Positions 1-64,000 of a stretch of 64,000 nucleotides of DNA are shown here, piece by piece. Position numbers and translations under genes: made by a program. The DNA comes from Bacteroidaceae bacterium. GTDB taxonomy: Bacteria; Bacteroidota; Bacteroidia; Bacteroidales; Bacteroidaceae. How positions within the stretch are numbered: the stretch's first letter is position 1; each line of letters begins with the position of its first letter. Under the pieces are notes generated by a model. That model did no database searches. It was not told where the DNA came from and saw only the letters and a list, made by a program, of their open reading frames with translations. The DNA lies in NCBI GenBank assembly GCA_017933995.1, contig JAGBKI010000001.1, positions 21,021 to 85,020 of the forward strand, given 5' to 3'.

Positions 1-3000
1 TTCTCGGTGGACATGAGAACGATGGGGTTCGTGGGCGTGCCGAGGATAGCGTCGGCCTGGAAGAGGATAGGCTCGCCGTCCTCGCGCTCCACGACGTAGA
101 TGCGTCCCGTCGTGGCGTCGTAGAACTCAAGCAGGAGCGGCTCGGTGTGCGTGCCCGCCGTGTTGTAGACGGTGAGGTAGATGAGACCTTCGTCCGAGCC
201 AGTGGCAGCGGCGCTGGAGTCTATACCCGCTGTGCCGAGCGTGCGGTGGCCCGTGCCGATGGCGGTGAGGATGTCGTCGCTGTCGTGCGACACCACGCCG
301 TTCACCTTCACCTGCGCAATCATGTGCATCGTCACGTTGCCGGCCTTGAGGTTGTCGTCCACAGTCCAGTCGGGGGCTTCGCCGCGCACCTTGATGCTGA
401 TGGGCAGCGGCTCGGTCATGCCCTCCTCGCCGACGATGTAGATGACTTCCTCGTAGTCGCCTATATTTATATACGGAGAGACGGTGAGCGTGACGGGCTG
501 CTCGTCCAGGGCGGCCACCTTGCCGCTGGTCAGCGAGGGCGTGATCCACGCGGGCAGACCCTCAAGGGTGAAGTTGCGTGCCTTGCCGCTGAGGTTCTCC
601 ACGCTGAGTTGCAGCGTGGCGCCTTCACCGTACCTCGCCTCTATGCTCCTGCGCTTGTCGGTCCAGCGCAGCGGGTTGCGGTAGACGTAGAGGTCCATCA
701 CCAAGGGCGAGGCCATCAGGTTGCCTTGCAGGTCGGCCACTTCCTTGACGGTGATGTAGACGTTGGTCTTCTCGATGTCCACTTCGGGTACGTCAAGGTT
801 GATGAGCAGGTCCTTGCCGTCGGCCACGAAGCTGTACTTGATGTTCTCCAGTTTGCCACTGCCCGTCATCGGGGCGTGCATCGTGCGCACGGCCACAGCG
901 TCCATCACGCTCTGCGCGACGATGGTGTCCTGGTGGCTCTCGATGATGTTGCCCTGGCTGTCCTTGTACTTCTTGATGCTGATGCCCGTGGGCATGAGTC
1001 GCTGCGAGTTGTCAAGCTGCTTCTCCGAGCGGCTGAAGGGCAGGTAGGCCAACAGACCCATCTCCTCGCCCGACGGCGTGTTGGTGGCGACGAGTTTCAG
1101 CACGTTTTCGGGCAGTGCCATTTCGTACATGCAGAGTTCGTCGACCTTGCCGTGGAAACGGGTTTTTAGGTTCTTAGGTTCTTGGGAGTTCGCGTCGAAG
1201 GTAGCACCGAGGTAGAGGTGGTTGCCACTGATGCCGCCGAGGGTGTCGACGGGGAAGGTGGCCTTGAGCTGCTGGTCGACGTAGAGGCTGCCCACGTTGC
1301 GGGCGCGGTTCACCATCACGGCCACGTGGTGCCACTGGCCGTCGGCATAGTAGCCGTTCGCCGTTACCTCCTGCCCGCCGGAGCGGAAGTAGAGGTCGCC
1401 CTCGCCGTTGATGCCGAGGTTGAAGTGGTCCTTCGTGGCGGCTTCGGCCTTGGCGTCGCCGTTGCTGATGATGGTGCCGCCGTCGGTGTCGGATGCGTTG
1501 AACCACAGGGCCAGCGTGTAGTCCTCGTAGTCGGCGCGGTTGAACACGTCGGGGTTGAGCGGGATGGGTTCGCTCTCCGTGCTGACACAGATGCCGTCGG
1601 GCGTCTTCCACGTCGTCTCTATCGCAATCAGGTCGTTGCCGCCCACGGCCTTGTCGTAGACGTATTCGCCGCCGCCCTCGTTCATCGGGTAGTAGTCGAT
1701 GAGGCCGAGTTCGTAGCCCGTCAGACGCTTCTGGCTGTACTTGGAGAGTTCGCCGGCTGTCATCGCCTTGTTCCAGAGGCGCACTTCGAGCATCTCGCCC
1801 GTGTATTCTTCGCCGAGTTGGATGGGGCCGTTGCCGTCGTAGAGGACGTCAATGGTGCCTTGGCCGATGAGCGTCGTGCCGTCATAGAACTTCACGGTGG
1901 TCTGCCCCTGCTCCTCGTCGGCCTCAACGGCGTAGGCCACCTGGTGAAGCGACGAGAAGTCTACCGCCTGGGTGCTGCTGACGCGGTAAACCTTGTCGGC
2001 GGTGATTTCGGCGTAGAGGCGGTTGTCGCTCTCAATGCCGAAGTGGAGGTCGTGGCCGAGTTCCGCAATGTGGCCGAAGAGGGTGTGCGAGCCGCTGAAC
2101 GTCGGGTCGGGATAGACCATCAGGTCGAGCGTGAAGTCTTTGCCCGCGAGGTTGCGCTTGGCCTGCGAGATGAGGAAGGAGTTGCGGTTGAACTGGAGGC
2201 ACGTTTCGAGCGAGATGTTGCTCTTGTTCGTCAGGCCGAGCACCTCAAAGTTGTTCACGCTGCGCAGGTAGTTGCCGGCAATCTGCTCGGAGAAGGCAAT
2301 GCGGATGTCGTCGCCAATGCCGAGGATGCCGTTGGTGGGCTGCGGCGTGCCGAAGGGTACGGGGCGGCGCGTGTCCTTGATGCCCGTCAGGATTTCGGAG
2401 GCACGGGTGAGGTAGCCTCCGCCGTGGCGGCAGAAGGTCACGGCGCGCACGTCGTAGGTCTGCTCAATGGGCGAGGTCTCGCCGAAGAAGCGTGCCTCGA
2501 TGAAGCCGTCGTCCATAATCAGTTCGCGCGTGCCGCTGGCCAGGGCCATCAGCGAGTCGCTCTTGTAGTAGGAGCAGACGTTCACCCAGTCCTTGTCGCC
2601 CTGCGTGGAGAGTTTGTATTGCAGTTCGATGTGGTCGAAGCCTCGGTAGTTCACGTCGAAGCCGTCGATGCGCACCGGCAGGTAGTAGTCGCGCTTCTTG
2701 TCGTCGTAGGCCGACTCGGTGTTCACCACCCATTTGTCGCCCGGCAGCGAGATGTTCACCCGTCCTGCCGTCGGCACGAAGTGGGCGGAGAGTTTCTGCA
2801 CGAAGACGCGGGCGGGGTCGTCGGGGTTGAGCAGGGCGAGGCCGATGTCCTCGTAGTCGAAATCGGCACCGGCGTATACCTCCACCTGCTTCTCCACCAC
2901 CTGTCCCGTCGGGATGTAGATGAAGTGGCCCTCGCCGGGCAGCGGGTTACCGTCGATCTGCACCTTCGCGCCCTTGGGGTTCATATAGTCCTCCAGCATG

Positions 3001-6000
3001 ATGTAGAACTTGTTGGGTGCCGAGGCCGAAGGCACTTCGCTCTCGTTGGCGAGGTAGATGGTGAAGCGCGCTGGCTCGTCGTAGGGCACGTTCGAGACGG
3101 TGCTTTCCTTGGCCCAGATGGAGGGGCGGTCGATGTCGAGCGTGCGCACGTCGAGCACGGTGCCGGGGTTGTAGAACTGCGTCACGCGCTCGTCCTCCCA
3201 CGGCGAGGTGGTGCTTCCGGCGCGGGTGCGGTAGACGAAGTTGCGATACTGCGGCGTGGTGTCGTCGAAGTAGCTGAAGGCAATACCTGCGCCCACATAC
3301 TTACCCTTGCGGACGGCATCGATGATGTCCTGCGAGATGACGTTGAATATCGGTATGTCGCCGGCCTCGGCCTTCTCCTTGAGTTCGGCCATGTTGATGG
3401 CCGTGCGGTAGACGTCGACCACGAGGTTGGAGGCTTTGTCCATCGCGAGGGTGAAGCCGGCCTTCTTGCTTTGCGTCTCGGTGCCGCCGAACTTGTAGTT
3501 GAAGTTGATGCTGGCCACGACACCTATCTTCATGGTGAGGCTGACGGCCGCATTCGAGAACTCTACCTCTTTGACGTTGCCGCTTTCGTCTCTTGACACG
3601 TCCTGGACAGGATCGTTGCTGCCTCCCGTAAAGGTCCTGGGCAGCAAGGACGACAGTTCTTGTCCCGAAACAAACGGCCATTGCAGGTAGCGCGCCTCGG
3701 TCTGGCTCACACTGAAGTTCTCGCTGTAGGTGATGCTGGTGCGTCCGTCGAAGTCGTAACTCTTCACGAGGTCGGTGGCGTTCAGTTTCTCCATCTCATT
3801 CTGGGCAATGAAGCTTGCCCAAGTGGCAATCTGCCGGTTGATGGCCTGGATGGAGTCGTTCCAGCTGGTCTGCGTCGAGTTGGTGGGATTGACAGGCGTG
3901 TAGGTGCCTACTCCCGCATAGTTTTCGTGCGTTGTGGGGAGGTTGCTGATATAGACGGGGCAGCCCTGCTTGTTGGCCATCTCCTGGGCGATGCTCGTGG
4001 GCGTGCCGGGAGGCAGCATCAGCTGGCTGCGCACGTTGAGGAGCGTCGGTATCAGCTCGCTCTGAATGTAGGCCTGCGAGTGGGCGAAGGTGGAGTTGAG
4101 CTGTAGGTAGAAGCGCATCACCTCGTCGCGGATCAGGTAGACAGGCTTTCCGGTGACGTCCGTACCCTTGGCGAGCACCTTCACGAGCCCGTTCTTGACC
4201 TTGTATTCGTGGCCGTCCACGGTGATGGTGCCGCCCTCGCGCGGCACGAGGCGCTGGTAGAGGCTGTCGGGCACGATGCGCACCGCCACGGCATCCTCCA
4301 AGATGGCGTTTTGCGTCATACCGATATATACGTCGGCGGGCGCGCCCACGTTCTTGGCACTGCTGCTGGTGGAGATGCGCTCCGTGGTCTCGAAGCTGTA
4401 GCTGTACTGCCAGGAGTTGTAGTAGCTGCAAACCAGCGGCGCGGTATAGTTCAGCACGTTCTTCATCGTGCTGATGGTACCGGCCTCGCTGTTGATGCCC
4501 ACGATGCCCTGGTAGAAGCTGCTGCCCTTGCCGACCGTGAAGTTGAAGTTCATGCCGGCCTTGGCCGTCACGTCGCAGTTGAAGGTATAGTTCAGTTTGG
4601 AGCCTGCCTCGATGTAGGCGCTGGAGCCGCCGCCCGGCGGGTCGCGCAGGATGTCGATGAGGTAGGTGCCGCCGTCGCTCACGACGCGCCTGCCCTGCGA
4701 CTTGGCCACGGTGGCCATCACATAGCCTTGCAGCGGCGTGATGTCGTAGTAGGTGTCGTCGTAGAGCAGGGTGACGGTCATCGTGCGCAGTGCAGCGTCG
4801 TTCTCAAGCGTGAAGGTGGTGTTCTGCGGCGTGAAGATGTAGCTACCCTCGCCGAGGCTGTCGAGTTCGATGGTCTCGGTCTCGGTGCTGCTGATGAGGC
4901 CGTTCTGTATCTTCACGGTGCCGCCGCCCAGTTTCACGACGTCGGGCACGGTGTTCTGTACATTATTATAATAGTATTCCTCGCGTGCGGAGAAAATCAG
5001 CGGAATGGGACTGCCGGCCATAAAGACGGGATGGCCCATGGCGTAGCCTTGCTCCTTGTCCCACAGCGTGACGACGCTCTTGGCGCCGGCCACGTCGAGG
5101 GCGGTGTAGGACTTCAGGCCGAAGTAGTCGTCGCCCACACGGATGTTGAGCTGCTCGTAGTGGAGCGTGGCGGGGGTGTGGTAGATGCGCGAATAGACGG
5201 CAGTGTCGCCCTGCACGCAGTCCGTCAGGTCGAGCGTCTCGGCGGCGGTGCCAGTGGCGAAGAGCGTGGGATAGCCCGTGGCGTAGATTTCCGTAATCTT
5301 GTACTTCACGGGATAGAACTTCACCTCATACTCGCCCGTCTTCGCGTCGGGGTGGATGGTGATGGTCTGGCGCGTCATGTGCACCTGCGTCGTGTCGCTC
5401 TTGCCGTGCAGGAAGGTCAGGTCGCGCTCCTTGACGTTGTCGTCGAGCTGGTCGCGCACAATCCAGGAGGCATTGTCGCCCTCCAGCTTCATCGTGATGG
5501 TGAGGTTGTCGCCGAGGTTGTTTCTTGAGAGGCTCTCGCCAAGGGGTTTCAGCCCCTGGTCGTTGCCGCCCACCACGCGACCGCGCAGCACCACCTTGGT
5601 CTGGTCCCAGAAGTAGTGCTCGTAGAGATTGCTCTGCCAGTTGTGCTGGCGCTCCTTGCCTTCGGGCATGTCGGGGTCTTCGTAAAAGCCTTCGTTCATA
5701 AAGACGTGGCCGTCCTTCACCACCTGCACCGAGTGCGCGCCCTGCGGGATGCTCACGCTGAAACTGCCTTGCAGGTCGGTCTCCACGGGATTGCCGCTGG
5801 CGTTCATCACCATAGCGCCGTCAAGCAGGAAGTGGGCTCCGCTCACGGGGATGCTGCTGCCTTCGTAGAGCACGTAGCCGGAGAAGACGTAGTAGGTGCT
5901 TTGCGTGAAGACGACATTCGTCTTGAGGTTGCCGCCCACGGCGTCGTCGAAGGTCACAATCTGCTTGTCAAAGGGACTTTCGTCGCCCTTCGTGTTCACC

Positions 6001-9000
6001 GTGAGGGTGTAGCTACCCTCGGTGCCGTAGATGAGGTCGCCTATCTCAAAGTAGCCCGTAGAGTCGGTGACGCACGAGCCGATGGAAGCACCCGTAATGT
6101 CGTTGGGCGTGGCGGTAACGGTACGGCCCGCCATGCCCGTGCCGTCGGCGAGGCGCACATAGCCGCGCACCATACCCGTGGGCTGGCAGCAGCCCTCCAC
6201 GGTCATCTGCGAAAGGTGCTCGCCCTCGCACTGCGTCACGCTCAGCACGGTGTAGACGTAGTTGTGCTGCGGGCGCGCGGTGCGGTCGATGTAGGCGGTC
6301 TGCACGTAGGCGGCCTCAAGCGTGTCGACCACTTCGGGCGTCAGTTTGTCGTAGCGCAGGATGCGGAAGTAGTCCACTCCGCCTTCGCCCACCTCCCAGC
6401 TGAGCGACACACCGTTCTGCAACGTGTCGGCTTCAAGGGAGACGAGTTCTGCGTTGTTGTCGAACCTATAAGTCGCGAGGTCGGTGCTATCCTTCTTCAC
6501 GGCATCCACGAGGTCGGTGCTGAGCGGCGGGATAGACGATGAACCCTGCTCCACGGAGAGGGAGAAGAAGTGGTCCACGCAGGAGGAGGTGAGGTCTACT
6601 TTCAACTTGCTCTGCTCTACTTCCTCTGCCGACAGCACCTTGCGCTCCGTGTAGAGCGCAGTGGTGCGGCCTTGCACGGGCACGGCCTTGCCGTTGTAGT
6701 CCACCTTCCACTGGGAGCCCAGGACAGCGGCCATATCGCTTGCAGACTTGCCGCCCGCATAGTCTACCCCCGGCCAGTTGTTGGCCGTATAGGTCCAGCA
6801 GTTAGTATAAGTGGAAAACCTATTTACGTAATAGTTGTACGCAAATGCTACTCCATTAGAAGGGAAGCCTGTGTAGGTTCCTTGGTCCAGACAGTTCTCT
6901 ATTATAGGGGGAGTGTTATTGTCGCCATCCCCTGACACAATATAGGTTGCGCCGTTCATTTTGTAGCGTCCTGTATTCTCTTGAGTAAGCTTTCCGTCGA
7001 ACAAGCAGTTGCGGATCGTAACGTCAGATGCACGGTAGGCGTTTGCTATAAAGCCCGAAACGTAGCCACCTGCCGACACGATTTCGGCAGAGACACGGCA
7101 ATTCTCTATGGTCAGACGGCCACCCCCATGCTTATAATATCCAACCAAACCTGCAAGATAGCCACCACCAGCGCTACCGCCCCTCATCGTTCCGGCAATA
7201 TTGAGATTGCGAATCGTGGCATTGCCCTCCACTTCATCAAACAGGCTCTTATACATAGTAACTCTTGTATCATCTATGTTAAGGGTAATCGTGTGGCCAT
7301 TGCCCTCAAGCGTTCCTTGCCAGACGGTAGTTATCCTGACATCGGTTGTGAAGTCGGCCATCAGTATGGCATCCACTGGGTATTTGCCGCCCGCTTTTGC
7401 CACATCTTGGGCAAACGCTTTCCAGTCGGCTGCCGTGCTGATGAGGCGGCTGGTGGAGGCGTACTTGTCGGTGGTCAGCACCACTTGGGCGCGCTCGTCC
7501 CAGAGCAGGGTGCTGTAGGTCGGGTCGTCGGAGCGGGTCATCACTGGCACAACCTGTCCGCCTTGCAGTTCCCAGTTGGCGCCTAACTGGCGCGCCAACT
7601 GCTCGGCAGTCAGCGCATCGGAGTAGGTGCCTTGGGTGACGCCGATGGAGGTGGTATAGTAGCTGTTTTTATAATTGGGAGCGCTGCCGCCATAGCGTGT
7701 AAAGGTGTTGCCTATGGAGCGGTAGTCATCAAGCGCGGTGGTGGGCAGCCCCTGCGGATTGACCAGACAGTTGTTAAACGTAAGTTGCTTCCAACTCATA
7801 CCCGCGAAGCCACCAATGCTGTGGCACGCGCTGCCCTCGAAGCTGCCGTCGAACAGGCAGTTCTGGAAAAAAGCGGGGCAGCGACCTGCGTTGCCGATAA
7901 AGCCGCCCGAGGTGGCATCGCCGTTGGTAGCCAGGTGCAGCACTACCGACGAGCGGCAGTTGTCGAACGTTACACCCGTTTCGTTGCTGGTGGTGGGCAC
8001 CCAGGCCACGATGCCGCCGACGACTTGGTTGTTCGAGATGAGTTTGCCCGCCGTGTGCAGGTTTTCAAAGTGTGCGCCGCTGACGTAGCGGAACGGTGCA
8101 TACTGGGCCACCTTGGCGGTGTCGGCGGGATTGAAGCTCAGCGTGTGGCCGTTGCCGTTGAAGGTGCCGGCATAGGGCTTGTCGGTGGCATTGCCCACCA
8201 TCACGAGCGGCCCCGTGCCGAGGTCGATGTCGGAGGCCATCACAGCACCGAGCGTCGTCTGACCGCCGTTCACGAGGTCGGCAAACTTCTTCCAGTCGGC
8301 AGCCGAGCGCAGGATGAAGTTTCCCTTGCTGTCGTACTCCTGCGCGCCGCCGAGGGCGAAGTCCACGTTCACGGAGTGTGAAGCGTCGGTCCAGGTTCCC
8401 GCCCGCTCGGTCGTGGCCTCGCTGACCACGGGCAGGTGCAACGTGGCAGGAATACCGACCTGCGCGTAGCCGCTCAGCGCAGTCCAGCCCCACATGGCGG
8501 AGATGCTGCGCCGCACGCGGTAGTAGACGTCCTTCTGCTCGTAGTTGGCCATGAAGGTTTCGTCGGTAAAGGTATAGGCGGTCTCCTTCTCGTCGTATTC
8601 CACCTGGCCAATCACGGCCCATCCCGTGTCGTTGGGGTCGCTCGACCCGTTCACGTTGCGCTGTATCTCCCAGTTGTCGCTGCCCATCACGTCCGACCAC
8701 GTGGGCCACGCCACGCCCCATCGCAGGGTGACGTTGCCGTCCTGCCCCAGCGAGGCCGAGAGGCCTTTGGGCTGGTGGAACATGGGCACATCGATGGTAT
8801 CGGACACCTCCGTCACCTTCTCGCCCTCACTGTTGGTATAGGAAGCCTCAAGGCGGAGGTTCGTCACGGGGCGCTCGGCACTGAAATAGAGGAAGCCGCT
8901 GGGCTTGTTCTCCAGCACCTGCGTCTTTTCCTGCACACGGTTGTAGCCGTGCTTCACCTGGTAGTGGGCCACCATCTTGGTGATGTCGTTGGCGGCCAGC

Positions 9001-9647
9001 ATATAGGGCACCATCACCATGTTGGGCTGGCCGCTGGTGTAGGAAATCACGGGGTCCAGCAGCTGCGGCACCTGCGGCACCGGCTTGTCGGGGATGCCGA
9101 TGCGGGTGTCGTCGATGGAAACCCAAGTGTCGGGCTCGCCGATGTTGCCGTTGTGGTGGATGCTCCAGCTGATGATGACGGTCTTGCCGCGATACTTGCT
9201 GGGGATTTCCCAGAGCAGGTTGGCCCACGAGGTGTCGTCGTCGTTCGACTTCGTAGGCACCGTCGTGTACTGGTTCTGCGTCGTACCGATGAGTTCCGTG
9301 CTGTAGCCGCGCTCTCGGTAGAGCTGCATCGTGCCGTCCACGCCACGGTGGCACTTCATCCACGGGTTGTAGTCGCCACCCGAAATGTCGTGCTGCATGG
9401 CATCGACCACAAAGATGTCTTCCGTCTCGTTGGTGCCTTCAATCTTGATGCGCACCGCCGCCCAGACCAGCCAGCAGTCGTAGCCGTCCTTGTCGTAGAC
9501 GGGAAATTTGATGCGGAGCTTGTTCGTGCCCTCCAGCATCACCTGATAGTTCATCTTGGTCTGCAGGACGCAGTCCGCCTGCGCCTCCGTTGGCCAAGTC
9601 ACTGCCGCCAGCACTGCCAGCAACAGGAGTCTAATCGCTTTTCGCAT
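1..9647 (-). CDS. Giant secreted multidomain surface protein (LamG, FN3-like, GLUG-like), C-terminus outside window
   Basis: An open frame runs from ATG at 9647 to the left edge, giving 3215 codons without the natural stop. The protein starts with a clear signal peptide (MRKAIRLLLLAVLAAVTWP), so it is exported. Reading from the N-terminus I see a fibronectin-III-like segment near residue 300, GLUG-like repeats (GNGHTLSF near 490, GNGHTITLN near 780), another FN3-like segment near 1080, two carboxypeptidase-regulatory-like beta domains near 1155 and 1250, and two concanavalin/LamG-like domains near 2490-2640 and 2690-2830. The second LamG region contains an 8-bp tandem array in frame. These modules indicate extracellular adhesion or glycan binding; no catalytic motif was recognised. 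The TPR/AraC membrane regulator lies immediately upstream on the same strand. The missing C-terminus could carry a sorting domain. Confidence 0.85.
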   Translation of the reverse strand, partial: MRKAIRLLLLAVLAAVTWPTEAQADCVLQTKMNYQVMLEGTNKLRIKFPVYDKDGYDCWLVWAAVRIKIEGTNETEDIFVVDAMQHDISGGDYNPWMKCHRGVDGTMQLYRERGYSTELIGTTQNQYTTVPTKSNDDDTSWANLLWEIPSKYRGKTVIISWSIHHNGNIGEPDTWVSIDDTRIGIPDKPVPQVPQLLDPVISYTSGQPNMVMVPYMLAANDITKMVAHYQVKHGYNRVQEKTQVLENKPSGFLYFSAERPVTNLRLEASYTNSEGEKVTEVSDTIDVPMFHQPKGLSASLGQDGNVTLRWGVAWPTWSDVMGSDNWEIQRNVNGSSDPNDTGWAVIGQVEYDEKETAYTFTDETFMANYEQKDVYYRVRRSISAMWGWTALSGYAQVGIPATLHLPVVSEATTERAGTWTDASHSVNVDFALGGAQEYDSKGNFILRSAADWKKFADLVNGGQTTLGAVMASDIDLGTGPLVMVGNATDKPYAGTFNGNGHTLSFNPADTAKVAQYAPFRYVSGAHFENLHTAGKLISNNQVVGGIVAWVPTTSNETGVTFDNCRSSVVLHLATNGDATSGGFIGNAGRCPAFFQNCLFDGSFEGSACHSIGGFAGMSWKQLTFNNCLVNPQGLPTTALDDYRSIGNTFTRYGGSAPNYKNSYYTTSIGVTQGTYSDALTAEQLARQLGANWELQGGQVVPVMTRSDDPTYSTLLWDERAQVVLTTDKYASTSRLISTAADWKAFAQDVAKAGGKYPVDAILMADFTTDVRITTVWQGTLEGNGHTITLNIDDTRVTMYKSLFDEVEGNATIRNLNIAGTMRGGSAGGGYLAGLVGYYKHGGGRLTIENCRVSAEIVSAGGYVSGFIANAYRASDVTIRNCLFDGKLTQENTGRYKMNGATYIVSGDGDNNTPPIIENCLDQGTYTGFPSNGVAFAYNYYVNRFSTYTNCWTYTANNWPGVDYAGGKSASDMAAVLGSQWKVDYNGKAVPVQGRTTALYTERKVLSAEEVEQSKLKVDLTSSCVDHFFSLSVEQGSSSIPPLSTDLVDAVKKDSTDLATYRFDNNAELVSLEADTLQNGVSLSWEVGEGGVDYFRILRYDKLTPEVVDTLEAAYVQTAYIDRTARPQHNYVYTVLSVTQCEGEHLSQMTVEGCCQPTGMVRGYVRLADGTGMAGRTVTATPNDITGASIGSCVTDSTGYFEIGDLIYGTEGSYTLTVNTKGDESPFDKQIVTFDDAVGGNLKTNVVFTQSTYYVFSGYVLYEGSSIPVSGAHFLLDGAMVMNASGNPVETDLQGSFSVSIPQGAHSVQVVKDGHVFMNEGFYEDPDMPEGKERQHNWQSNLYEHYFWDQTKVVLRGRVVGGNDQGLKPLGESLSRNNLGDNLTITMKLEGDNASWIVRDQLDDNVKERDLTFLHGKSDTTQVHMTRQTITIHPDAKTGEYEVKFYPVKYKITEIYATGYPTLFATGTAAETLDLTDCVQGDTAVYSRIYHTPATLHYEQLNIRVGDDYFGLKSYTALDVAGAKSVVTLWDKEQGYAMGHPVFMAGSPIPLIFSAREEYYYNNVQNTVPDVVKLGGGTVKIQNGLISSTETETIELDSLGEGSYIFTPQNTTFTLENDAALRTMTVTLLYDDTYYDITPLQGYVMATVAKSQGRRVVSDGGTYLIDILRDPPGGGSSAYIEAGSKLNYTFNCDVTAKAGMNFNFTVGKGSSFYQGIVGINSEAGTISTMKNVLNYTAPLVCSYYNSWQYSYSFETTERISTSSSAKNVGAPADVYIGMTQNAILEDAVAVRIVPDSLYQRLVPREGGTITVDGHEYKVKNGLVKVLAKGTDVTGKPVYLIRDEVMRFYLQLNSTFAHSQAYIQSELIPTLLNVRSQLMLPPGTPTSIAQEMANKQGCPVYISNLPTTHENYAGVGTYTPVNPTNSTQTSWNDSIQAINRQIATWASFIAQNEMEKLNATDLVKSYDFDGRTSITYSENFSVSQTEARYLQWPFVSGQELSSLLPRTFTGGSNDPVQDVSRDESGNVKEVEFSNAAVSLTMKIGVVASINFNYKFGGTETQSKKAGFTLAMDKASNLVVDVYRTAINMAELKEKAEAGDIPIFNVISQDIIDAVRKGKYVGAGIAFSYFDDTTPQYRNFVYRTRAGSTTSPWEDERVTQFYNPGTVLDVRTLDIDRPSIWAKESTVSNVPYDEPARFTIYLANESEVPSASAPNKFYIMLEDYMNPKGAKVQIDGNPLPGEGHFIYIPTGQVVEKQVEVYAGADFDYEDIGLALLNPDDPARVFVQKLSAHFVPTAGRVNISLPGDKWVVNTESAYDDKKRDYYLPVRIDGFDVNYRGFDHIELQYKLSTQGDKDWVNVCSYYKSDSLMALASGTRELIMDDGFIEARFFGETSPIEQTYDVRAVTFCRHGGGYLTRASEILTGIKDTRRPVPFGTPQPTNGILGIGDDIRIAFSEQIAGNYLRSVNNFEVLGLTNKSNISLETCLQFNRNSFLISQAKRNLAGKDFTLDLMVYPDPTFSGSHTLFGHIAELGHDLHFGIESDNRLYAEITADKVYRVSSTQAVDFSSLHQVAYAVEADEEQGQTTVKFYDGTTLIGQGTIDVLYDGNGPIQLGEEYTGEMLEVRLWNKAMTAGELSKYSQKRLTGYELGLIDYYPMNEGGGEYVYDKAVGGNDLIAIETTWKTPDGICVSTESEPIPLNPDVFNRADYEDYTLALWFNASDTDGGTIISNGDAKAEAATKDHFNLGINGEGDLYFRSGGQEVTANGYYADGQWHHVAVMVNRARNVGSLYVDQQLKATFPVDTLGGISGNHLYLGATFDANSQEPKNLKTRFHGKVDELCMYEMALPENVLKLVATNTPSGEEMGLLAYLPFSRSEKQLDNSQRLMPTGISIKKYKDSQGNIIESHQDTIVAQSVMDAVAVRTMHAPMTGSGKLENIKYSFVADGKDLLINLDVPEVDIEKTNVYITVKEVADLQGNLMASPLVMDLYVYRNPLRWTDKRRSIEARYGEGATLQLSVENLSGKARNFTLEGLPAWITPSLTSGKVAALDEQPVTLTVSPYINIGDYEEVIYIVGEEGMTEPLPISIKVRGEAPDWTVDDNLKAGNVTMHMIAQVKVNGVVSHDSDDILTAIGTGHRTLGTAGIDSSAAATGSDEGLIYLTVYNTAGTHTEPLLLEFYDATTGRIYVVEREDGEPILFQADAILGTPTNPIVLMSTE
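1162..1193. repeat. 8-bp tandem array inside the giant gene
   Basis: Consecutive octads gtttttag, gttcttag, gttcttgg and gagttcgc lie within the coding sequence of the giant protein. On the minus strand they encode part of a LamG domain (NSQEPKNLKTR). The reading frame stays open through them. They resemble the octad arrays found between genes elsewhere in the window. Confidence 0.6.
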
Positions 9648-9706
9648 ATTGTAAGATTTTGTTTTCCGCCGCAAATTTCGCCATTCCCGCGCGTGCGTAT
9701 ATTTAA

Positions 9707-9749
9707 TACGGTGTGTCAATTTGGCTTTTTACCAAATTGACACACCGTA
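9707..9749. terminator. Perfect 18-bp inverted repeat, probable terminator hairpin
   Basis: Arms 9707-9724 and 9732-9749 are perfectly complementary around a 7-nt T-rich loop. The hairpin lies between the stop of the TPR/AraC regulator (9990) and the start of the giant gene (9647), both on the minus strand. On that strand it is followed by an A/T-rich run, so it could terminate the regulator transcript or sit in the leader of the giant gene. Confidence 0.6.
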
Positions 9750-9870
9750 AACGCCCTCTTTCTGCGCCATGTCGCCTCTGCTTCACGCGCTATACCTCTC
9801 AGCCTGGACTCTTCCGCATCCTTCTCCAAAATCAATCACGGCTTGTCGCGCTGCAGTCCGCTCCCACAAA

Positions 9871-9956
9871 AAATTCCAAGGCTTGAAACTCAAATTCCAA
9901 GCCTTTGAAATTGCGTTCCCAAGCCTTGGAATTTGCGTTCCAAGCCTTTGGGATTT
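9871..9956. repeat. Degenerate 21/22-bp tandem array, four units
   Basis: Four consecutive units start at 9871, 9892, 9913 and 9935. Each carries a ttccaag-type core followed by gcct or ggct and an A/T tail. The cores are spaced 21 to 22 bp apart. The array lies between the regulator gene and the giant gene, in a 342-nt interval that otherwise holds only the hairpin at 9707-9749. Confidence 0.75.
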
Positions 9957-9989
9957 ACGGCGGGGGCGGTTTGTGTCGCGTTTTCAGCC

Positions 9990-11609
9990 TTAGAGTCCTT
10001 GGCGGTATTCGGTGGGCGTCATGCCGTATTGCTCGACGAAGAGGCGGCGAAAGTTGCGGGACGAGAGACCTACCTCGTCGGCGATGCCGTTGACGGTTTT
10101 CGACGCGTCGTTGCGCAACAGGCGACGGGCTTCGGCCAAGCGGATGGCATTGATGTAGTTGGGGAAAGAATGGTAGGCGGTGTGGCGGCTGAGCAGTTGG
10201 TTGAACACGTCGCGGCGGATGTGGAAACGGTTGCAGATGTCTTGCCGCTGAATGCTGCCGTTGGCATAGAGGCGCTCACTGCGCACGGCGGTGTCGATGC
10301 GGGCAAAGAGTTCTTGCTCGGCGCGGGCTGTTTCGGCATCGGGCGCTTCCACTTCCGCCTCGGTCGTCCCCGGTGACGCGCCGGCCGGAAGGGCAGCCTC
10401 GCCCGCCGAAGTGCTGGAAACGTCGTCGCTGGTAATACTGGCGGGCAAGGCCGCTCTCGCTCCCAGTGAGGCTGTTCCCTCAATGAGTTTCACCAGCGCG
10501 CGGTTCTTCATCTTGATGCGGCGGCTCTGCGAATAGATATAGGCGGCAAAGGCGAGGATGAGGAGCAACCCCACGACGGCAACACTGGCGATGAGTGTCA
10601 TCTGGTCGCTGTGATGCTCGGCCTCGGCACGGCGCAACTGTTGCTCCAAGGCGTGGTAGCGGGCAATGTGCTCTTTGGCCGTGGCCTCACGCACGCTGTG
10701 TTCTATCTGCCCGTAGGCATCGTTCATGCTGCTCTGCTCGCCGAGAAAGGCGTATGCGGCGGTGATGGCGCTTTGAGCCTGCGTGCGATAGAACCCGATG
10801 TAATCCGCCCGTGCGGTGGAATCTGTTGGCTCGCGGTAGGAATTGTCGTGGTAGACGTCGGGGTGCAGTGCGTAGTCGTCGAGGCGCTCGATGATGCGGC
10901 GCGCTTGCGGGATAGCCTCGATGTACTTGCCCTCCTCGCTGAGCAGAAACATCTTGCGCTTTCGGGCGATGATCATCGCGTCGAGGGCGTTGAAGTTGCG
11001 GTTTTCGCGCGTGTCGAGCGCGGCTATCACACTGTCGAGCCGCGCCATACCCTGCTCGCGCCATCCTTTCTGGTAGAGGGCCACGCCCAATTCGGCCTCG
11101 GTGCGCAGCGCCTCGGTCTCGTTGCCCTGCTTGTGGCAAACGTCCACCAGTTCCTGCGCGCGGCGGAAGAAGAGCGCCGTGTCTTGTCGGTGGCGCGCTG
11201 CATAGACCAGAATCTCCAGCACATCTTGCTGCCGACTGAGGTTGGCTCGCACGGAGTCGTGCGCCAAAAAGCGTTCGTCCGCCACGCGCGCCGAGTCGAA
11301 GCGCACAGTGGCGGAGCCGGGCAGCAGCGAGTCCACCTGCGCGCCCATCACCGTCCAAGCGTAAATCTTTGCCTTGAAGTAGTCGGCCATCCACGGGCTG
11401 ATGTTGCCCACGGCGACCGCCGAGTCGATTATCTGCAAAGCCTGCACGGGCTGGTAGTCGTAGACTTCAAGCGCCTGCGCCGCCGTGTAGAGCGTGTCCG
11501 TAGGGCGCATCGTGCGTCGTGACGCCGCGTTCTCATGCTTTTTGCCCGTGCAACTCACGATGGCAGCCGCCAAGACACATATTATATATATAGGTATTCT
11601 TCTTTTCAT
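9990..11609 (-). CDS. Membrane-anchored TPR/AraC-family hybrid regulator
   Basis: This 539-residue protein combines a sensor-like periplasmic part with a cytoplasmic DNA-binding part. The N-terminus is a lipoprotein-type signal ending AAAIVSC (Cys20). Residues about 40-330 are helical and TPR-like. A single membrane segment (ASVAVVGLLLILAFAAYIY) lies near 340-360. The last 95 residues are an AraC-type double helix-turn-helix, with RQDICNRFHIRRDVFNQLL and ending GLSSRNFRRLFVEQYG. Such hybrids are a Bacteroidota regulator class. It lies directly upstream of the giant surface gene on the same strand and may control it, which is inference. The lipobox and the TM segment together are unusual; the first may simply be an uncleaved anchor. 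Confidence 0.85.
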   Translation of the reverse strand: MKRRIPIYIICVLAAAIVSCTGKKHENAASRRTMRPTDTLYTAAQALEVYDYQPVQALQIIDSAVAVGNISPWMADYFKAKIYAWTVMGAQVDSLLPGSATVRFDSARVADERFLAHDSVRANLSRQQDVLEILVYAARHRQDTALFFRRAQELVDVCHKQGNETEALRTEAELGVALYQKGWREQGMARLDSVIAALDTRENRNFNALDAMIIARKRKMFLLSEEGKYIEAIPQARRIIERLDDYALHPDVYHDNSYREPTDSTARADYIGFYRTQAQSAITAAYAFLGEQSSMNDAYGQIEHSVREATAKEHIARYHALEQQLRRAEAEHHSDQMTLIASVAVVGLLLILAFAAYIYSQSRRIKMKNRALVKLIEGTASLGARAALPASITSDDVSSTSAGEAALPAGASPGTTEAEVEAPDAETARAEQELFARIDTAVRSERLYANGSIQRQDICNRFHIRRDVFNQLLSRHTAYHSFPNYINAIRLAEARRLLRNDASKTVNGIADEVGLSSRNFRRLFVEQYGMTPTEYRQGL

Positions 11610-11830
11610 CGTTTCTCTGTGTTTCGTGCTGAAAGTGCGGTCTTTTCCGCCGCGCCTTTACCCCCGTGGCACGTGGCGTGCCGCGAAATCGGGTGTAAAG
11701 GTAGTGACTTTTTGGCGAAACTTCGCTTTCTCCCCTCGCCTTTTGTGCGATAAAGGACGCGAGGTGCAAAAAAAATGCGGGAGGCTTGTAACAAACCGTG
11801 CGGAAAGCGTGTCTATGTTTGTAGACGCGC

Positions 11831-12027
11831 TTAAATCCAAATCGGTCATTAGACCGACAGAAATGTGATCAGTAAATGTCTTTTTGCAGGATAATGCCTT
11901 TTCTTTTAGTGGCTTTTGATTGATGCCCGCTCGGCATAACCCGCTATGCCTACGCAAACATCAATCAAAAAGCCCCTCAAAAGAAAAAAACATTCTCCTA
12001 CAAACTCTAATGAACGATTGGGGCTTA
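11831..12027. repeat. Dispersed ~195-bp hairpin element, copy 1
   Basis: This 197-bp noncoding segment matches 63433-63626 over its whole length. Its ends are imperfect inverted repeats (left aaatcggtcattag, right ctaatgaacgatt). A middle stem pairs gcaggataatg with cattctcctac. An inner stem pairs ttgattgatg with catcaatcaa, and the corresponding stem in copy 2 has different but still complementary bases. It lies between the regulator gene, which is divergent, and the DUF4252 gene. The adjoining 11610-11830 interval holds the upstream region of the regulator, with no other gene seen. Confidence 0.85.
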
Positions 12028-12033
12028 ATTTTG
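12026..12033 (+). promoter_or_regulatory. Possible Bacteroides-type -7 box (TAATTTTG)
   Basis: The sequence TAATTTTG matches the Bacteroidota -7 consensus TAnnTTTG and lies 30 nt before the DUF4252 start at 12064. Its first bases belong to the right end of the dispersed hairpin element, so the insertion may have helped create it. No clear TTTG box is present at the expected -33 spacing. Confidence 0.35.
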
Positions 12034-12063
12034 TAGCGCGAAGGATTCTAATTCAATCAAACT

Positions 12064-12705
12064 ATGAAAAAGATTCTTCTCTTGGCAGCCGCCGTGCTGC
12101 TGCTGGCCGCGCAGGGCGCGGCGCAGACACTCACCGAGATTTACGACGCGTTCCGGGGTAAGCCCGGTGTGGAACTCGTGGAAATTTCCGGCAGGTTTCT
12201 CCTCGATCAACTCAAGGCACAACTGCGCGAGCAGGTACAGGCTCAACTCGCCGACACCACTTCGCTCGACTCCGCCGGACAGGCCGAATTGCGGCGGCAG
12301 TTGGAAGAGGAATACGCCCGCGAGATAGACGAGGCGTTCAGCGACACCGCCACTGGTGGCGACGAGCAACTACGTGTGCTGCGCAACATAGACAGCCTTG
12401 TGGTGATGAACCTCGAAGCGCCGGACTGTAGCGCGGAACTCCTGGCCGAGTTCGAGGCGAAGACTGCCAATCTGAAGTCGCTGGGCTACGAAGTCCTGGT
12501 AAACAGCAATGAGGGCGGCGAAAAGTCGCAGGTGCTTATGCGCACAGATGACGAAGGCACTGTGACGGAACTCCTCGTACGCCACATCGAGCAAGGCGAG
12601 GCGCAACTTGTGCTCCTTGTGGGCCGTTTCAAGGACGACGATTGGAGCAAGGTGATAAACTTTGACAATGGCGGCGAGGGTGATGATGAAGACGCCGATG
12701 AGTGA
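12064..12705 (+). CDS. DUF4252 family secreted protein
   Basis: This 213-residue protein has a strong signal peptide (MKKILLLAAAVLLLAAQGAAQ) and is therefore exported. The mature part begins TLTEIYDAFRGKPGVELVEIS and matches the general shape of the DUF4252 family, with a helical N-terminal half and a C-terminal half (DGTVTELLVRHIEQGE) ending in an acidic tail. The function of the family is not established. It opens a same-strand group containing an ECF sigma factor, an anti-sigma-like protein and a second, shorter DUF4252 protein, a combination that suggests an envelope stress output. Short 8-bp repeats follow the stop codon. Confidence 0.85.
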   Translation: MKKILLLAAAVLLLAAQGAAQTLTEIYDAFRGKPGVELVEISGRFLLDQLKAQLREQVQAQLADTTSLDSAGQAELRRQLEEEYAREIDEAFSDTATGGDEQLRVLRNIDSLVVMNLEAPDCSAELLAEFEAKTANLKSLGYEVLVNSNEGGEKSQVLMRTDDEGTVTELLVRHIEQGEAQLVLLVGRFKDDDWSKVINFDNGGEGDDEDADE

Positions 12706-12713
12706 GTCTTTTC

Positions 12714-12803
12714 GGTTTATAGGTCTTTAGGTTTTGCGTCTGCGCGCACCCTAATCCCCTATACCCCCCAAGCCCCCAAGACATAAAAACCCCAAAAGCC
12801 CCC
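12714..12803. repeat. 8-bp tandem arrays between DUF4252 gene and sigma factor
   Basis: After the stop of the DUF4252 gene there are three octads (ggtttata, ggtcttta, ggttttgc) at 12714-12737. Seven further octads (accctaat, cccctata, ccccccaa, gcccccaa, gacataaa, aaccccaa, aagccccc) run from 12748 to 12803, ending one base before the sigma factor ATG. The period is exact although the sequence drifts. Confidence 0.7.
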
Positions 12804-12804
12804 G

Positions 12805-13320
12805 ATGACAGCCTCCGACTTCAAGCAAACCGTCCTCCCCAGCGCGCAGGCCATGCACCGCACGGCTTGGCGCCTCACGGGCGGCGTGCAACAGGAAGCC
12901 GAGGACTTGGTGCAAGAGACATTTCTCCGCCTATGGCAAAAGCGCGACGCGCTGGTGGCGGTGAGCAACGTGGAGGCGTATTGCCAGGCCGCAGTGCGCA
13001 ATGTCTACCTCAACTCCCTACGCCACAGGCAGCCCGACGTGGCCGATGCCTCCGAGGAAATCCTTGCGGCCAAGGCCGACACCGCAGACTTGCAATGGGC
13101 TTTGGAGGAACGCGATGAAGCTGCCTTGATGCACGCCCTCATCGCCCGTCTGCCCCAAATGCAAAGATTGGCAGTCACATTGCGCGACATCGAGGGCTTG
13201 GAACATGCCGACATCGCGCGGCAACTAAACATGGCGGAGGGCGCAGTGCGCGTACTCTTGAGCCGCGCCCGCAAGCAACTCCGCGAACAATTCACACATT
13301 TCAGCAACTATGGCAGATAA
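12805..13320 (+). CDS. ECF-type RNA polymerase sigma factor
   Basis: This 171-residue protein has the two domains of an ECF (group IV) sigma-70 factor and no region 1. Region 2 includes AEDLVQETFLRLWQKRDAL near residues 31-50. Region 4 is a helix-turn-helix with HADIARQLNMAEGAVRVLLS near residues 137-156. The protein would direct RNA polymerase to a specific promoter set when released from its inhibitor. The next gene overlaps its end by 11 bp and encodes a membrane protein with the layout of an anti-sigma factor, so translation is probably coupled. An array of 8-bp repeats rather than a clear ribosome binding site precedes its ATG. Confidence 0.92.
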   Translation: MTASDFKQTVLPSAQAMHRTAWRLTGGVQQEAEDLVQETFLRLWQKRDALVAVSNVEAYCQAAVRNVYLNSLRHRQPDVADASEEILAAKADTADLQWALEERDEAALMHALIARLPQMQRLAVTLRDIEGLEHADIARQLNMAEGAVRVLLSRARKQLREQFTHFSNYGR

Positions 13321-13831
13321 AGCAACCATCTTGGACACCTGGCAGGTGCAAGCCCTCCTTGACCGCTATTACGACGGACAGACTACACCCGCCGAGGAAC
13401 GTCGTCTGCGCGACTTCTTCGCCCATGCCGCCGTGCCAGCCGAATTGCAGGACGAACGCCGCTTCTTTCTCGCCCTGGACGGTGCAGCGGAAAGCACAGC
13501 CCCACCTGTGGACGTGGAGCGGCTGATGGCTCAAGCCCTGTCCGCACAGCCGGATGCCAAAATGGAATCCACAGTAGCGGCGCCGCGCCGCTTCACCGTG
13601 CGTCGCGCCTTGTGGATTGCTGCCATTGCCGCTTGCCTCGCGCTTGTGTTTGTTCTTCCTTCCCGTATCGGCAACGGTTCAAGCACGGTTGTCACAACGG
13701 AGGGCGGACTGACGCTGCGCGACACCTACAGCGACCCCAATCAGGCCGCAGTGGAGGCCGAACGCGCCCTCGCCAGATTCTCCGAAAGCCTTGACAAAGG
13801 GCTGGCGCAACTCGACAAGGTGGACCTCTGA
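13310..13831 (+). CDS. Anti-sigma-factor-like single-span membrane protein
   Basis: This 173-residue protein starts inside the sigma factor gene. Its N-terminal cytoplasmic part (LLDRYYDGQTTPAEERRLRDF) resembles the short helical segments of Bacteroidota anti-sigma proteins. One membrane segment (ALWIAAIAACLALVFVLPS) lies near residues 100-118, followed by a short outer domain. The overlap with the sigma gene and this topology suggest that it holds the sigma factor at the membrane. I do not see a zinc-binding HxxxCxxC motif, so it would be of a non-ZAS type. The assignment comes from context and topology, not from a recognised signature. Confidence 0.65.
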   Translation: MADKATILDTWQVQALLDRYYDGQTTPAEERRLRDFFAHAAVPAELQDERRFFLALDGAAESTAPPVDVERLMAQALSAQPDAKMESTVAAPRRFTVRRALWIAAIAACLALVFVLPSRIGNGSSTVVTTEGGLTLRDTYSDPNQAAVEAERALARFSESLDKGLAQLDKVDL

Positions 13832-13917
13832 GTTTTCTATATTAAACTGTTGATGAGTTGTTAGGATGTGTTCATTCCACCCGTTATTCCGATAACCCTC
13901 ACAATCCCCATTCCTTT

Positions 13918-14388
13918 ATGAAATCCATTAGACTATCCCTTCTTTTAGCCTTGTTGCTTGCGGCTACGCCCGCCTTTTCCCAGCAGGCACTGTTCGACAA
14001 GTACGAAGACGCCCATGACATCACTACCGTCTACGTCTCGAAAACCCTTCTGCGCCTCGCGATGGGGCAGAGCGGCCAACTCGGCCAGTTTCGCAGCGTT
14101 GCCGGTAAAATCGACCAAATCCGTATCCTTACCACCGAGAACAAGCAGGCCATAGCGCGTGTCCGTCAGGAAGCGCTGGCATACTACAAGAAGAACCGCT
14201 ACGAAGTGGCGATGAAGGTGAACGAAGGCTCCGAGCGCGTCACTATCTACCAACGCAAGCTGCGCGGTGGCCGCAACGAGTTCTGCTTGCTGGCCGAAGA
14301 GCCAGGTGAACTCTCCATCATCAACATCGAGGGTGCGCTGACGCTCGAAGACGTGCAAGGCACGGTGGCACCGAAAGGGAAGAAGTGA
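13918..14388 (+). CDS. DUF4252 family secreted protein, second copy
   Basis: This 156-residue protein is a second, shorter member of the DUF4252 family. ATG at 13918 is chosen because it starts an ideal signal peptide (SIRLSLLLALLLAATPAFSQ); the frame is open further upstream, but that part looks non-coding. The mature region (YVSKTLLRLAMGQSG, then KIDQIRILTTENKQ) corresponds to the family core. It follows the sigma/anti-sigma pair on the same strand and may be a target or sensor of that system, which is inference. A perfect 37-bp inverted repeat begins three bases after the stop. Confidence 0.85.
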   Translation: MKSIRLSLLLALLLAATPAFSQQALFDKYEDAHDITTVYVSKTLLRLAMGQSGQLGQFRSVAGKIDQIRILTTENKQAIARVRQEALAYYKKNRYEVAMKVNEGSERVTIYQRKLRGGRNEFCLLAEEPGELSIINIEGALTLEDVQGTVAPKGKK

Positions 14389-14391
14389 ATG

Positions 14392-14484
14392 AGTTTATAA
14401 GTAAATCAGTTGATAAGTTGGTTGGCAAAGCATATATATCGTCCGCATTGCCAACCAACTTATCAACTGATTTACTTATAAACT
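14392..14484. terminator. Perfect 37-bp inverted repeat between convergent genes
   Basis: Arms 14392-14428 and 14448-14484 are perfectly complementary with a 19-nt loop. Each arm is itself an octad array (gtttataa, gtaaatca, gttgataa, gttggttg). The structure lies between the DUF4252 gene and the convergent GH130 gene and could act as a bidirectional terminator, although it lacks the GC-rich stem and T tract of a classical one. Confidence 0.75.
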
Positions 14485-14496
14485 AATCAACTCGCC

Positions 14497-15456
14497 TCAC
14501 GTCTCCTGCCCGTCGAGCCAGGCGAGGATTTCGGAGATGCGGCCGTGGGCGAGGCATACGCAAGTGTCGGCGGCGCCGTAGTAGATGCTCACCTTGTCGC
14601 CCTCGGTGAGCGCGGCGCAGGGGAAGACGACGTTCTGCACGTCGCCCATCAGCTCGTAGGGGGCGGCGGGGCCGAGCAGGTAGTCGTAGGAGCGGCGCAG
14701 CACGCGCCAAGGTTCGTCGCGGTCGAGCAGCAGGGCGCCCATGGCGTAGCGGTAGCCGTTGCAGGTGGTGATGACGCCGTGGTAGAACACCAGCCAGCCG
14801 CGCTCGGTCAGGATGGGCACACTGCCGGCGCCCACCTTGGTGCACTGCCACGCGCTGATTTCGAAGGGCGTGGGCGAGATGACGTGGCGGTGGTGGCCCC
14901 AGTACTCCATGTCGGGCGAGAAACTGAGGAAGATGTCGCCGAAGGGCGTGTGGCCGTTGTCGCTGGGGCGCGAGAGCAGGGCGTACTGCCCGTTAATCTT
15001 CTGCGGGAAGAGCACGCCATTGCGGCAGAAAGGCAACAGGGCATTCTCGCACTGGTAGAATGTCTGGAAGTCGTCGGTATAGCCCAGCCCGATGGTGGGG
15101 CCGTGGTAGCCGTTGCACCAGGTAATCCAGTAGCGCCCGTCGATGCAGGCCACGCGCGGGTCGTACTTGTAGTCGCTCCACGTGGGCGCGCCGTCGTGCG
15201 AGACGAAGCGGATGGGTTCGTGTGCGATGTCCCACTTGACGCCGTCCTTGGAGAAACCGGCGAAGATGTTCATCTGCACGCGGCGGTTGTCGCAGCGGAA
15301 CACACCGGCGTAGCCGTCCTTGAAAGGCACGACGGCACTGTTGAAGATGCTGTTGGACGACGGGATGTCGTAGCGTCCGATGATGGGGTTGCGCGTGTCG
15401 CGCCACACGATGTCTTTGCAGCCTTCTGGGCGCGGCTGCCAGGGGATTTGGGGCAT
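14497..15456 (-). CDS. GH130 family beta-mannoside phosphorylase or hydrolase
   Basis: This 319-residue protein has the five-bladed propeller pattern of glycoside hydrolase family 130. Conserved-looking stretches include [20 protein letters not shown] near residues 22-41, the [15 protein letters not shown] segment near 100, and [16 protein letters not shown] in the C-terminal third. GH130 enzymes act on beta-1,4- or beta-1,2-mannosides, mostly by phosphorolysis, and the absence of a signal peptide fits a cytoplasmic role in releasing mannose-1-phosphate. The exact substrate cannot be read from sequence. Its stop lies 12 bp from the large inverted repeat. No SusC/SusD pair is present nearby. 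Confidence 0.85.
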
Positions 15457-15515
15457 AGTTTTACTGGTAAACAGTGTACAATAAACAATAAATTAGGATG
15501 GGCGGGGCTGATTTG

Positions 15516-15701
15516 CTATCGGCTCTGCGCGTACAAGCGCTCATATACAACGCTTGCGGGTTCGCTGTACACCGTGCCGTCGCTCCGGGCTTGCAGCACG
15601 TCCTCGCCGCGAAGCATCTTGTCTTCGAGCATCCGTTTCTCGGCCAGTGCAAGCCCCTCCTTCAACTTCTCAAAATATGCTTCAACTTCTTTGTCTGACA
15701 T
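15516..15701 (-). CDS. Small acidic helical protein overlapping the zeta-like kinase gene
   Basis: This 61-residue protein (start MSDKEVEAYFEKLKEG) is highly charged and probably helical. Its start codon lies inside the 3-prime end of the zeta-like kinase gene with a 20-bp overlap, so the two are likely translated together. I recognise no family. By position it could be the partner of the kinase, although in classical epsilon/zeta systems the antitoxin gene comes first. It could also be a small independent protein. Confidence 0.6.
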   Translation of the reverse strand: MSDKEVEAYFEKLKEGLALAEKRMLEDKMLRGEDVLQARSDGTVYSEPASVVYERLYAQSR

Positions 15702-16260
15702 AATGTTTAATCTTATTAAAGGTGTCGTTTTCGTATGTTATTTGTGAGGTCTGTGTACCCTGGGCTATTGTTCTTCTGGGAGGATGTGTGTTGTTCACAA
15801 TAATCCAATCGTCTACCTTAGGCATATACAGCCCAAAAAGGTTTTGCAGGCCGAGACGGTAGCGACGGCGGATAACATTTTCCGGAATGTCGTGCCCACC
15901 TTTGCTCACACGCTCCGCCACTCGGCGTATGGCCAGTTCGGGTGATTCTATCCAGATGTATAACAATGAGACGACGTAGCCTTTTTGTTGTGCTTGCCTG
16001 ACGAGGTTAATGTAGGAGCGTGTAGCCAACGTCGTCTCAATGGCGAATGTTTGGCCTTGTTCTAACAGGGTTTTGATACGCGCAAGCATCAAACGGCCTG
16101 CTTCTACAGCAACGCTTGCAGGGTTAAAAGGTGAGAGGCCGCGCGCGATTTCGTCGGCGTTAACGAACTCACGGCAATTGAGCACATCGGGCAGTACGGT
16201 ATACGAGGCAGTCGTCTTACCCGCTCCGTTCGGACCGCTTATGATATAGAGTTTCCTCAT
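15682..16260 (-). CDS. Zeta-toxin-like P-loop kinase
   Basis: This 192-residue protein has a Walker A motif (SGPNGAGKTT, residues 8-17) followed by NADEIARGLSPFNP, an arrangement typical of the zeta toxin/UDP-GlcNAc kinase fold. The later FAIETTLATRSYINLV segment matches the conserved ETT region of bacterial zeta-like proteins. Known zeta toxins phosphorylate UDP-N-acetylglucosamine and block wall synthesis, but many chromosomal relatives are of unknown role. No epsilon antitoxin gene precedes it. The next gene, a 61-residue ORF, overlaps it. It is divergent from the CotH lipoprotein gene across a 529-nt interval. Confidence 0.8.
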   Translation of the reverse strand: MRKLYIISGPNGAGKTTASYTVLPDVLNCREFVNADEIARGLSPFNPASVAVEAGRLMLARIKTLLEQGQTFAIETTLATRSYINLVRQAQQKGYVVSLLYIWIESPELAIRRVAERVSKGGHDIPENVIRRRYRLGLQNLFGLYMPKVDDWIIVNNTHPPRRTIAQGTQTSQITYENDTFNKIKHYVRQRS

Positions 16261-16789
16261 CGGTTATGAATAGCCAGCGTATGTATCCTTTCTTTGTGGA
16301 AGCGTTAAAACTGAAACGTGGCAAACGCCTGGCCGATTCGGCCTTTTCGCCGCGAAATTAAGGAAAACTTACGCACTATCCGAGCTTTCCCCTTTTTTTC
16401 TGCTGATATCCCCATCGTTTGTGAAGGGGGGCGGAAAGGCCGTTAAGGCACAAAGGGGGGCATTTTCTTGGACGGAAACGCGGCAATACGTATTTTTGCC
16501 ACACGATTGCCTGTACGGCGGTATGGGCAGCGGCCATCTTATTATCTAACAGCGTTTGCTTTTTATACGGCATACCTTGAAACCTGAGAAACTTCAATGT
16601 CTGCGAGTAGGTAAAAAACAAATGCCTGCGTATATAGCGTGGGCGTATTTTATCTCTGCGTAGACGGGCTTTTCTCAGGTGCCCAAGGTACAGAGCGATG
16701 CGTTTACGCTATTCTTTGTGCCAGCACCTGTCGCGCGCCCGTCTTGTGTGTCATATAAAACAGCAGCAGACACACAACACCCGTCAGCG
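16261..16789. other. 529-nt intergenic region, divergent promoters likely
   Basis: This A/T-richer interval separates the zeta-like gene (minus) from the CotH lipoprotein gene (plus). It contains TATTTTTG at 16491-16498, matching the Bacteroidota -7 consensus on the plus strand, with a weak upstream partner. An 81-codon minus-strand frame at 16376-16621 has no signal peptide, motif or ribosome binding site and is not called. I see no RNA gene. Confidence 0.5.
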
Positions 16790-18328
16790 ATGAAATGCAA
16801 AAAGTCTTTTCCCGCCCTGCTCGCGCTTTGCTGCGCGCTACTCTCGTGCTCGGATACGGACACGGAAATCCCATCACAAGTCACGGCGCCTGTACACCTC
16901 GTTCAGGCTTTCAACCTAAGAGCCGCTGAAAACCCGGATGTTCTGGACGCGGACATCATAGGCGAAATTTCCGACACGGCTATTGTGCTCTACAGCCCGA
17001 CCCTTCTGCCGCACACACACCTCGTTCCCGAAATCCGTCTTGCGGCAGGAACGGATTTGCAGCTGAACGGCCTGTCTTATGAATTCGCTTCCCCCGTGGA
17101 CTTCTCCGAGCCGCTCATGCTTCGCGTCACAGCCCCGGACGGTAGCTGGCAGACGCTTCCCGTGCTGTTTAGCCAATTCACGGGATTGCCCGTAGTGTAC
17201 CTGAACACGGAGAAGCATGTTCCCATAACCTCTAAAACACAATATAGCTCCGCGACAATATCTGTCCATACGGGTGGAAACACATCGCCAGCGGCGTGGA
17301 ACATGGAAGAAAAGCCATTGCAGGCAAGAGGACGGGGCTACAGTACTTGGATGGCTCCGAAGAAACCCTATAAGCTCAAGTTCGGAAAAAAGACGGGGCT
17401 GCTGGATATGCCTGCCGCAAAGACTTGGGCACTGCTTGCCAACTACCTTGACCGCACCAAGTTGCGCACCTCGACGGCTTTCTATTTGGGGCGTCTTAGC
17501 AACCTTGAATGGATGCCGGGCGGGAGGTTTGTAGAACTTTTTGTCAATGGGGAACACCAAGGCAACTACTTCCTCTGCGAGCTCATTAAGGAGGGGGACA
17601 ACCGCCTGAACATAGGGAAAGACGCCTATGTCCTTGAAGTAGACCAGGCGACTCGGCTGGACGCGGACGATGTATTTTCCCAGACTCGCCGTTGCCTGTT
17701 TAACATAAAGGAACCCGCCGTGCTTTATGGCAGCGACGGGTACGAATGGATTCGCAACCAAGTAAACCTTTGCGAGGACGTGCTTTACGGCGCTTTTTTC
17801 CTTGACCCTCAAAAGGGCTACCGCAAGTACATCGACTTGGACAGCTTTGTGGATTGGTACCTGATAAACGAAATAACGAGGAATAATGACGCCGTATTTT
17901 GGAGCAGTTGCTATATGCATGTCGCTCCTGGCGGCAAACTAAAGATGGGGCCTCTCTGGGATTTTGACCTCGCTTTCGGGAACTACGAGGCAAACAACTC
18001 GTATATCCCAGAGGGCTTTTGGGTGCGCCGTGCCCCATGGATAAGCCGGATGTGGGAAGATTCTGTTTTTGTAGCTGCTGTTCGCCGCCGTTTCGACTAC
18101 TTTAAGGAATGCCTTCCTCTTGTTTACAGGCACATAGACAGGGAAGCGGAGCTAATCCGCGCTTCGGTGGGCGCGGACGAGAAAGTCTGGCACACAATGA
18201 ACCGCAGTTTTGGCGTCACGTATTACATTTGGGGAAATTTCGACGCCGAGGTATCATTCGTCAAAAGGTTTCTGAGTGAGCGGATGCAGTGGCTGGACGA
18301 GAACATTCCCACGTCGGTGAGTTTTTGA
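16790..18328 (+). CDS. CotH-kinase family lipoprotein
   Basis: This 512-residue protein starts at ATG 16790, which begins a lipoprotein signal (FPALLALCCALLSC). The frame is open upstream, but that part is not needed. After a short beta domain the CotH kinase-like region begins near residue 135. Features include PKKPYKLKFGKKTGLL, the helix WALLANYLDRTKLRTS, and the metal-site segment GPLWDFDLAFGN near residue 388. In Bacillus CotH phosphorylates spore coat protein; in Bacteroidota these proteins are surface or periplasmic and their substrates are unknown. A second, larger CotH protein is encoded 7 kb downstream. The stop lies only 5 bp from the convergent symporter gene. Confidence 0.85.
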   Translation: MKCKKSFPALLALCCALLSCSDTDTEIPSQVTAPVHLVQAFNLRAAENPDVLDADIIGEISDTAIVLYSPTLLPHTHLVPEIRLAAGTDLQLNGLSYEFASPVDFSEPLMLRVTAPDGSWQTLPVLFSQFTGLPVVYLNTEKHVPITSKTQYSSATISVHTGGNTSPAAWNMEEKPLQARGRGYSTWMAPKKPYKLKFGKKTGLLDMPAAKTWALLANYLDRTKLRTSTAFYLGRLSNLEWMPGGRFVELFVNGEHQGNYFLCELIKEGDNRLNIGKDAYVLEVDQATRLDADDVFSQTRRCLFNIKEPAVLYGSDGYEWIRNQVNLCEDVLYGAFFLDPQKGYRKYIDLDSFVDWYLINEITRNNDAVFWSSCYMHVAPGGKLKMGPLWDFDLAFGNYEANNSYIPEGFWVRRAPWISRMWEDSVFVAAVRRRFDYFKECLPLVYRHIDREAELIRASVGADEKVWHTMNRSFGVTYYIWGNFDAEVSFVKRFLSERMQWLDENIPTSVSF

Positions 18329-18333
18329 GCTGG

Positions 18334-19755
18334 TCAGTTTATAGGTTCGGGATTTCTAATTACGGTTTCACGCCGCTCTTTCAACTCTGCGCCTATCTGC
18401 CGCATTTTCGCCGTCGTGAGGGGATAGAGGGCGAGGAAGAGGAGAGCGATGAGGCTGATGGCTGCGGGCAGCAGGCTCATCAGGAGGCGCAGGCCGGAGA
18501 GGGCCTCGGGCGTCTGCACGGCGTTCTCGGCGGTGTTGTAGCCGACGGAGGCGAGAAGCCACAGCACGGCTGCGCTGCCGAAAGCACCACCGAACTTCTG
18601 TGCCATAGAGGACGAGGAGAAGATGAGGCCGGTGGACGACGTGCCGAAGCGGTGCTCGGCGTAGTCGCTGATGTCGGCGTACATCGACCAGGCGAGCGGC
18701 GAGACGACGCCCGTCAGTATGCACACCAGCACCTGCAGGGCCAGCATCGCCCAGTAGCCCCCGGCGGTGGCGGGGATGAAGTAGAAGGCGGCGTTGAGCG
18801 GCACGAGCAGCACAAGCGACCACCCGAAGGTGCTCTTCTTGCCCAGCAACCGCGTGAGCGGCGTGGCGGCGGCCACACCGGGCAGGTTGGCCACCTCGCC
18901 CACAAGGAAGAACACGCCGGAGGTGAAAAGGAACGTCACGCCGAGGAAAGCCAGTTGCGCCTCCGTGCCCACCACGTCCTTGAAGAAATAGGGGATGGTG
19001 GTGTAGCGCGCGGCGTTCATCAGGTTGAAGAACAGCACGGTGGCGAGCAATATCCACCAGGGGCCGTTGCGGAAGAGCGAGGCGAGGTCGGCGCCCACGT
19101 CGCCCTTAGGCGCGGTCTTCACCCGCTCGCGCGTCAGAGAGAAGGTGAGCAGGAACAGCACGAGGCAGACGGCGGCCACGACGCCCATGGCCAGCTGCCA
19201 CGAGTGCGCGTCGTAGGGGTATTCGCCGTGCAGCCCCTGGGCGGCATTCATCCAGCCCAGCAACGGCTCCCACGCGCCCAGCACGATGAACGAGCCGATG
19301 TAGGCGAAGAACATGCGGTAGCTCGAAAAGACGGTCTTCTCGTCGGCGTCGTCGGTCATCACGCCGAGCAGCGAGCCGTAGGGCACGTTGATGGCGGTGT
19401 AGACGGTCATCATCAGGATGTAGGTGGCAAAGGCCCATACGGCCTTGCCGTTGGCGTTGAGGTCGGGCGTGGTGAGCAGCAGCACGCCGCACAGGGCGAA
19501 GGGCACGGCCATGTAAAGCAGCCAGGGGCGGTACTTGCCCCATCGCGTCTGCGTGCGGTCGGCCAGCATCCCCATCACGGGGTCGCTCACGGCGTCCCAA
19601 AGTTTCGTCACGAGGAACAGCACTGCGCCCAGTTCGAGCGGCAGGCCGAACACGTTGGTGTAGAAAAAGGGCAGGTAGGCCGAGAATATCTTCCAGAACA
19701 TCGACGAGGCCATGTCGCCGAAGCCGTAACCGATTTTTTCGCTGAGTTTTGCCAT
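18334..19755 (-). CDS. GPH-family glycoside/pentoside/hexuronide cation symporter
   Basis: This 473-residue, twelve-span inner membrane protein belongs to the MFS_2/GPH group. The N-terminus (EKIGYGFGDMASSMFWKIF) is characteristic, followed by LWDAVSDPVMGMLADRTQ near residue 50, with the conserved D-P-x-x-G-x-x-x-D-R loop, and KYRPWLLYMAVPFALCG. These carriers import sugars such as melibiose, xylosides or glucuronides with sodium or protons. The substrate is not evident. The region after its start codon on the upstream side (about 19756-19800) carries a G-rich 7- to 8-bp repeat. The last codons overlap an octad-like sequence. Confidence 0.9.
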   Translation of the reverse strand: MAKLSEKIGYGFGDMASSMFWKIFSAYLPFFYTNVFGLPLELGAVLFLVTKLWDAVSDPVMGMLADRTQTRWGKYRPWLLYMAVPFALCGVLLLTTPDLNANGKAVWAFATYILMMTVYTAINVPYGSLLGVMTDDADEKTVFSSYRMFFAYIGSFIVLGAWEPLLGWMNAAQGLHGEYPYDAHSWQLAMGVVAAVCLVLFLLTFSLTRERVKTAPKGDVGADLASLFRNGPWWILLATVLFFNLMNAARYTTIPYFFKDVVGTEAQLAFLGVTFLFTSGVFFLVGEVANLPGVAAATPLTRLLGKKSTFGWSLVLLVPLNAAFYFIPATAGGYWAMLALQVLVCILTGVVSPLAWSMYADISDYAEHRFGTSSTGLIFSSSSMAQKFGGAFGSAAVLWLLASVGYNTAENAVQTPEALSGLRLLMSLLPAAISLIALLFLALYPLTTAKMRQIGAELKERRETVIRNPEPIN

Positions 19756-19916
19756 AATTGGGGTGGGGGAGTGGGGAATTAGGATTTGGGAGTGGGGGAT
19801 TTAGGAACAGGGCGGGCAACCGCCACGGCCGCGAAAGTAAGCAAAATCCCCCGCTTCTCCCGCACAGGTCGTGCTTTTTTCGCGTGGGAGAGTGGGGGCT
19901 ACAAAGGTTTGGGTAC

Positions 19917-19987
19917 AAGGTTTAAGAAGTTTAATCCCTACGACAGGAGTGTTTTACTCGCCGCAGGGATTAAGCCTCTTAAACCTT
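19917..19987. terminator. 23-bp imperfect inverted repeat after the beta-helix gene
   Basis: Arms 19917-19939 and 19965-19987 pair with two mismatches around a 25-nt loop. The hairpin begins 8 bp beyond the stop of the Cthe_2159-like gene (minus strand) and is well placed to terminate its transcript. Confidence 0.65.
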
Positions 19988-19995
19988 ATAAAACA

Positions 19996-22932
19996 TTATT
20001 TCGCCGTTGCGCTGATGACGCTGGTCGTGCCCTTGAGGCTGCTGCCGAGGTAGAGGCCGTGCCAGGCGGTGGTGGCGTCGGTGGGCGCGGTGGTGCCGGA
20101 CTTCACGGTGAACGCGCTGCCGCTGGTCATGCCCTTGGCGGTGATGAGCGAGAGCGTGCTGCTGACGCTGGCCTCGGGCTTGAAGGTGACAAGGTTGTTG
20201 CCGCTGGCGTCGGCCACGGTGTAGTAGTAACTGCTGTTGTAGGTGATGCTGCCGGTGTAGAAGTAGTAGCCCTGCTTGGCACCCGAGATGGTGGAACTGC
20301 TGCTGCCTCCGCCCTGCGCGCCTCCGGCGCTGATGGCGATGCCGTTGCCGGTGATTTGGATGTAGCTGTTGTTGTCGCAGTCAAGACCCTCCTCGGGGCT
20401 GCCCTTGGTGGTGTAGGCGAAGACGGCTCCGTCGCCGATGGTGATGGCGCCCGTGCGCCCGGCGTTGCTGTCGACGGCGTCGTTGCCGTTGGAGTAGCAG
20501 ACGGTGGCGCCGCCGTTGAAGTATATGTTGCCGGAACTGTTGATGCAGTCGTCGTAGCAGAAGAGGTAGTGCTTGCCGCCCTCGATGTAGACGGTGGTCT
20601 TGGACTCCAGTCCCTCGGCGCCGTCGGTCGTGGTGGTGATGACGGTCTCGCCGCCGTAGAGCGTGGCGGTGCCCATCACCTTGATGGCCTTGGCCGAACT
20701 GCCGCCGCTGCTCTGCCCGCCGGGGCCTCCGCCCCAGCCGCCCCAGCCTCCGCCGGAGGAACTGCTGCTGCCGAAACTGCTGCCCGTGGTGCTGACGGTG
20801 AGCGTTGGGCCAGTGCCGTCGGTGAGACCCTGCGTGTAGGTGCCGCTCGACTTGATGCCCTTGCCGCCGCTGCCCGTCATCTTGATGGTGATGGTGCCGG
20901 CGTTGAGGGCTATCTTGGTGTCGGCCTTGATGCCCTTGGCGGTGTAGTTGTCGCTGCTGCCGCTCTGGCCCGCGCTGCTGCTGGTGATGCTGAGCGTGCC
21001 GCCGTCGGTGGTGACGTTGGTGGCGGAGATGCCGCGTATGGCCGCGCCAGTGGAGCAGTTGATGATGACGCTGCCGCCGCTCTGCACGTAGTCCACAGTC
21101 TTGATGCCCGCGCAATAGGAGGCGTCGCTGTTGATGACCTGCATACCGCCGGTGGGCGTGATGGTCAGGGTGCCGCCGCTGACGGTGGTCGTGCCCTTCG
21201 ACTTGATGCCCTTGCTCATCGTGCCGCTGTGGGCAATCGTGACGGTACCGGCGGCGATGGTGACGTCGCCCGTGGCCTTGATGCCAGCGGCGTTGTAGCC
21301 CGTGCCGTTGTCCTCGCTGACGTCGCTCGTGCCGCCGTAGGTGTTGGTGACGTTCGAGAGCGAGTAGGTGCGCGTGGTGCCGCTGGTGCTGTAGCTGCTG
21401 CTGATGGAGTAGTAGATGTCCTCGCCGCTGGTGGGGGCGGAGAAGGAGGCTGAGCGGATGGTGTAGGAGGTGCCGCGCTGGGTGTAGTTGGCGCTCTTGA
21501 AGTAGTAGGTGCCGCTGGTGGCGGAGCCGAAGTCGTAGTAGTAGAACGTCGTGGTGCTGTAGCCGGACGACTTGCTGACGGTGTTGGTGAGTTGTGCCAC
21601 CTGCGTGCCGTCGCTGCTGTAGAGGTAGACGGTGCTCCACACGCTGCTCGTGCCGCCGCCGGGGCCTCCCCATCCGCCGCCTCCCGTGCTGGGCAGGCTG
21701 ACGTAGACGCGGTAGGACTTGGCGGTTTCGCTGCCCGATCCGCTGCCGGCGGTCTCGGCGGTGCCGCCCGCGCCGTTGGCGGTGATGTCGACGGAGGTGG
21801 TGGCGTCGGCCTCGTTGATGGTGATAGTGCCGTCGGCGCGAAGGCCACGTCCGCCCTCGGCAGTGCTCTTCACGGTGACGGTGCCGCCGCTGATGACGAT
21901 GTCGGCATCGGAGCGGATGGCCGAGGGATAACTGATGTCGTCGTCCTCGACGGTGATGCTGCCGCTCTGCGTCACATTGACAGTGCCGCCCTGAATCTCG
22001 ATGTTGCCGTCGGACTTGAGTCCCTTGGCGGCGTCGGTGGCGGTGGTGACGGTGAGCGTGCCGGCGGTGACGGTGAGCAGGCCGGTGTTGTCCTCGTCAT
22101 CCTCCACGTTGCCGTTGTCGTCGGTGTCGAGTTCCACCTGTAGACCGTCGTCGCCCGTGCCGCTGATGGTGACGGTGCCGCCGCGCTGCTCGTAGTACTG
22201 GCCGATGTGCATACCGTCGCCCACGGCACCGTTGACAACGATGCTGCCCGTGAAACTCTTTTTGAGCAGGAAGTACTCGTTACCCTTGATGGCGTGGCCG
22301 GTGAGGCCGGTGACGGTGAGCGTGCCGTCGCCCTTCACCTCGGTGTGGCCCTTGATGTGGAGGGCGGCTTTCTGTGTGCCACCGGCGGCGTCGCAGAGCG
22401 TGTTGGTGCCGCTGATGGTGAGGTTGATGCGCTTGCCGTCCTTGATGTGCACGGCGGGGCCGCCGCTGGCGTTGGTCAGCGTGAGGCCGTTCAGTTCGAC
22501 GGTGGCCTTGTACTCGCCGTCCATCACGAACTGTCCGTCGGTGCTCGTACCGCTCAGGGCGTAGGTGATTTCGCCCACGCTGGCGTCGAGCAACAGGCTC
22601 TGCTCAATGCTGACAAACGCACCGCTGACGGTGGTCTCGACGTACTGCGCCACGTTGCCGGCCACATAGACTTTGGCCGACGTGCCGCTGTAGACGACGC
22701 TGACGGTGTTGTCGGTGACGGCGGTGTCGTCGATGTAGGCCGCCGTGATGTCGGTGAGGCTGAACGTGCGGCCCATCACGGTGAGTTGCGTGCCGCCCGT
22801 ATAGGTCATGTCGCCGGCCTGGGCGGCGGGGAACTGGTAGGTGACGTCGCCCGTACTGATGTTGAGCGTCTGCGCGCCGAGGCCGAGCGTGGCCAGAGCG
22901 CATATATATAATACGGAGAACAAGCGTTTCAT
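19996..22932 (-). CDS. Secreted Cthe_2159-type beta-helix carbohydrate-binding protein
   Basis: This 978-residue protein has a signal peptide (MKRLFSVLYICALATLGLGA) and long runs of short repeats of the form G-x-L-T-V/I-T, as in right-handed parallel beta-helices of the Cthe_2159 (former DUF4353) family, which bind acidic polysaccharides. Examples are GIKATGDVTIAAGTVTIAHS and GIKSKGTTTVSGGTLTITP. Acidic DDGLQVELDTDDNGNVEDDE suggests calcium binding. Two Gly/Trp-rich inserts occur near residues 414-428 and 725-742. Its ATG overlaps the stop of the upstream small secreted gene by four bases. Cthe_2159-type proteins commonly occur beside CotH kinases, and here a CotH gene is divergent. Confidence 0.85.
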   Translation of the reverse strand: MKRLFSVLYICALATLGLGAQTLNISTGDVTYQFPAAQAGDMTYTGGTQLTVMGRTFSLTDITAAYIDDTAVTDNTVSVVYSGTSAKVYVAGNVAQYVETTVSGAFVSIEQSLLLDASVGEITYALSGTSTDGQFVMDGEYKATVELNGLTLTNASGGPAVHIKDGKRINLTISGTNTLCDAAGGTQKAALHIKGHTEVKGDGTLTVTGLTGHAIKGNEYFLLKKSFTGSIVVNGAVGDGMHIGQYYEQRGGTVTISGTGDDGLQVELDTDDNGNVEDDEDNTGLLTVTAGTLTVTTATDAAKGLKSDGNIEIQGGTVNVTQSGSITVEDDDISYPSAIRSDADIVISGGTVTVKSTAEGGRGLRADGTITINEADATTSVDITANGAGGTAETAGSGSGSETAKSYRVYVSLPSTGGGGWGGPGGGTSSVWSTVYLYSSDGTQVAQLTNTVSKSSGYSTTTFYYYDFGSATSGTYYFKSANYTQRGTSYTIRSASFSAPTSGEDIYYSISSSYSTSGTTRTYSLSNVTNTYGGTSDVSEDNGTGYNAAGIKATGDVTIAAGTVTIAHSGTMSKGIKSKGTTTVSGGTLTITPTGGMQVINSDASYCAGIKTVDYVQSGGSVIINCSTGAAIRGISATNVTTDGGTLSITSSSAGQSGSSDNYTAKGIKADTKIALNAGTITIKMTGSGGKGIKSSGTYTQGLTDGTGPTLTVSTTGSSFGSSSSSGGGWGGWGGGPGGQSSGGSSAKAIKVMGTATLYGGETVITTTTDGAEGLESKTTVYIEGGKHYLFCYDDCINSSGNIYFNGGATVCYSNGNDAVDSNAGRTGAITIGDGAVFAYTTKGSPEEGLDCDNNSYIQITGNGIAISAGGAQGGGSSSSTISGAKQGYYFYTGSITYNSSYYYTVADASGNNLVTFKPEASVSSTLSLITAKGMTSGSAFTVKSGTTAPTDATTAWHGLYLGSSLKGTTSVISATAK

Positions 22933-23348
22933 TCCACTTCAATTTTGAGGCTCACTGAGCCATGTTTCACAATGTAAATGCCCCCGCGCAGTGCGGCCTT
23001 GGCCTGACCCACGCTGCTGAAACGTCCCACGAGGAGGCCGCCCGTGGTGTAGACGTTCACGGCCTCGCCCCCTGCGGCAGCGGCCACGGCGTCGATGGCG
23101 GTCTGCACGTCCTCGGCGGTGGCGAAGCGCATCGTGCTGAGGTCGGTCAGTGCGAACGTCTGTGTGCCGTCGCTATTGGTTGCGGTGAGCGTGGTGGAGG
23201 AGTAGGCGATCGTCAGCCCGTCGACGGCAAGCACAGCCTGCTCGCCTGCGGCTGTGACCACGAGGTAGGGATAGTCGTAGCCGTCCGCCGCTTTCGCGCC
23301 CGTCGTAGTGACCAGCGCAAGCGCAAGGATTGCAAGAAACTTTCTCAT
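22929..23348 (-). CDS. Small secreted protein with sorting-domain-like C-terminus
   Basis: This 139-residue protein starts at ATG 23348, which begins a good signal peptide (MRKFLAILALALVTTTGAKA). The middle has YDYPYLVVTAAGEQAVLAV and SDGTQTFALTDLSTMRF, a beta-rich pattern common at the ends of Bacteroidota surface proteins. The C-terminus (EAVNVYTTGGLLVGRF then GGIYIVKHGSVSLKIEVE) resembles the type IX secretion sorting domain. It forms a four-base overlapping operon with the beta-helix protein, so the two are probably exported together. No enzymatic motif is present. Confidence 0.8.
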   Translation of the reverse strand: MRKFLAILALALVTTTGAKAADGYDYPYLVVTAAGEQAVLAVDGLTIAYSSTTLTATNSDGTQTFALTDLSTMRFATAEDVQTAIDAVAAAAGGEAVNVYTTGGLLVGRFSSVGQAKAALRGGIYIVKHGSVSLKIEVE

Positions 23349-23809
23349 AATATTTCTTTTCAAAAGGTTTGTTTCAGTATGTGAGCCAGCGTTTCCGTCT
23401 GTAGCGTGTTTCGTTGTCTTTTCAAGGCGCAAAAGTAGTGTAAACTCCTTGTAATGCAAGAGATATGCGCTTCTTCTGTTATTATAGGCGCGAAAAAGCA
23501 AACTTTTTTAGCAGTTTTCAAAATAGCCGATAGGCAGCCGCTGGATGAAGAAGCAATTTTCGATTCCCCCACACCTATACACATGTTGCTCGCTGGATTA
23601 TGCTACAAACGTCAAAAAACGTAGCGTTTTTTCCTTGAAGCAGCCGAATTTACATAACAGCGCACCCGCCGGAACGCTTTTTTGCGTACTTTTGCCGCGT
23701 TTGGCGCGCGTATATATAATACGGTATAGGCGTGCGACTTTATATGACAACGTATTCCCAGAGAAAACACTTGCTAACCGCCGGGCTACACTCCCGGCAT
23801 CCTTTTCCT
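23349..23809. promoter_or_regulatory. 461-nt divergent intergenic region
   Basis: This A/T-rich interval separates the minus-strand small secreted gene from the plus-strand CotH gene. Besides the minus-strand promoter it contains TACTTTTG at 23687-23694 (plus-strand -7 type box) and the 14-mer tatatataatacgg at 23711-23724, which also occurs exactly in the signal-peptide codons of the beta-helix gene at 22903-22916. No small gene is evident. Confidence 0.5.
23430..23460 (-). promoter_or_regulatory. Bacteroides-type promoter for the small secreted/beta-helix operon
   Basis: On the minus strand a TTG-type -33 element is followed, 19 nt later, by TACTTTTG, a match to the -7 consensus TAnnTTTG. 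It lies about 80 nt before the start at 23348. Spacing and orientation fit the Bacteroidota housekeeping promoter. Confidence 0.6.
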
Positions 23810-26800
23810 ATGAGAAAGACACTTTGCGCCCTGCTGCTCCTTTTCGCTTTCGCAGCGGGGCTTGGCGCCCAGACATTCCAGACGGGTACGGCCTACTACT
23901 TCGTCAGCGAGTACTTCGGCGAGGGCTATATGGGCCTGGGCAGCTACCACGGCGTGACGCCCGAAATCTACCACACCGAGAGCGGCTCGTTCGCCACGGC
24001 CGACGACGCCGCGTGGTACGTCGAGAAAAGCGGCACGGGCTATACCATCCAAAGCGCGGCCACGGGGCAGTACCTGGCCTATACCACCACGCGCGACGGC
24101 AACCGCATCAAGTACCTTGAACTGGTCGACGCCGTGACCGACAACAACGGGCGCTGGACGTTCGCCTACGACAGCCAGTACGACTGCTACACCATCCAGA
24201 ACGTGGCCGACAACACCCAGTGGTTCAACGTGCGCACCGACGGCACCAACCTCGTGGGCACCTACAACGCACACTACGACGGCGGCTCCGTCAACGAGCA
24301 GTTCAAGATTTACACCAAGGACGGCCAGAGCATCAGCGGCAACTCGTCCACCGACCCCGTGGACAACACCGTCAAGACCGAGGCCGAGAGCCTGCTGGCC
24401 GCCAACATCTGGGGCTTGCAGGAACTCTACGGCGTGACGGACGCCTCCAAGATTGACTGCCACCTCAGCGACGCGCTGGAGGGCAACATTCCCGCGCTCA
24501 TCGACAACGACTACTCCACGTTCCACCACAGCGACTGGCACGGCACGACGAGCGACGCGCACTATATGGTCTACGAACTCGCCGCCTCCACCCGGGCCAT
24601 CCGCTTCTACATCAAGCAGCGCAACTCCGCCAATCCCGGCCGTCCGCTCGACATCACCGTGGCTGGCTCGAACAACGGTGTGGACTTCACCGACGTGGCC
24701 GAACTGACCGGCCTGACGTGGGACGGTACGCCGCTCGATATGTATTCGCCCCTCGTGCAGGGCGCGGAAGCCTATAAGTACTGGCGCTTCACGGTCTACC
24801 GCACCAACAGCACCAGCTACACCACCGTCGGCGACCAAAACCACTGGTTCTGCGCCTCGGAGTGGTACGTGATGCCCGCCAACACGCTGGTCGACAACTT
24901 CTTCGCTGCCGCAGGCCAGTTGCGCGCCGCCACCAGCGAGGCCGACATCCAGGCCGCAGCCGAGGCCGTGAGCGCAGCCGCCGCAGCCGTGCAGGGCGAG
25001 ATGGGCAACGAACTCGTCAAGGTGACCTACCAGCTGTGGGAGGACGGCAAACTCATCAACACCGTCGAGACCTATCAGCCCAAGAACAGCGCGGTGGCCG
25101 TGCCGGCCGCCTTCACGCAGAACGCCACGGGCTACTTCTTCACCACCGAGGGTACCATCGGTGAGGAGGACTGCACCATCGTCGTGACGCGCATCAAGGG
25201 CGACGGCGAACTTTCCGCCTACCTGCTCGGCCTCCAGTTTAACCGCAAGAAGCCCGTCTACGACGAGAAGAACAGCCGCTACCTCTTCACCCTGCCCGAA
25301 TCGCTGCGCGGCGGCGACAAGACGTTCACCGCCCTGGTGAACTTCACCGCCCGGCAGGACGGCATCAGTGTGCGTATTAACGGCAGCAGCGCCGCCGACG
25401 GAGAGGAACTCACCATCGACGACGTGCAGGGCGGCGAGGCATACACCCTCGAAGTACTCAAGGACGGCACACCTGTCAGCGGCGTTACACTCGTCTTCAC
25501 CTACCTGCCCATCGTCGAGGTGAACGTGGCCAGCTGCAACAGCAGCACCTATACCCAGGGCACGTTCCACGTCCTCGACGGCGACCTCGACGAGGACGAC
25601 GCCGTCTACACCGCTAAGTTCAAGTATCGTGGCGCCACGGCCAGCCATTACGACAAGAAGGCATACGCCGTCAAGATGATTACCGCCGACGGCAGCAAGA
25701 TTGACCGCACCTTCCTCGGTATGCGCACCGACAACAGTTGGATTCTCGACGCCATGGCCATCGACAAGGCCGACATGCGCAACCGTGTCAGCACCGACCT
25801 CTGGAACGACTTCTCGCACGCGCCCTACCACGCGCAGTTCGAGAGCAAGCCCGTCTACACCGGCACCCACGGACGTTTCGTCGAGATGTTCCTCAACGGC
25901 GAGTACCGCGGCCTCTACTGCTTCACCGAGAAACTCGACCGCAAGCAGCTGCGCCTCGAACAGTTCGACACCGACGCCCTGACCGGCGAGCAGACCGTGC
26001 GCGGCACGCTCTACAAAACCACCTCGTGGGGCTACGAAGTCTTTATGGGCCACAACAACGACACGCAGTCCTATCCCCGCACCGCCCCCACGGCCTACGA
26101 CAACTACGCCAAGCAGGAGACCTGGTGCAGCTATGAGGTGAAATATCCCGACTACGAGAGCGAACCCATCGACTGGGCACCCCTGTGGCGCGCCGTAAAC
26201 GTCGTGGCCGCTGGCAGCGACCAGGTGTTCGCCGACAGTTTCAACATCTACTTCGACCGCCCCGTCGTCACCGACTATTACCTCTTCATCGAACTGATGC
26301 TTGCCACCGACAACCACGGCAAGAACATGTTCTACTACAACTACGACACCAACCCCGGCGCCAAGAAACTCGCCAAGGGCTATAACGACCAGCGCAAACT
26401 CGGCATCGCTGTGTGGGACCTCGACGGCACCTGGGGACGCCGCTGGGACGGCACCAACACCTGGACCACCCAGGAGTGGAACTCCACCGGCGGCGGTGGA
26501 GGCGGCGGCTGGGGAGGTGGCGGCTGGGGCGGCTGGACCACCGTCACCCACGGCTGCGGAGCCGAGCAGGACTTCGACGACTTCCTCTGGGAGAATGAGC
26601 ACGGGCAACTCACCTACTTCACCCGCCTGCGCGAGAACACTGCCATGGGCTGGGAGGCCGAACTGACCAACCGCTACAAGGAACTGCGCCGCACCTGGTT
26701 CACGCCCGAGTCGCTCTGCGCCCGCTTCACGGACTACCTCGCCCTCTTCAACGAGAGCGGTGCCGCCGCCCGCGAGGAAAGCACCTGGACGAGCTACCAC

Positions 26801-27496
26801 AGCAGCATCAGCATCAGTGGCGACGTCGACTACATCACCGACTGGATACGCACCCGTGTGGCCTACCTCGACAAATCCTACGGTTTCAGCGAGGGTACGG
26901 CGTCCTTCAGCGTAGACGCAGCGGGCTATGCCGCCTACTACAACAGCCGTGCGTTCCAAGTACCCGACGGCCTCGTGGCCGGCATCGTCACCGCCGCGAC
27001 TGCCGACAGCCTTTCCATCGACTACCGCTACGGCGCAGGCGAAGTGGTGCCCGCCGGCACCGCCGTCATCCTCTTCGGCGCGGCAGGCAGCTACACCGTG
27101 CGCACCTTCGCCGCCCTCGACGGCGAGACGGCAGCCGAGGGCAACCTGCTGCGCGGCGCCGACAGCCGTGCGCGCACCACCGGCGGCACGTACTATTTCA
27201 AACTTTCGCAGACCGCCGACGACGAGCAGGTGGGCTTCTACTCGCAGACCGCCGCCCACGGTGCCTTCTACGCCCCCGCCCACGAGGCTTACCTCGCCCT
27301 CACCGCCGACGTCAGCACCGACTTCATCCCCCTGAACCTCAGCGTCGAGACCGCCATCAGCGACGTCACCCTCGACACGCTCGGCGCCCTCACCGGCACC
27401 GCTGTCTTCGACCTCCAGGGCCGCCGCGTCGCCCAGCCCCTTCCCGGAGGCGTCTACATCGTCGGCGGGAAGAAAGTAAGGATATCTCTTAAGTGA
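23810..27496 (+). CDS. Large secreted CotH-kinase protein with discoidin-like and C-terminal sorting-like domains
   Basis: This 1228-residue protein starts at ATG 23810 with a signal peptide (MRKTLCALLLLFAFAAGLGA). Residues about 20-185 look like a beta-trefoil (SGTGYTIQSAATGQYLAY, then YDCYTIQNVADNTQWFNV). Residues about 200-365 resemble a discoidin/F5-8 domain (IPALIDNDYSTFHHSDWHG). The CotH kinase region follows from about 575, with FVEMFLNGEYRGLYCFTEKL and AVWDLDGTWGRRWDG near 867, and is interrupted by a Gly/Trp-rich insert near 893-908. The C-terminus (TAVFDLQGRRVAQPLPGGVY) looks like a type IX sorting domain. It is divergent from the beta-helix operon, whose protein has similar Gly/Trp inserts. 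The frame is open upstream of 23810, but that part lacks signal-peptide character. Confidence 0.85.
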   Translation: MRKTLCALLLLFAFAAGLGAQTFQTGTAYYFVSEYFGEGYMGLGSYHGVTPEIYHTESGSFATADDAAWYVEKSGTGYTIQSAATGQYLAYTTTRDGNRIKYLELVDAVTDNNGRWTFAYDSQYDCYTIQNVADNTQWFNVRTDGTNLVGTYNAHYDGGSVNEQFKIYTKDGQSISGNSSTDPVDNTVKTEAESLLAANIWGLQELYGVTDASKIDCHLSDALEGNIPALIDNDYSTFHHSDWHGTTSDAHYMVYELAASTRAIRFYIKQRNSANPGRPLDITVAGSNNGVDFTDVAELTGLTWDGTPLDMYSPLVQGAEAYKYWRFTVYRTNSTSYTTVGDQNHWFCASEWYVMPANTLVDNFFAAAGQLRAATSEADIQAAAEAVSAAAAAVQGEMGNELVKVTYQLWEDGKLINTVETYQPKNSAVAVPAAFTQNATGYFFTTEGTIGEEDCTIVVTRIKGDGELSAYLLGLQFNRKKPVYDEKNSRYLFTLPESLRGGDKTFTALVNFTARQDGISVRINGSSAADGEELTIDDVQGGEAYTLEVLKDGTPVSGVTLVFTYLPIVEVNVASCNSSTYTQGTFHVLDGDLDEDDAVYTAKFKYRGATASHYDKKAYAVKMITADGSKIDRTFLGMRTDNSWILDAMAIDKADMRNRVSTDLWNDFSHAPYHAQFESKPVYTGTHGRFVEMFLNGEYRGLYCFTEKLDRKQLRLEQFDTDALTGEQTVRGTLYKTTSWGYEVFMGHNNDTQSYPRTAPTAYDNYAKQETWCSYEVKYPDYESEPIDWAPLWRAVNVVAAGSDQVFADSFNIYFDRPVVTDYYLFIELMLATDNHGKNMFYYNYDTNPGAKKLAKGYNDQRKLGIAVWDLDGTWGRRWDGTNTWTTQEWNSTGGGGGGGWGGGGWGGWTTVTHGCGAEQDFDDFLWENEHGQLTYFTRLRENTAMGWEAELTNRYKELRRTWFTPESLCARFTDYLALFNESGAAAREESTWTSYHSSISISGDVDYITDWIRTRVAYLDKSYGFSEGTASFSVDAAGYAAYYNSRAFQVPDGLVAGIVTAATADSLSIDYRYGAGEVVPAGTAVILFGAAGSYTVRTFAALDGETAAEGNLLRGADSRARTTGGTYYFKLSQTADDEQVGFYSQTAAHGAFYAPAHEAYLALTADVSTDFIPLNLSVETAISDVTLDTLGALTGTAVFDLQGRRVAQPLPGGVYIVGGKKVRISLK

Positions 27497-27591
27497 AAAA
27501 TTAAAAGTTAAAAGTGAAAAGTGGAGTTTGCGGCTTGCCCCTGCGCACAAACGTAACTACACTTTTCACTATTACTTTTTAACTTTTCACT
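27493..27591. repeat. Paired 7-bp arrays after the CotH stop and before the methyltransferase
   Basis: Heptads gtgaaaa, attaaaa, gttaaaa, gtgaaaa, gtggagt occupy 27493-27527 and contain the CotH stop codon. The complementary heptads ttttcac, tattact, ttttaac, ttttcac occupy 27563-27590. The two arms can pair. The right arm is part of a 32-bp direct repeat found again at 31601-31632, on the other side of the restriction-modification module. Confidence 0.85.
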
Positions 27592-27631
27592 CCAAGAACT
27601 TATCAATAAATAGATTAACTCATTTCTATTT

Positions 27632-28489
27632 ATGACATACCGCAGTAACATCGACTTTTTCCGCAACCGTATATATGAAGACGATTGCTTGAGCGTGATG
27701 CCCCATATTCCTGATGGCGCTGTCGATATGATATTGTGCGACCTGCCCTACGGCACAACGCAAAACAAGTGGGACAGCGTCATCAACTTGGATTCCCTGT
27801 GGAAAGAGTACAAGCGGATCATCAAGCCGAACGGAGCCATCGTGCTCACAGCTCAAGGGCTTTTTACGGCCAAACTCATACTTAGCAACGAAAACTGGTT
27901 CAGGTATAAGATTGTTTGGATTAAGTCCAAATCGACGAACTTCCTCAACGCCAAGAAGCAGCCCTTAAGGAAGCACGAGGATATTTGCGTGTTCTATGCC
28001 AAGCAACCCACTTATCACCCCCAGATGACACAGGGTGAGCGTTATGACAAAGGTGTAAGAAAAGACCAGTTCACGGGCAGTTACGGAGATTTCAGGCCGT
28101 GCCACGTCAAAAGCGACGGACAGCGCTATCCTAACGATGTGGTTTCCTTTGAAGACCACGACGACTTTGTTTATGTGAAGACCGCCGAGGCCGAAGGCAC
28201 CGTCTACCACCCCACGCAAAAGCCCGTGGAACTTGGCCGTTATCTCATACGGACGTTCTCCAATCCGGGCGACATTATCCTTGACAACGCCTGCGGCAGC
28301 GGCAGTTTCCTTGTGGCCGCCGCCTTGGAGAAGCGCGATTTTATCGGTATTGAGAGGAACCGCAACATAGCCTTGCACAAGGTGGGCAAGACTGACTACA
28401 TAAAGGTTGCACACCGACGGATTGAAGAAGCGTTAGGTCAAACCGCCGTCCCGTCCTTGTTTCCCGCCGACGTCCTGGCGTCGGTCTAA
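27632..28489 (+). CDS. DNA adenine-type methyltransferase, beta class
   Basis: This 285-residue protein has motif IV first (DLPYG, about residues 37-41) and motif I late (DNACGSGSF, about 217-225), the order of beta-class amino-methyltransferases. The final HPTQKPVELGRYLIRTFS block is typical of site-specific adenine methylases. DLPYG replaces the usual DPPY. It would methylate N6-adenine (or N4-cytosine) in a specific site and protect against a partner nuclease. The next gene starts 15 bp after its stop and encodes a fused nuclease-methylase. Both are less GC-rich than their neighbours and are bracketed by a direct repeat, which suggests acquisition as a unit. Confidence 0.88.
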   Translation: MTYRSNIDFFRNRIYEDDCLSVMPHIPDGAVDMILCDLPYGTTQNKWDSVINLDSLWKEYKRIIKPNGAIVLTAQGLFTAKLILSNENWFRYKIVWIKSKSTNFLNAKKQPLRKHEDICVFYAKQPTYHPQMTQGERYDKGVRKDQFTGSYGDFRPCHVKSDGQRYPNDVVSFEDHDDFVYVKTAEAEGTVYHPTQKPVELGRYLIRTFSNPGDIILDNACGSGSFLVAAALEKRDFIGIERNRNIALHKVGKTDYIKVAHRRIEEALGQTAVPSLFPADVLASV

Positions 28490-28504
28490 GAGCGTTTTCT
28501 TGTG

Positions 28505-31420
28505 ATGGCAGACGGGTTCAAATACAACGAGCGGGCTTGGGCCGGCCAAATCATCGGCTGGATAAAAGTCGAGATTGAAAACGGCACAACCGTTTTTAAG
28601 GACGTGAACAACGATGCCAGCGTCAAGATGAAATCGGGAAAAACGCTCTTTCCCGACATTCTTCTTTTCACCGACAAAGTGTCCGGCATCATCTTCAACG
28701 GTTGGGAATTGAAGTATCCCGACACGCCTGCCGACGATGAAGCGATGTTGCTCAATGCGCTGGAAAAGGCGCGAAACCTGCAATCACATTCGTTTGTCAC
28801 TTGGAACGGGGCGGAAGCCATCATTTGGGGGATACCCGATGAAAACTACGAGTTGAGTTCCCTCCGTGTTCTCAAGCGATACGCTAAAGACCCCGCCATA
28901 AACAAACGCGAGGACTTGGCACTTAAGCGTAACTATGAGCGGCACGAAAGCGACTTAAGAAGACGTGCTTTAGAAATCCTGCACGACCTGCAATCGCTCT
29001 TTTTAAGCGGCGAACTGAAGCCAGCCGTAAACATCTCCGCCGATGTCGTCCTTGCCGTTAGGCAGGCTGCCGACAGGATAATTCCCCAGTTCACGCTCGC
29101 CATCAAGCAAACTTACGGGGCGGACGTCACGTTCCGCAAGGAATACAAGGAGTGGAAGCGCTACGAGAGCGCCACGCTTAGAATGTTGGAGTCTTCGTCA
29201 CGCCGCCCTGAAGACGTGGACGCAGACGAGGTGCTTGCAAGGTTCGTTTTCTACAACTTAATCGGCAAAATCCTTTTCTATCTTGTGCTTAGTGAGAACC
29301 TTGCAGGCAGGTTGCAGCCTTTCGGAAATGCAGGCAGCGCGCAAGACATCAAGGCATACTTGAACGCTTACTTTGAGCAGGCAAAGTCCATAGACTATCA
29401 GGCCATATTCAAGCCCTACTTTACGGACTGCATTCCATATTCCGATACGGTTTCAATCTGTTTGAGGCAACTCTTGGCACAGTTGGGAAAATATGATTTC
29501 AGCGTGCTGCCTGCGTCTGTAGTGGGGCATATCCTTGAAAACCTCGTACCCGACAGCGAAAAACAGAAGTTCGGCCAGTACTTTACGCCCGAATGTCTGG
29601 CAAACCTTGTGGCTTTCCCCGCCGCCCGGAGAAGCACGGACAATCTTTTTGACCCCACCTCCGGGACGGGTTCGTTCCTCACTTCGTTCTACGACATCCT
29701 GCAATTCTACCACAACACAAGCCATGCCGCACGGCTGAAACAAATTTGGGGCAACGACATTTCGCATTTTCCGGCCATACTTTCCGTAATCAGCCTCTAC
29801 AAACAGAACGCTCGCGACAAGGATAACTTTCCGCGTGTCATCCGTGGCGACTTCTTCAACTTGAATGCCGACAGCACAGAGGTCTTCCCCGACCCTGTTG
29901 ATTCCACAAAAAAGATTGAAGTCCCGATTCCACAGTTTGACGGCATTGCAAGCAATCTTCCGTTTATCCAGCAAGAGGACATCCCGGGTGAGAAACTCTC
30001 CGTGTTAATCCGGCAAGAGTTTAAGGACATCCAGCGCGCATTCCTGAAGGACGGGAACTTCTCCATAAACGAGCGTTCCGACTACTTCACTTATTGCGTT
30101 TACCACGCCACAAAATTCCTCCGCGATGGTGGCGTACTTTCCGTCATAACTTCTAATGCTTGGCTCGGAAAAGCCTATGGCGTCGAGTTCAAGCGTTTTC
30201 TGCTTGACAATTATAATATAAGGTATGTCGTAAGGAGCAATGCCGAGCATTGGTTCACCACTTCGCAAGTTTCGACCATATTCTTTGTGCTGGAGAAAAA
30301 GGCTGAAAGCACCTCCGCGAAGTTCGTAACGCTCAACTTCAAACTGGCCGACTACTTCAACACGACCGACACACAAGCCCGTTTGCAGCAGATAGAAGAC
30401 CTGTACGATGCCATAGACACCTGCGAGAGCGACAATCGGAATTGGCAAGCGAACGGAATGTTCCCCTCTGTCTATAACAAATGCGACGGGAATCTTACCG
30501 TCAGCATAGTTGGTCGGGACGTCTTGGAAGCAAGCCTTACAAGAGGCGAAAACTGGCAGAGTTTTTTCGTCGCGCCCAATGTGCTCGACGGCCTCGGGCG
30601 AGTATTCACCAAGTACAGCCCTAACATCATTGACAGTTTCCGTGGCGAGAGGACGGGATGGGACAAGATGTTTGTTATTCCGCAAACGGCAAAAACACCC
30701 ATCCACCCCGATTACCTGTTGCCTTACATCAAAGGGCCGACCCAACTTTCAAGCATCCTGTTTGACGGAGACTACAAATCGCGCCTGTTTGTTTGCGACA
30801 CTGAGGAGCGGAATCTTGACAAAGGCACGCTTGCCTGGGTCAAGAAGTTTGAGAACCAGCCGAACAAAAACAACTCGCAGACCGTCAGTGAGGCCAACAG
30901 AGGGCACAAGCCCTATTGGTATTCCCTGCGACCGCACGCTGCAAATATCCTCACGCTCATCAATCCGCACAAGCGCCACTTCTTTGCCTATTGCAAGCAA
31001 GACGTGATTTTCGGGCAGCGTCTGACGGGCATCAAGGTGAAAAATCCCGACGAGGCCGAACTCATTGCCGCGCTTCTGAACTGCACGGTGTCCTACCTCG
31101 TTCTCGAAATGAAAGGAACAAGCCGCAACCTGGGTGCGCTTGATTTGAATGCAGACTTCTTTAAGGATATGAATTTCTTCAACCCGGCCTTGTTGTCGCC
31201 GAAACAAAAGGATGAGATTGTCAAAGCGTTCAGGCCCCTGCAAACAAGAAAAGTGTTGAACGTAGACGAAGAAGTTCTGCAAGCGGATAGACGCAACTTG
31301 GATGAAACCATATTCCGCACTTACAACCTGCCTTTAGACCTGCTTGAGGTCTTGCGCGGCGTATTGGTGCAGATGGTTCAGGACAGGGTGTCTTTGGCGC
31401 AAAGAACGCAATCGGACTGA
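28505..31420 (+). CDS. Fused restriction endonuclease-methyltransferase (type IIG-like)
   Basis: This 971-residue protein starts at ATG 28505; a GTG one codon earlier is also possible. The N-terminal part has a PD-(D/E)xK-like signature, FPDILLF (Asp51) then GWELK (Glu68, Lys70). A central N-6 methylase domain has motif I DPTSGTGSF near residue 382 and a motif IV variant, SNLPFIQ near 482, where NPPF or NPPY is usual. The C-terminal 350 residues, with GVEFKRFLLDNYNIRYVV and later helical segments, probably recognise DNA. This layout fits a single-chain enzyme that both cuts and methylates. The preceding separate methylase may modify the opposite strand of an asymmetric site. Confidence 0.8.
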   Translation: MADGFKYNERAWAGQIIGWIKVEIENGTTVFKDVNNDASVKMKSGKTLFPDILLFTDKVSGIIFNGWELKYPDTPADDEAMLLNALEKARNLQSHSFVTWNGAEAIIWGIPDENYELSSLRVLKRYAKDPAINKREDLALKRNYERHESDLRRRALEILHDLQSLFLSGELKPAVNISADVVLAVRQAADRIIPQFTLAIKQTYGADVTFRKEYKEWKRYESATLRMLESSSRRPEDVDADEVLARFVFYNLIGKILFYLVLSENLAGRLQPFGNAGSAQDIKAYLNAYFEQAKSIDYQAIFKPYFTDCIPYSDTVSICLRQLLAQLGKYDFSVLPASVVGHILENLVPDSEKQKFGQYFTPECLANLVAFPAARRSTDNLFDPTSGTGSFLTSFYDILQFYHNTSHAARLKQIWGNDISHFPAILSVISLYKQNARDKDNFPRVIRGDFFNLNADSTEVFPDPVDSTKKIEVPIPQFDGIASNLPFIQQEDIPGEKLSVLIRQEFKDIQRAFLKDGNFSINERSDYFTYCVYHATKFLRDGGVLSVITSNAWLGKAYGVEFKRFLLDNYNIRYVVRSNAEHWFTTSQVSTIFFVLEKKAESTSAKFVTLNFKLADYFNTTDTQARLQQIEDLYDAIDTCESDNRNWQANGMFPSVYNKCDGNLTVSIVGRDVLEASLTRGENWQSFFVAPNVLDGLGRVFTKYSPNIIDSFRGERTGWDKMFVIPQTAKTPIHPDYLLPYIKGPTQLSSILFDGDYKSRLFVCDTEERNLDKGTLAWVKKFENQPNKNNSQTVSEANRGHKPYWYSLRPHAANILTLINPHKRHFFAYCKQDVIFGQRLTGIKVKNPDEAELIAALLNCTVSYLVLEMKGTSRNLGALDLNADFFKDMNFFNPALLSPKQKDEIVKAFRPLQTRKVLNVDEEVLQADRRNLDETIFRTYNLPLDLLEVLRGVLVQMVQDRVSLAQRTQSD

Positions 31421-31553
31421 TACGTACCTTAGAATTATTGAAAGCCTTGTGTTACAGAATGAAATAAACCAGTATTTTTGCTACCCTATTCCCGATTTTT
31501 CCGAAAAAATCGGGAGTATACTCCACAATTTCGGCGTTTTTTGTGCGTCCTCT

Positions 31554-31638
31554 GATTAACTCATTAACTGATTAACTCTTCAACTGGCAAACGGTAACTC
31601 CACTTTTCACTATTACTTTTTAACTATTCACTAAAACA
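31554..31638. repeat. 8-bp then 7-bp arrays directly before the GT4 start
   Basis: Octads gattaact, cattaact, gattaact, cttcaact lie at 31554-31585. They are followed by heptads ttttcac, tattact, ttttaac, tattcac, taaaaca at 31604-31638, which end exactly at the ATG of the glycosyltransferase gene. The preceding 31421-31553 stretch is A/T rich, contains a tcccgattttt/aaaaatcggga hairpin near 31490-31515 and has no gene. Confidence 0.8.
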
Positions 31639-32904
31639 ATGCGCATCCTCCTTTGCAACACCTCCGAGAGCACGGGCGGCGCGGCCATAGCGGCGCGGCG
31701 CCTGATGGTGGCGCTGCGCCGCGCGGGGGAGGACGTGCGGATGGTGGTGCGCGACCGCGCCGCCGACAGTGACGTGGGTGTGCTGACACCTGCCTGCCCG
31801 AAACTCTGCCTGAAGGCCAAGTTCGTGGCCGAGCGCGTGGGCATCCTGCGCGCCAACCGCTGGCGCCGCCACCGCCTCTTCGAGGTGGACAGCGCCACCT
31901 GCGGCACCGACCTCACCCGCCTGCCCGCCTTCCGGCAGGCCGACGTGCTCCACCTCCACTGGGTGAACCAGGGGATGGTTTCGCTGAAAGGCATCGCCGA
32001 GGTGCTACAATCGGGCAAGCCCGTCGTGTGGACCCTCCACGACATGTGGCCGCTCACAGGCATCTGCCACCATGCCCGCGACTGCCGGGGCTGGCTCCAC
32101 GGCTGTGGAAACTGCCCCATACTGTATAAAGGCAGTCCCCGCGACCTCTCCTGCCGCACCTACCAGCGCAAACAGGCCGCCTACGGCACCGCCCCGATGC
32201 ACTTCGTGGCGTGCAGCGACTGGCTGGCCGACATCGCCCGCCGCGCCCCCCTGCTCCGGGGGCACACCGTCCACAGCATACCCAACCCCATCGACACCGC
32301 CTTTTACACGCCCGCAGACCCCGCCGCCGCGCGCCGCGAAGCCGGGCTGCCCGCCGGGGGAGACATCCTGCTCTTCCTCGCCTACAAAGCCACCGACCCC
32401 AACAAAGGCATCGCCTACCTGCGCCAGGCCCTCGAACGCCTCGTGGCCGCGAAGCCCGAAATGCGCCGTGCGCTCCACCTCGTCGTCGTGGGACGCGGGG
32501 GCGCCACCCTGGCCGGCACCTTCGCCGTGCCCGCCACCACCGTCGACTACCTGGCCGACCCCGACGCCGTGCGCCGCCTCTACCGCGCCGCCACACTCCT
32601 GATGACGCCCACCTTGCAGGACAACCTGCCCAACACCATCGTCGAAGCCATGGCCTGCGGCGTGCCCACCGTCGGTTTCCGCGTCGGCGGGCTGCCCCAG
32701 CTCATCGCCCACCGCGAGAACGGCTACCTGGCCGACTATAAGGACGCCGCCGACCTCGCCCGTGGCATCGCCGAGACCCTCCAGCCCGCCGTGCGCCGCC
32801 GCTACGCCGAAGCCTGCCGCCGCCGCGCCGAGCAAAACTTCTCCATGCCCGCCGTAGCCGCATCCTACCAGGCGGTATATCGTCAGGCGGTGAAGCACGT
32901 TTAA
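31639..32904 (+). CDS. GT4 family glycosyltransferase
   Basis: This 421-residue protein has the two-Rossmann-fold layout of family GT4 glycosyltransferases. The N-terminal MRILLCNTSESTGGAAIAA loop is the acceptor-side glycine-rich start. LLMTPTLQDNLPNTIVEAMA near residue 320 is the donor-binding E-x7-E region, followed by GVPTVGFRVGGLPQLI. It transfers a sugar from a nucleotide-sugar onto a glycan, probably at the inner membrane during capsule, LPS or exopolysaccharide assembly. The next gene is a GT2 glycosyltransferase on the same strand 34 bp away. The ATG directly abuts a heptad array. Confidence 0.9.
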   Translation: MRILLCNTSESTGGAAIAARRLMVALRRAGEDVRMVVRDRAADSDVGVLTPACPKLCLKAKFVAERVGILRANRWRRHRLFEVDSATCGTDLTRLPAFRQADVLHLHWVNQGMVSLKGIAEVLQSGKPVVWTLHDMWPLTGICHHARDCRGWLHGCGNCPILYKGSPRDLSCRTYQRKQAAYGTAPMHFVACSDWLADIARRAPLLRGHTVHSIPNPIDTAFYTPADPAAARREAGLPAGGDILLFLAYKATDPNKGIAYLRQALERLVAAKPEMRRALHLVVVGRGGATLAGTFAVPATTVDYLADPDAVRRLYRAATLLMTPTLQDNLPNTIVEAMACGVPTVGFRVGGLPQLIAHRENGYLADYKDAADLARGIAETLQPAVRRRYAEACRRRAEQNFSMPAVAASYQAVYRQAVKHV

Positions 32905-32938
32905 TGTATTAATGCTAATTATATATTGTCTATTCTAA

Positions 32939-33757
32939 ATGGAAGTTTCTTCTACTGACGGCGCGGGTTCTCATCCCCCGCTGAAAATCACCGTCGCCAC
33001 CGTCACCTACAACGCCGCCGCCCTCATCGCCCGCACCATCGAGAGCGTTGAGCGGCAGGACTACCCCCACGTCGAGCACCTCGTCATCGACGGCAACAGC
33101 ACCGACGACACCCTCGCCCAAATCCACCGCTACCAGGAGCGCAACAGCGTCGCCCCCGTCCCGCACGAAGTGGCCTGCCTCAGCGAACCCGACGAAGGGC
33201 TATACGACGCCATGAACAAAGCCCTGCGCGAGGCCACCGGCGACTACATCCTGTTCCTCAACGCGGGCGACACCCTCCACGACGCCCACACCCTTTCTTC
33301 GCTCGCCGCCGTGGCCGAGGCCGCGCCGCAGCCCCCCGCCGTCGTCTATGGCGACACCGACCTCTACGACCTCCGGGGCCGCTTCGTGCGCCACCGCCGC
33401 CTCGCCCCGCCCCCCACGCTCACCTGGAAGAGTTTTCGCCAGGGCATGCTCGTCTGCCACCAGGCGTTCTGCGCCCGCCTCGACCTCGCCCGCCTCACGC
33501 CCTACGACCTCCGCTACCGCTTCAGCGCCGACTTCGACTGGTGCATCCGCATCATGCGCCAGGCTGCACGCCATCGCCTCCCCCTCCTCCCCGCCGGCAC
33601 CGTCGTCGCCCACTACCTCGACGACGAAGGCACCACCAAGAAGAACCACCAAGCCTCCCTCCGCGAACGCTTCCACATCATGGCGCGCCACTACGGCCTC
33701 ATCCCCACCGCCCTGCGCCACCTCTGGTTCGTACTACGCGCCTTCGTGAAAAAGTAA
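32939..33757 (+). CDS. GT2 family glycosyltransferase
   Basis: This 272-residue protein has a GT-A fold of family GT2. KITVATVTYNAAALIARTIE is the nucleotide-binding start, HLVIDGNSTDDT follows, and LFLNAGDTLHD near residue 108 provides the metal-binding acidic motif (N-A-G-D, a common variant of DxD). This subgroup resembles WcaA/WfgS-type enzymes with YRFSADFDWCIRIM near residue 185. It probably adds one sugar to a surface glycan together with the upstream GT4 enzyme. Three heptads (aatgaag, aatgaag, agtgaag) follow its stop codon. Confidence 0.9.
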   Translation: MEVSSTDGAGSHPPLKITVATVTYNAAALIARTIESVERQDYPHVEHLVIDGNSTDDTLAQIHRYQERNSVAPVPHEVACLSEPDEGLYDAMNKALREATGDYILFLNAGDTLHDAHTLSSLAAVAEAAPQPPAVVYGDTDLYDLRGRFVRHRRLAPPPTLTWKSFRQGMLVCHQAFCARLDLARLTPYDLRYRFSADFDWCIRIMRQAARHRLPLLPAGTVVAHYLDDEGTTKKNHQASLRERFHIMARHYGLIPTALRHLWFVLRAFVKK

Positions 33758-34111
33758 ATGAAGAATGAAGAGTGAAGAATTGCTGTCCTCCGCCGTCTGC
33801 CACTGTGGTGGCTCGTCGTCTGCTTCCTTTTGTTGCAGATGTGCTGGTGGGGCATCAACTATTTGCCCCCCGCCCAAGGTATGAGCGTCCACATCTATGC
33901 TTGACAACCCCTTTATGTGTGTGTGAAAAGGGGGTTGCGCTACTGCATACATACGAAAAACCTGCGTTTTTCTTTTCTCTGCGCTCGCCTTGCGCTACTC
34001 TGCTTGCGCCGTGTTAGGCTGCGGCTCGGCAGAGAAAAGAAAAATCGCTGTTTTTCTTTTCTCTGCGCTCGCCTTGCGCTAACTTTGCAGCCAATAAGAG
34101 AAAAAGCGCCA
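33758..34111. repeat. 354-nt spacer with heptads, a hairpin and 32-bp direct repeats
   Basis: Three heptads at 33757-33777 follow the GT2 stop. A hairpin with caacccc/ggggttg-type arms lies at 33905-33937. An identical 32-bp segment occurs at 33966-33997 and 34050-34081. Its first 16 bases also occur inverted at 34029-34044, so several alternative hairpins are possible. No convincing gene is present. Confidence 0.7.
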
Positions 34112-34630
34112 ATGAAGAAGTTATTTGTATGCCTCGCCGCTATGCTGCTCTGCCTCGCTGCGGCCGCGCAGACCGGGGCCAAATACGGCACGCTGAGTTA
34201 CGACGCACTGCTGCGCGAGATGCCCGAATACGGGCTGTTGCAGAGCCGCCTGCAGTCGCTGCGCGCCGCCTACCAGAGCGAGGTGCGCTACAACGAACAA
34301 GTGTTCGAGACCATGTTCGCCGACTATCTGGGCGGGCAGGCCGGTTTCGCCCCCGCCATCCTTGAGAAACGCCAGCGCGACCTGCAGGAAGCGCTCGAAA
34401 AGAGCCTCGCGTTCCGCGCCGAGGCCGACAGCCTGCTGCGCGCCGCTGAGCGCGACATGCTCGCCCCCATCCGCGCGCGCCTCGACAGCGTCGTGGCCGA
34501 GGTGGGTGCCGAGCGCGGCTACGAGTTCATCCTCAACACCGACGCCGCAGCGTTCCCCTACATCCACAGCAGCGTGGCCGAGGACGCCATGCCCTTTGTG
34601 CGCGAAAAACTAAACGCCCGCAAGGAATGA
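34112..34630 (+). CDS. OmpH/Skp-like periplasmic chaperone
   Basis: This 172-residue protein starts at ATG 34112 with a signal peptide (MKKLFVCLAAMLLCLAAAAQ). The mature part begins KYGTLSYDALLREMPEY, the usual start of OmpH/Skp family proteins, and is followed by a long charged helical region (LEKRQRDLQEALEKSLAFRA) predicted to form the coiled-coil tentacles. Skp-like proteins carry unfolded outer-membrane proteins across the periplasm. Its stop overlaps the start of the glutamate racemase gene by four bases. This ompH-murI arrangement is common in Bacteroidales, where murI follows one or two ompH genes. Confidence 0.88.
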   Translation: MKKLFVCLAAMLLCLAAAAQTGAKYGTLSYDALLREMPEYGLLQSRLQSLRAAYQSEVRYNEQVFETMFADYLGGQAGFAPAILEKRQRDLQEALEKSLAFRAEADSLLRAAERDMLAPIRARLDSVVAEVGAERGYEFILNTDAAAFPYIHSSVAEDAMPFVREKLNARKE

Positions 34631-35469
34631 CCCACGCCAGTGACAACGCCGCCGGCAGCATCGGGATTTTCGACTCGGGCTACGGCGGCCTGACCATTCT
34701 CAGGCAGATACGCCAGTACCTCCCCGAGTACGACTACATCTATCTCGGCGACAACGCGCGCGCCCCCTACGGCCCGCGCTCGTTCGAGGTGGTCTATGCC
34801 TACACGCTGCAGGCTGTCGAGGCGCTCTACCGGCGCGGCTGCAACCTGGTCATCCTGGCCTGCAACACGGCCTCGGCCAAGGCGTTGCGCACCATCCAGG
34901 AGAACGACCTGCCCCGATGGGGCGGCGCGAAGCGCGTGCTGGGCGTCATACGCCCCACGGTCGAGGCGCTGGGCGACATCACGCGGACGCGCCACGTCGG
35001 CCTGCTCGCCACGCCCGGCACCGTCGGCTCGCGGTCCTACGAACTGGAGTTGCAGAAACTCTACGGCGACATCCGCCTGACCAGCGTGGCCTGCCCCATG
35101 TGGGTGGCGCTGGTCGAGTACGGCGAGTTCGACAGCCCCGGCGCCGACTATTTCATCCGCAAGCGCATCGAGACCGTGATGCGCAAAGACCCCGAGGTCG
35201 ACACGCTCATCCTGGGCTGCACGCACTTCCCGCTGCTGATGGAGAAAATCACGAAGTACACGCCCCCCGGCGTGCGCCTCGTGCCGCAGGGCGAATACGT
35301 GGCGCGCAGCCTGGCCGCCTACCTGGGCCGCCACGCGCAGATGCGCGCGCGCTGCACCACCGGCGGCACCTGCCGCTTCCTCACCACCGAGAGTGCCGAA
35401 ACCTTCAGGCGTACCGCCAGCATATTCCTGCACAAACAGGTTAAGGAGGTGGAGAAGATTGAGTTGTAA
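34627..35469 (+). CDS. murI: Glutamate racemase
   Basis: This 280-residue enzyme interconverts L- and D-glutamate for peptidoglycan synthesis in the cytoplasm. The diagnostic start IGIFDSGYGGLTI is present. The two catalytic cysteines lie in LACNTASAKA (Cys79) and LGCTHFPLL (Cys198), and the GDNARAPYG loop follows the first strand. Length is normal for the family. The gene overlaps the upstream ompH-like gene by ATGA, which suggests translational coupling. A heptad array begins at its stop codon. Confidence 0.95.
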   Translation: MTHASDNAAGSIGIFDSGYGGLTILRQIRQYLPEYDYIYLGDNARAPYGPRSFEVVYAYTLQAVEALYRRGCNLVILACNTASAKALRTIQENDLPRWGGAKRVLGVIRPTVEALGDITRTRHVGLLATPGTVGSRSYELELQKLYGDIRLTSVACPMWVALVEYGEFDSPGADYFIRKRIETVMRKDPEVDTLILGCTHFPLLMEKITKYTPPGVRLVPQGEYVARSLAAYLGRHAQMRARCTTGGTCRFLTTESAETFRRTASIFLHKQVKEVEKIEL

Positions 35470-35697
35470 AGTAATAAATAATAATTAAAAAGATGAGTTA
35501 CTGCATAGCCCTTGTGTCTAACCACAAAACACCCCTACACACACTAAAGGCTGCGCAGCGGGTGGCTGAAGCCTTTGTGTCCTCTGGCGGGCGAAGCCCT
35601 TTGTGTCCTTAGAGATTTTTTGTGTCTTTCGTGGTTAAAACACCCGCCACCACATTATCCACTTTTACTTTTTACCTTTTAATTTTTAACTAAAAGA
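35470..35697. repeat. Spacer bracketed by complementary 7-bp arrays
   Basis: Heptads agtaata, aataata, attaaaa, agatgag (35470-35497) start right after the murI stop. Heptads ttttact, ttttacc, ttttaat, ttttaac, taaaaga (35663-35697) end exactly at the next ATG. Between them are loosely palindromic sequences with repeated ccttgtgtc/tttgtgtc motifs and a taaccacaaaac/cgtggttaaaac pair. No gene is seen inside. Confidence 0.8.
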
Positions 35698-35949
35698 ATG
35701 AAACATCTCTTTTATATATTTGTAACGCTTCTCGCCGTCGGCCTTGCGTCGTGCGGCGGCGGTAAGACACAGGAAACGTCCGGCGGCGACGACACGCTTC
35801 CCGCCGCCGTCGACGAAGAGACGCAGCGTTTCCTCAGCGAGGAGGGCGACATCGTGCGCGACGGAGACACCACCGACTACAGCCGCGTGCCCGATGACCT
35901 CCCCGACGAGGAAGACATCGAGGCGAACCTCCCGCCGATTGAGGAATGA
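35698..35949 (+). CDS. Small acidic lipoprotein
   Basis: This 83-residue protein has a lipoprotein signal (FVTLLAVGLASCGGG, Cys19) and a short, strongly acidic mature part rich in Asp and Glu (GDDTLPAAVDEETQRFL, then DDLPDEEDIEANLPPIEE). It is probably tethered to a membrane and largely unstructured. I recognise no family. Heptad arrays flank it on both sides, immediately before the ATG and shortly after the stop. Confidence 0.75.
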   Translation: MKHLFYIFVTLLAVGLASCGGGKTQETSGGDDTLPAAVDEETQRFLSEEGDIVRDGDTTDYSRVPDDLPDEEDIEANLPPIEE

Positions 35950-35960
35950 AGTTCCTCTGA

Positions 35961-36162
35961 ATTAAAAAATAAAAATTAAAAAGTAAAAGATGAGTCTGAT
36001 TTCACGCCAGTTGGAGCGCAGGCGTCCCGCCTGCGACCGGCGCAAGACGTAACTTTTTTATTATGGCTTTGCGGGTAGTCGCAGACGAGACGCCTGCGCT
36101 CCAACACGCCGCCACCACATCATCATCTTTTACTTTTTACCTTTTAATTATTAATTTAAATA
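35961..36162. repeat. Spacer with 7-bp arrays and a 27-bp palindromic repeat before frr
   Basis: Heptads attaaaa, aataaaa, attaaaa, agtaaaa, gatgagt lie at 35961-35995. Heptads ttttact, ttttacc, ttttaat, tattaat, ttaaata lie at 36128-36162, two bases before the frr ATG. Inside them, arms 36011-36037 and 36078-36104 are inverted copies with two mismatches, built around gcgcaggcgt. This is a nested hairpin arrangement. Confidence 0.8.
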
Positions 36163-36164
36163 CC

Positions 36165-36725
36165 ATGACAGACGTTAAAGAACTGCTCAATTCCCTTGAC
36201 GAGCGCATGGAAATGAGCGTGATGCACCTTGAGGAGAACCTCTCGCGCATCCGTGCGGGCCGCGCCAACGTGCACATCCTCGATGGCGTGCGCATCGACT
36301 ACTACGGCCAGATGTCGCCCATCAACGTGGCCGCCAGCCTCACCACGCCTGACGCCCGCACCATCGCCATCAAGCCTTTCGACAAGTCCATGTTCAAGGT
36401 CATCGAAAAGGCCATCATCAACAGCGACGTGGGCATCATGCCCGAGAACAACGGCGAAATCATCCGCCTGGGCATCCCGCCCCTCACCGAGGAGCGACGC
36501 CGCCAGCTCACCAAGCAGTGCAACGGCGAGGCTGAGGAGTCCAAGATAGCCATCCGCAACCTGCGCCGCGAGGGTGTCGACAAACTCAAGAAAGCCGTCA
36601 AGGACGGACTGAGCGAAGACCTCGGCAAGGACGGCGAGGCCGAACTCCAGAAACTCCACGACAAGCACATCAAGGCCGTCGACGCACTCCTTGAGAAGAA
36701 AAACAAGGAAATTATGACCGTCTAA
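36165..36725 (+). CDS. frr: Ribosome recycling factor
   Basis: This 186-residue protein releases ribosomes from mRNA after termination, together with EF-G. ATG 36165 gives the standard length. Conserved segments are LSRIRAGRANVHILDGVRI near residue 25, then PFDKSMFKVIEKAI, GEIIRLGIPPLTEERRRQL near 105, and the C-terminal helix EAELQKLHDKHIKAVDALL. It is an essential cytoplasmic protein. The frame extends upstream through a heptad array, but that part is not part of the family. A second type of heptad array (attgacc) follows the stop. Confidence 0.96.
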   Translation: MTDVKELLNSLDERMEMSVMHLEENLSRIRAGRANVHILDGVRIDYYGQMSPINVAASLTTPDARTIAIKPFDKSMFKVIEKAIINSDVGIMPENNGEIIRLGIPPLTEERRRQLTKQCNGEAEESKIAIRNLRREGVDKLKKAVKDGLSEDLGKDGEAELQKLHDKHIKAVDALLEKKNKEIMTV

Positions 36726-36732
36726 CGTTTTG

Positions 36733-36867
36733 ATTGACCATTGATGATTGACCATTGAACATTGACCATTGACCATTGGCTAACGCGACGATACACGTGC
36801 CGGATGGTAATGGCGGGTGGTCAATGTTCAATGGTCAATCATCAACGGTCAATGGTCAATGTTCAAT
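36733..36867. repeat. Paired attgacc/ggtcaat 7-bp arrays
   Basis: Seven heptads of attgacc type run from 36733 to 36781 after the frr stop. Seven of the complementary ggtcaat type run from 36819 to 36867, just before the small membrane protein gene. The 37-nt interior contains gtgccggatggtaatgg. The whole unit is repeated in shortened form at 37057-37153. Confidence 0.9.
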
Positions 36868-36882
36868 CAAAAAACCTCCCCC

Positions 36883-37053
36883 ATGCCCGGCTCCCCGAAG
36901 GACAGGTTCACATACTACTTCTTCTATCTCCTGTTGAAGTTCGCCAAGATAGGGTTTATCGTCCTGGTGAGCTATTTTGTGCTGACGATGCTCCTGGACT
37001 TCCCCGCCTGGATGACCGCGCTGGTCGTGATTGGCATCATTATTCTGATTTGA
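36883..37053 (+). CDS. Small hydrophobic membrane protein
   Basis: This 56-residue protein starts at ATG 36883 (MPGSPKDRFTYYFFYLLLKF). It has two membrane segments, FAKIGFIVLVSYFVLTMLL and MTALVVIGIIILI, joined by a short DFPAW loop. I recognise no named family, though short two-span proteins of this type occur beside rsgA and frr in Bacteroidota. It is placed between two copies of the same heptad-bracketed spacer, which might mean that it moved with that spacer or that the spacer was duplicated around it. Confidence 0.7.
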   Translation: MPGSPKDRFTYYFFYLLLKFAKIGFIVLVSYFVLTMLLDFPAWMTALVVIGIIILI

Positions 37054-37056
37054 ATG

Positions 37057-37153
37057 ATTGACCATTGATGATTGACCATAGACCATTGACCATTGGCTTC
37101 GCGATGAAATGTGCCGGATGGCAATGGCGGGTGGTCAATGGTCAATGTTCAAT
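37057..37153. repeat. Second copy of the attgacc/ggtcaat bracketed spacer
   Basis: Six heptads (attgacc, attgatg, attgacc, atagacc, attgacc, attggct) at 37057-37098 follow the stop of the small gene. Three ggtcaat/gttcaat heptads lie at 37133-37153. The interior gtgccggatggcaatgg matches the interior of the spacer at 36733-36867 with a single change. Confidence 0.88.
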
Positions 37154-37169
37154 CAAAACCTCCCCCCTT

Positions 37170-38126
37170 ATGCCCTCCCTCCCCTCCCACGGAGTTGTCG
37201 TGAAAAGCACGGGCAGTTGGTACACCGTCCTCACCGACGCGGGCGAGGCTGTGCCCTGCAAGGTGAAAGGCAACCTGCGCCTGCGCGGCCTTCGCACCAC
37301 CAACCCCGTGGCTGTCGGCGACCGCGTGTCGCTCGTCCGGCGCGAGGGCGACGAGGTGGCTTTCATCGCCGAAATCCAGCCGCGCCGCAACGCCGTCGTG
37401 CGGCGCGCCTCCAACCTCTCCAAGCAGAGCCACGTGCTGGCCGCCAACATCGACCAGGCCGCGCTGCTCTTCACCGTGGCGCGCCCCGAGACCACCACCG
37501 TCTTCGCCGACCGCTTCCTGGCCGGGGCCGAGGCATACGGCGTGCCCGCCATCGTCGTCTTCAACAAGGTGGACGACCTCGCTCCCGATGAGCGCCGGCG
37601 CAAGGACGACCTGCGACGCATATACGAGGCGGCTGGCTACGACTGCTACGACATTTCCGCCCTCGACGGCACCGGCACAGACGCCCTCCACGACGCCCTG
37701 GCAGGCAAACTCACCCTTCTCTCCGGCCACAGTGGCACGGGCAAGAGCACCCTCCTCAACCGCCTTGTGCCGGGCGCCGGGGCGCGCACCGCACCCTTGA
37801 GCGACATCCACGAAATGGGGATGCACACCACCACCTACAGCCAGCTCTACCCCCTCCCCGCAGGCGGCGGGCTGATAGACATTCCGGGTATAAAAGGTTT
37901 CGGCACGTTCGACATGCGCGCCGCCGAGGTGTCCCACTACTTCCGCGACATTTTCGCCCTCAGCCCCGGCTGCCGCTACGGCGGCTGCACCCACACCCAC
38001 GAACCCGGCTGCGCCGTGCGACAGGCCCTCGACGAGCACCGCCTCGCCCCCACGCGCTACGCCTCCTACCTCTCCATACTCGCCGACGAAGGCGAGAACA
38101 AGTACCGCGAAAAGGACATGGGCTGA
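37170..38126 (+). CDS. rsgA: Small ribosomal subunit biogenesis GTPase RsgA
   Basis: This 318-residue GTPase helps mature the 30S subunit. It shows the circularly permuted GTPase order: G4 FNKVDDL near residue 131, then G1 GHSGTGKSTLLN near 185, then G3 DIPGIKGF. An N-terminal OB fold comes first and a C-terminal zinc knuckle CRYGGCTHTHEPGC near 267 comes last (C-x4-C-x-H-x5-C). ATG 37170 is preferred because the upstream open frame is repeat DNA. Its neighbour mltG starts 33 bp after the stop. Confidence 0.95.
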   Translation: MPSLPSHGVVVKSTGSWYTVLTDAGEAVPCKVKGNLRLRGLRTTNPVAVGDRVSLVRREGDEVAFIAEIQPRRNAVVRRASNLSKQSHVLAANIDQAALLFTVARPETTTVFADRFLAGAEAYGVPAIVVFNKVDDLAPDERRRKDDLRRIYEAAGYDCYDISALDGTGTDALHDALAGKLTLLSGHSGTGKSTLLNRLVPGAGARTAPLSDIHEMGMHTTTYSQLYPLPAGGGLIDIPGIKGFGTFDMRAAEVSHYFRDIFALSPGCRYGGCTHTHEPGCAVRQALDEHRLAPTRYASYLSILADEGENKYREKDMG

Positions 38127-38158
38127 CGTGATGGAGAAGTATGCTTTGATAAAGCCGA

Positions 38159-39202
38159 ATGATGAAAACAAACAATTACTTCCATAAGATTTGGACACGC
38201 ATCCTCCTTGCTGCCATCGCAGTCTTGGCGCTCGTGTTGTTGGCAGCGGCCTATGTGGTGTTCTACTCTTCGTTCGCTCAGACGGAAACGGCTGTTGTTT
38301 ATATTGATGAGGAAGACACACCTGCCGATGTTTATCAGAAAGTGGAGCAGGCAGCCCATCCGCGTTCGATGGCGATGTTCCGCCTGCTTTGCAAGTGGAA
38401 AGGCTATGAGGAACATGTCCGTGCGGGTCGCTACGACTTGGGTGGCGGAATCGGAGTGATGACGGCCGTGAGCAATTTGCGTAATGGCCAGCAGACTCCC
38501 GTGATGCTCGCAGTTCCCGCCACACACACTGTGAACAAACTGGCGGGAAAGATTGCCAAGAAGTTGCGCGCAGACAGTGCCGACTTTGCCCGCGCGTTCC
38601 GCGACACGCTGTTGCTCGACAGCTTGGGCGTGACGCGGGCCACGCTGCCCGCATTGTTCATCCCCGACTCCTACGAAGTGTATTGGACCGTCACACCCCG
38701 GCAATTCCTTTGGCGTATGAAGAAAGAGCACGACCGCTTCTGGAACAGCAGCAGGCGCGCGCGCGCAGCAGAAATAGGTTTCACGCCCGAAGAGGTTTGC
38801 GTTCTGGCCAGCATTGTTGACCAAGAGACGCGCTATAAACCCGAAAAACCGACCATTGCAGGGCTGTACATCAACCGGGTGCGCAAAGGTATGAAACTCG
38901 AAGCCGACCCCACAGTGAAGTTTGCCATGCAGAACTTCGGTCTGCGCCGTGTGCTTCGCCGTCACCTGGATACGGATAGCCCCTACAACACTTACCGTTA
39001 CGCCGGTCTCCCGCCTGGTCCCATCTGTATTGCCGAGGGGGCGACCATCGACGATGTGCTTCACTTCAAGCAAACGGACTATCTTTTTATGTGCGCCAAG
39101 GAAGATTTCAGTGGCAGCCACAACTTTGCTCGAACTTTCGCCGAACACGAGCAGAACGCCAAGCGCTACGCCGCTGCTCTCAATGCGCGCGGCATCAAGT
39201 GA
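38159..39202 (+). CDS. mltG: Endolytic murein transglycosylase MltG
   Basis: This 347-residue protein has one N-terminal membrane anchor (ILLAAIAVLALVLLAAAYVV) and a periplasmic YceG-like catalytic domain. The catalytic glutamate is in ASIVDQETRYKPEKPTIAGL (about Glu223), followed by YINRVRKGMKLEADPTVKFA and NTYRYAGLPPGPICIAE, all typical of MltG. It cuts nascent glycan strands and sets their length. Two ATG codons lie side by side at 38159 and 38162, and either may be used. The codon use is less GC-biased than in rsgA and fucI on its two sides. Confidence 0.93.
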   Translation: MMKTNNYFHKIWTRILLAAIAVLALVLLAAAYVVFYSSFAQTETAVVYIDEEDTPADVYQKVEQAAHPRSMAMFRLLCKWKGYEEHVRAGRYDLGGGIGVMTAVSNLRNGQQTPVMLAVPATHTVNKLAGKIAKKLRADSADFARAFRDTLLLDSLGVTRATLPALFIPDSYEVYWTVTPRQFLWRMKKEHDRFWNSSRRARAAEIGFTPEEVCVLASIVDQETRYKPEKPTIAGLYINRVRKGMKLEADPTVKFAMQNFGLRRVLRRHLDTDSPYNTYRYAGLPPGPICIAEGATIDDVLHFKQTDYLFMCAKEDFSGSHNFARTFAEHEQNAKRYAAALNARGIK

Positions 39203-39253
39203 CGGATGTCCGTCCCAATTAACTGGCCAAACAAACCTAAACAATCTTATACT

Positions 39254-41044
39254 ATGACAAGACCCCGTTTCATCGGCGAATGGCCCAAGATTGGCATTCG
39301 CCCCATCATCGACGGACGCCAGGGAGGCGTGCGCGAGTCGCTCGAAGAGCAGACGATGAACATGGCGCGCCGCGTGGCCGCCCTCTACGAGCAGGAACTG
39401 CGCTACACCGACGGTACGCCCGTCCGCTGCGTCATTGCCGACGGTACGATAGGCCGCGTGGCCGAAGCCGCCGCCTGCGCCGAGAAGTTCCGCAAGGAGG
39501 GCGTGGGCGTGGTGCTCAGCGTCACCCCCTGCTGGTGCTACGTCAGCGAAGTGATCGACTACGAAGACCGCCTGCCGCAGGCCATCTGGGGCTTCAACGG
39601 CACGGAACGCCCCGGCGCCGTCTACCTCGCCGCCGCCCTCGCCGCCCACACGCAGAAAGGAATGCCCGCCTTCGGCATCTACGGCCACGACGTGCAGGAC
39701 GCCGACGACGAGACCATTCCCGCCGACGTGCGCGAGAAACTGCTGCGCTTCGGTCGCGCGGGCATCGCTGTGGCCACGATGCGCGGCAAGAGCTACCTTA
39801 GCATCGGCAACGTGGCTATGGGCATCGCAGGCAGCATCGCCAATGCCGACTTCTTCCAAGACTACCTCGGGATGCGCAACGAGCAGGTCGATATGACCGA
39901 AGTGCTGCGCCGCATTGAGGAGGGCATTTACGACCACGACGAGTTCGACAAGGCCATGGCCTGGACGCGCCAACACTGTATGCCCAACGAGGGCGAGGAC
40001 TTCAACCGCCCTGAGAAACAGGCCGACCGCGAGCGGCTCGACAAGGAGTGGGAGTTCGTGGTGAAGATGCGCCTCATCTTTGAAGACCTGATGACGGGCA
40101 ACGCCAAGTTGCGCGAGATGGGCTTCAAGGAAGAGGCGCTGGGCCACAACGCCATCGTGGGCGGTTTCCAAGGCCAGCGCCAGTGGACGGACCACTGGCC
40201 TAACGGCGACTTTGCCGAGGCACTGATGAACACGTCGTTCGACTGGAACGGCGCGCGCGAGCCTTTCGCCTTCGCCACCGAGAACGACACGCTCAACGGC
40301 ACGACGATGCTCTTCGGCAAACTGCTCACCGGGCGCGCCGTCATCTTTGCCGACATACGCACCTACTGGAGCCCCGAGAGCGTGAAGCGTGTCACGGGCA
40401 GTGCGCTGCAAGGCCGCGCCAGCGACGGCATCATCCACCTCATCAACTCCGGCTCGTGTACGCTCGACGCTGCCGGACAGATGGAGGACGCGCAGGGGCA
40501 GCCCGTGATGAAGCCCTTTGCCGACGTGACGCCCGCCGACATCGAGCGCACGCTCAAGGCCACCACTTGGTATCCCGCCAACCGCGACTACTTCCGTGGC
40601 GGCGGCTTCTCCAGCAACTTCCTCTCGCGCGGCGGTATGCCCGTCACGATGATGCGCCTCAACCTTGTGAAAGGTCTCGGCCCCGTGCTGCAACTTGCCG
40701 AGGGCTGGACGGTGGACATCGCGCCCGAGCAGCACAAGGTGCTCAACGAGCGCACCGACCGCACCTGGCCCACCACGTGGTTCACGCCGCGACTGACGGG
40801 CAAGGGCGCGTTCAAGGACGTCTACAGCGTGATGGACAACTGGGGCGCCAACCACGGTGCCATCGCTTACGGCCACATCGGGCAGGACCTCATCACGCTC
40901 GCCTCGATGCTGCGTATCCCCGTTTGTATGCACAACGTCGACAGCGAAGCCGTGTTCCGCCCCAGCGCCTGGCGCAGCTTCGGCATGGACGCCGAGGGCA
41001 GCGACTACCGCGCTTGCCAGAACTTCGGAGCGCTGTATAAGTAA
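39254..41044 (+). CDS. fucI: L-fucose isomerase
   Basis: This 596-residue enzyme converts L-fucose to L-fuculose, and D-arabinose to D-ribulose, with a manganese ion. The catalytic pattern of E. coli FucI is conserved with the same spacing: Glu343 in ATENDTLNG, Asp367 in [10 protein letters not shown], and His534 in [11 protein letters not shown]. The block [15 protein letters not shown] also matches. ATG 39254 gives the standard length. It precedes the class II aldolase gene, with a nonad array between them. No fuculokinase gene is in this window. Confidence 0.95.
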
Positions 41045-41055
41045 ACCAGAATAGG

Positions 41056-41136
41056 CTGAGTGTTCGGAGTGTTCGGAGTACTCTGAGTACTCTGAGTACT
41101 CCGAATATTCAGAATACTCCGAACGCTCCGCCCACT
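41056..41136. repeat. 9-bp tandem array, nine units, between fucI and aldolase gene
   Basis: Nine units of exactly 9 bp run from ctgagtgtt to ccgcccact, starting 12 bp after the fucI stop. The first half is of the cggagtact type and the second half of its complement (ccgaatatt, cagaatact), so the array can fold on itself. Confidence 0.9.
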
Positions 41137-41154
41137 CGCAACTCCCCTTCCAAC

Positions 41155-41778
41155 ATGCAACAACAAATTCAAGCCTTCCTCGCCGCCGCCCACAAGGTCG
41201 GCGCGATGGGACTGACACGGTGCAGCAGCGGCAACCTGTCGTGGCGCGTGGGCGACGTCGCCCTCGTCTCCGCCACTGGCTCGTGGGTGCCCGAACTGCG
41301 CGAAGACCAAGTGGCCGTCTGTGACATCGCCACTGGCAAAAGCCTCAACGGCGTGCGCCCCTCGATGGAGAGCGGGTTCCACCTCACCGTGCTGCGCGAG
41401 CGACGCGACATCAACGTCGTGCTCCACTGCCAGAGCATCGCCGCCACCACCGTCGCCTGCATGGACCCGCGCCCCACGGACTTCAACGTCACCGCCGAAC
41501 TGCCCTGCCACTGCGGTAAGGAAATCGCCGTTGTGCCATACCTGCGCCCCGGCTCGCCCCTGTTGGCCGAGGCCGTCGTCGAAGCCCTGCGCACGCACGA
41601 CAGCGTCCTGCTGCTCAAGCACGGCCAGGTGTTCGTGGGCCGCGACTTCAACGCCGCCATCGAGAAAGCCGCCTTCCTCGAAATGGCCTGCGACATCATC
41701 CTGCGCGCCCAGGGGCGCCACACCCTCCTCACGCCCGCCGAAATCGCCGACATCGAGCACACGTTTCTCGGCAAGTAA
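41155..41778 (+). CDS. Class II aldolase, L-fuculose-1-phosphate aldolase-like
   Basis: This 207-residue protein has the class II aldolase/adducin fold. TRCSSGNLSWRVGD near residue 21 is the phosphate-binding loop and GVRPSMESGFHLTVL carries the acidic residue. In E. coli FucA the metal is held by a His-x-His pair. Here the equivalent site is LHCQS (His91, Gln93), so the second histidine is replaced; the third ligand, in KHGQVFVG, is present. Position next to fucI supports fuculose-1-phosphate cleavage to DHAP and lactaldehyde. The replacement could instead indicate altered metal use, or be normal for Bacteroidota members. Confidence 0.82.
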   Translation: MQQQIQAFLAAAHKVGAMGLTRCSSGNLSWRVGDVALVSATGSWVPELREDQVAVCDIATGKSLNGVRPSMESGFHLTVLRERRDINVVLHCQSIAATTVACMDPRPTDFNVTAELPCHCGKEIAVVPYLRPGSPLLAEAVVEALRTHDSVLLLKHGQVFVGRDFNAAIEKAAFLEMACDIILRAQGRHTLLTPAEIADIEHTFLGK

Positions 41779-41797
41779 CCCCGCAGAGCGCAGATAA

Positions 41798-41987
41798 AGC
41801 CTACATTTCTCCAAATTAAGCTTACATTTCTCCAAATTAAGGCTAAGTTTGTACAAACTAAGCCTAAGTTTCGCCAAATTAAGCCTTAGTTTGTAGAAAT
41901 TAAGCCTTAATTTGGAGATTGTAAAGCCACGGGACGAGAATACAGAGCCACAAATCGCGAATGGAGAGCCATCGCGCGCGATTTTCG
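41798..41987. repeat. 21-bp tandem array, nine degenerate units
   Basis: Units begin at 41798, 41819, 41840, 41861, 41882 and 41903, each exactly 21 bp. Three more agcc cores at 41925, 41946 and 41967 continue the spacing. Early units are A/T rich (agcctac, tttctcc, aaatta blocks) and the last three are GC rich. The array starts 20 bp after the aldolase stop. Confidence 0.88.
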
Positions 41988-42036
41988 GGCTTCCGAGGGC
42001 ATTACTTTTATAGGCTTGTGTGCTGCGGTATAGTAT

Positions 42037-42104
42037 CAACCCCAACGGGGTTGCACAAAGGGAAATTTTCTGTTCCCGGTTTTTGTGCAACCCCGTTGGG
42101 GTTG
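42037..42104. repeat. Perfect 23-bp inverted repeat with caacccc/ggggttg core
   Basis: Arms 42037-42059 and 42082-42104 are perfectly complementary with a 22-nt loop. Each arm also contains a small hairpin (caacccc-a-acggggttg type). It lies between the convergent aldolase and glycosyltransferase genes and resembles a REP-type palindromic unit. Confidence 0.8.
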
Positions 42105-42150
42105 GTTGTTTCGTATGTGGGTTTCACTGGGACACTGCCCCGGTGAAGCT

Positions 42151-42987
42151 TCAGTTATCCTTGCTGGGGGAAGTTCCCCTTGACGGGTAGGGGGCTTCGT
42201 AGAGTAGGGGGGAGGCGTCGTGGGCGTCCATACCGGCGCGTGCGCGGTGGTCGCCGGTCTTTTCTCTGACTTCAAAGAGGCGGCGGTTTTTATTGTCGGT
42301 GTCCTCGCGCTCGGGGTGGTAGAGGTGGAAGGCTATGGCACTGTACTTGATGCGTTGTTTCGTGCAGCCGCTCTTCTCCAAGCGCATCACGATGTCGCTG
42401 TCTTCTTTGCCATAGCCCTCGAAGGCTTCGTCGTAGCCATTCACGCGCACAATGTCGTCGCGCCAAAAACTGATGTTGCAACCTATGCTTCGCGCGCGGC
42501 GGTGGGCATGGGGCGTGAGCCAAGTAAGGCGTAGCGCATTGTAGCGGCGGCGTATGCCTGGGCTGAAACAGCTGAGCGGGCGGTATTCGACCTCAGACAG
42601 GTAGGCTTCTGTGGCTTTGCTGCGCAGTTTGCAGCGGCTACCGAGAAGGACGGTGTGGGGACGGGCCAGGCGCTCGTGGTCGGAAAGAAAGTGGCGCTCC
42701 ATCACGATGTCACCGTCGATGCACACAATGTAGTCGCCAGTGGCTATGGCAAAGGCTTTGTTCATCACAAGGGCTTTGCGGAATCCTTTGTCCTCCTGCC
42801 AGACATGGTGGAGGGGAAAGGGCAGCGTGGGACGCAGGGCGTAGATGAGCTCGGAGGTGTCGGCGCGCGACCCATCATCGGCTATGATGAGTTCGTCGGG
42901 CAAACGTGTCTGGCGCGCGGCGCTCTGCAACACTTTGCGCAGGGCGTTAGGCCAGTTGTAGGTAGAGACGATGAGCGTGAGCTTCAT
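42151..42987 (-). CDS. GT2 glycosyltransferase with galactosyltransferase-type C-terminal segment
   Basis: This 278-residue protein starts KLTLIVSTYNWPNALRKVL, the GT2 nucleotide-binding region. The metal motif is in VCIDGDIVMERHF near residue 95, and the C-terminal GCNISFWRDDIVRVNGYDEA then GYGKEDSDIVMRLE form a glyco_transf_7C-like acceptor segment. Its ATG overlaps the stop of the upstream paralogue by four bases. The two proteins are similar throughout, so they look like a tandem duplication that adds related sugars to the same glycan. The donor is unknown. Confidence 0.88.
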   Translation of the reverse strand: MKLTLIVSTYNWPNALRKVLQSAARQTRLPDELIIADDGSRADTSELIYALRPTLPFPLHHVWQEDKGFRKALVMNKAFAIATGDYIVCIDGDIVMERHFLSDHERLARPHTVLLGSRCKLRSKATEAYLSEVEYRPLSCFSPGIRRRYNALRLTWLTPHAHRRARSIGCNISFWRDDIVRVNGYDEAFEGYGKEDSDIVMRLEKSGCTKQRIKYSAIAFHLYHPEREDTDNKNRRLFEVREKTGDHRARAGMDAHDASPLLYEAPYPSRGTSPSKDN

Positions 42988-43778
42988 AAATATTGATCCA
43001 GGCCGTGTTCCGTGCGGAAGTTCCCCGAGGCTACGTTGTCCTCACGGTGGCGGAAGTTCTGCTTGAAGCGGTCGCGCGGTTCTTCGTGATGCCACAAGTG
43101 GACGCAGCAGCAGCGGTACTTCACGTCGCGTCGCTGGCAGCCTGCCATGGAGAGTCGTTCGAGCAGGTCGTCGTCCTCTTGCCCCCAGCCCTGAAAGGTT
43201 TCGTCGTAGCCGTTGATGGCGCGGATATCGGCAGCCCAAAAGGAGACGTTGCAACCCTCGACATAGCTCTTGTGGGGCTGGCAGGGTATCTTAAAAGGCA
43301 GGCGTACGCAGCGCTGCCAAGCTTTGTAGTTGTGTGGATGGCGGAAACGAAATTTCTCCTCGGACAAATAGCTGTCGGTCTCTTTCTTAGAGAGGCGTCC
43401 GCGGTAGCCCCGGATATACTGGCCAGGACGTGCGTGGCTCAGGTGGTCGGCCACGAAATGGCGTTCGGGCACAATGTCGCCGTCAATCTGTATGAAGTAT
43501 TCGGCACCCTCCTTGAGCGCGGCGGCGAAAGCCTTGTTGCGCGCGCCTGCGGGGCGGAAGCCCTTGTCTTCTTGCCATTCATGAAGGAGCAGGAAGGGCA
43601 TCGTGGGGCGCAGGCGGTCGATGAGCTGGCGTGTTTCGTCGGTGGAACCGTCGTCGCCGATGGCCACGATGTCGGGAAGGCGGGTCTGCCGGGCTACGGC
43701 CTGTAGAACTTTATGGAGCGCGGCGGGACGGTTGTACGTTGATATAATGAGCGCCGTACGTATACTTTGCGGGTGCAT
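42984..43778 (-). CDS. GT2 glycosyltransferase, paralogue of the downstream gene
   Basis: This 264-residue protein shows the same plan as its neighbour: RTALIISTYNRPAALHKVLQ at the start, FIQIDGDIVPERHFVADH near residue 95, then GCNVSFWAADIRAINGYDET and GWGQEDDDLLERLSMAGC. It is the upstream member of a four-base overlapping pair on the minus strand. It follows the MATE exporter gene after 96 bp and may have its own promoter there. A role in surface glycan or glycolipid assembly is likely from the family, but the product is unknown. Confidence 0.88.
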   Translation of the reverse strand: MHPQSIRTALIISTYNRPAALHKVLQAVARQTRLPDIVAIGDDGSTDETRQLIDRLRPTMPFLLLHEWQEDKGFRPAGARNKAFAAALKEGAEYFIQIDGDIVPERHFVADHLSHARPGQYIRGYRGRLSKKETDSYLSEEKFRFRHPHNYKAWQRCVRLPFKIPCQPHKSYVEGCNVSFWAADIRAINGYDETFQGWGQEDDDLLERLSMAGCQRRDVKYRCCCVHLWHHEEPRDRFKQNFRHREDNVASGNFRTEHGLDQYL

Positions 43779-43805
43779 GGGGTTACCGTTTTGTTAAATT
43801 TTGTG

Positions 43806-43813
43806 CAAAAGTA
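43806..43813 (-). promoter_or_regulatory. TACTTTTG box upstream of the GT2 pair
   Basis: On the minus strand TACTTTTG, a match to the -7 consensus TAnnTTTG, lies 27 nt before the ATG at 43778. The -33 region is only weakly matched. It suggests that the two glycosyltransferases can be transcribed separately from the MATE gene. Confidence 0.4.
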
Positions 43814-43874
43814 GAGTTTTCTATACAAAGGATGAAACGTTCTGTATAGAAAACCCTTTTGCAGCAACACGGTT

Positions 43875-45206
43875 TCAGGCGTTGCGCAGTTCGCGCAACG
43901 TGCCGCGCACCAGGGGGAAGGCCAGCGCAAAACTGCACGCGTCGGCAATCGGCGTGGCCAGCTGAACGCCCGCCAGGCCCAGCAGCGGGGGCAGCACGAG
44001 GATGAGCGGGATGAAGAAGATGCCTTGACGCGCCGAGGCCAGGATGGTGGCGGGGCGCGCACGCCCGATGGTCTGCAGCGTCATGTTGCAGACGGTCACG
44101 AACATGTTGAGCGGGTAGGCCAGCAGTTGCCAGCGCAGGGCCGTGGCACCCACGGCGATGACGTCGGCGTCGTCGCGGAACAGAGCGGTGAACGGCTCGG
44201 CCCACACGAAGCCCGCCACGGCGCACACGACCATGCCCAGCGTGCCGTAGACGGTGCAGAAGCGGAAGCCCGCCAGCACGCGGTCGTAGCGCCGCGCGCC
44301 GTAGCAGTAGCCGCAGACGGGCTGGTAGCCCTGCCCCAGACCCAGGAACACGGCGTATATCAGGAACGTGACGCGCGTCGTGATGCTCATGCCCGCTATG
44401 GCCGCGTCGCCGTACTGCCCGGCGGCGACGTTGAGCAGCAGCGTGGCCAGGCACGCCAGCCCCTGCCGCGCCAGCGACGGCAGGCCGCCGCGCGCAATCT
44501 CGGCCAGCACCGGGCGCGTCAGGCTGAGGCATGCCGCGCGTATCGGCACGCTGCCCCGACGCATATTTAATATATAGAGAATGGCCAGCGAAACGGCCTG
44601 GCACATCACGGTGCACACCGCCGCGCCCCTCAGCCCCCAGCCCAGCGTGAAGATGAAGAGCGGCTGGAGGGCGATGTTGAGCAGCGCGCCGCTCACGATG
44701 CCCGCCATGCCCAGCAGCGCGTTGCCCTGGAAGCGCAACTGGTTGTTCAGCGCCAGCGCTGACGTCATCACGGGCGCGCCCAGCAGGATGGTGCCCAGGT
44801 ACTCCTCGGCGTAGGGCTGCACCGTGGGCGTCGAACCCAGCAGGCGGCACAGGGCGGGCAACTGCCACACGCCCGCCAGCGCGATGAGCACGCCGAAGCC
44901 CAGCGCTGTGAAGAACCCCGTGGCGGCCATCGTCTCGGCCTTGTCCTGCCGACGCGCGCCGAGGTGGCGCGACAGGGCGTTGCCCGAGCCGTGGCCGAAA
45001 AAGAAACCGGCGGCCTGAATCAGGGCCATCGCCGCGAACGAAACGCCCACCGCCGCCGTGGCCTGCGTGCTGAGCCGCCCCACGTAGAACGTCGTGGCCA
45101 GGTTGTACACCGCCGTGACCAGCATCGAGGCCACGGTGGGCACCGCGAGCCTCAATATGAGGCCGCGCACAGGGGCGGTGGTCATGCGGGTGTAGTTGTC
45201 GGCCAT
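43875..45206 (-). CDS. MATE family efflux transporter
   Basis: This 443-residue protein has twelve predicted membrane segments and the pattern of multidrug and toxin extrusion (MATE) carriers. The N-terminal half has RLAVPTVASMLVTAVYNLAT then GVSFAAMALIQAAGFFFGHG, and the second half repeats it (GMSITTRVTFLIYAVFLGLG). MATE proteins export cationic drugs or metabolites with sodium or proton exchange. The gene follows prmA on the same strand, separated by a small 9-bp array. The substrate is not predictable. Confidence 0.92.
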   Translation of the reverse strand: MADNYTRMTTAPVRGLILRLAVPTVASMLVTAVYNLATTFYVGRLSTQATAAVGVSFAAMALIQAAGFFFGHGSGNALSRHLGARRQDKAETMAATGFFTALGFGVLIALAGVWQLPALCRLLGSTPTVQPYAEEYLGTILLGAPVMTSALALNNQLRFQGNALLGMAGIVSGALLNIALQPLFIFTLGWGLRGAAVCTVMCQAVSLAILYILNMRRGSVPIRAACLSLTRPVLAEIARGGLPSLARQGLACLATLLLNVAAGQYGDAAIAGMSITTRVTFLIYAVFLGLGQGYQPVCGYCYGARRYDRVLAGFRFCTVYGTLGMVVCAVAGFVWAEPFTALFRDDADVIAVGATALRWQLLAYPLNMFVTVCNMTLQTIGRARPATILASARQGIFFIPLILVLPPLLGLAGVQLATPIADACSFALAFPLVRGTLRELRNA

Positions 45207-45218
45207 CGGGGGCAGGAG

Positions 45219-45272
45219 TTTCTATAGTTTCTAAAGTCTCTAAAGTTTCTATCGTTCCTATGCTTTCTCAAA
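45219..45272. repeat. 9-bp tandem array overlapping the end of prmA
   Basis: Six units (tttctatag, tttctaaag, tctctaaag, tttctatcg, ttcctatgc, tttctcaaa) run from 45219 to 45272. The prmA stop at 45258 and its last codons lie within the array, and the MATE start is 13 bp from its other end. Confidence 0.75.
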
Positions 45273-46112
45273 CCCCGTGCAAGCCCAGTTGTCGAGGCTG
45301 CGGGTGTGTAGGAAGCGCAGGCCGTGGCGCTCAGCGCAGCGGCGCAGGGCGTCGACGTCCTCGGTGTAGTAGCCGCTGGTGAGCAGCCGCGCGCCGGGCG
45401 CCATCACGCTGGTGTAGGCCGCCATGTCGGCCAGCAGGATGTTGCGGTTGATGTTGGCCAGCACGAGGTCGAACGGCGCCTCGCCCGCCAGTGCCGTGGC
45501 GTCGCCCAGGCGCACCTCGATGCCGTCCACCGCGTTGAGCGCGATGTTCTCCAGCGTGTTCTTCACGCACCACTCGTCGTAGTCCACGGCCAGGCACTCC
45601 CTCGCGCCGCGCATTCGCGCCAGGATGGCCAGGATGCCCGTGCCGCAGCCCATGTCGAGCACGCGCCGCCCGGCCACGTCGGCTTTGAGCAGTTCGGAGA
45701 GCATCTGCGACGTTGTGGCGTGGTGGCCTGTGCCGAACGACATGTGCGGGTCAATCGTGATGCGGTATTCGGCCTTGGGCGCGTCCTTGTGCATCGTGCC
45801 GGCCACGACGCAGCGACCGTCCACCACAAGCGGCTGGAAGTAGTTCTGCTCCCACACGGCGTTCCAGTCGCGGTCGTCGGCCTCGCGCCGCGTGTGGGTA
45901 ATCTCTGTGTCGGGAAAGGGGAAGGCCGCCAGTGCGTCGGCCAGTGCCTCCTCGCTGAACAGTTCGGGGCGCACGTAGGCTTGCAGCGGCCCGCGTCCGT
46001 CGTCCGACGGCTCGAAACTGTCGAAGCCCGCCTCGCCCAGCAGCGCGCAAAGCACGTCCTGCGCGTCGCCCGACGACGGCGCCAGCCTGAAGGTGAATTG
46101 TAGGTATTTCAT
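45258..46112 (-). CDS. prmA: Ribosomal protein L11 methyltransferase
   Basis: This 284-residue enzyme methylates ribosomal protein L11. It has the S-adenosylmethionine-binding motif LDMGCGTGILAILARM near residue 160, preceded by PHMSFGTGHHATT, a PrmA signature loop, and followed by FDLVLANINRNILLADM, in which the NINR-type active-site segment is typical. The N-terminal third is the L11-recognition domain. Its last codons fall in a 9-bp repeat. The hsdR gene ends 37 bp upstream. Confidence 0.93.
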   Translation of the reverse strand: MKYLQFTFRLAPSSGDAQDVLCALLGEAGFDSFEPSDDGRGPLQAYVRPELFSEEALADALAAFPFPDTEITHTRREADDRDWNAVWEQNYFQPLVVDGRCVVAGTMHKDAPKAEYRITIDPHMSFGTGHHATTSQMLSELLKADVAGRRVLDMGCGTGILAILARMRGARECLAVDYDEWCVKNTLENIALNAVDGIEVRLGDATALAGEAPFDLVLANINRNILLADMAAYTSVMAPGARLLTSGYYTEDVDALRRCAERHGLRFLHTRSLDNWACTGFEKA

Positions 46113-46149
46113 TGTGGGGTGTGTTGTTGGTTTAGTGTTTCTTGTGTTT

Positions 46150-49100
46150 CTATTCCTCCCGACCTCCCACCAAGTCCCAGAAGCGGTCGAAGAATTCCTT
46201 CACCTTTTCCACGACTGCCTCGCGCTTCTTGAGGCGTTCGCCGCCAGGCGTGAAGCGCGACATGGGCGGAAGGATGCTTGCGAACTCCGTGCCGCTCTCC
46301 TGCACGTAGCCGTTGCGGAAGCTGTTGGCAACGAAGTGGCGCGTCTCTGCTTCCTTGAGGTTTTCGCTCTTGATAAGGTCGGCGAGCTGCTGCGCCATCT
46401 TTCGCCGCACGAAGGTGTTCCAGTCGTCGTCAATGTGGCTCTGCGGCGTGAGATTGGCCACAAACTCCTCGATGAGTTCTTTCTTCCCGCGAAGGTCGGG
46501 ACTCGCGCCGATGGCTTTCTCTATCTTCACGACGATTTCCTTGTCCTGCATGTGCCCTTCGTGGTACTTGCGCACGAGCTCCAGTATGTAGTCGATGCCG
46601 ATTTCCACCTGTTTCACCAGCTCCATCTCGAAGACGATGTCGTCATTCACGTTCTCGGTCTCGCCCTGTTGCTGTTTGCGGTAGTGGCGGTAGAGGTCGA
46701 TGTAGACGGACTGGTAGTCCTGCGCCTCCATCTCGCTGAGTATCTCCTTGCCGCTGAACTGGTCAAAGCAGGTGAGGATGTTCCGCAGGCGGAGTATCGC
46801 GCCGAAGAGCCGTATGAAGTGCTTCTGTGCCTCTTCGCCCACGATGGATTGGCCCAGTGGGAACGCCTCCGTCAGTTCCTCCACGAGTTCGGCGTAGCCT
46901 TTCACCTCCTTCCCCTTCTCGTCGGTGTATCCGCCGTAGTAGTCTTCGAAGCGTTTCAGCAGCACGAGGCCGCCGGCTTCCTTGTCGCCGAAGAGGGCTA
47001 TGCACTCGTTGGTGGCCTTTTCGAGGTTGCGGAAGCAGACGATGTTGCCGAAGGTCTTGATACTATTTAATATACGGTTCGTGCGCGAGTAGGCTTGCAG
47101 CAGACCGTGCATACGCAGGTTCTTGTCCACCCAGAGCGTGTTGAGCGTTGTCGCGTCGAAGCCTGTCAGGAACATGTTGACGACAATCAGCAGGTCGAGT
47201 TCGCGGTTCTTCATGCGGAGCGACACGTCCTTGTAGTAGTTCTGGAACTTCTCCGACGAGGTATCGTAGTTGGTGCGGAAGATTTCGTTGTAGTCTGTGA
47301 TAGCGCGGTCGAGGAAATCGCGGCTGCTGGCGTCCAGTCCCTCCGTGCTTTCGCTGTTTTCCTCCTCGTCTTCGTTCACGCCGAAGCTGAAGATGGTGGC
47401 CACGCGCAGCCGCTGTGCCTCTGGTCGCTCTGCCATCAGGCGGCGGAAGGTGTCGTAGTAGATTCGGGCGGCCTGTATGCTCTGCACGCACAGTATGCTG
47501 TTGAAGCCCGTCAGCCGCACCTTCTCCTTCACCTCTTCCACGCTCGCGCGGTTCTGCGCCGAGGCCACTTCCGATATGTTGCGCAGCACGGCAAAACTGT
47601 AGCTGCGGTCGTTGCGCTTGGTCTTGCGGTTGAAGTTGTTGAGGATGTAGCGCACGATGTTGTCCACGCGCTCGGGGGCGAGCAGTGCCCTTTCGCGGTC
47701 GATGTCCCAGACTTGTGCGTCCTTGATGTCTTCTTCCTCGCGCATCGTGCTCACGTAGTCCACCTTGAAGGGCAAGACGTTCTTGTCGCGTATGGCGTCC
47801 ACGATGGTGTAGGCGTGCAGCTGTGCGCCGAAAGCCTGTTCCGTCGTGCGCAGGTCGGGCCGCGCACCGCTCGTTGTGTTCTGCGGGAAGATGGGCGTGC
47901 CGGTGAAGCCGAAGATGTAGTACTTCTTGAACTGTCGCGTGATGGCAGCGTGCATGTCGCCGAACTGAGAGCGGTGACATTCGTCGAAGATGAAGACGGT
48001 CTCCTCGTCGAAGGCCGCGAAGTGCTCGCCGCTGCGCCGCTTCTTGCCGATGAGCGTGGCGAGCTTCTGTATGGTCGTGATGATGATGCGGGCCTCTGGG
48101 TCGCGCAGTTGCCGCTCGAGGATGGCCGTGCGCGTGTTGCTGTTGGCTGCGCCGCGCTCAAACTTGTCGTACTCCTTCATGGTCTGGTAGTCCAAGTCCT
48201 TGCGGTCTACGACGAAAAGCACCTTCTTAACGTACGGCAACCTTGAGGCGAGGCGCGCCGTCTTGAAGGACGTCAGCGTCTTGCCCGAGCCGGTGGTGTG
48301 CCAGATGTAGCCGCCGGCGTCCGTCGTGCCGTATCGGCGGTAGTTGTGCGCCACGTTGATGCGGGAGAGTATGGCTTCGGTAGCGGCAATCTGGTAGGGG
48401 CGCATCACCATCAGCAGGCGGTCGGAGGTGAAGATGCTGTAGCGCGTGAGCAGATATAATAATGTGTGCTTAGCGAAGAAGGTCTGCGTGAAGCCGCGCA
48501 GGTCGGTGATGGGCTGGTTGCGGCTGTCGGCCCAGTAACTGGTGAACTCGAAGGAGTGGCTCGTCTGCTGCTTGCGGGCATGAGGCGAACGAGAGGCTTG
48601 CTCGCGAATGTGGCTCTCGCGCGTCGTGTTGCTGTAGTACTTGGTTTGCGTGCCGTTGGAGATGACGAAAAGCTGCACATACTCAAACAGCCCGCTTCCC
48701 GCCCAGAACGAGTCCCGCTGATAGCGGTTGATTTGGTTAAAGGCTTCCTTGATGTCCACGCCCCGCCGCTTCAGCTCCACATGCACCAGCGGCAGGCCGT
48801 TCACGAGGATGGTGACATCATAGCGCGTCGCTCGCTCACTCGTATCACTCGGATTGCTCGGAGTATTCGGAGTACTCTGAGGATTCTGATTACTCTGACC
48901 TCTCCGCTCACTCCGATACTGATTAATCACCTGCAGCCTGTTGTTGTGCAGGTTCTCCTTGTCGAGCAGGCGGATGTTCTTCACCGTCCCGTCTTCGCGC
49001 TGGAGGAGCTGTATGTGGTCTTCCTGAATGATGGCCGTCTTCTCCACGATGCCCTTGTTTGCGCCCGCAAGCTGTGCCGCGAAGAACTGCCGCCATTCGC

Positions 49101-49332
49101 CTTCCGTGAAGCGCACGTCGTTGAGGCGCTCAAGCTGCGAGCGCAGGTTCGAGATGAGGTCGGCCTCATTGTGTATGTAGAGCCGCTCGTAGGCTTGGTT
49201 CTGGAGTTGCGCGATGAAAGCCTCTTCCAGTTCCGCCTCACTCTGATACGGCAACTGCGAGTTATAGTCCGGCGTGAACTCATTCACCACCGTCGTTTCT
49301 TCCTGCTCTGCGATAAGGTTGTAGTTTGTCAT
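46150..49332 (-). CDS. hsdR: Type I restriction enzyme R subunit
   Basis: This 1060-residue protein is the motor and nuclease of a type I restriction system. The N-terminal nuclease has RYDVTILVNGLPLVHVELKR, with the E-x-K signature near residue 185. The helicase follows with Walker A HTTGSGKTLTSFK near 345 and the DEAD-type motif DECHRSQFGDMH near 453. The C-terminal helical part probably docks on HsdM. Residues about 137-164 (RSERRGQSNQNPQS and onward) are encoded by a 9-bp tandem array lying in frame just before the nuclease strand. The gene is last in the operon-like order hsdM, winged-helix gene, hsdS, four-helix gene, hsdR. Confidence 0.95.
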   Translation of the reverse strand: MTNYNLIAEQEETTVVNEFTPDYNSQLPYQSEAELEEAFIAQLQNQAYERLYIHNEADLISNLRSQLERLNDVRFTEGEWRQFFAAQLAGANKGIVEKTAIIQEDHIQLLQREDGTVKNIRLLDKENLHNNRLQVINQYRSERRGQSNQNPQSTPNTPSNPSDTSERATRYDVTILVNGLPLVHVELKRRGVDIKEAFNQINRYQRDSFWAGSGLFEYVQLFVISNGTQTKYYSNTTRESHIREQASRSPHARKQQTSHSFEFTSYWADSRNQPITDLRGFTQTFFAKHTLLYLLTRYSIFTSDRLLMVMRPYQIAATEAILSRINVAHNYRRYGTTDAGGYIWHTTGSGKTLTSFKTARLASRLPYVKKVLFVVDRKDLDYQTMKEYDKFERGAANSNTRTAILERQLRDPEARIIITTIQKLATLIGKKRRSGEHFAAFDEETVFIFDECHRSQFGDMHAAITRQFKKYYIFGFTGTPIFPQNTTSGARPDLRTTEQAFGAQLHAYTIVDAIRDKNVLPFKVDYVSTMREEEDIKDAQVWDIDRERALLAPERVDNIVRYILNNFNRKTKRNDRSYSFAVLRNISEVASAQNRASVEEVKEKVRLTGFNSILCVQSIQAARIYYDTFRRLMAERPEAQRLRVATIFSFGVNEDEEENSESTEGLDASSRDFLDRAITDYNEIFRTNYDTSSEKFQNYYKDVSLRMKNRELDLLIVVNMFLTGFDATTLNTLWVDKNLRMHGLLQAYSRTNRILNSIKTFGNIVCFRNLEKATNECIALFGDKEAGGLVLLKRFEDYYGGYTDEKGKEVKGYAELVEELTEAFPLGQSIVGEEAQKHFIRLFGAILRLRNILTCFDQFSGKEILSEMEAQDYQSVYIDLYRHYRKQQQGETENVNDDIVFEMELVKQVEIGIDYILELVRKYHEGHMQDKEIVVKIEKAIGASPDLRGKKELIEEFVANLTPQSHIDDDWNTFVRRKMAQQLADLIKSENLKEAETRHFVANSFRNGYVQESGTEFASILPPMSRFTPGGERLKKREAVVEKVKEFFDRFWDLVGGREE
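48841..48921. repeat. 9-bp tandem array in frame inside hsdR
   Basis: Nine units (from cgtatcact through cggagtatt and ctgattact to ccgatactg) form an 81-bp block of the same type as the intergenic nonad arrays. Because 9 bp is three codons, the block adds residues without breaking the frame. It encodes a Ser/Pro/Asn-rich stretch. Confidence 0.9.
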
Positions 49333-49346
49333 TGGGGGGTGTATTT

Positions 49347-49481
49347 CTGAGGTTTCTGAGGTTTCTGAGGGTTCTGAGTGCTCGGAGTTCTCGGAGTTCT
49401 CGGAGTGTTCTGAGTACTCTGATTACTCGGAGTATTCTGAGCCTTCCGACCACTCCGAGCCCTCCGATTATTCCGAAATTC
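49347..49481. repeat. 9-bp tandem array between four-helix gene and hsdR
   Basis: Fifteen units of 9 bp, from ctgaggttt to ccgaaattc, lie between the hsdR start (49332) and the end of the four-helix-bundle gene. The stop codon of that gene (49468) is inside the array. Units at one end are of the cggag type and at the other of the complementary ccga type. Confidence 0.9.
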
Positions 49482-50127
49482 CGTGCGCCGCCAGCAGAGC
49501 CTTGAGCCTTGCTATCTCGGCGCGAAGGCGCGGGTTTTCTTCCCGCAGCCGTTGCAGCTCTTCCGTCTCTGCCTGACGGTAGCCCGTGCGGGCAGCGTGC
49601 ATCCGCTCCTTGATGCCGCCTTCGGTGACGAAGCGGTTCTGCTGAGTCTCCATCAGTCGCTGTAGCATGTAGATGGCTTGGTGGCAGAGCGTGATGCAGA
49701 GGTTCGCCAGCTCCTCGTCGCTCATGCGCTCTGCCTTCTCCTTATATTGCTCCAGAAAGGCCTCGCTGCGCGTCCAGTCGCGTAGCCGCTTGGCGCGAGG
49801 GTGCTCCATGCTCCATTGTGGCAGAGAGCGAGTGCGCAGGTAGTCTTCGTAGTCGATAAGGAGTTCTTCAAGGCTTGCCTTGGCCACGCCCGTCAGCTTA
49901 ATTTCCGTTTCCGATGAAGTGCCGGCGGCTTGGTTGCCCTCGGCTATGTTCTGCTTGCCGCCGCGAGCCGCCTGTACCATCTGGTCCACCGTGCGGTCGC
50001 CGTAGCGCGGTAGGAACTTCTTGCAGAAGATGTATGTCAGGTCGTAGAGCGCCTCGGTCACGCCATAGACGCGCAAGTGCTTGTAGTGGCCGTGGCGGGG
50101 GAGGAAGGTTTGCTTGTTGTCGGGCAT
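49468..50127 (-). CDS. Four-helix-bundle (23S-IVS-like) protein with suffix domain
   Basis: This 219-residue protein contains the four-helix-bundle fold first known from proteins encoded by intervening sequences in 23S rRNA. The signature MVQAARGGKQNIAEGNQAAG near residue 50 and TGVAKASLEELLIDYEDYL near 80 are present. It continues into a longer helical C-terminus (RLREENPRLRAEIARLKAL), fitting the four-helix-bundle suffix variant. Function is unknown, but members often lie in restriction-modification loci. Here it sits between hsdS and hsdR, bracketed by two nonad arrays, and its last residues (ISE-stop) are encoded by array DNA. Confidence 0.85.
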   Translation of the reverse strand: MPDNKQTFLPRHGHYKHLRVYGVTEALYDLTYIFCKKFLPRYGDRTVDQMVQAARGGKQNIAEGNQAAGTSSETEIKLTGVAKASLEELLIDYEDYLRTRSLPQWSMEHPRAKRLRDWTRSEAFLEQYKEKAERMSDEELANLCITLCHQAIYMLQRLMETQQNRFVTEGGIKERMHAARTGYRQAETEELQRLREENPRLRAEIARLKALLAAHGISE

Positions 50128-50154
50128 GGGGTTTTGGTTTTTGGTTTAACTTTT

Positions 50155-50325
50155 CTGAGTGGTCTGAGTTCTCGGAGTAATCGGAGTGATCTGAGTTCTC
50201 GGAGTTATCGGAGTGGTCTGAGTTCTCGGAGTATTCTGAGCACTCTGATCACTCTGAGCTTTCGGAGTATTCCGAGTCCTCTGAGCACTCTGAGTATTCC
50301 GAGCTCTCCGATTACTCCGATCCTT
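50155..50325. repeat. 9-bp tandem array, nineteen units, between hsdS and the four-helix gene
   Basis: Nineteen exact 9-bp units run from ctgagtggt to ccgatcctt. Units 1-13 are mostly ctgag/cggag types and later ones are increasingly ccga types, so the ends can pair. The hsdS stop (50312) is inside the array, and its last codons are array sequence. Confidence 0.92.
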
Positions 50326-51508
50326 CTGCGCCCTCATCCTTCCGCCGAAACCCCAGCAACTTATCGCGATAGTAGCAATACTGCTGCCGCCGCGCCTCAA
50401 TCTCTGCCGGAATCCCCTCTTGCAGGCTTGTCGTCAGCCGCTCAAACTTGTCGAGGATGGTGGCGATGCGGCGTTGCTCCTCGAGGGGCGGGATGGGGAA
50501 GGGGTAACGCCGGAACTTCCCCATGTCCACCGAGGCAAAGCCGCCGGCGTTGACGTTTTGCTTGCACCATTCTCCCAACACATAGAGATAGTGGAAACAG
50601 TAGCGCGTGTCGAGCTGCGAATCCAACGATTTACGAATTCTTAAATTCGTAAATCGTTGATTCGCAAGCGAATCAACAATGAGCAGCGCGTGCTCGCCGA
50701 TGGTGGCTGTGGTGGCCATGATGAAGGAGCCCGCAGCAAAGAGACCCTTGCCTTTGACGGCGGCAGGCGTGATGTGCTGGATGGCATCGGAGAGTTCGCG
50801 CCCGTTTTCGCGGATGTCTTCCATGCGGAACCAGGGGATGGTGCCGCCTTCCCAGAAAGCGTCGTTCTTCTTCGAGGGCGTATAGCCGTTGCGCAGCTCG
50901 AAGACTTCCTCCAGGGGCATGCGCGGCGTGTCTTCCGAGAACGTTAGCAGTTTGTCGCGATAGTAGCTGTATTGCAGCTTACGTGCCTCTAACTCTGCCT
51001 CTAACTCTGCCTCTAACTCTGTGAACTTATCCAACACTTCCACTATCTTCTCTTGGATGACGAGGGGCGGGACGGGGATTTCGAAGCCCGAGTACTTGGA
51101 AATCCACTGACGGCTATGTTCAAGGGGAGTACACTTAATCTGCTGCATACAGAAGAAGACAAAGCGAAGCAAGGTCTTAGCTCCTTCTTTTTCTTTAAGG
51201 CGAAGCATCTTCATAGCAGAGCTTTTCACCTTAAAGTTGAAGTCTACCCAATGAAAGGAAGTCGTGAAGTCATCAAAGATTATAACAGGTTCTTCCTTGG
51301 AAGCGAGGAAAACTCCTTCTGTTTCGTCAGTATAGCCGAGGATGAAACTTTGCCCAGCTGTTAGGACGGGCGTGTCGTAATCTTTGGAGTAGTCAGTTGA
51401 TTTGACTATGTATTTCCCTGGTTGCTCGTAGTCAAGCACCTCCCCCAACTTGAGGTATTCCACGCCGTCGGGACAAAGTTCTTGCGTAAGTCGTTCTATT
51501 CGGTTCAT
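50312..51508 (-). CDS. hsdS: Type I restriction specificity subunit
   Basis: This 398-residue protein recognises the DNA site of the type I enzyme. It has two target recognition domains, the first from about residue 10 (YLKLGEVLDYEQPGKYIVKS) and the second from about 200 (PRMPLEEVFELRNGYTPSK). Each is followed by a conserved helix (VIQEKIVEVLDKFTELEAEL, and EEQRRIATILDKFERLTTSL). The central helix carries three perfect copies of a four-residue LEAE-type repeat, which sets the spacing between half-sites. A palindrome lies inside the second domain. No second or truncated hsdS copy is present. The stop lies in a nonad array. Confidence 0.93.
   Translation of the reverse strand: MNRIERLTQELCPDGVEYLKLGEVLDYEQPGKYIVKSTDYSKDYDTPVLTAGQSFILGYTDETEGVFLASKEEPVIIFDDFTTSFHWVDFNFKVKSSAMKMLRLKEKEGAKTLLRFVFFCMQQIKCTPLEHSRQWISKYSGFEIPVPPLVIQEKIVEVLDKFTELEAELEAELEARKLQYSYYRDKLLTFSEDTPRMPLEEVFELRNGYTPSKKNDAFWEGGTIPWFRMEDIRENGRELSDAIQHITPAAVKGKGLFAAGSFIMATTATIGEHALLIVDSLANQRFTNLRIRKSLDSQLDTRYCFHYLYVLGEWCKQNVNAGGFASVDMGKFRRYPFPIPPLEEQRRIATILDKFERLTTSLQEGIPAEIEARRQQYCYYRDKLLGFRRKDEGAEGSE
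50617..50676. repeat. Palindromic element inside hsdS
   Basis: Arms 50617-50639 and 50644-50665 are inverted copies with one extra base in the left arm. The sequence ttgattcgc/gcgaatcaa at 50657-50676 adds a further copy of the end. It codes for part of the second recognition domain (FTNLRIRKSLDSQ). Confidence 0.75.
50985..51020. repeat. Three perfect 12-bp repeats in hsdS central helix
   Basis: The unit gcctctaactct occurs three times in tandem. On the coding strand it gives ELEAELEAELEA in the central conserved helix, about residues 163-175. The position corresponds to the repeat region whose copy number changes the recognition spacer in EcoR124-type HsdS proteins. Confidence 0.9.
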
Positions 51509-51530
51509 AGTCTGGTTTGGTTGAAGAATG

Positions 51531-51656
51531 ATGGCTTTCCACTGAGAAGTGGTGGCTTTTCGTTTCGCACTCGTGGCTTTCCACTTTTAAGTGGGAGCCT
51601 TCCACTTAAAAGTGGAAAGCCACCACTTTTCGGTGGAAGGCACTTATTTCGTCGCC
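51531..51656. repeat. 21-bp tandem array between winged-helix gene and hsdS
   Basis: Five clear units start at 51531, 51552, 51573, 51594 and 51615, each 21 bp, with a sixth partial unit to 51656. Cores are ggctttccac, ggcttttcg, ggctttccac, agccttccac and aaagccacc. The later units are complementary to the earlier ones. The end overlaps the 3-prime end of the winged-helix gene. Confidence 0.88.
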
Positions 51657-51871
51657 TTGACCTTTGGCGGAGCAACGAGTTCGTAGGAAGTGAGCGTGAT
51701 GCGGCGTGTCTGTATCTCCCAGCCCTTTTCGCGCATGTCGGAGATAGTGCCTTTGAGGTCTTCGCAGCCGCAGAGCTCAAAAGCCTGCTCCCGCGTGATG
51801 CTGCCATTTTGAAGGAGATACTCTGTGATAGCCGCTTCGTGAGTAATGTCGGGGTCGTGAGGGTTTATCAT
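51644..51871 (-). CDS. Small winged-helix-like protein in the type I restriction locus
   Basis: This 75-residue protein looks like a helix-turn-helix or winged-helix domain: ITEYLLQNGSITREQAFELC, then EDLKGTISDMREKGWEIQTR and a beta-wing-like RRITLTSYELVAP. It has no other domain and may bind DNA. It lies between hsdM and hsdS and could regulate the restriction genes, which is inference from position. Three 12-bp direct repeats lie just before its start codon, between it and hsdM. Similar small proteins occur in Bacteroidota phage and restriction loci. Confidence 0.7.
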   Translation of the reverse strand: MINPHDPDITHEAAITEYLLQNGSITREQAFELCGCEDLKGTISDMREKGWEIQTRRITLTSYELVAPPKVKATK

Positions 51872-51878
51872 TTCTTTT

Positions 51879-51914
51879 CAGTGTACTTTTTAGTGTACTT
51901 TTCAGTGTACTTTC
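51879..51914. repeat. Three 12-bp direct repeats upstream of the winged-helix gene
   Basis: The units cagtgtactttt, tagtgtactttt and cagtgtactttc follow one another without gaps, 7 bp before the ATG at 51871 and after the hsdM stop at 51930. They could be operator half-sites for the small DNA-binding protein or another spacer micro-array. Confidence 0.7.
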
Positions 51915-51929
51915 GGCTTCATAGAGTTT

Positions 51930-53480
51930 CTATAGCTCTTCCACCAGCCGGTCAATCTCCGAGCGGAGGCTCGACTGCCGCTGGACGATTTCTGCGATGC
52001 GGCGGTTGAGGTCGGCGATGTCTATCCGCTCGCGGGTGTCGGGCTGCTCGACGTAGGAGGAGACTGCGAGGTTGTAGTCGTTTTGGGCGACTTCGCTGTT
52101 CGGCACGAGGCGGGCGAAGTGGGGCGCGTCGGTGCGGGCGGCGTGGGCTTGGTAGATGCGCTCAATGTTTTCGGGCGCGAGCTTGTTTTTGTTGCCCTCG
52201 TGTACGAACTCCTGCGAGGCATCGATGAAGAGTGTCGCGTTGTCGAACTTCGACTTCTTGAGCACGATGATGCAAGTGGCGATGGAGACGCCGAAGAAGA
52301 GGTTGTCGGGCAGCTGGATGACGGTGTCGACGTAGTTGTTGTCAATGAGATACTGCCGTATCTTCTGCTCCTTGCCGCCGCGATAGAGCACGCCTGGGAA
52401 CTCGACGATGGCCGCCGTGCCAGAGGTGGAGAGCCACGCGAGCATGTGCATGGTGAAGGCGAGGTCGGCCTTGGAGTTGGGAGCCAAGACGCCAGCGGGC
52501 GAGAAGCGCGGGTCGTTGATGAGTACGGGGTTCGTGTCGCCCGCCCACTTGATGGAGTAGGGCGGATTGGAGACGATGGCGTCGAAGGGTTCGTCGTCCC
52601 AGTGACGTGGCTCAAGGAGCGTGTCGCCGAGGGCGATGTCGAACTTCTCGTAGTTGATGTCGTGGAGGAACATGTTGATGCGGCAGAGGTTGTAGGAGGT
52701 GATGTTTATCTCCTGTCCGAAGAAACCCTGCCTGACGCTGTCTTTCCCTAAGACCTTTGCGAACTTCAGCAAGAGCGAGCCACTGCCGCAGGCGGGGTCG
52801 TAGACCTTGTTGAGCGTCGTTCGACCGGCGGCGGCAATGCGGGCAAGAAGTTCCGAGACTTCCTGCGGCGTGAAGAATTCGCCGCCGCTCTTGCCGGCAC
52901 TGCTGGCATACATGCGCATGAGGTACTCAAAGGCGTCGCCAAAGGTGTCAATCTGGCTCTCGGCGAGCGAACCGCTGAGCCGCATTTCGCCGATGGTGCC
53001 GAGGATTTTGACGAGCGTCTCGTTGCGCTTCTGCACGGTGGCACCGAGCTTGTTGGAGTTCACGTCGAGGTCGGAGAAAAGGCCCTTGAAGTCCGGCTCG
53101 CTCTCCGTGCCCTTCGCCGAGTTTTCGATGGCCGCAAAGACGGCAGCAAGCGTCTCGTTGAGGTTCGGGTCGCTGGCGGCGCGGCGACGGACGTTACAAA
53201 ACAGTTGCGAAGGCAAAATGAAAAAGCCCTTTTCGCGCACGGTGTCGGCGCGACCGTATTCCGCCTCTTCGTCGGAAAGCAGGGCGTAGTCGAAGTCCGT
53301 AGCACCCGCTTCGCGCTCGGTGCGGTTGATGTGGTCTGTGAGGTTCTCGGAGATGAAGCGATAGAAGAGCATTCCGAGTACGTAGCTCTTGAAGTCCCAG
53401 CCGTCGACGCTGCCGCGCAGGTCGTTGGCCATGGCCCAAATGGTGCGGTGAAGTTCCGCGCGTTCTTGTTCTCTTGACAT
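51930..53480 (-). CDS. hsdM: Type I restriction modification subunit, adenine methyltransferase
   Basis: This 516-residue protein methylates adenine in the site chosen by HsdS. The N-terminal AELHRTIWAMANDLRGSVDG and VLGMLFYRFISENL are characteristic of HsdM. S-adenosylmethionine motif I is DPACGSGSLLLKFAKV near residue 228 and catalytic motif IV is VSNPPYSIKW near 301, in the gamma-class order. ATG 53480 is chosen; a TTG nine codons upstream extends the frame through short repeats (aacactccc) and is less likely. It is the first gene of the restriction locus and follows the RsmF-like gene after 23 bp. Confidence 0.94.
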   Translation of the reverse strand: MSREQERAELHRTIWAMANDLRGSVDGWDFKSYVLGMLFYRFISENLTDHINRTEREAGATDFDYALLSDEEAEYGRADTVREKGFFILPSQLFCNVRRRAASDPNLNETLAAVFAAIENSAKGTESEPDFKGLFSDLDVNSNKLGATVQKRNETLVKILGTIGEMRLSGSLAESQIDTFGDAFEYLMRMYASSAGKSGGEFFTPQEVSELLARIAAAGRTTLNKVYDPACGSGSLLLKFAKVLGKDSVRQGFFGQEINITSYNLCRINMFLHDINYEKFDIALGDTLLEPRHWDDEPFDAIVSNPPYSIKWAGDTNPVLINDPRFSPAGVLAPNSKADLAFTMHMLAWLSTSGTAAIVEFPGVLYRGGKEQKIRQYLIDNNYVDTVIQLPDNLFFGVSIATCIIVLKKSKFDNATLFIDASQEFVHEGNKNKLAPENIERIYQAHAARTDAPHFARLVPNSEVAQNDYNLAVSSYVEQPDTRERIDIADLNRRIAEIVQRQSSLRSEIDRLVEEL

Positions 53481-53503
53481 AGGTAGGGGAGTGTTGGGAG
53501 TGT

Positions 53504-54895
53504 TCAAAGTTGCCGGCGGATGCGCCAGGCGGGGGGGTAGAGGTTGTTGGCGCGGGAGCCGAGGTTGTTGAGGAAACCGAGGGGCTGGCTTTGGTAGGTG
53601 GTGAGGACGTGGCCGCGCGGGGTGTCGGGGGGCAGGGCGATGGTCTGGCGCGAGAGGTATTGCAGGGCGTCGGAAAGCGGCAGTTCAACGCAGGGGAAGG
53701 CATCGGGGGCGAGGGCGGTGGAAAGGGCGAGGGCGTGGGCGGGAATGAGTTTGCCGCCTTTTTCTTTTATGTAGTTCTTTCCGCCTTTCACGGTGGCGAC
53801 GGCGGTGCCGGTGGCGATGACGTGGAGGGCGGCGCGCAGGGCGGTGGCCTCGGGCAGGAGGTGGTGGGGCAGGGCGCAGAGGCCGTCGGGGTCGTCGTTT
53901 AGGCCGACGAAGCGCGACGGTTCGGCGAGCCAGGGGGGTAGGGGGGCGGGGCTGGTGAGGACGTTGGCGGTGCGCCCGGACTTTTTCGAGGCGCGCGGGG
54001 CTCGTTTGGGCGTCCAGGCGGGCTGGTCGCCGGTCTTGCGGAGCAGGGCGAGGAAGAAACCTTCGCCCGGTGAGCGGTGGGGGCGGAAGCGCAGCAGGCC
54101 GTCGGTGTCGTCGACGCCCCAGGCGGCGTCGGCGTGCAGCGGGATGACGTTGGCACCGAGCGTCTCGCAAATCCAGCGGACGTTGTCTTCGTTCTCGGCG
54201 GGGTTGAAGGTGCAGGTGCTGTAGACGAGGTAGCCGCCGCCGCGCAGGGCGGGCCACACGTCGCTGACGATTTCGCGCTGTCGGCGGGCGCACATCGCGG
54301 CGGCCTGTTCGCTCCATTCGTCGCGTGCGGCGCGGTCCTTGCGGAACATCCCTTCGCCGGAGCAGGGTACGTCGGCGGCCACGGCGTCGAAGAAGCCCGC
54401 GAGGGGGGCGAAGCGTGCGGGGAAGTCCTCGGTGACGACGGTGGCGGGGTGGCCCCACTTCTGCAGGTTCTCGCGCAGCACCATGGCGCGCTGCCCCACG
54501 GGTTCGTTAGCCACGAGCAGGGCGTCGTCGGCCAGCAGCGTGCGCCACAGCGTGCTCTTGCCGCCGGGCGCGGCGCAGAGGTCGAGCAGGCGGGCGGGCT
54601 TCGTGTCCATCGCGTCGTAGGCCAGGGCTATGGCCATCGAGGCGGCTTCCTGCACATAGTAACACCCGGCGTGGAGCAGCGGGTCGGCGGTGAAGTCGGG
54701 TCGCGCGGGGAGGATGTAGCCGCCCTCGCACCACGGCACGGGCGTCCAGCCGTCGGCGGGCTGCACGGCGGGCTTGGCGGGGTTGAGGCGCAGGCTGACG
54801 ACGGCCGGTGTGTCGTCGAGTGCGGCGCACAGCGCCCCGGCCTCGGCGGGGCCGAGGGTGGAGGCGAGGCGGGAGGTGAAGGCGGGGGGGAGCAA
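53504..54895 (-). CDS. RsmF/NOP2-type rRNA cytosine-C5 methyltransferase
   Basis: This 463-residue protein belongs to the NOL1/NOP2/Sun RNA methyltransferases. Motif I is LLDLCAAPGGKSTLWRTLL near residue 108, with the two catalytic cysteines in ADVPCSGEGMFRKD and YSTCTFNPAENED. A C-terminal PUA-like region (GKNYIKEKGGKLIPAHALAL) fits RsmF-like enzymes that make m5C in 16S rRNA. No ATG is available at the expected position; the start at 54895 is TTG, preceded by a run of A residues and a heptad array. The two cysteines and the length are intact, so the gene looks functional. Confidence 0.88.
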   Translation of the reverse strand: MLPPAFTSRLASTLGPAEAGALCAALDDTPAVVSLRLNPAKPAVQPADGWTPVPWCEGGYILPARPDFTADPLLHAGCYYVQEAASMAIALAYDAMDTKPARLLDLCAAPGGKSTLWRTLLADDALLVANEPVGQRAMVLRENLQKWGHPATVVTEDFPARFAPLAGFFDAVAADVPCSGEGMFRKDRAARDEWSEQAAAMCARRQREIVSDVWPALRGGGYLVYSTCTFNPAENEDNVRWICETLGANVIPLHADAAWGVDDTDGLLRFRPHRSPGEGFFLALLRKTGDQPAWTPKRAPRASKKSGRTANVLTSPAPLPPWLAEPSRFVGLNDDPDGLCALPHHLLPEATALRAALHVIATGTAVATVKGGKNYIKEKGGKLIPAHALALSTALAPDAFPCVELPLSDALQYLSRQTIALPPDTPRGHVLTTYQSQPLGFLNNLGSRANNLYPPAWRIRRQL

Positions 54896-54907
54896 GGGCT
54901 TTTTTTC

Positions 54908-55103
54908 GTTAAAAAATAAAAGTTAATAGTGAAAAGTTGAGTTTGGCAAAGCCATCGTTCTTTTTAACCACGAATGGCACGAATTAAAAGAATTGTCACG
55001 AATAAAGATTTGTGTTAATTCGTCTAATTCGTGCCATTCGTGGTTAAAAAGAGCGACGGCTTAGCTATCATCATCTTTTACTTTTTACGTTTTAATTATT
55101 ACT
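54908..55103. repeat. Nested palindromic spacer with 7-bp array arms
   Basis: Heptads gttaaaa, aataaaa, gttaata, gtgaaaa, gttgagt lie at 54908-54942 and complementary heptads ttttact, ttttacg, ttttaat, tattact at 55076-55103. Between them, arms 54961-54986 and 55025-55050 are perfectly complementary over 26 bp and pair with two mismatches over 36 bp (54951-54986 with 55025-55060). The PgpH stop codon lies in the right array. Confidence 0.88.
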
Positions 55104-57187
55104 TAACTTTTCAGTTCCGGGTATGAAATGCGCGTGTGGTAAGTGCGCTTGAGGCTCTCGATGAGGGTGAGTTTGGCCAGTTCGATGTCGAGGAAACTGA
55201 TGGGGCAGCGCTTGAGGCAACCCTCGGCCACGATGGTGTCGACGATGCGCGTGACGAGGGTGGAGATGCTCTCGGCGGTGTAGTCCTTGAGGCTGCGCGA
55301 GGCGGCTTCCACACCGTCGCAAATCATGAGGATGGCCTGCTCCTTGGTCATGGGGTTGGGGCCGGGGTAGGTGAAGGCGGCCTCGTCCACCTGCTCGCCG
55401 GGGTGCTTGTTCACCCACTGCACGTAGAAGTAGCGCACCTTGCCTCGCCCGTGGTGGGTGAGGATGAAGTCGCAGATTTCCTTGGGCAGGTTGTGCTCGC
55501 GGGCTATGCGCAGGCCCTCGGTGACGTGGCTGATGATGATTTTCGCGCTCTGTTTCTCGTCGTCCAGCCGGTCGTGGGGATTGACGCCCGTCTGGTTCTC
55601 GGTGAAGTAGGTGGGGCCCACGGCCATCTTGCCGATGTCGTGGTAGAAGGCCCCGGCGCGCACCAGCTGGACGCGCGCGCCGATTTTCTTGGCCACGTCG
55701 GTGGCGAGGTTGGCCACCGACATGGAGTGGTTGAACGTGCCCTGGGCGTTCTGCGACAGTGCGCTGAGGATGTCGTTGTTGATGTTCATCAGTTCGAGCA
55801 TCGTCATGCTGCTTGAGAAACCGAAGACGCGCTCCAGCAAGTAGAGCAGCGGGTAGCCCATCAGGGTCAGCATCCCGCCGCACGCTATATATATATAATG
55901 CGTGGGGCTGAGTCCGGCGAAGCCTATGCCCTGCGTGAGGTCGAAGACGAGGGCGGCCAGCAGCGTCACGAGGGTGATGACCACCGAGACGCGCAGCAGC
56001 TGGGCGCGCTCGGTGAGTTCGGAGATGGAGAAGACCACGGCGAAGCCCGCCGCCAGTTCGATGCACAGGAACTCGTAGGGGTTGCTGAGGCACAGGGAGG
56101 TGAGCAGCAGTGTGACGAGATAGGTGGCGAAAGCCGTGCGCGAGTCGAAGAACACGCGCAGGAAGACGGCCACCAGTGCGAACGGGATGAGGTAGACGCT
56201 CCCCGCCTTGACGATGAGCAGCAGGTGGGCCAGGAGCGGGAACAGCGTCACGAGCGAGAAGATGAGCAGGATGGCGCTGCGCTGCCTGAGGATGTCGCGG
56301 CGGAAGGTGTAGAGGTAGAGCGTGGCGGCCAGCAGCAGGAGCAGCACGAAGAGGCCCTGGCCCGCTATGAGTTCCCACAGGCCGCGGTCGGCGGTCTCGT
56401 TGCGCTGCGAGAGGTCGCGCTGGAAGGAGTCGAGGATTTTCAGTTTCTGCTCGTCGACGATTTCGCCCCGGTCGATGATTTTCTCGCCTTTCTTGACGAG
56501 GCCGTGTGTCTGCGACACGCCCGCCACCGCCTCGTCGACGGCGGTGTGGGTCTTGGTCTGGTCGAGCGTGATGTTGGGCAGCAGGTAGTCGGGTATGTTG
56601 CAGGCCGCCATCACCTCGCGGCGGAACTGCGCCGTGTCGGTTTTCATCACTTCGTCGTAGGCCGTGCGTATGCTGTAGACCGTGGCGGCCTCGCGGCTCT
56701 CGGCCTCGTTGCCCCGGACGATGCGGATGTGGGTGGGGCTGAACTTGGCCAGGTTCTCGGCGTCGGCCATCGACATCACGCCCGCCTCGTAGAGCCGTGT
56801 CAGGGCGTCGGCAATGTGGGCGGCGTAGCCCGGCGGCACGCCCGCGAACTTCCCGGCGGCGTAGTCGGCGCGGAAGGCCGCCACCTGGCGCGCCGCCACG
56901 GTGCTGTCGAGGGCGAAGTAGGGCTGCACCTGCGCGCTCGCCCCGTCCTGTTCGGCCTTGAGTTCGTCGGCGGTCTTGTAGACGGGGAACTGCTCGGCGG
57001 CGTAGAGCGAGGCGTAGCGCCACGGCTCGCCCAGGGTGTAGAAGTAGCCCACGCTTTCGGCGCGCGGCAGAATTAGGGTGAGTAGCAGTACGCTTAAGAT
57101 AAAAGCACCAGCCAGTGTAGGGACATCTATTTGCTTGCTGACAGTGACATTGTTTTTTTTGCTGTTGTTAGGCAGTGGGTTGCTCAT
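55103..57187 (-). CDS. PgpH-like 7TM HD-domain cyclic-di-AMP phosphodiesterase
   Basis: This 694-residue protein matches the 7TMR-HD family. One membrane segment (LAGAFILSVLLLTLILP) near residue 25 is followed by an extracytoplasmic region to about 290, then seven membrane segments to about 480. The cytoplasmic HD domain has TFNHSMSVANLATDVAKKI and AGAFYHDIGKM near residue 515, then ISHVTEGLRIAREHNLPKEI with further metal ligands. PgpH-type enzymes degrade cyclic di-AMP. The last codons (LKS-stop) lie in a heptad array. The gene begins the long minus-strand run and is divergent from the permease gene. Confidence 0.9.
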   Translation of the reverse strand: MSNPLPNNSKKNNVTVSKQIDVPTLAGAFILSVLLLTLILPRAESVGYFYTLGEPWRYASLYAAEQFPVYKTADELKAEQDGASAQVQPYFALDSTVAARQVAAFRADYAAGKFAGVPPGYAAHIADALTRLYEAGVMSMADAENLAKFSPTHIRIVRGNEAESREAATVYSIRTAYDEVMKTDTAQFRREVMAACNIPDYLLPNITLDQTKTHTAVDEAVAGVSQTHGLVKKGEKIIDRGEIVDEQKLKILDSFQRDLSQRNETADRGLWELIAGQGLFVLLLLLAATLYLYTFRRDILRQRSAILLIFSLVTLFPLLAHLLLIVKAGSVYLIPFALVAVFLRVFFDSRTAFATYLVTLLLTSLCLSNPYEFLCIELAAGFAVVFSISELTERAQLLRVSVVITLVTLLAALVFDLTQGIGFAGLSPTHYIYIACGGMLTLMGYPLLYLLERVFGFSSSMTMLELMNINNDILSALSQNAQGTFNHSMSVANLATDVAKKIGARVQLVRAGAFYHDIGKMAVGPTYFTENQTGVNPHDRLDDEKQSAKIIISHVTEGLRIAREHNLPKEICDFILTHHGRGKVRYFYVQWVNKHPGEQVDEAAFTYPGPNPMTKEQAILMICDGVEAASRSLKDYTAESISTLVTRIVDTIVAEGCLKRCPISFLDIELAKLTLIESLKRTYHTRISYPELKS

Positions 57188-57227
57188 ATCGCAGTTCTTT
57201 CTTAGACAAAATTGTTTTCGTTCGCTG

Positions 57228-57235
57228 CAAAATTA
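57228..57235 (-). promoter_or_regulatory. TAATTTTG box upstream of the PgpH-like gene
   Basis: On the minus strand TAATTTTG, a perfect -7 consensus, lies 40 nt before the ATG at 57187. The -33 region has no clear TTTG. The 249-nt interval to the divergent permease gene also has to hold that gene's promoter. Confidence 0.45.
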
Positions 57236-57436
57236 CAGAAAACGCGGTTTGTTTGCTACAGAAATGCCTAATTTTGTGCCTTGTAAGACGGCAAGAAGCC
57301 TTTTGTTATCAAGCACAGCGAACCGCCCACCATCTTTATACTACAGTCTGCGGTGTCGCATTTTGCTAAGTGCAACGTCACGCTGGGCGGCCTTTCACAC
57401 AGAACGCTGCACGTTTCACCCCCGTTGCTTTCTGCT

Positions 57437-59110
57437 ATGTCAATCTTCATCCGCAAACCCATCGACACGCTGCTGCGCGAGGCTTCGGCGCAGGGCAAGG
57501 GCACGCTGCGGCGCGTGCTGGGCCCGGGCGGCCTCATCGCCATCGGCGTGGGCAGCATCATCGGCGCGGGCCTGTTCTCCATCACGGGCACCGTGGCCGC
57601 CGAATACTCCGGCCCAGCCATCACCCTCTCGTTCGCCATAGCCGCCATCGGCTGCGCGTTCGCCGGGCTGTGCTACGCCGAGTTCGCCAGTATGATTCCC
57701 GTCAGCGGCAGCAGCTACACCTACTCCTACGCCACGATGGGCGAGCTGATGGCGTGGATCATCGGCTGGGACCTGGTGCTGGAGTACACCGTGGCCTGCA
57801 CGATGGTGAGCATCTCGTGGAGCCAGTATTTCACCAACTTCCTCTCCACACTGGGCGTGACGCTGCCACCGGAACTGTGCGCCTGCCCGTGGGACGGCGG
57901 CGTGTGCAACCTGCCGGCGGCCTGCATCGTCGTGCTGCTCAGCCTGCTGCTCATTCGCGGCACGCGCGAGAGCAGCATCTTCAACAACATCATCGTGTTC
58001 CTCAAGGTGGGCGTCATCCTGACGTTCATCATCCTGGGCTTCATGTACATCAACACGGACAACTACGTGCCCTACGTGCCGGAAAACACCGGCACACTGG
58101 GCGAGTTCGGCTGGAGCGGCGTGTTCAGGGGCGCGGCGGTGCTGTTCTTCGCCTTCCTGGGCTTCGACGCCGTGAGCACGGCGGCGCAGGAGGCCAAGAA
58201 CCCCAAGCGCGACATGCCCATCGGCATACTCGTCTCGCTGCTGGTGTGCACCGTGCTCTACATCCTGTTCGGCCACGTGATGACGGGCGTGGCCAACTAC
58301 CGCGACTTTGCGGGCCAGGAGGGCATCGCGCCCGTGGCCGTGGCCATCGGCAAGATGGGGCCGACCGACGCGGCGGGCGTCGTGCATCCCGCCTACATGT
58401 GGCTCAACAAGGGCGTGATACTGGCCATCCTCATCGGCTACTGCTCGGTGATGATCGTGCAGCTGCTGGCCCAGAGCCGCATCTTCATGACGATGAGCCA
58501 CGACGGCCTGCTGCCGCCCGTCTTCGGACGCATCCACCCGCGCTTCCGCACGCCTGCGCTCAACAGCGCCATCTTCATGGTGGGCATCGCCGTGCTCGCA
58601 ATGTTCATCCCGGCGCGCGTGGCGGGCGAGATGTGCAGCATCGGCACGCTGCTGGCCTTCACGCTGGTGTGCGCCGGGGTGCTCATCGTGCGCCGCACGA
58701 TGCCCGACGCGCCGCGCGCCTTCCGCACGCCGCTGGTGCCGTGGGTGCCCGTGGCCGGCATCGTGACGTGCGTCACACTGATGATTTTCCTGCCCGCCGA
58801 CACGTGGATCCGCCTCGTGCTGTGGATGGTCGTGGGGCTTGACATCTACAGCCTCTACGGCGTACGCCACAGCCGGATGGGCGCCGAGTTCGACTCCGCC
58901 GCCGGGAGCGCGCGCAAGGGTGCGATGACGCTCTACATATTGGGCCTTTGCGCCTCCGTGCTGTGCATCATCACGGGCTTCTGGCACCAACAGACCGTGG
59001 GCTGGAACGACGACAAGACGCTGCTGGCCGTGGCCCTCGTCTTCGGCCTCGCCCACATCGCCTTCTACGCCTACCGCATGTGGAAACACATACCTCTGAA
59101 AACGCACTGA
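57437..59110 (+). CDS. APC superfamily amino acid permease (CAT-like)
   Basis: This 557-residue protein has twelve or more membrane segments and the APC start GPGGLIAIGVGSIIGAGLF near residue 30, including the GxGxIIGxGxF substrate-binding loop. CYAEFASMIPVSGSSYTYSY and FFAFLGFDAVSTAAQEAKNP near residue 240 are typical of cationic amino acid transporters. It imports or exchanges amino acids with protons. ATG 57437 is chosen because upstream residues are not membrane-like. The next gene starts 2 bp after the stop, so the two are probably co-transcribed despite unrelated roles. Confidence 0.93.
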   Translation: MSIFIRKPIDTLLREASAQGKGTLRRVLGPGGLIAIGVGSIIGAGLFSITGTVAAEYSGPAITLSFAIAAIGCAFAGLCYAEFASMIPVSGSSYTYSYATMGELMAWIIGWDLVLEYTVACTMVSISWSQYFTNFLSTLGVTLPPELCACPWDGGVCNLPAACIVVLLSLLLIRGTRESSIFNNIIVFLKVGVILTFIILGFMYINTDNYVPYVPENTGTLGEFGWSGVFRGAAVLFFAFLGFDAVSTAAQEAKNPKRDMPIGILVSLLVCTVLYILFGHVMTGVANYRDFAGQEGIAPVAVAIGKMGPTDAAGVVHPAYMWLNKGVILAILIGYCSVMIVQLLAQSRIFMTMSHDGLLPPVFGRIHPRFRTPALNSAIFMVGIAVLAMFIPARVAGEMCSIGTLLAFTLVCAGVLIVRRTMPDAPRAFRTPLVPWVPVAGIVTCVTLMIFLPADTWIRLVLWMVVGLDIYSLYGVRHSRMGAEFDSAAGSARKGAMTLYILGLCASVLCIITGFWHQQTVGWNDDKTLLAVALVFGLAHIAFYAYRMWKHIPLKTH

Positions 59111-59112
59111 CC

Positions 59113-61194
59113 ATGAACCGCCGCCTCCTTCTGCCCCTTCTCGCGTTCCTCGCCCTCTCGCTCTGCGCCAGCGCGCAGCGGCGGGTGAGGGTGGCGTGCG
59201 TGGGCAACAGCGTGACGGCGGGATACGGGCTGGCCGACCCGGCGCGCGACAGTTATCCGGCGCAGCTGCAACGGATGCTGGGCGCGGGCTACGAGGTGCG
59301 CAACTTCGGCCACAGCGGCACGACACTGCTGCGGCGCGGACACCGCCCCTACTCGGCCCAACGGGAGTTCCGCGAGGCCGTGGACTTCGCCGCCGACCTC
59401 ATCGTGGTGCACCTCGGGCTGAACGATACCGACCCGCGCAACTGGCCCCACTTCAAGGAGGACTTCATCGGCGACTACCGCGCGCTGATCGACTCGCTGC
59501 GCTCGCGCAACGGCGGGGCGCGCGTGTGGGTCTGCCTGCTGTCGCCCGTCTTCCACGCCCACCCGCGCTTCGAGAGCGGCACGCGCGACTGGCACGAGCA
59601 AATCCGTCAGCACATTCGCCAGTTGGCCGAGACCACGCCCGGTGTCGGTCTCATCGACCTCTACACGCCGCTCCACAGCCGCCCCGACCTCTTCGCCGAC
59701 GCCCTCCACCCCGACGCCGAGGGGGCAGGCATCATCGCCCGACAGGTCTACAGCGCACTGACGGGCGACTACGGCGGACTGCGCATGCCACGCCTCTACG
59801 GCAACGGTATGGTGGTGCAGCGCGGACGCCCCCTGGAGTTCCACGGCACTGCCAACGCTGGCGAGCGCATCAGCGTGACGCTCGACGGCAAGCGGCGCAA
59901 GACCGTCGCCAAGGCCGACGGCACGTGGAGCGTCGAGTTCCCCAAACGCGGCGCAGGCGGGCCGTATGCGCTGAGCGTCGAGACGTCGGGCGGCGCGCGG
60001 CGCACCATCGACAGCCTGTGGGTGGGCGAGGTGTGGCTCTGCTCCGGCCAGTCCAACATGGAGTTCACCGTGGGCGAGAGCGCCACCGCCCCCTCCGACC
60101 TGCGCGAGGCCGCCGCCCAGCCCCTGCTCCATATATATAATATGCGCGCGACGGCACAGCCCTTTGCCGTGGAGTGGCCCGACAGCGTGCTGCGCCGCGT
60201 CGCCGCCCTCGACTATCTCGACATGCCCGGCTGGCAGACGGCCTCGGCGGCGAGCGTGGAGGGCTTCTCGGCCATCGGCTACCGCCTGGGCCGCACACTG
60301 GCCGACAGCCTCGGCGTGCCGGTGGGTGTCATCTGCAACGCCGTGGGCGGCACCACGTGCGAGGCTTGGATTGACCGCGAGACGCTCGAACGCGACTACC
60401 CCCAGATACTGCGCCGCTGGCTCGACAACGACCTCATTATGGAGTGGGCGCGCACCCGCGCCCGCCTCAACAACGCCCGCGCCGCCAACCCCTTGCAGCG
60501 CCACCCCTACGAACCGGCCTATATGTTCGAGTGCGGCATACAACCCCTGGAGCGATATGCGCTGGCGGGCGTGGCGTGGTACCAGGGCGAGTCGAACGCC
60601 GACCGCCCCGAGGTGCACACACGCCTGTTCGGCCTGCTGCAAAAGAGCTGGCGCACGTATTGGGACGACAAGGACCTGCCGTTCCACTTCGTGCAGCTGA
60701 GCGGCCTCTCGCGCCCGTCGTGGCCCACGTTCCGCGACTCGCAACGACGCCTGGCGCAGGTGGGGCGGCGCACGTGGATGGTCGTCAGCCACGACCTGGG
60801 CGACAGCCTCGACGTGCACTTCAAGGACAAACGCCCCGTCGGCGAACGCCTGGCCGCCCAGGCGCTGCGCCACCAGTACGGCTACCGCATCGAGAGCGAA
60901 GGCCCCACGGTGGAGCGCGCCGAGTGCGTGGGACGCGCGGTGGAACTCACCTTCGGCCACGCCGACGGCCTCAGCTGCACGCGCGGCTTCGAGATTGCCG
61001 GGGCCGACGGCCTCTACCACGATGCCGAGGTGCGCGTGGACACCGCCCGGCGGCGCATCGTGCTGCGCTCGCCCCAGGTGAGCGAACCCCACGCCGTGCG
61101 CTACGCCTGGCAGCCCTTCACCCGCGCCGACCTGCGCAACGCCCAGGGCTTCCCCGCCTCCACTTTCGTCATTGAAAGGCTCAAGGGGAACTAA
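59113..61194 (+). CDS. Secreted SGNH hydrolase fused to sialate O-acetylesterase-type domain
   Basis: This 693-residue protein starts at ATG 59113 with a signal peptide (RRLLLPLLAFLALSLCASA). Residues about 22-220 are an SGNH/GDSL esterase with VACVGNSVTAGYGLA, VVHLGLNDTDPRNW and the catalytic DALHPDAEG. Residues about 225-300 form a beta domain. The rest is a sialate O-acetylesterase-like domain with LCSGQSNMEF near 313 and NAVGGTTCEAWIDR, then AWYQGESNADRPEVH. Such enzymes remove acetyl groups from sialic acids or acetylated plant polysaccharides. The order of two esterase domains suggests broad deacetylation of a glycan outside the cytoplasm. No polysaccharide-utilisation genes are adjacent. 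Confidence 0.88.
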   Translation: MNRRLLLPLLAFLALSLCASAQRRVRVACVGNSVTAGYGLADPARDSYPAQLQRMLGAGYEVRNFGHSGTTLLRRGHRPYSAQREFREAVDFAADLIVVHLGLNDTDPRNWPHFKEDFIGDYRALIDSLRSRNGGARVWVCLLSPVFHAHPRFESGTRDWHEQIRQHIRQLAETTPGVGLIDLYTPLHSRPDLFADALHPDAEGAGIIARQVYSALTGDYGGLRMPRLYGNGMVVQRGRPLEFHGTANAGERISVTLDGKRRKTVAKADGTWSVEFPKRGAGGPYALSVETSGGARRTIDSLWVGEVWLCSGQSNMEFTVGESATAPSDLREAAAQPLLHIYNMRATAQPFAVEWPDSVLRRVAALDYLDMPGWQTASAASVEGFSAIGYRLGRTLADSLGVPVGVICNAVGGTTCEAWIDRETLERDYPQILRRWLDNDLIMEWARTRARLNNARAANPLQRHPYEPAYMFECGIQPLERYALAGVAWYQGESNADRPEVHTRLFGLLQKSWRTYWDDKDLPFHFVQLSGLSRPSWPTFRDSQRRLAQVGRRTWMVVSHDLGDSLDVHFKDKRPVGERLAAQALRHQYGYRIESEGPTVERAECVGRAVELTFGHADGLSCTRGFEIAGADGLYHDAEVRVDTARRRIVLRSPQVSEPHAVRYAWQPFTRADLRNAQGFPASTFVIERLKGN

Positions 61195-61203
61195 AATGGT
61201 GCT

Positions 61204-61299
61204 TGCACCACTAATCAACGGCCTGAAAGGCCAACAAGCCAACAGCCCAGGGCAGCGCCCTGGGGAAGCGGCATACACAAAACCCCGCCCTGAAAGGGC
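61204..61299. repeat. REP-like hairpin cluster upstream of the transposase gene
   Basis: Three small palindromes occur in a row: ggcctgaaaggcc (61220-61232), cccagggcagcgccctggg (61246-61264) and gccctgaaagggc (61287-61299). The same units occur downstream of the transposase in inverted orientation. Confidence 0.82.
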
Positions 61300-61330
61300 A
61301 AAAGCGTTAATAGCAAAGGCACTTTGCGTT

Positions 61331-61786
61331 ATGGCACAATCGCTCTGCAAAATATACCTCCACGTCATCTTCCACATCAAGACGACCAGCCCCGCCATAA
61401 AGCCAGAACACCTTGAACGTGTGCACGCCTACATCGGCCAAATGGTGAATTCCACAGGGTGCCAGACCTTGCGCGTGGGCGGCGTGGGCGACCACGTCCA
61501 TGTGGTCTGCGTGTTGGGCAGCACGGTCACGGCGGCGCACCTGCTGGAAGAGATGAAGCGCAACAGCAGCCGCTGGATAAAGACCCTTTCGCCCGCCTAC
61601 AGGATGTTCGCCTGGCAGGGAGGTTATGCGGCCTTTTCCGTGAGCCAGTCGCTTGTGGGCAAGACTATTGCATACGTCGAAAACCAGGCGGAGCACCATC
61701 GCAGGCGGACGTTCCAGGAGGAGTATTTGCAGTTCCTCAAACTCTATAACACCAAATATGACGAACGATACGTGTTCACGGATTGA
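61331..61786 (+). CDS. REP-associated tyrosine transposase (Y1_Tnp, IS200-like)
   Basis: This 151-residue protein has the Y1 HUH transposase fold of IS200/IS605 TnpA and REP-associated transposases. The HUH motif is in GGVGDHVHVVCVLGS near residue 60 (H-V-H), and the catalytic tyrosine is probably in VGKTIAYVENQAEHHRRRT near residue 115-120. ATG 61331 gives the family length; upstream in-frame codons pass through the REP hairpins. It is a single gene without TnpB. The gene is bracketed by inverted clusters of REP-like palindromes, the arrangement expected of a RAYT that mobilises REP elements. Confidence 0.88.
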   Translation: MAQSLCKIYLHVIFHIKTTSPAIKPEHLERVHAYIGQMVNSTGCQTLRVGGVGDHVHVVCVLGSTVTAAHLLEEMKRNSSRWIKTLSPAYRMFAWQGGYAAFSVSQSLVGKTIAYVENQAEHHRRRTFQEEYLQFLKLYNTKYDERYVFTD

Positions 61787-61816
61787 CAGACGACGCCCCG
61801 TCCCCGTCCGATGCAT

Positions 61817-61992
61817 CCGGGGCGTTGCCCCGGCCTCAAGGCTTTTGCCCTTTCAGGGCGGATTTTGCGGTCGCCGCATACCCAGGGCGATGCCCTGGGC
61901 TGATCGCTCGTTGGCCTTTCAGGCCATCGGCTACGCACACCAATCCTTTACCAATATCCCGGGCTAATCGCTGGCCGGCCTTTCAGGCCGTC
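61817..61992. repeat. REP-like hairpin cluster downstream of the transposase gene
   Basis: Palindromes occur at 61817-61833 (ccggggcgttgccccgg), 61847-61859 (gccctttcagggc), 61881-61899 (cccagggcgatgccctggg), 61913-61925 and 61977-61989 (both ggcctttcaggcc). The last two are each followed by a tcggctacgca-type tail. They are inverted relative to the upstream cluster. The 61787-62048 interval contains no gene. Confidence 0.85.
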
Positions 61993-62048
61993 GGCTACGC
62001 ACATTATATAACCCCTCATTTAACAACATAACCCTCCCCATCCTCACA

Positions 62049-62816
62049 GTGGAAAACTACTTCGGCATCAACTACGAATTTGACTACGACGCGGTGCTGG
62101 CGCGCATCGACCGGCGGCTGGCCGACGGCGGCACGGGCTATATCTGCGTGAGCGACGGCGTAATCCTCAACACCGTCCACCGCTCCGCCGAATACCGCCG
62201 CGTGGTGCAGGACGCCATGTGCTGCGTCTGCGACAGCAGCTACGTGCCGCTCTACATCAAGTGGATTTACAAGCAGGAGCGCAGCCAGCTCAGCGGCACG
62301 GAACTGATGCGCCGCATCGTGGAGAGCCGCCGCTACCGCATGGCCTTCATCGGCGGCAGCCAAGACCTGCTCGACGCGCTGCGTCCCCGCCTGGCGCGCC
62401 TCAACCCCGACGTGGAGGGTATGCACTTCGAGGCACTGCCGTTCTGCCACGTCAATGACTTCGACTACGAGGGCATCGCCGCGCGCCTCAACGCGGCCAA
62501 CGCGGACGTCGTCTTCGTGTCGCTCGGCGCGCCCAAGCAGGAAATCTTTATGAACCGCCTCGTGCCCCACTTGGAGCGCGGCGTGGCCATTGCCACCGGC
62601 GCGGCGTTCAAGTTCCACGCGGGCATCGAGGAGAAGCGCGCCCCGGACTGGATGGTGCGCAACCACCTGGAGTGGGCCTACCGCATTTTCCAAGACCCAC
62701 GGAAGCAAATCCCGCGTTGCTTCTGGATTCTCCGCACGACGCCCGGCATCCTCTTTCACGAGTGGAACGCCGTGCGCCACGACCGCAACGCCTTGCTCAA
62801 GAGCCACAACCAATGA
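62049..62816 (+). CDS. WecG/TagA/CpsF family glycosyltransferase
   Basis: This 255-residue protein belongs to glycosyltransferase family GT26. The signature regions are ICVSDGVILNTVHRSAEYRR near residue 32, RMAFIGGSQDLLDALRPRL near 97, and VVFVSLGAPKQEIFMNRLVP near 155 (GAPKQE is diagnostic). These enzymes add N-acetylmannosaminuronate, N-acetylmannosamine or related sugars to lipid-linked intermediates at the inner membrane. The start is GTG at 62049, since no ATG is near the expected N-terminus. Its stop overlaps the start of rnpA by four bases. Confidence 0.9.
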   Translation: MENYFGINYEFDYDAVLARIDRRLADGGTGYICVSDGVILNTVHRSAEYRRVVQDAMCCVCDSSYVPLYIKWIYKQERSQLSGTELMRRIVESRRYRMAFIGGSQDLLDALRPRLARLNPDVEGMHFEALPFCHVNDFDYEGIAARLNAANADVVFVSLGAPKQEIFMNRLVPHLERGVAIATGAAFKFHAGIEEKRAPDWMVRNHLEWAYRIFQDPRKQIPRCFWILRTTPGILFHEWNAVRHDRNALLKSHNQ

Positions 62817-63208
62817 GCCGCACTCTTACTCTTCGTAAGGCGCGTCGTCTGTGCCTGAAGCGCGATGTCGACGCCCTGTTCCGTCGCGGCCTGCCGTCGG
62901 CGATGGCTTTCCCGCTGCGCGCCGTGTGGCACGAGGTGGAGGCCGACGCGGGCGGCGCACCGTACAAGATGATGGCCGTGGCTCCTAAGCGCCGCCTGCG
63001 CCACGCCGTCGACCGCAACCGCGCCAAGCGCCAGGTGCGCGAGGCGTTCCGCCTGATGCAGGAGCATCTGCCTCAGACCGAAGGCCGTTGCCTGCACGTC
63101 GCATTCCTGTGGGTGAGCGACACGCCGCAGTCCACCGACCGCGTGAAAGCCGCCATGGCGCGCTTGCTCCACAAAATATCCACCCACCCCCGCCCAGCCC
63201 AGCAATGA
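62813..63208 (+). CDS. rnpA: Ribonuclease P protein component
   Basis: This 131-residue basic protein supports the RNA subunit of RNase P in maturing tRNA 5-prime ends. The hallmark [19 protein letters not shown] near residue 62 is present, preceded by [15 protein letters not shown]. Start ATG 62813 overlaps the stop of the GT26 gene and its own stop overlaps yidD, so the three genes form a tightly coupled group. No rpmH is present here; the gene is away from the classical dnaA-rpmH context, as usual in Bacteroidales. Confidence 0.94.
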
Positions 63209-63435
63209 ACCCCGTCAGCCGTTTCGTGGTGTGGCTGCTGTGCCTGCCCATACGCTTCTACCGCCGCTGCATCTCGCCCTACACGCCGCCTGCGTGCCGC
63301 TACACGCCCACCTGTTCGCAATACGCCCTCGAAGCGCTGCGCAAGCACGGCCCGCTGCGCGGCTCGTGGCTCGCCGTGCGCCGCATCCTGCGCTGCCATC
63401 CCTGGGGAGGCAGCGGCTACGACCCTGTTCCTTAA
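63205..63435 (+). CDS. yidD: Membrane protein insertion efficiency factor YidD
   Basis: This 76-residue protein has an amphipathic N-terminus ([18 protein letters not shown]) and the conserved YidD block [19 protein letters not shown], followed by [20 protein letters not shown] and GGSGYDPVP. It helps the YidC/Sec pathway insert membrane proteins. It overlaps rnpA by four bases. Its stop codon TAA is the first part of the left terminal repeat of the dispersed hairpin element at 63433. Confidence 0.94.
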
Positions 63436-63626
63436 ACCCAAATCGGCCATTAGACCGACAAGGATATATTTGTTATGTGTCTTTTTGCAGGATAATGGCC
63501 TTCCTTTTGGCGTCTTTGTGTCGATGCCCGCTCGGCATAGCCCGCTATGCCTTCGCGAACATCGACCCAAAGCCACTCAAAATTAAGACCATTCTCCTAC
63601 AAACTCTAATGCCCGATTTGGGTTTA
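63433..63626. repeat. Dispersed ~195-bp hairpin element, copy 2
   Basis: This 194-bp segment is homologous to 11831-12027. Its terminal inverted repeats (63433-63453 and 63606-63626) differ at one position. It begins at the yidD stop codon and its last base is the A of the tatD ATG. Inner stem bases gtgtcgatg and catcgaccc replace ttgattgatg and catcaatcaa of copy 1, which keeps pairing. Confidence 0.88.
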
Positions 63627-64000
63627 TGCCCTTGTTCGACCACCACACGCACAACGCCGCCGCGCCCGCCGGGCAGGCCGTCGTCAGCCTGCCGCGCGAG
63701 GTCGTGGCGCAGCCCGAAGCGTTCAGCCCGCAGCCCGGCGCGCTCTACAGCGCGGGGGTGCACCCCTGGTGGACGGCGGAGGGCGACGCAGAGCGACTGT
63801 GGCAGGGCGTGCTGACACTGGCGGCGCATCCGCAGGTCGTGGCCATAGGCGAGACGGGCTTCGACCGCCTGCGAGGTGACTTCGCCCTGCAACCCGCGCT
63901 CTTCGCCCGCCACGCGCGCCTCGCCGCCGAACGGGGCAAGCCCCTGATTATCCACTGCGTGCGCGCCTGGGCCGAACTGCTCGCCGCGCGGCGCGCACAG
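63626..64000 (+). CDS. TatD family metal-dependent hydrolase, N-terminal part
   Basis: 125 codons are visible before the right edge. The start MPLFDHHTHNAAAPAG provides the first metal-binding H-x-H, AVGVHPWW-like YSAGVHPWWTAEGD follows, then VAIGETGFDRLRGDF (the Glu ligand) and KPLIIHCVRAWAELL (His). This is the TatD amidohydrolase pattern, associated with 3-prime exonuclease or D-aminoacyl-tRNA hydrolase-like activities. The start ATG uses the final base of the dispersed hairpin element. The gene follows yidD, a usual Bacteroidales order. Confidence 0.88.
   Translation, partial: MPLFDHHTHNAAAPAGQAVVSLPREVVAQPEAFSPQPGALYSAGVHPWWTAEGDAERLWQGVLTLAAHPQVVAIGETGFDRLRGDFALQPALFARHARLAAERGKPLIIHCVRAWAELLAARRAQ

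Follow-up and report, generated by a model that had tools for sequence, protein, structure and literature searches.

Cyanobacterial STRR heptamers are short tandem heptamers in intergenic DNA, a description that the arrays analysed here also fit; they are not known to form inverted arms that bracket a spacer. TAACTGA heptamer repeats have been described from Beggiatoaceae, Cyanobacteria and five Bacteroidetes (MacGregor 2015, PMC4679880). In F. litoralis, 12 of the 14 sets precede a start codon by 1-43 nt and one reversed set directly follows a stop codon, and stop codons were noted in the forward orientation of the repeat (PMC4679880). The likeness to our arrays lies in heptads that adjoin starts and once, reversed, follow a stop; however, TAACTGA is a single unit, and the parts of that paper drawn on here describe no inverted partner arm with an interior core (PMC4679880), whereas many units and periods occur in the present genome. 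The arrays do not share the unit TAACTGA with a period of 7; the nearest, family F (TTAACTGA), has a period of 8. The repeats in five Bacteroidetes are thus a partial counterpart, and the statement in the preliminary description that none had been described from Bacteroidota has to be qualified.

Among palindromic elements, Rickettsia palindromic elements (RPEs), compared here by description, are palindromes of about 150 bp that form several families and occur in frame in unrelated conserved genes (PMC10969869, in the portion used here); our elements differ in having arms of tandem 7-10 bp units, in lying mostly at operon junctions and in their Bacteroidales host. The BrickBuilt MITE of Porphyromonas gingivalis, also from the Bacteroidales, likewise holds a minisatellite within an inverted-repeat element, but it is described as an array of 23-bp units between a leader and a tail, with small inverted ends, and as always intergenic (PMC4596501, in the sections used). 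In the present elements the inverted arms consist of the arrays themselves, the units are 7-10 bp long and intragenic copies exist, which sets them apart from BrickBuilt. REP/REPIN elements with RAYT are dispersed palindromes as well, but REPs are 20-40 bp long with a GTAG or CGTC tag, and the sections consulted do not mention arms of tandem units; no transposase has been identified for CGTC-type REPs (PMC3733652).

Short-period arms in the window and in the genome sample

The window is the whole 64-kb stretch of DNA that was analysed; the host is a rumen bacterium. The preliminary description listed 14 intervals in eight intergenic spacers as arrays with an exact heptad period. All 14 hold heptad arrays loosely, with a lag-7 identity of 0.50-0.93 and a permutation P < 0.05 in 13 of them (the exception is 31604-31638, P = 0.06), but the period is not strict, since lags 7 and 8 score similarly in some arms (0.62 vs 0.60 at 27563; 0.50 vs 0.52 at 31604). 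With a threshold of 16/21 lag-7 matches, 11 segments in the window exceeded it, against 0.3 expected; one of these, at 50120, lies outside the listed intervals, and the arms at 27563, 31604, 33757 and 35470 fall below the threshold.

The arrays were also said to bracket their spacers. This is the case in six of the eight, which are two-armed (27497-27631, 35470-35697, 35950-36164, 36726-36858 with an arm to about 36870, 37054-37169 and 54896-55102), but two are one-armed: 31421-31638 has only a right arm, beside a period-8 array, and 33758-34111 only a left arm (Table 1). The gene start downstream of the frr junction was called at 36859 and should be at about 36883, and the array at 27491 begins within the called upstream gene, 7 nt short of its end. 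Several arrays had been said to end exactly at the ATG; by eye, however, a few unrelated bases separate the heptads from the starts at 31639 and 35698. The predicted folds reached -36.5 kcal/mol for 27491-27600, with the arms paired, -76.5 kcal/mol for 36726-36877, -81.8 kcal/mol for 54896-55102, to which a nested palindrome contributes much, and -89.8 kcal/mol for the whole spacer that holds the arm at 35958-35993, including a nested REP-like palindrome; spacer 35470-35697 has arms and folds no better than its own shuffles (z -0.7). A known structured RNA was rejected, as Rfam gave no match at the gathering score in the window, and k-mer enrichment returned mainly promoter boxes and other repeats.

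Table 1. Arms, arrays and interior of the elements in the window (positions of the 64-kb stretch)
Feature	Position	Strand	Remark
Left arm, family A (GTTAAAA/GTGAAAA heptads)	27491..27527	+	Overlaps stop of upstream gene; lag-7 identity 0.75
Right arm, family A	27563..27590	+	Complementary to 27491-27527
Period-8 array, family F, units TTAACTCA/TTAACTGA	31555..31586	+	Adjoins one-armed heptad
Right arm only, family A	31604..31631	+	Few nt before glycosyltransferase start; lag-7 P = 0.06
Left arm only, AATGAAG heptads	33757..33780	+	At stop codon; lag-7 identity 0.93
Left arm, family A, weak	35470..35497	+	After murI; lag-7 P = 0.04; partly paired in fold
Right arm, family A	35661..35692	+	Before small ORF 35698-35949; lag-7 identity 0.68
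Left arm, family A (ATTAAAA)	35958..35993	+	Threshold scan of window
Right arm, family A	36127..36157	+	Before frr
Left arm, family B (ATTGACC)	36733..36785	+	After frr
G+C-rich interior	36786..36816	+	Common to 37100-37124; CCGGAYGG part also in dispersed copies
Right arm, family B	36817..36870	+	Threshold scan of window
Left arm, family B	37057..37099	+	Threshold scan of window
Right arm, family B	37125..37153	+	Before rsgA
Arm, family A	54908..54942	-	Minus-strand operon spacer
Partner arm, family A	55076..55105	-	Threshold scan of window

The lag-7 excess extends beyond the window. A 750-kb sample of the genome contains 418 intergenic spacers (303 co-directional, 60 divergent and 55 convergent), delimited with a custom simple hexamer caller and not with a curated annotation, so that starts can be wrong and some spacer lengths shifted. 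We found 55 lag-7 segments in 36 of these spacers, whereas 0.6 were expected from local shuffles (about 90-fold), which rules out chance or low complexity as their source. The heptad does not stand alone as the period, because comparable excesses over local shuffles of the same spacers appeared at lag 8 (34 vs 0.4), lag 9 (47 vs 0.6) and lag 10 (17 vs 0.2), as well as at lag 21 (67 vs 0).

Dispersed families, intragenic copies and empty orthologous junctions

The arms belong to a few sequence families dispersed through the genome, and the interiors are common to the copies too. There were 904 pairwise matches, and the 30 shown have 78.7-97.9% identity over 46-211 bp, some of them from other nested repeats; the spacer before rsgA matches the 36726 element with 85.6% identity across 111 bp. 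A CCGRAYGG core occurs in 19 of 95 array spacers and in 10 of 323 others. By eye, the heptad families are GTKAAAA, ATTGAMC, ATTAGGA and AATAAAC; unit numbers differ between aligned copies, and some spacers are mosaics with arms from two families. Family-matched arms on both sides were found in 35 spacers, compared with 95 array-bearing ones, so that many must be one-armed, mosaic, decayed or outside the defined families. In a pattern search across 393 genomes, GTKAAAA arrays were found in at most 76, which is an upper bound because some matches (AAAATTTAAAATTT) are of low complexity, and the reversed GTKAAAA control gives a nearly identical array and is not clean. The CATTGAM heptad and its reversed form each occurred in 11/393 genomes, so that finding one unit again in distant families is no evidence of shared descent.

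Array elements also lie in frame within PurL, cardiolipin synthase, a TrmN-like methyltransferase and a RecB/UvrD-like helicase. PurL and cardiolipin synthase, two unrelated conserved proteins, contain a complete family C palindrome (82% identity over 113 bp), which is the situation described for RPEs; single-armed family B arrays occur in other genes. In cardiolipin synthase the array region spans 78 residues, against 11 in a homolog, and the array of the TrmN-like protein and the first one of the helicase lie opposite gaps in their homologs. Because ordinary enzymes also contain the repeats in frame, these look like small genomic parasites that spread rather than a regulatory code. All six intragenic GGTCAAT arrays are in the stop-poor orientation; we discounted this as evidence of selection, because a stop-bearing array would end the called ORF and the bias follows largely from gene calling.

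Relatives lack the elements at nearly all orthologous junctions that could be compared. Across 31 pairs of an orthologous junction and a genome, from 26 junctions (each relative counted once despite several locus names), the array junctions had a median of 133 bp in this genome and 39 bp in relatives, and none of the relatives' spacers passed the array threshold; the corresponding lengths were 23 and 26 bp in 90 pairs of non-array junctions. When the flanks in the relatives were added (30 bp upstream and 150 bp downstream), none of the 26 checkable pairs passed. As measured, 26 of the 31 orthologous spacers were shorter than 75 bp, although at least one of them, at frr in L044, is really about 82 bp, and at four array junctions (five pairs) the relatives' spacer reached 75 bp or more; two of these show hairpin repeats of other kinds. 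The frr junction is 1 and 6 bp long by eye in two relatives (L042 and L043), and in L044 the caller gave 1 bp for what is by eye a spacer of about 82 bp with a near-threshold period-8 array (15/21). A period-8 array where the window has family B suggests that some junctions may be recurrent sites. Related species differ in their preferred period: in the sampled loci, G004 has mainly lag 9, G012 lag 8 and G019 lags 7 and 22, with no arrays in G008 and one in G015. The junction comparisons mark the arrays as recent, lineage-specific gains.

We therefore favour, with a probability of about 0.6, the reading that the elements are a MITE- or RPE-like set of palindromic repeats that are non-autonomous and dispersed, have arms of tandem units, and spread and were then filtered by selection on translation. 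Like MITEs, they are short (<500 bp) and have terminal inverted repeats and many dispersed copies (one-armed and mosaic copies also occur), and their orthologous sites are empty when compared at the species level; a common end or target-site duplication could not be defined by eye, because the arms run into the flanking gene ends. An element would comprise about 100-200 bp, with a G+C-rich inner part between two inverted arms of short tandem units of 7, 8, 9 or 10 bp according to family. A putative transposase or copying mechanism may spread the copies, and their arms may lengthen, shrink and partly homogenise through slippage and hairpin-templated copying. Selection would then retain only insertions tolerated by translation: at junctions the pre-start arm is nearly free of G, the post-stop arm often brings new stop codons and the spacer mRNA tends toward a stop-to-start hairpin, and within genes only copies leaving one frame open could persist. 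A search for one transposase family, Y1_Tnp, yielded no mobilising enzyme: its five hits are flanked by other palindromes and have none of these arrays in the 500-600 bp on each side, and mobilisation as REP/REPIN by a RAYT was rejected on this ground.

Gene boundaries and alternative explanations

The elements lie mostly at promoterless operon-type junctions. Arrays were present in 84/303 co-directional, 5/60 divergent and 6/55 convergent spacers of the 750-kb sample (P = 4e-5), and a -7 box was found in 8/80 array spacers vs 73/159 others (P = 8e-9). For periods 8-10, only 2/55 convergent spacers (both of unusual sequence) had arrays vs 60/303 co-directional ones, a scarcity that would not be expected of a pure parasite and speaks against the mobile reading; lag 7 alone had no significant orientation bias (29/303, 3/60 and 4/55), and no bias appeared in the relatives tested. 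The complementarity of post-stop and pre-start arrays proposed in the preliminary description was borne out, with the arms polarised by the gene boundary: on the sense strand, G exceeds C in 43/60 post-stop arrays and C exceeds G in 61/68 pre-start arrays (Fisher 5e-15), and in 26/26 pre-start arrays of one-array spacers. At least 10 stop-side/start-side pairs formed in 43/72 array spacers vs 25/111 without arrays, and end-to-end pairing comprised 13.0 pairs vs 4.3 in shuffles, so that arm complementarity exceeded that of shuffled spacers overall.

This placement and pairing, the convergent scarcity for periods 8-10, the long spacers of relatives at four junctions and the short period-8 array at frr in L044 would all suit hairpins under selection, in which pairing from stop to start would serve to tune or couple translation, or to shield the mRNA of the operon, while sequence and period turn over freely. 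However, the short orthologous spacers leave little room for a hairpin, and most such operons thus function without one. Moreover, a fold z < -2 was obtained for 57/72 array spacers and also for 60/111 non-array spacers, the exterior path length of the folded spacers equals that of shuffles (median 21 vs 21), and the same elements are found within genes. We regard selected hairpins as unlikely.

An origin within each spacer, where replication slippage and hairpin-templated copying would act with no movement between loci, agrees with the variable unit numbers and with the different periods of species. It also corresponds to the earlier proposal that each spacer builds its own arms, which is weakly supported: own arms paired better than random ones in family A (2/5000) and weakly so in family F (210/5000), but not clearly in family C (432/5000) and not in family E (2969/5000). 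The match between left and right arms mostly stems from their membership of one dispersed family, and interiors, not arms alone, are common to unlinked loci, including the two unrelated proteins, which makes a purely local origin quite improbable.

Bidirectional terminators or attenuators could be suspected from family A hairpins, with an A-rich 5' arm and a U-rich 3' arm, and from one convergent pair with a long hairpin (L041:3581-3696). This role is disfavoured by the lack of enrichment in convergent spacers; in addition, families E, F, G and H have no terminal U-run by eye, and the genes flanking the junctions are also adjacent in relatives, so that we consider it very unlikely. A role as binding sites for proteins or ribosomes at starts, which has been proposed for the TAACTGA heptamers, is hardly credible here: the last array ends within the final third of the spacer in 68/84 cases (median 7 nt upstream of the start), G before starts is very low (6% vs 14%) and the family F unit is almost a TAACTGA heptamer, but arrays also follow stops and occur inside genes, many unrelated units occupy the same place, and closeness to starts did not exceed a sliding null (39/84; null mean 30.8, maximum 42).

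Implications for operons and essential genes

Tight operon junctions are usually thought to tolerate insertions of 100-200 bp poorly. In this bacterium, roughly one in four co-directional spacers of the sample carries arrays, and PurL and other core enzymes contain the same repeats in frame. Tentatively, the elements might represent a new class of bacterial mobile palindrome with "soft" ends, that is, slippage-prone tandem arms. Each species would reinvent the unit sequence and the period (7, 8, 9 or 10 bp), and the arms would be selected to be harmless to translation. If so, periods coprime to three could supply stops in every frame downstream of a gene, and a G-poor leader before the next start and an mRNA hairpin joining stop to start would allow the element to colonise operons and even essential enzymes. 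With this finding it becomes testable how bacteria maintain operon expression under a growing load of mobile palindromes, how arms of short period originate and are replaced from one sister species to the next, and what copies them. Caution is also advisable with start-adjacent heptads that have elsewhere been proposed to be regulatory, as these may be traces of mobile repeats that selection on translation has filtered.

Tandem arrays of several periods in intergenic spacers

Using the window and 38 further loci of the same genome (about 750 kb of the 2.48 Mb, 66-contig assembly), we predicted genes by means of a simple hexamer model, which left 418 spacers 30 bp or longer, and scored arrays at a threshold of 16 matches in 21 at a given lag, with expectations from local shuffles. 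The heptad arrays of the preliminary description are present in the window sequence, in spacers around genes for a DNA methylase, an Eco57I-like methylase, two glycosyltransferases, an OmpH-like protein and murI (Asp/Glu racemase), with a small ORF, frr, a second small ORF and rsgA also in the region. Six of the eight spacers listed there have two arms, and in their predicted single-strand folds pairing covered most of the arm length in five; in spacer 35470-35697 the arms were only partly paired (z -0.7 versus shuffles).

The heptad period itself was confirmed by an excess at lag 7 (55 intergenic segments versus 0.6 in shuffles), but it is not the only one, as lags 8 (34 versus 0.4), 9 (47 versus 0.6) and 10 (17 versus 0.2) were also in excess. 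Among lags 4-30 the maximum was at lag 21 (67 versus 0 in shuffles), in spacers of every gene orientation; lag 11 gave 2 segments versus 0.8, and lags 5, 13 and 17 gave none in the 418 sampled spacers. The layout was alike across periods, with a left arm that follows the stop codon and, complementary to it, a right arm that precedes the start codon.

Unit families (assigned by eye) and location of individual repeat features; coordinates without a locus prefix are window positions
Feature	Location	Unit or motif	Period (bp)	Remark
Family A		GTTAAAA/GTGAAAA	7	
Family B		ATTGACC	7	
Family C		ATTAGGA	7	
Family D		AATAAAC	7	
Family F		TTAACTGA	8	
Family F2		GGTTTTTA	8	
Family E		GGTTTAAGA	9	
Family H		GAGTACTCG	9	
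Family G		GGGAGTTAAG	10	
RecB/UvrD-like helicase	L013:5516-8857	GGTCAAT	7	three arrays, in frame; peptide NGQWSMV and variants
TrmN-like methyltransferase		GGTCAAT	7	one intragenic array
GH20 protein		GGTCAAT	7	one intragenic array
Protein with sub-threshold lipase match only		GGTCAAT	7	one intragenic array
PurL	L035:9207-13028	family C palindrome	7	arms and interior, in frame
Cardiolipin synthase	L029:16371-18008	family C palindrome	7	arms and interior, in frame
Big_5-domain protein	L021:7783-9879	TTTATTG	7	near N-terminus; encodes SIVYCLLSIVYC
DNA methylase and Eco57I-like methylase pair	27632-31420			flanked by heptad-bearing spacers
Co-directional spacers filled by long arrays	41048-41130, 49338-49467, 50153-50303	GAGTACTCG/GAGTATTCC	9	self-complementary unit
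Tandem units	41797-41913	AAGCCTAAATTTCTCCAAATT	21	
Palindromes nested within heptad arms	54896-55102, 35950-36164	AACCACGAATGGCACGAATTA...TAATTCGTGCCATTCGTGGTT and TTGGAGCGCAGGCGTC...GACGCCTGCGCTCCAA		
Mosaic spacers with two families, examples	L010:16979-17169, L018:1306-1499			
Y1_Tnp (REP-associated tyrosine transposase-like) gene	61331-61786	CCTTTCAGGGC / GGCCTGAAAGGCC		flanked by these palindromes
Junction downstream of frr in a relative	L044, about 4314-4395	CCAAGAACCTAAGAACGTACAAACG	8	spacer about 82 bp; short array near threshold, 15/21
Tandem repeats in relatives	L134 (G019), L164 (G012), L177/L179/L183 (G013)	such as AGGAAGGTGCACTTCCTAAGGT	22	several palindromic

Dispersed families and orthologous junctions

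The preliminary description had proposed that each spacer builds its own arms. A motif on both sides was present in 35 spacers, two each of them from families B and F2, and a permutation test covered families A, F, C and E. The own partner did fit better than those of other spacers in family A (16 spacers; 2/5000 permutations); the preference was less clear in families F (4 spacers; 210/5000) and C (4 spacers; 432/5000). In family E (7 spacers), however, the own arm was no better a partner than others' (2969/5000), and sequence outside the arms is shared among spacers. Similarity between array spacers extends past the arms, with matches such as 86.5% across 193 bp and 88.6% across 105 bp; within the window, the two family B spacers are 85.6% identical across 111 bp. 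Some of the 30 top pairwise matches are due to repeats of other kinds that lie nested in these spacers. A CCGRAYGG core was found in 19 of 95 array spacers versus 10 of 323 others, and mosaic spacers combine two families. These sequence comparisons indicate that the arms are parts of dispersed elements and not home-grown. Note that, of the nested palindromes, TTGGAGCGCAGGCGTC...GACGCCTGCGCTCCAA is REP-like, with similar sequences in spacers of two related genomes (G012 and G019).

The arrays are recent, lineage-specific gains. At 26 array junctions with orthologous neighbours in loci of the same genus (31 junction-genome pairs), the median spacer was 133 bp in our genome versus 39 bp in the relatives, none of which (0/31) exceeded the array threshold; in the control of 90 non-array pairs (76 junctions) the medians were 23 and 26 bp, with arrays in 4 relatives. 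Since called gene starts can be wrong, the relatives' spacers were scored again after extension by 30 bp on the upstream and 150 bp on the downstream side; none of the 26 checkable array pairs was over threshold (two reached 15/21), versus 5 of 60 non-array pairs. Downstream of frr, the window has at least 133 bp with family B, and two relatives have, by eye, 1 bp (L042) and 6 bp (L043). A third, L044, has the period-8 array of the table, so that the arrays acquired by one junction can differ between species.

Genomes of the same genus differed in their periods: lag 9 in G004 (15 segments in 400 kb), lag 8 in G012 (11 in 114 kb), lags 7 (5) and 22 (21) in G019 (371 kb), and lags 21 (17), 22 (10) and 8 (4) in G013 (185 kb). 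At lags 7-10, 200 kb of G008 gave no segment and 200 kb of G015 a single one (lag 7). Other junctions, in G004 and G019, also have units related to GAGTACTCG/GAGTATTCC, and one relative's 22-bp repeat occupies the junction orthologous to our period-8 array L008:9669-9799. An order-wide pattern search found GTKAAAA in 76 of 393 genomes, an upper bound that includes some low-complexity matches and for which the reversed control is nearly the same array; CATTGAM was found in 11 of 393, as was the reversed heptad.

Copies inside genes

The coding sample contained 21 lag-7 segments, 17 of which lie more than 60 nt from either gene end; six are GGTCAAT arrays. All six have the stop-poor orientation, largely because the definition of an ORF forces it. 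The first helicase array matches a 20-residue gap in the homolog and the methyltransferase array likewise a gap; the other two helicase arrays are in poorly aligned stretches without clear insertions. The family C copies in PurL and cardiolipin synthase, two unrelated conserved enzymes, are 82% identical over 113 bp. Cardiolipin synthase has 78 residues between two aligned blocks versus 11 in the homolog. For PurL, the alignment stops at residue 1094, where the array starts, for 13 of 14 solved sequences (variants of one protein, judging by name and length); the fourteenth aligns as far as residue 1268, its alignment having been read up to a point before the array. The TTTATTG array apparently lies within a lipoprotein signal peptide.

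Position, polarity and probable origin

Of 303 co-directional spacers, 84 carry arrays of periods 7-10, as do 5 of 60 divergent and 6 of 55 convergent ones (Fisher, co-directional versus rest; P = 4e-5); arrays of periods 8-10 are in 60, 3 and 2, respectively (P = 3e-5); period 7 alone (29, 3 and 4) had no significant bias (P = 0.33). The bias was not significant in any of four relatives tested (G004, G012, G013 and G019), and the trend in G013 was opposite (3/75 co-directional versus 3/18; P = 0.08). The Bacteroidota-type -7 box has the consensus TAnnTTTG, which was present in 8 of 80 array versus 73 of 159 non-array spacers (co-directional, 75 bp or longer; P = 8e-9).

In 45 of 84 spacers the array block begins no more than 10 nt from the stop, versus a mean of 30.9 and a highest value of 42 in 1000 runs of a sliding null. 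At its other end the block comes to within 10 nt of the start in 39 spacers, which does not exceed the null (mean 30.8, maximum 42). The stop codon can belong to the array, as 18 of the 59 post-stop arrays have a periodicity that starts more than 3 nt within the called upstream gene. On the sense strand, G exceeds C in 43 of 60 post-stop arrays and C exceeds G in 61 of 68 pre-start arrays (G>C in 4, equal in 3; Fisher, 5e-15). This polarity is not a mere by-product of two inverted arms, since it persists in one-array spacers (post-stop G>C, 17/23; pre-start C>G, 26/26). The pre-start pattern agrees with a general constraint, because leaders in this genome are G-poor even without arrays (14% G, versus 6% with them); on the post-stop side, G is at background (22.5% versus 22.2%) and C is depleted (12% versus 31%).

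In predicted folds of co-directional spacers of 75-300 bp (20 dinucleotide shuffles each), pairs between the stop and start sides averaged 13.0 versus 4.3 in shuffles for array spacers and 4.9 versus 4.5 for non-array spacers, and at least 10 end-to-end pairs were found in 43 of 72 versus 25 of 111. Junction copies would thus tend to fold end to end in RNA. The hairpin may have a role, such as joining stop and start, though the exterior path length is no different in shuffles (21 versus 21) and better folding than in shuffles is also seen among non-array spacers (z < -2 in 60/111).

RPEs, palindromes described in frame within genes (PMC10969869), BrickBuilt, a minisatellite MITE of a Bacteroidales (PMC4596501), REP/RAYT (PMC3733652) and TAACTGA heptamers (PMC4679880) each partly resemble the present elements. 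In the parts of these accounts consulted, inverted arms built of tandem units with several periods are described for none of them, and no description of this combination was found in the portion of the open-access full-text literature covered. The genome has five Y1_Tnp matches, including the gene of the table, whose flanking palindromes are unrelated to the heptad arrays.

The simplest account is that the elements are probably non-autonomous palindromic repeats, spread genome-wide by an agent not found and filtered by selection. The scarcity of periods 8-10 in convergent spacers does not follow from a pure parasite model. Unit number in the arms differs among copies in aligned pairs (ten pairs aligned), and slippage could produce such differences. 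Of 39 post-stop arrays of periods 7, 8 and 10, 23 have a stop in each of the three sense frames within 30 nt (antisense, 9/39). Insertions within genes would survive only with one frame left open, and those at operon junctions may survive with a post-stop arm that often supplies stops and a pre-start arm that supplies a G-poor leader.
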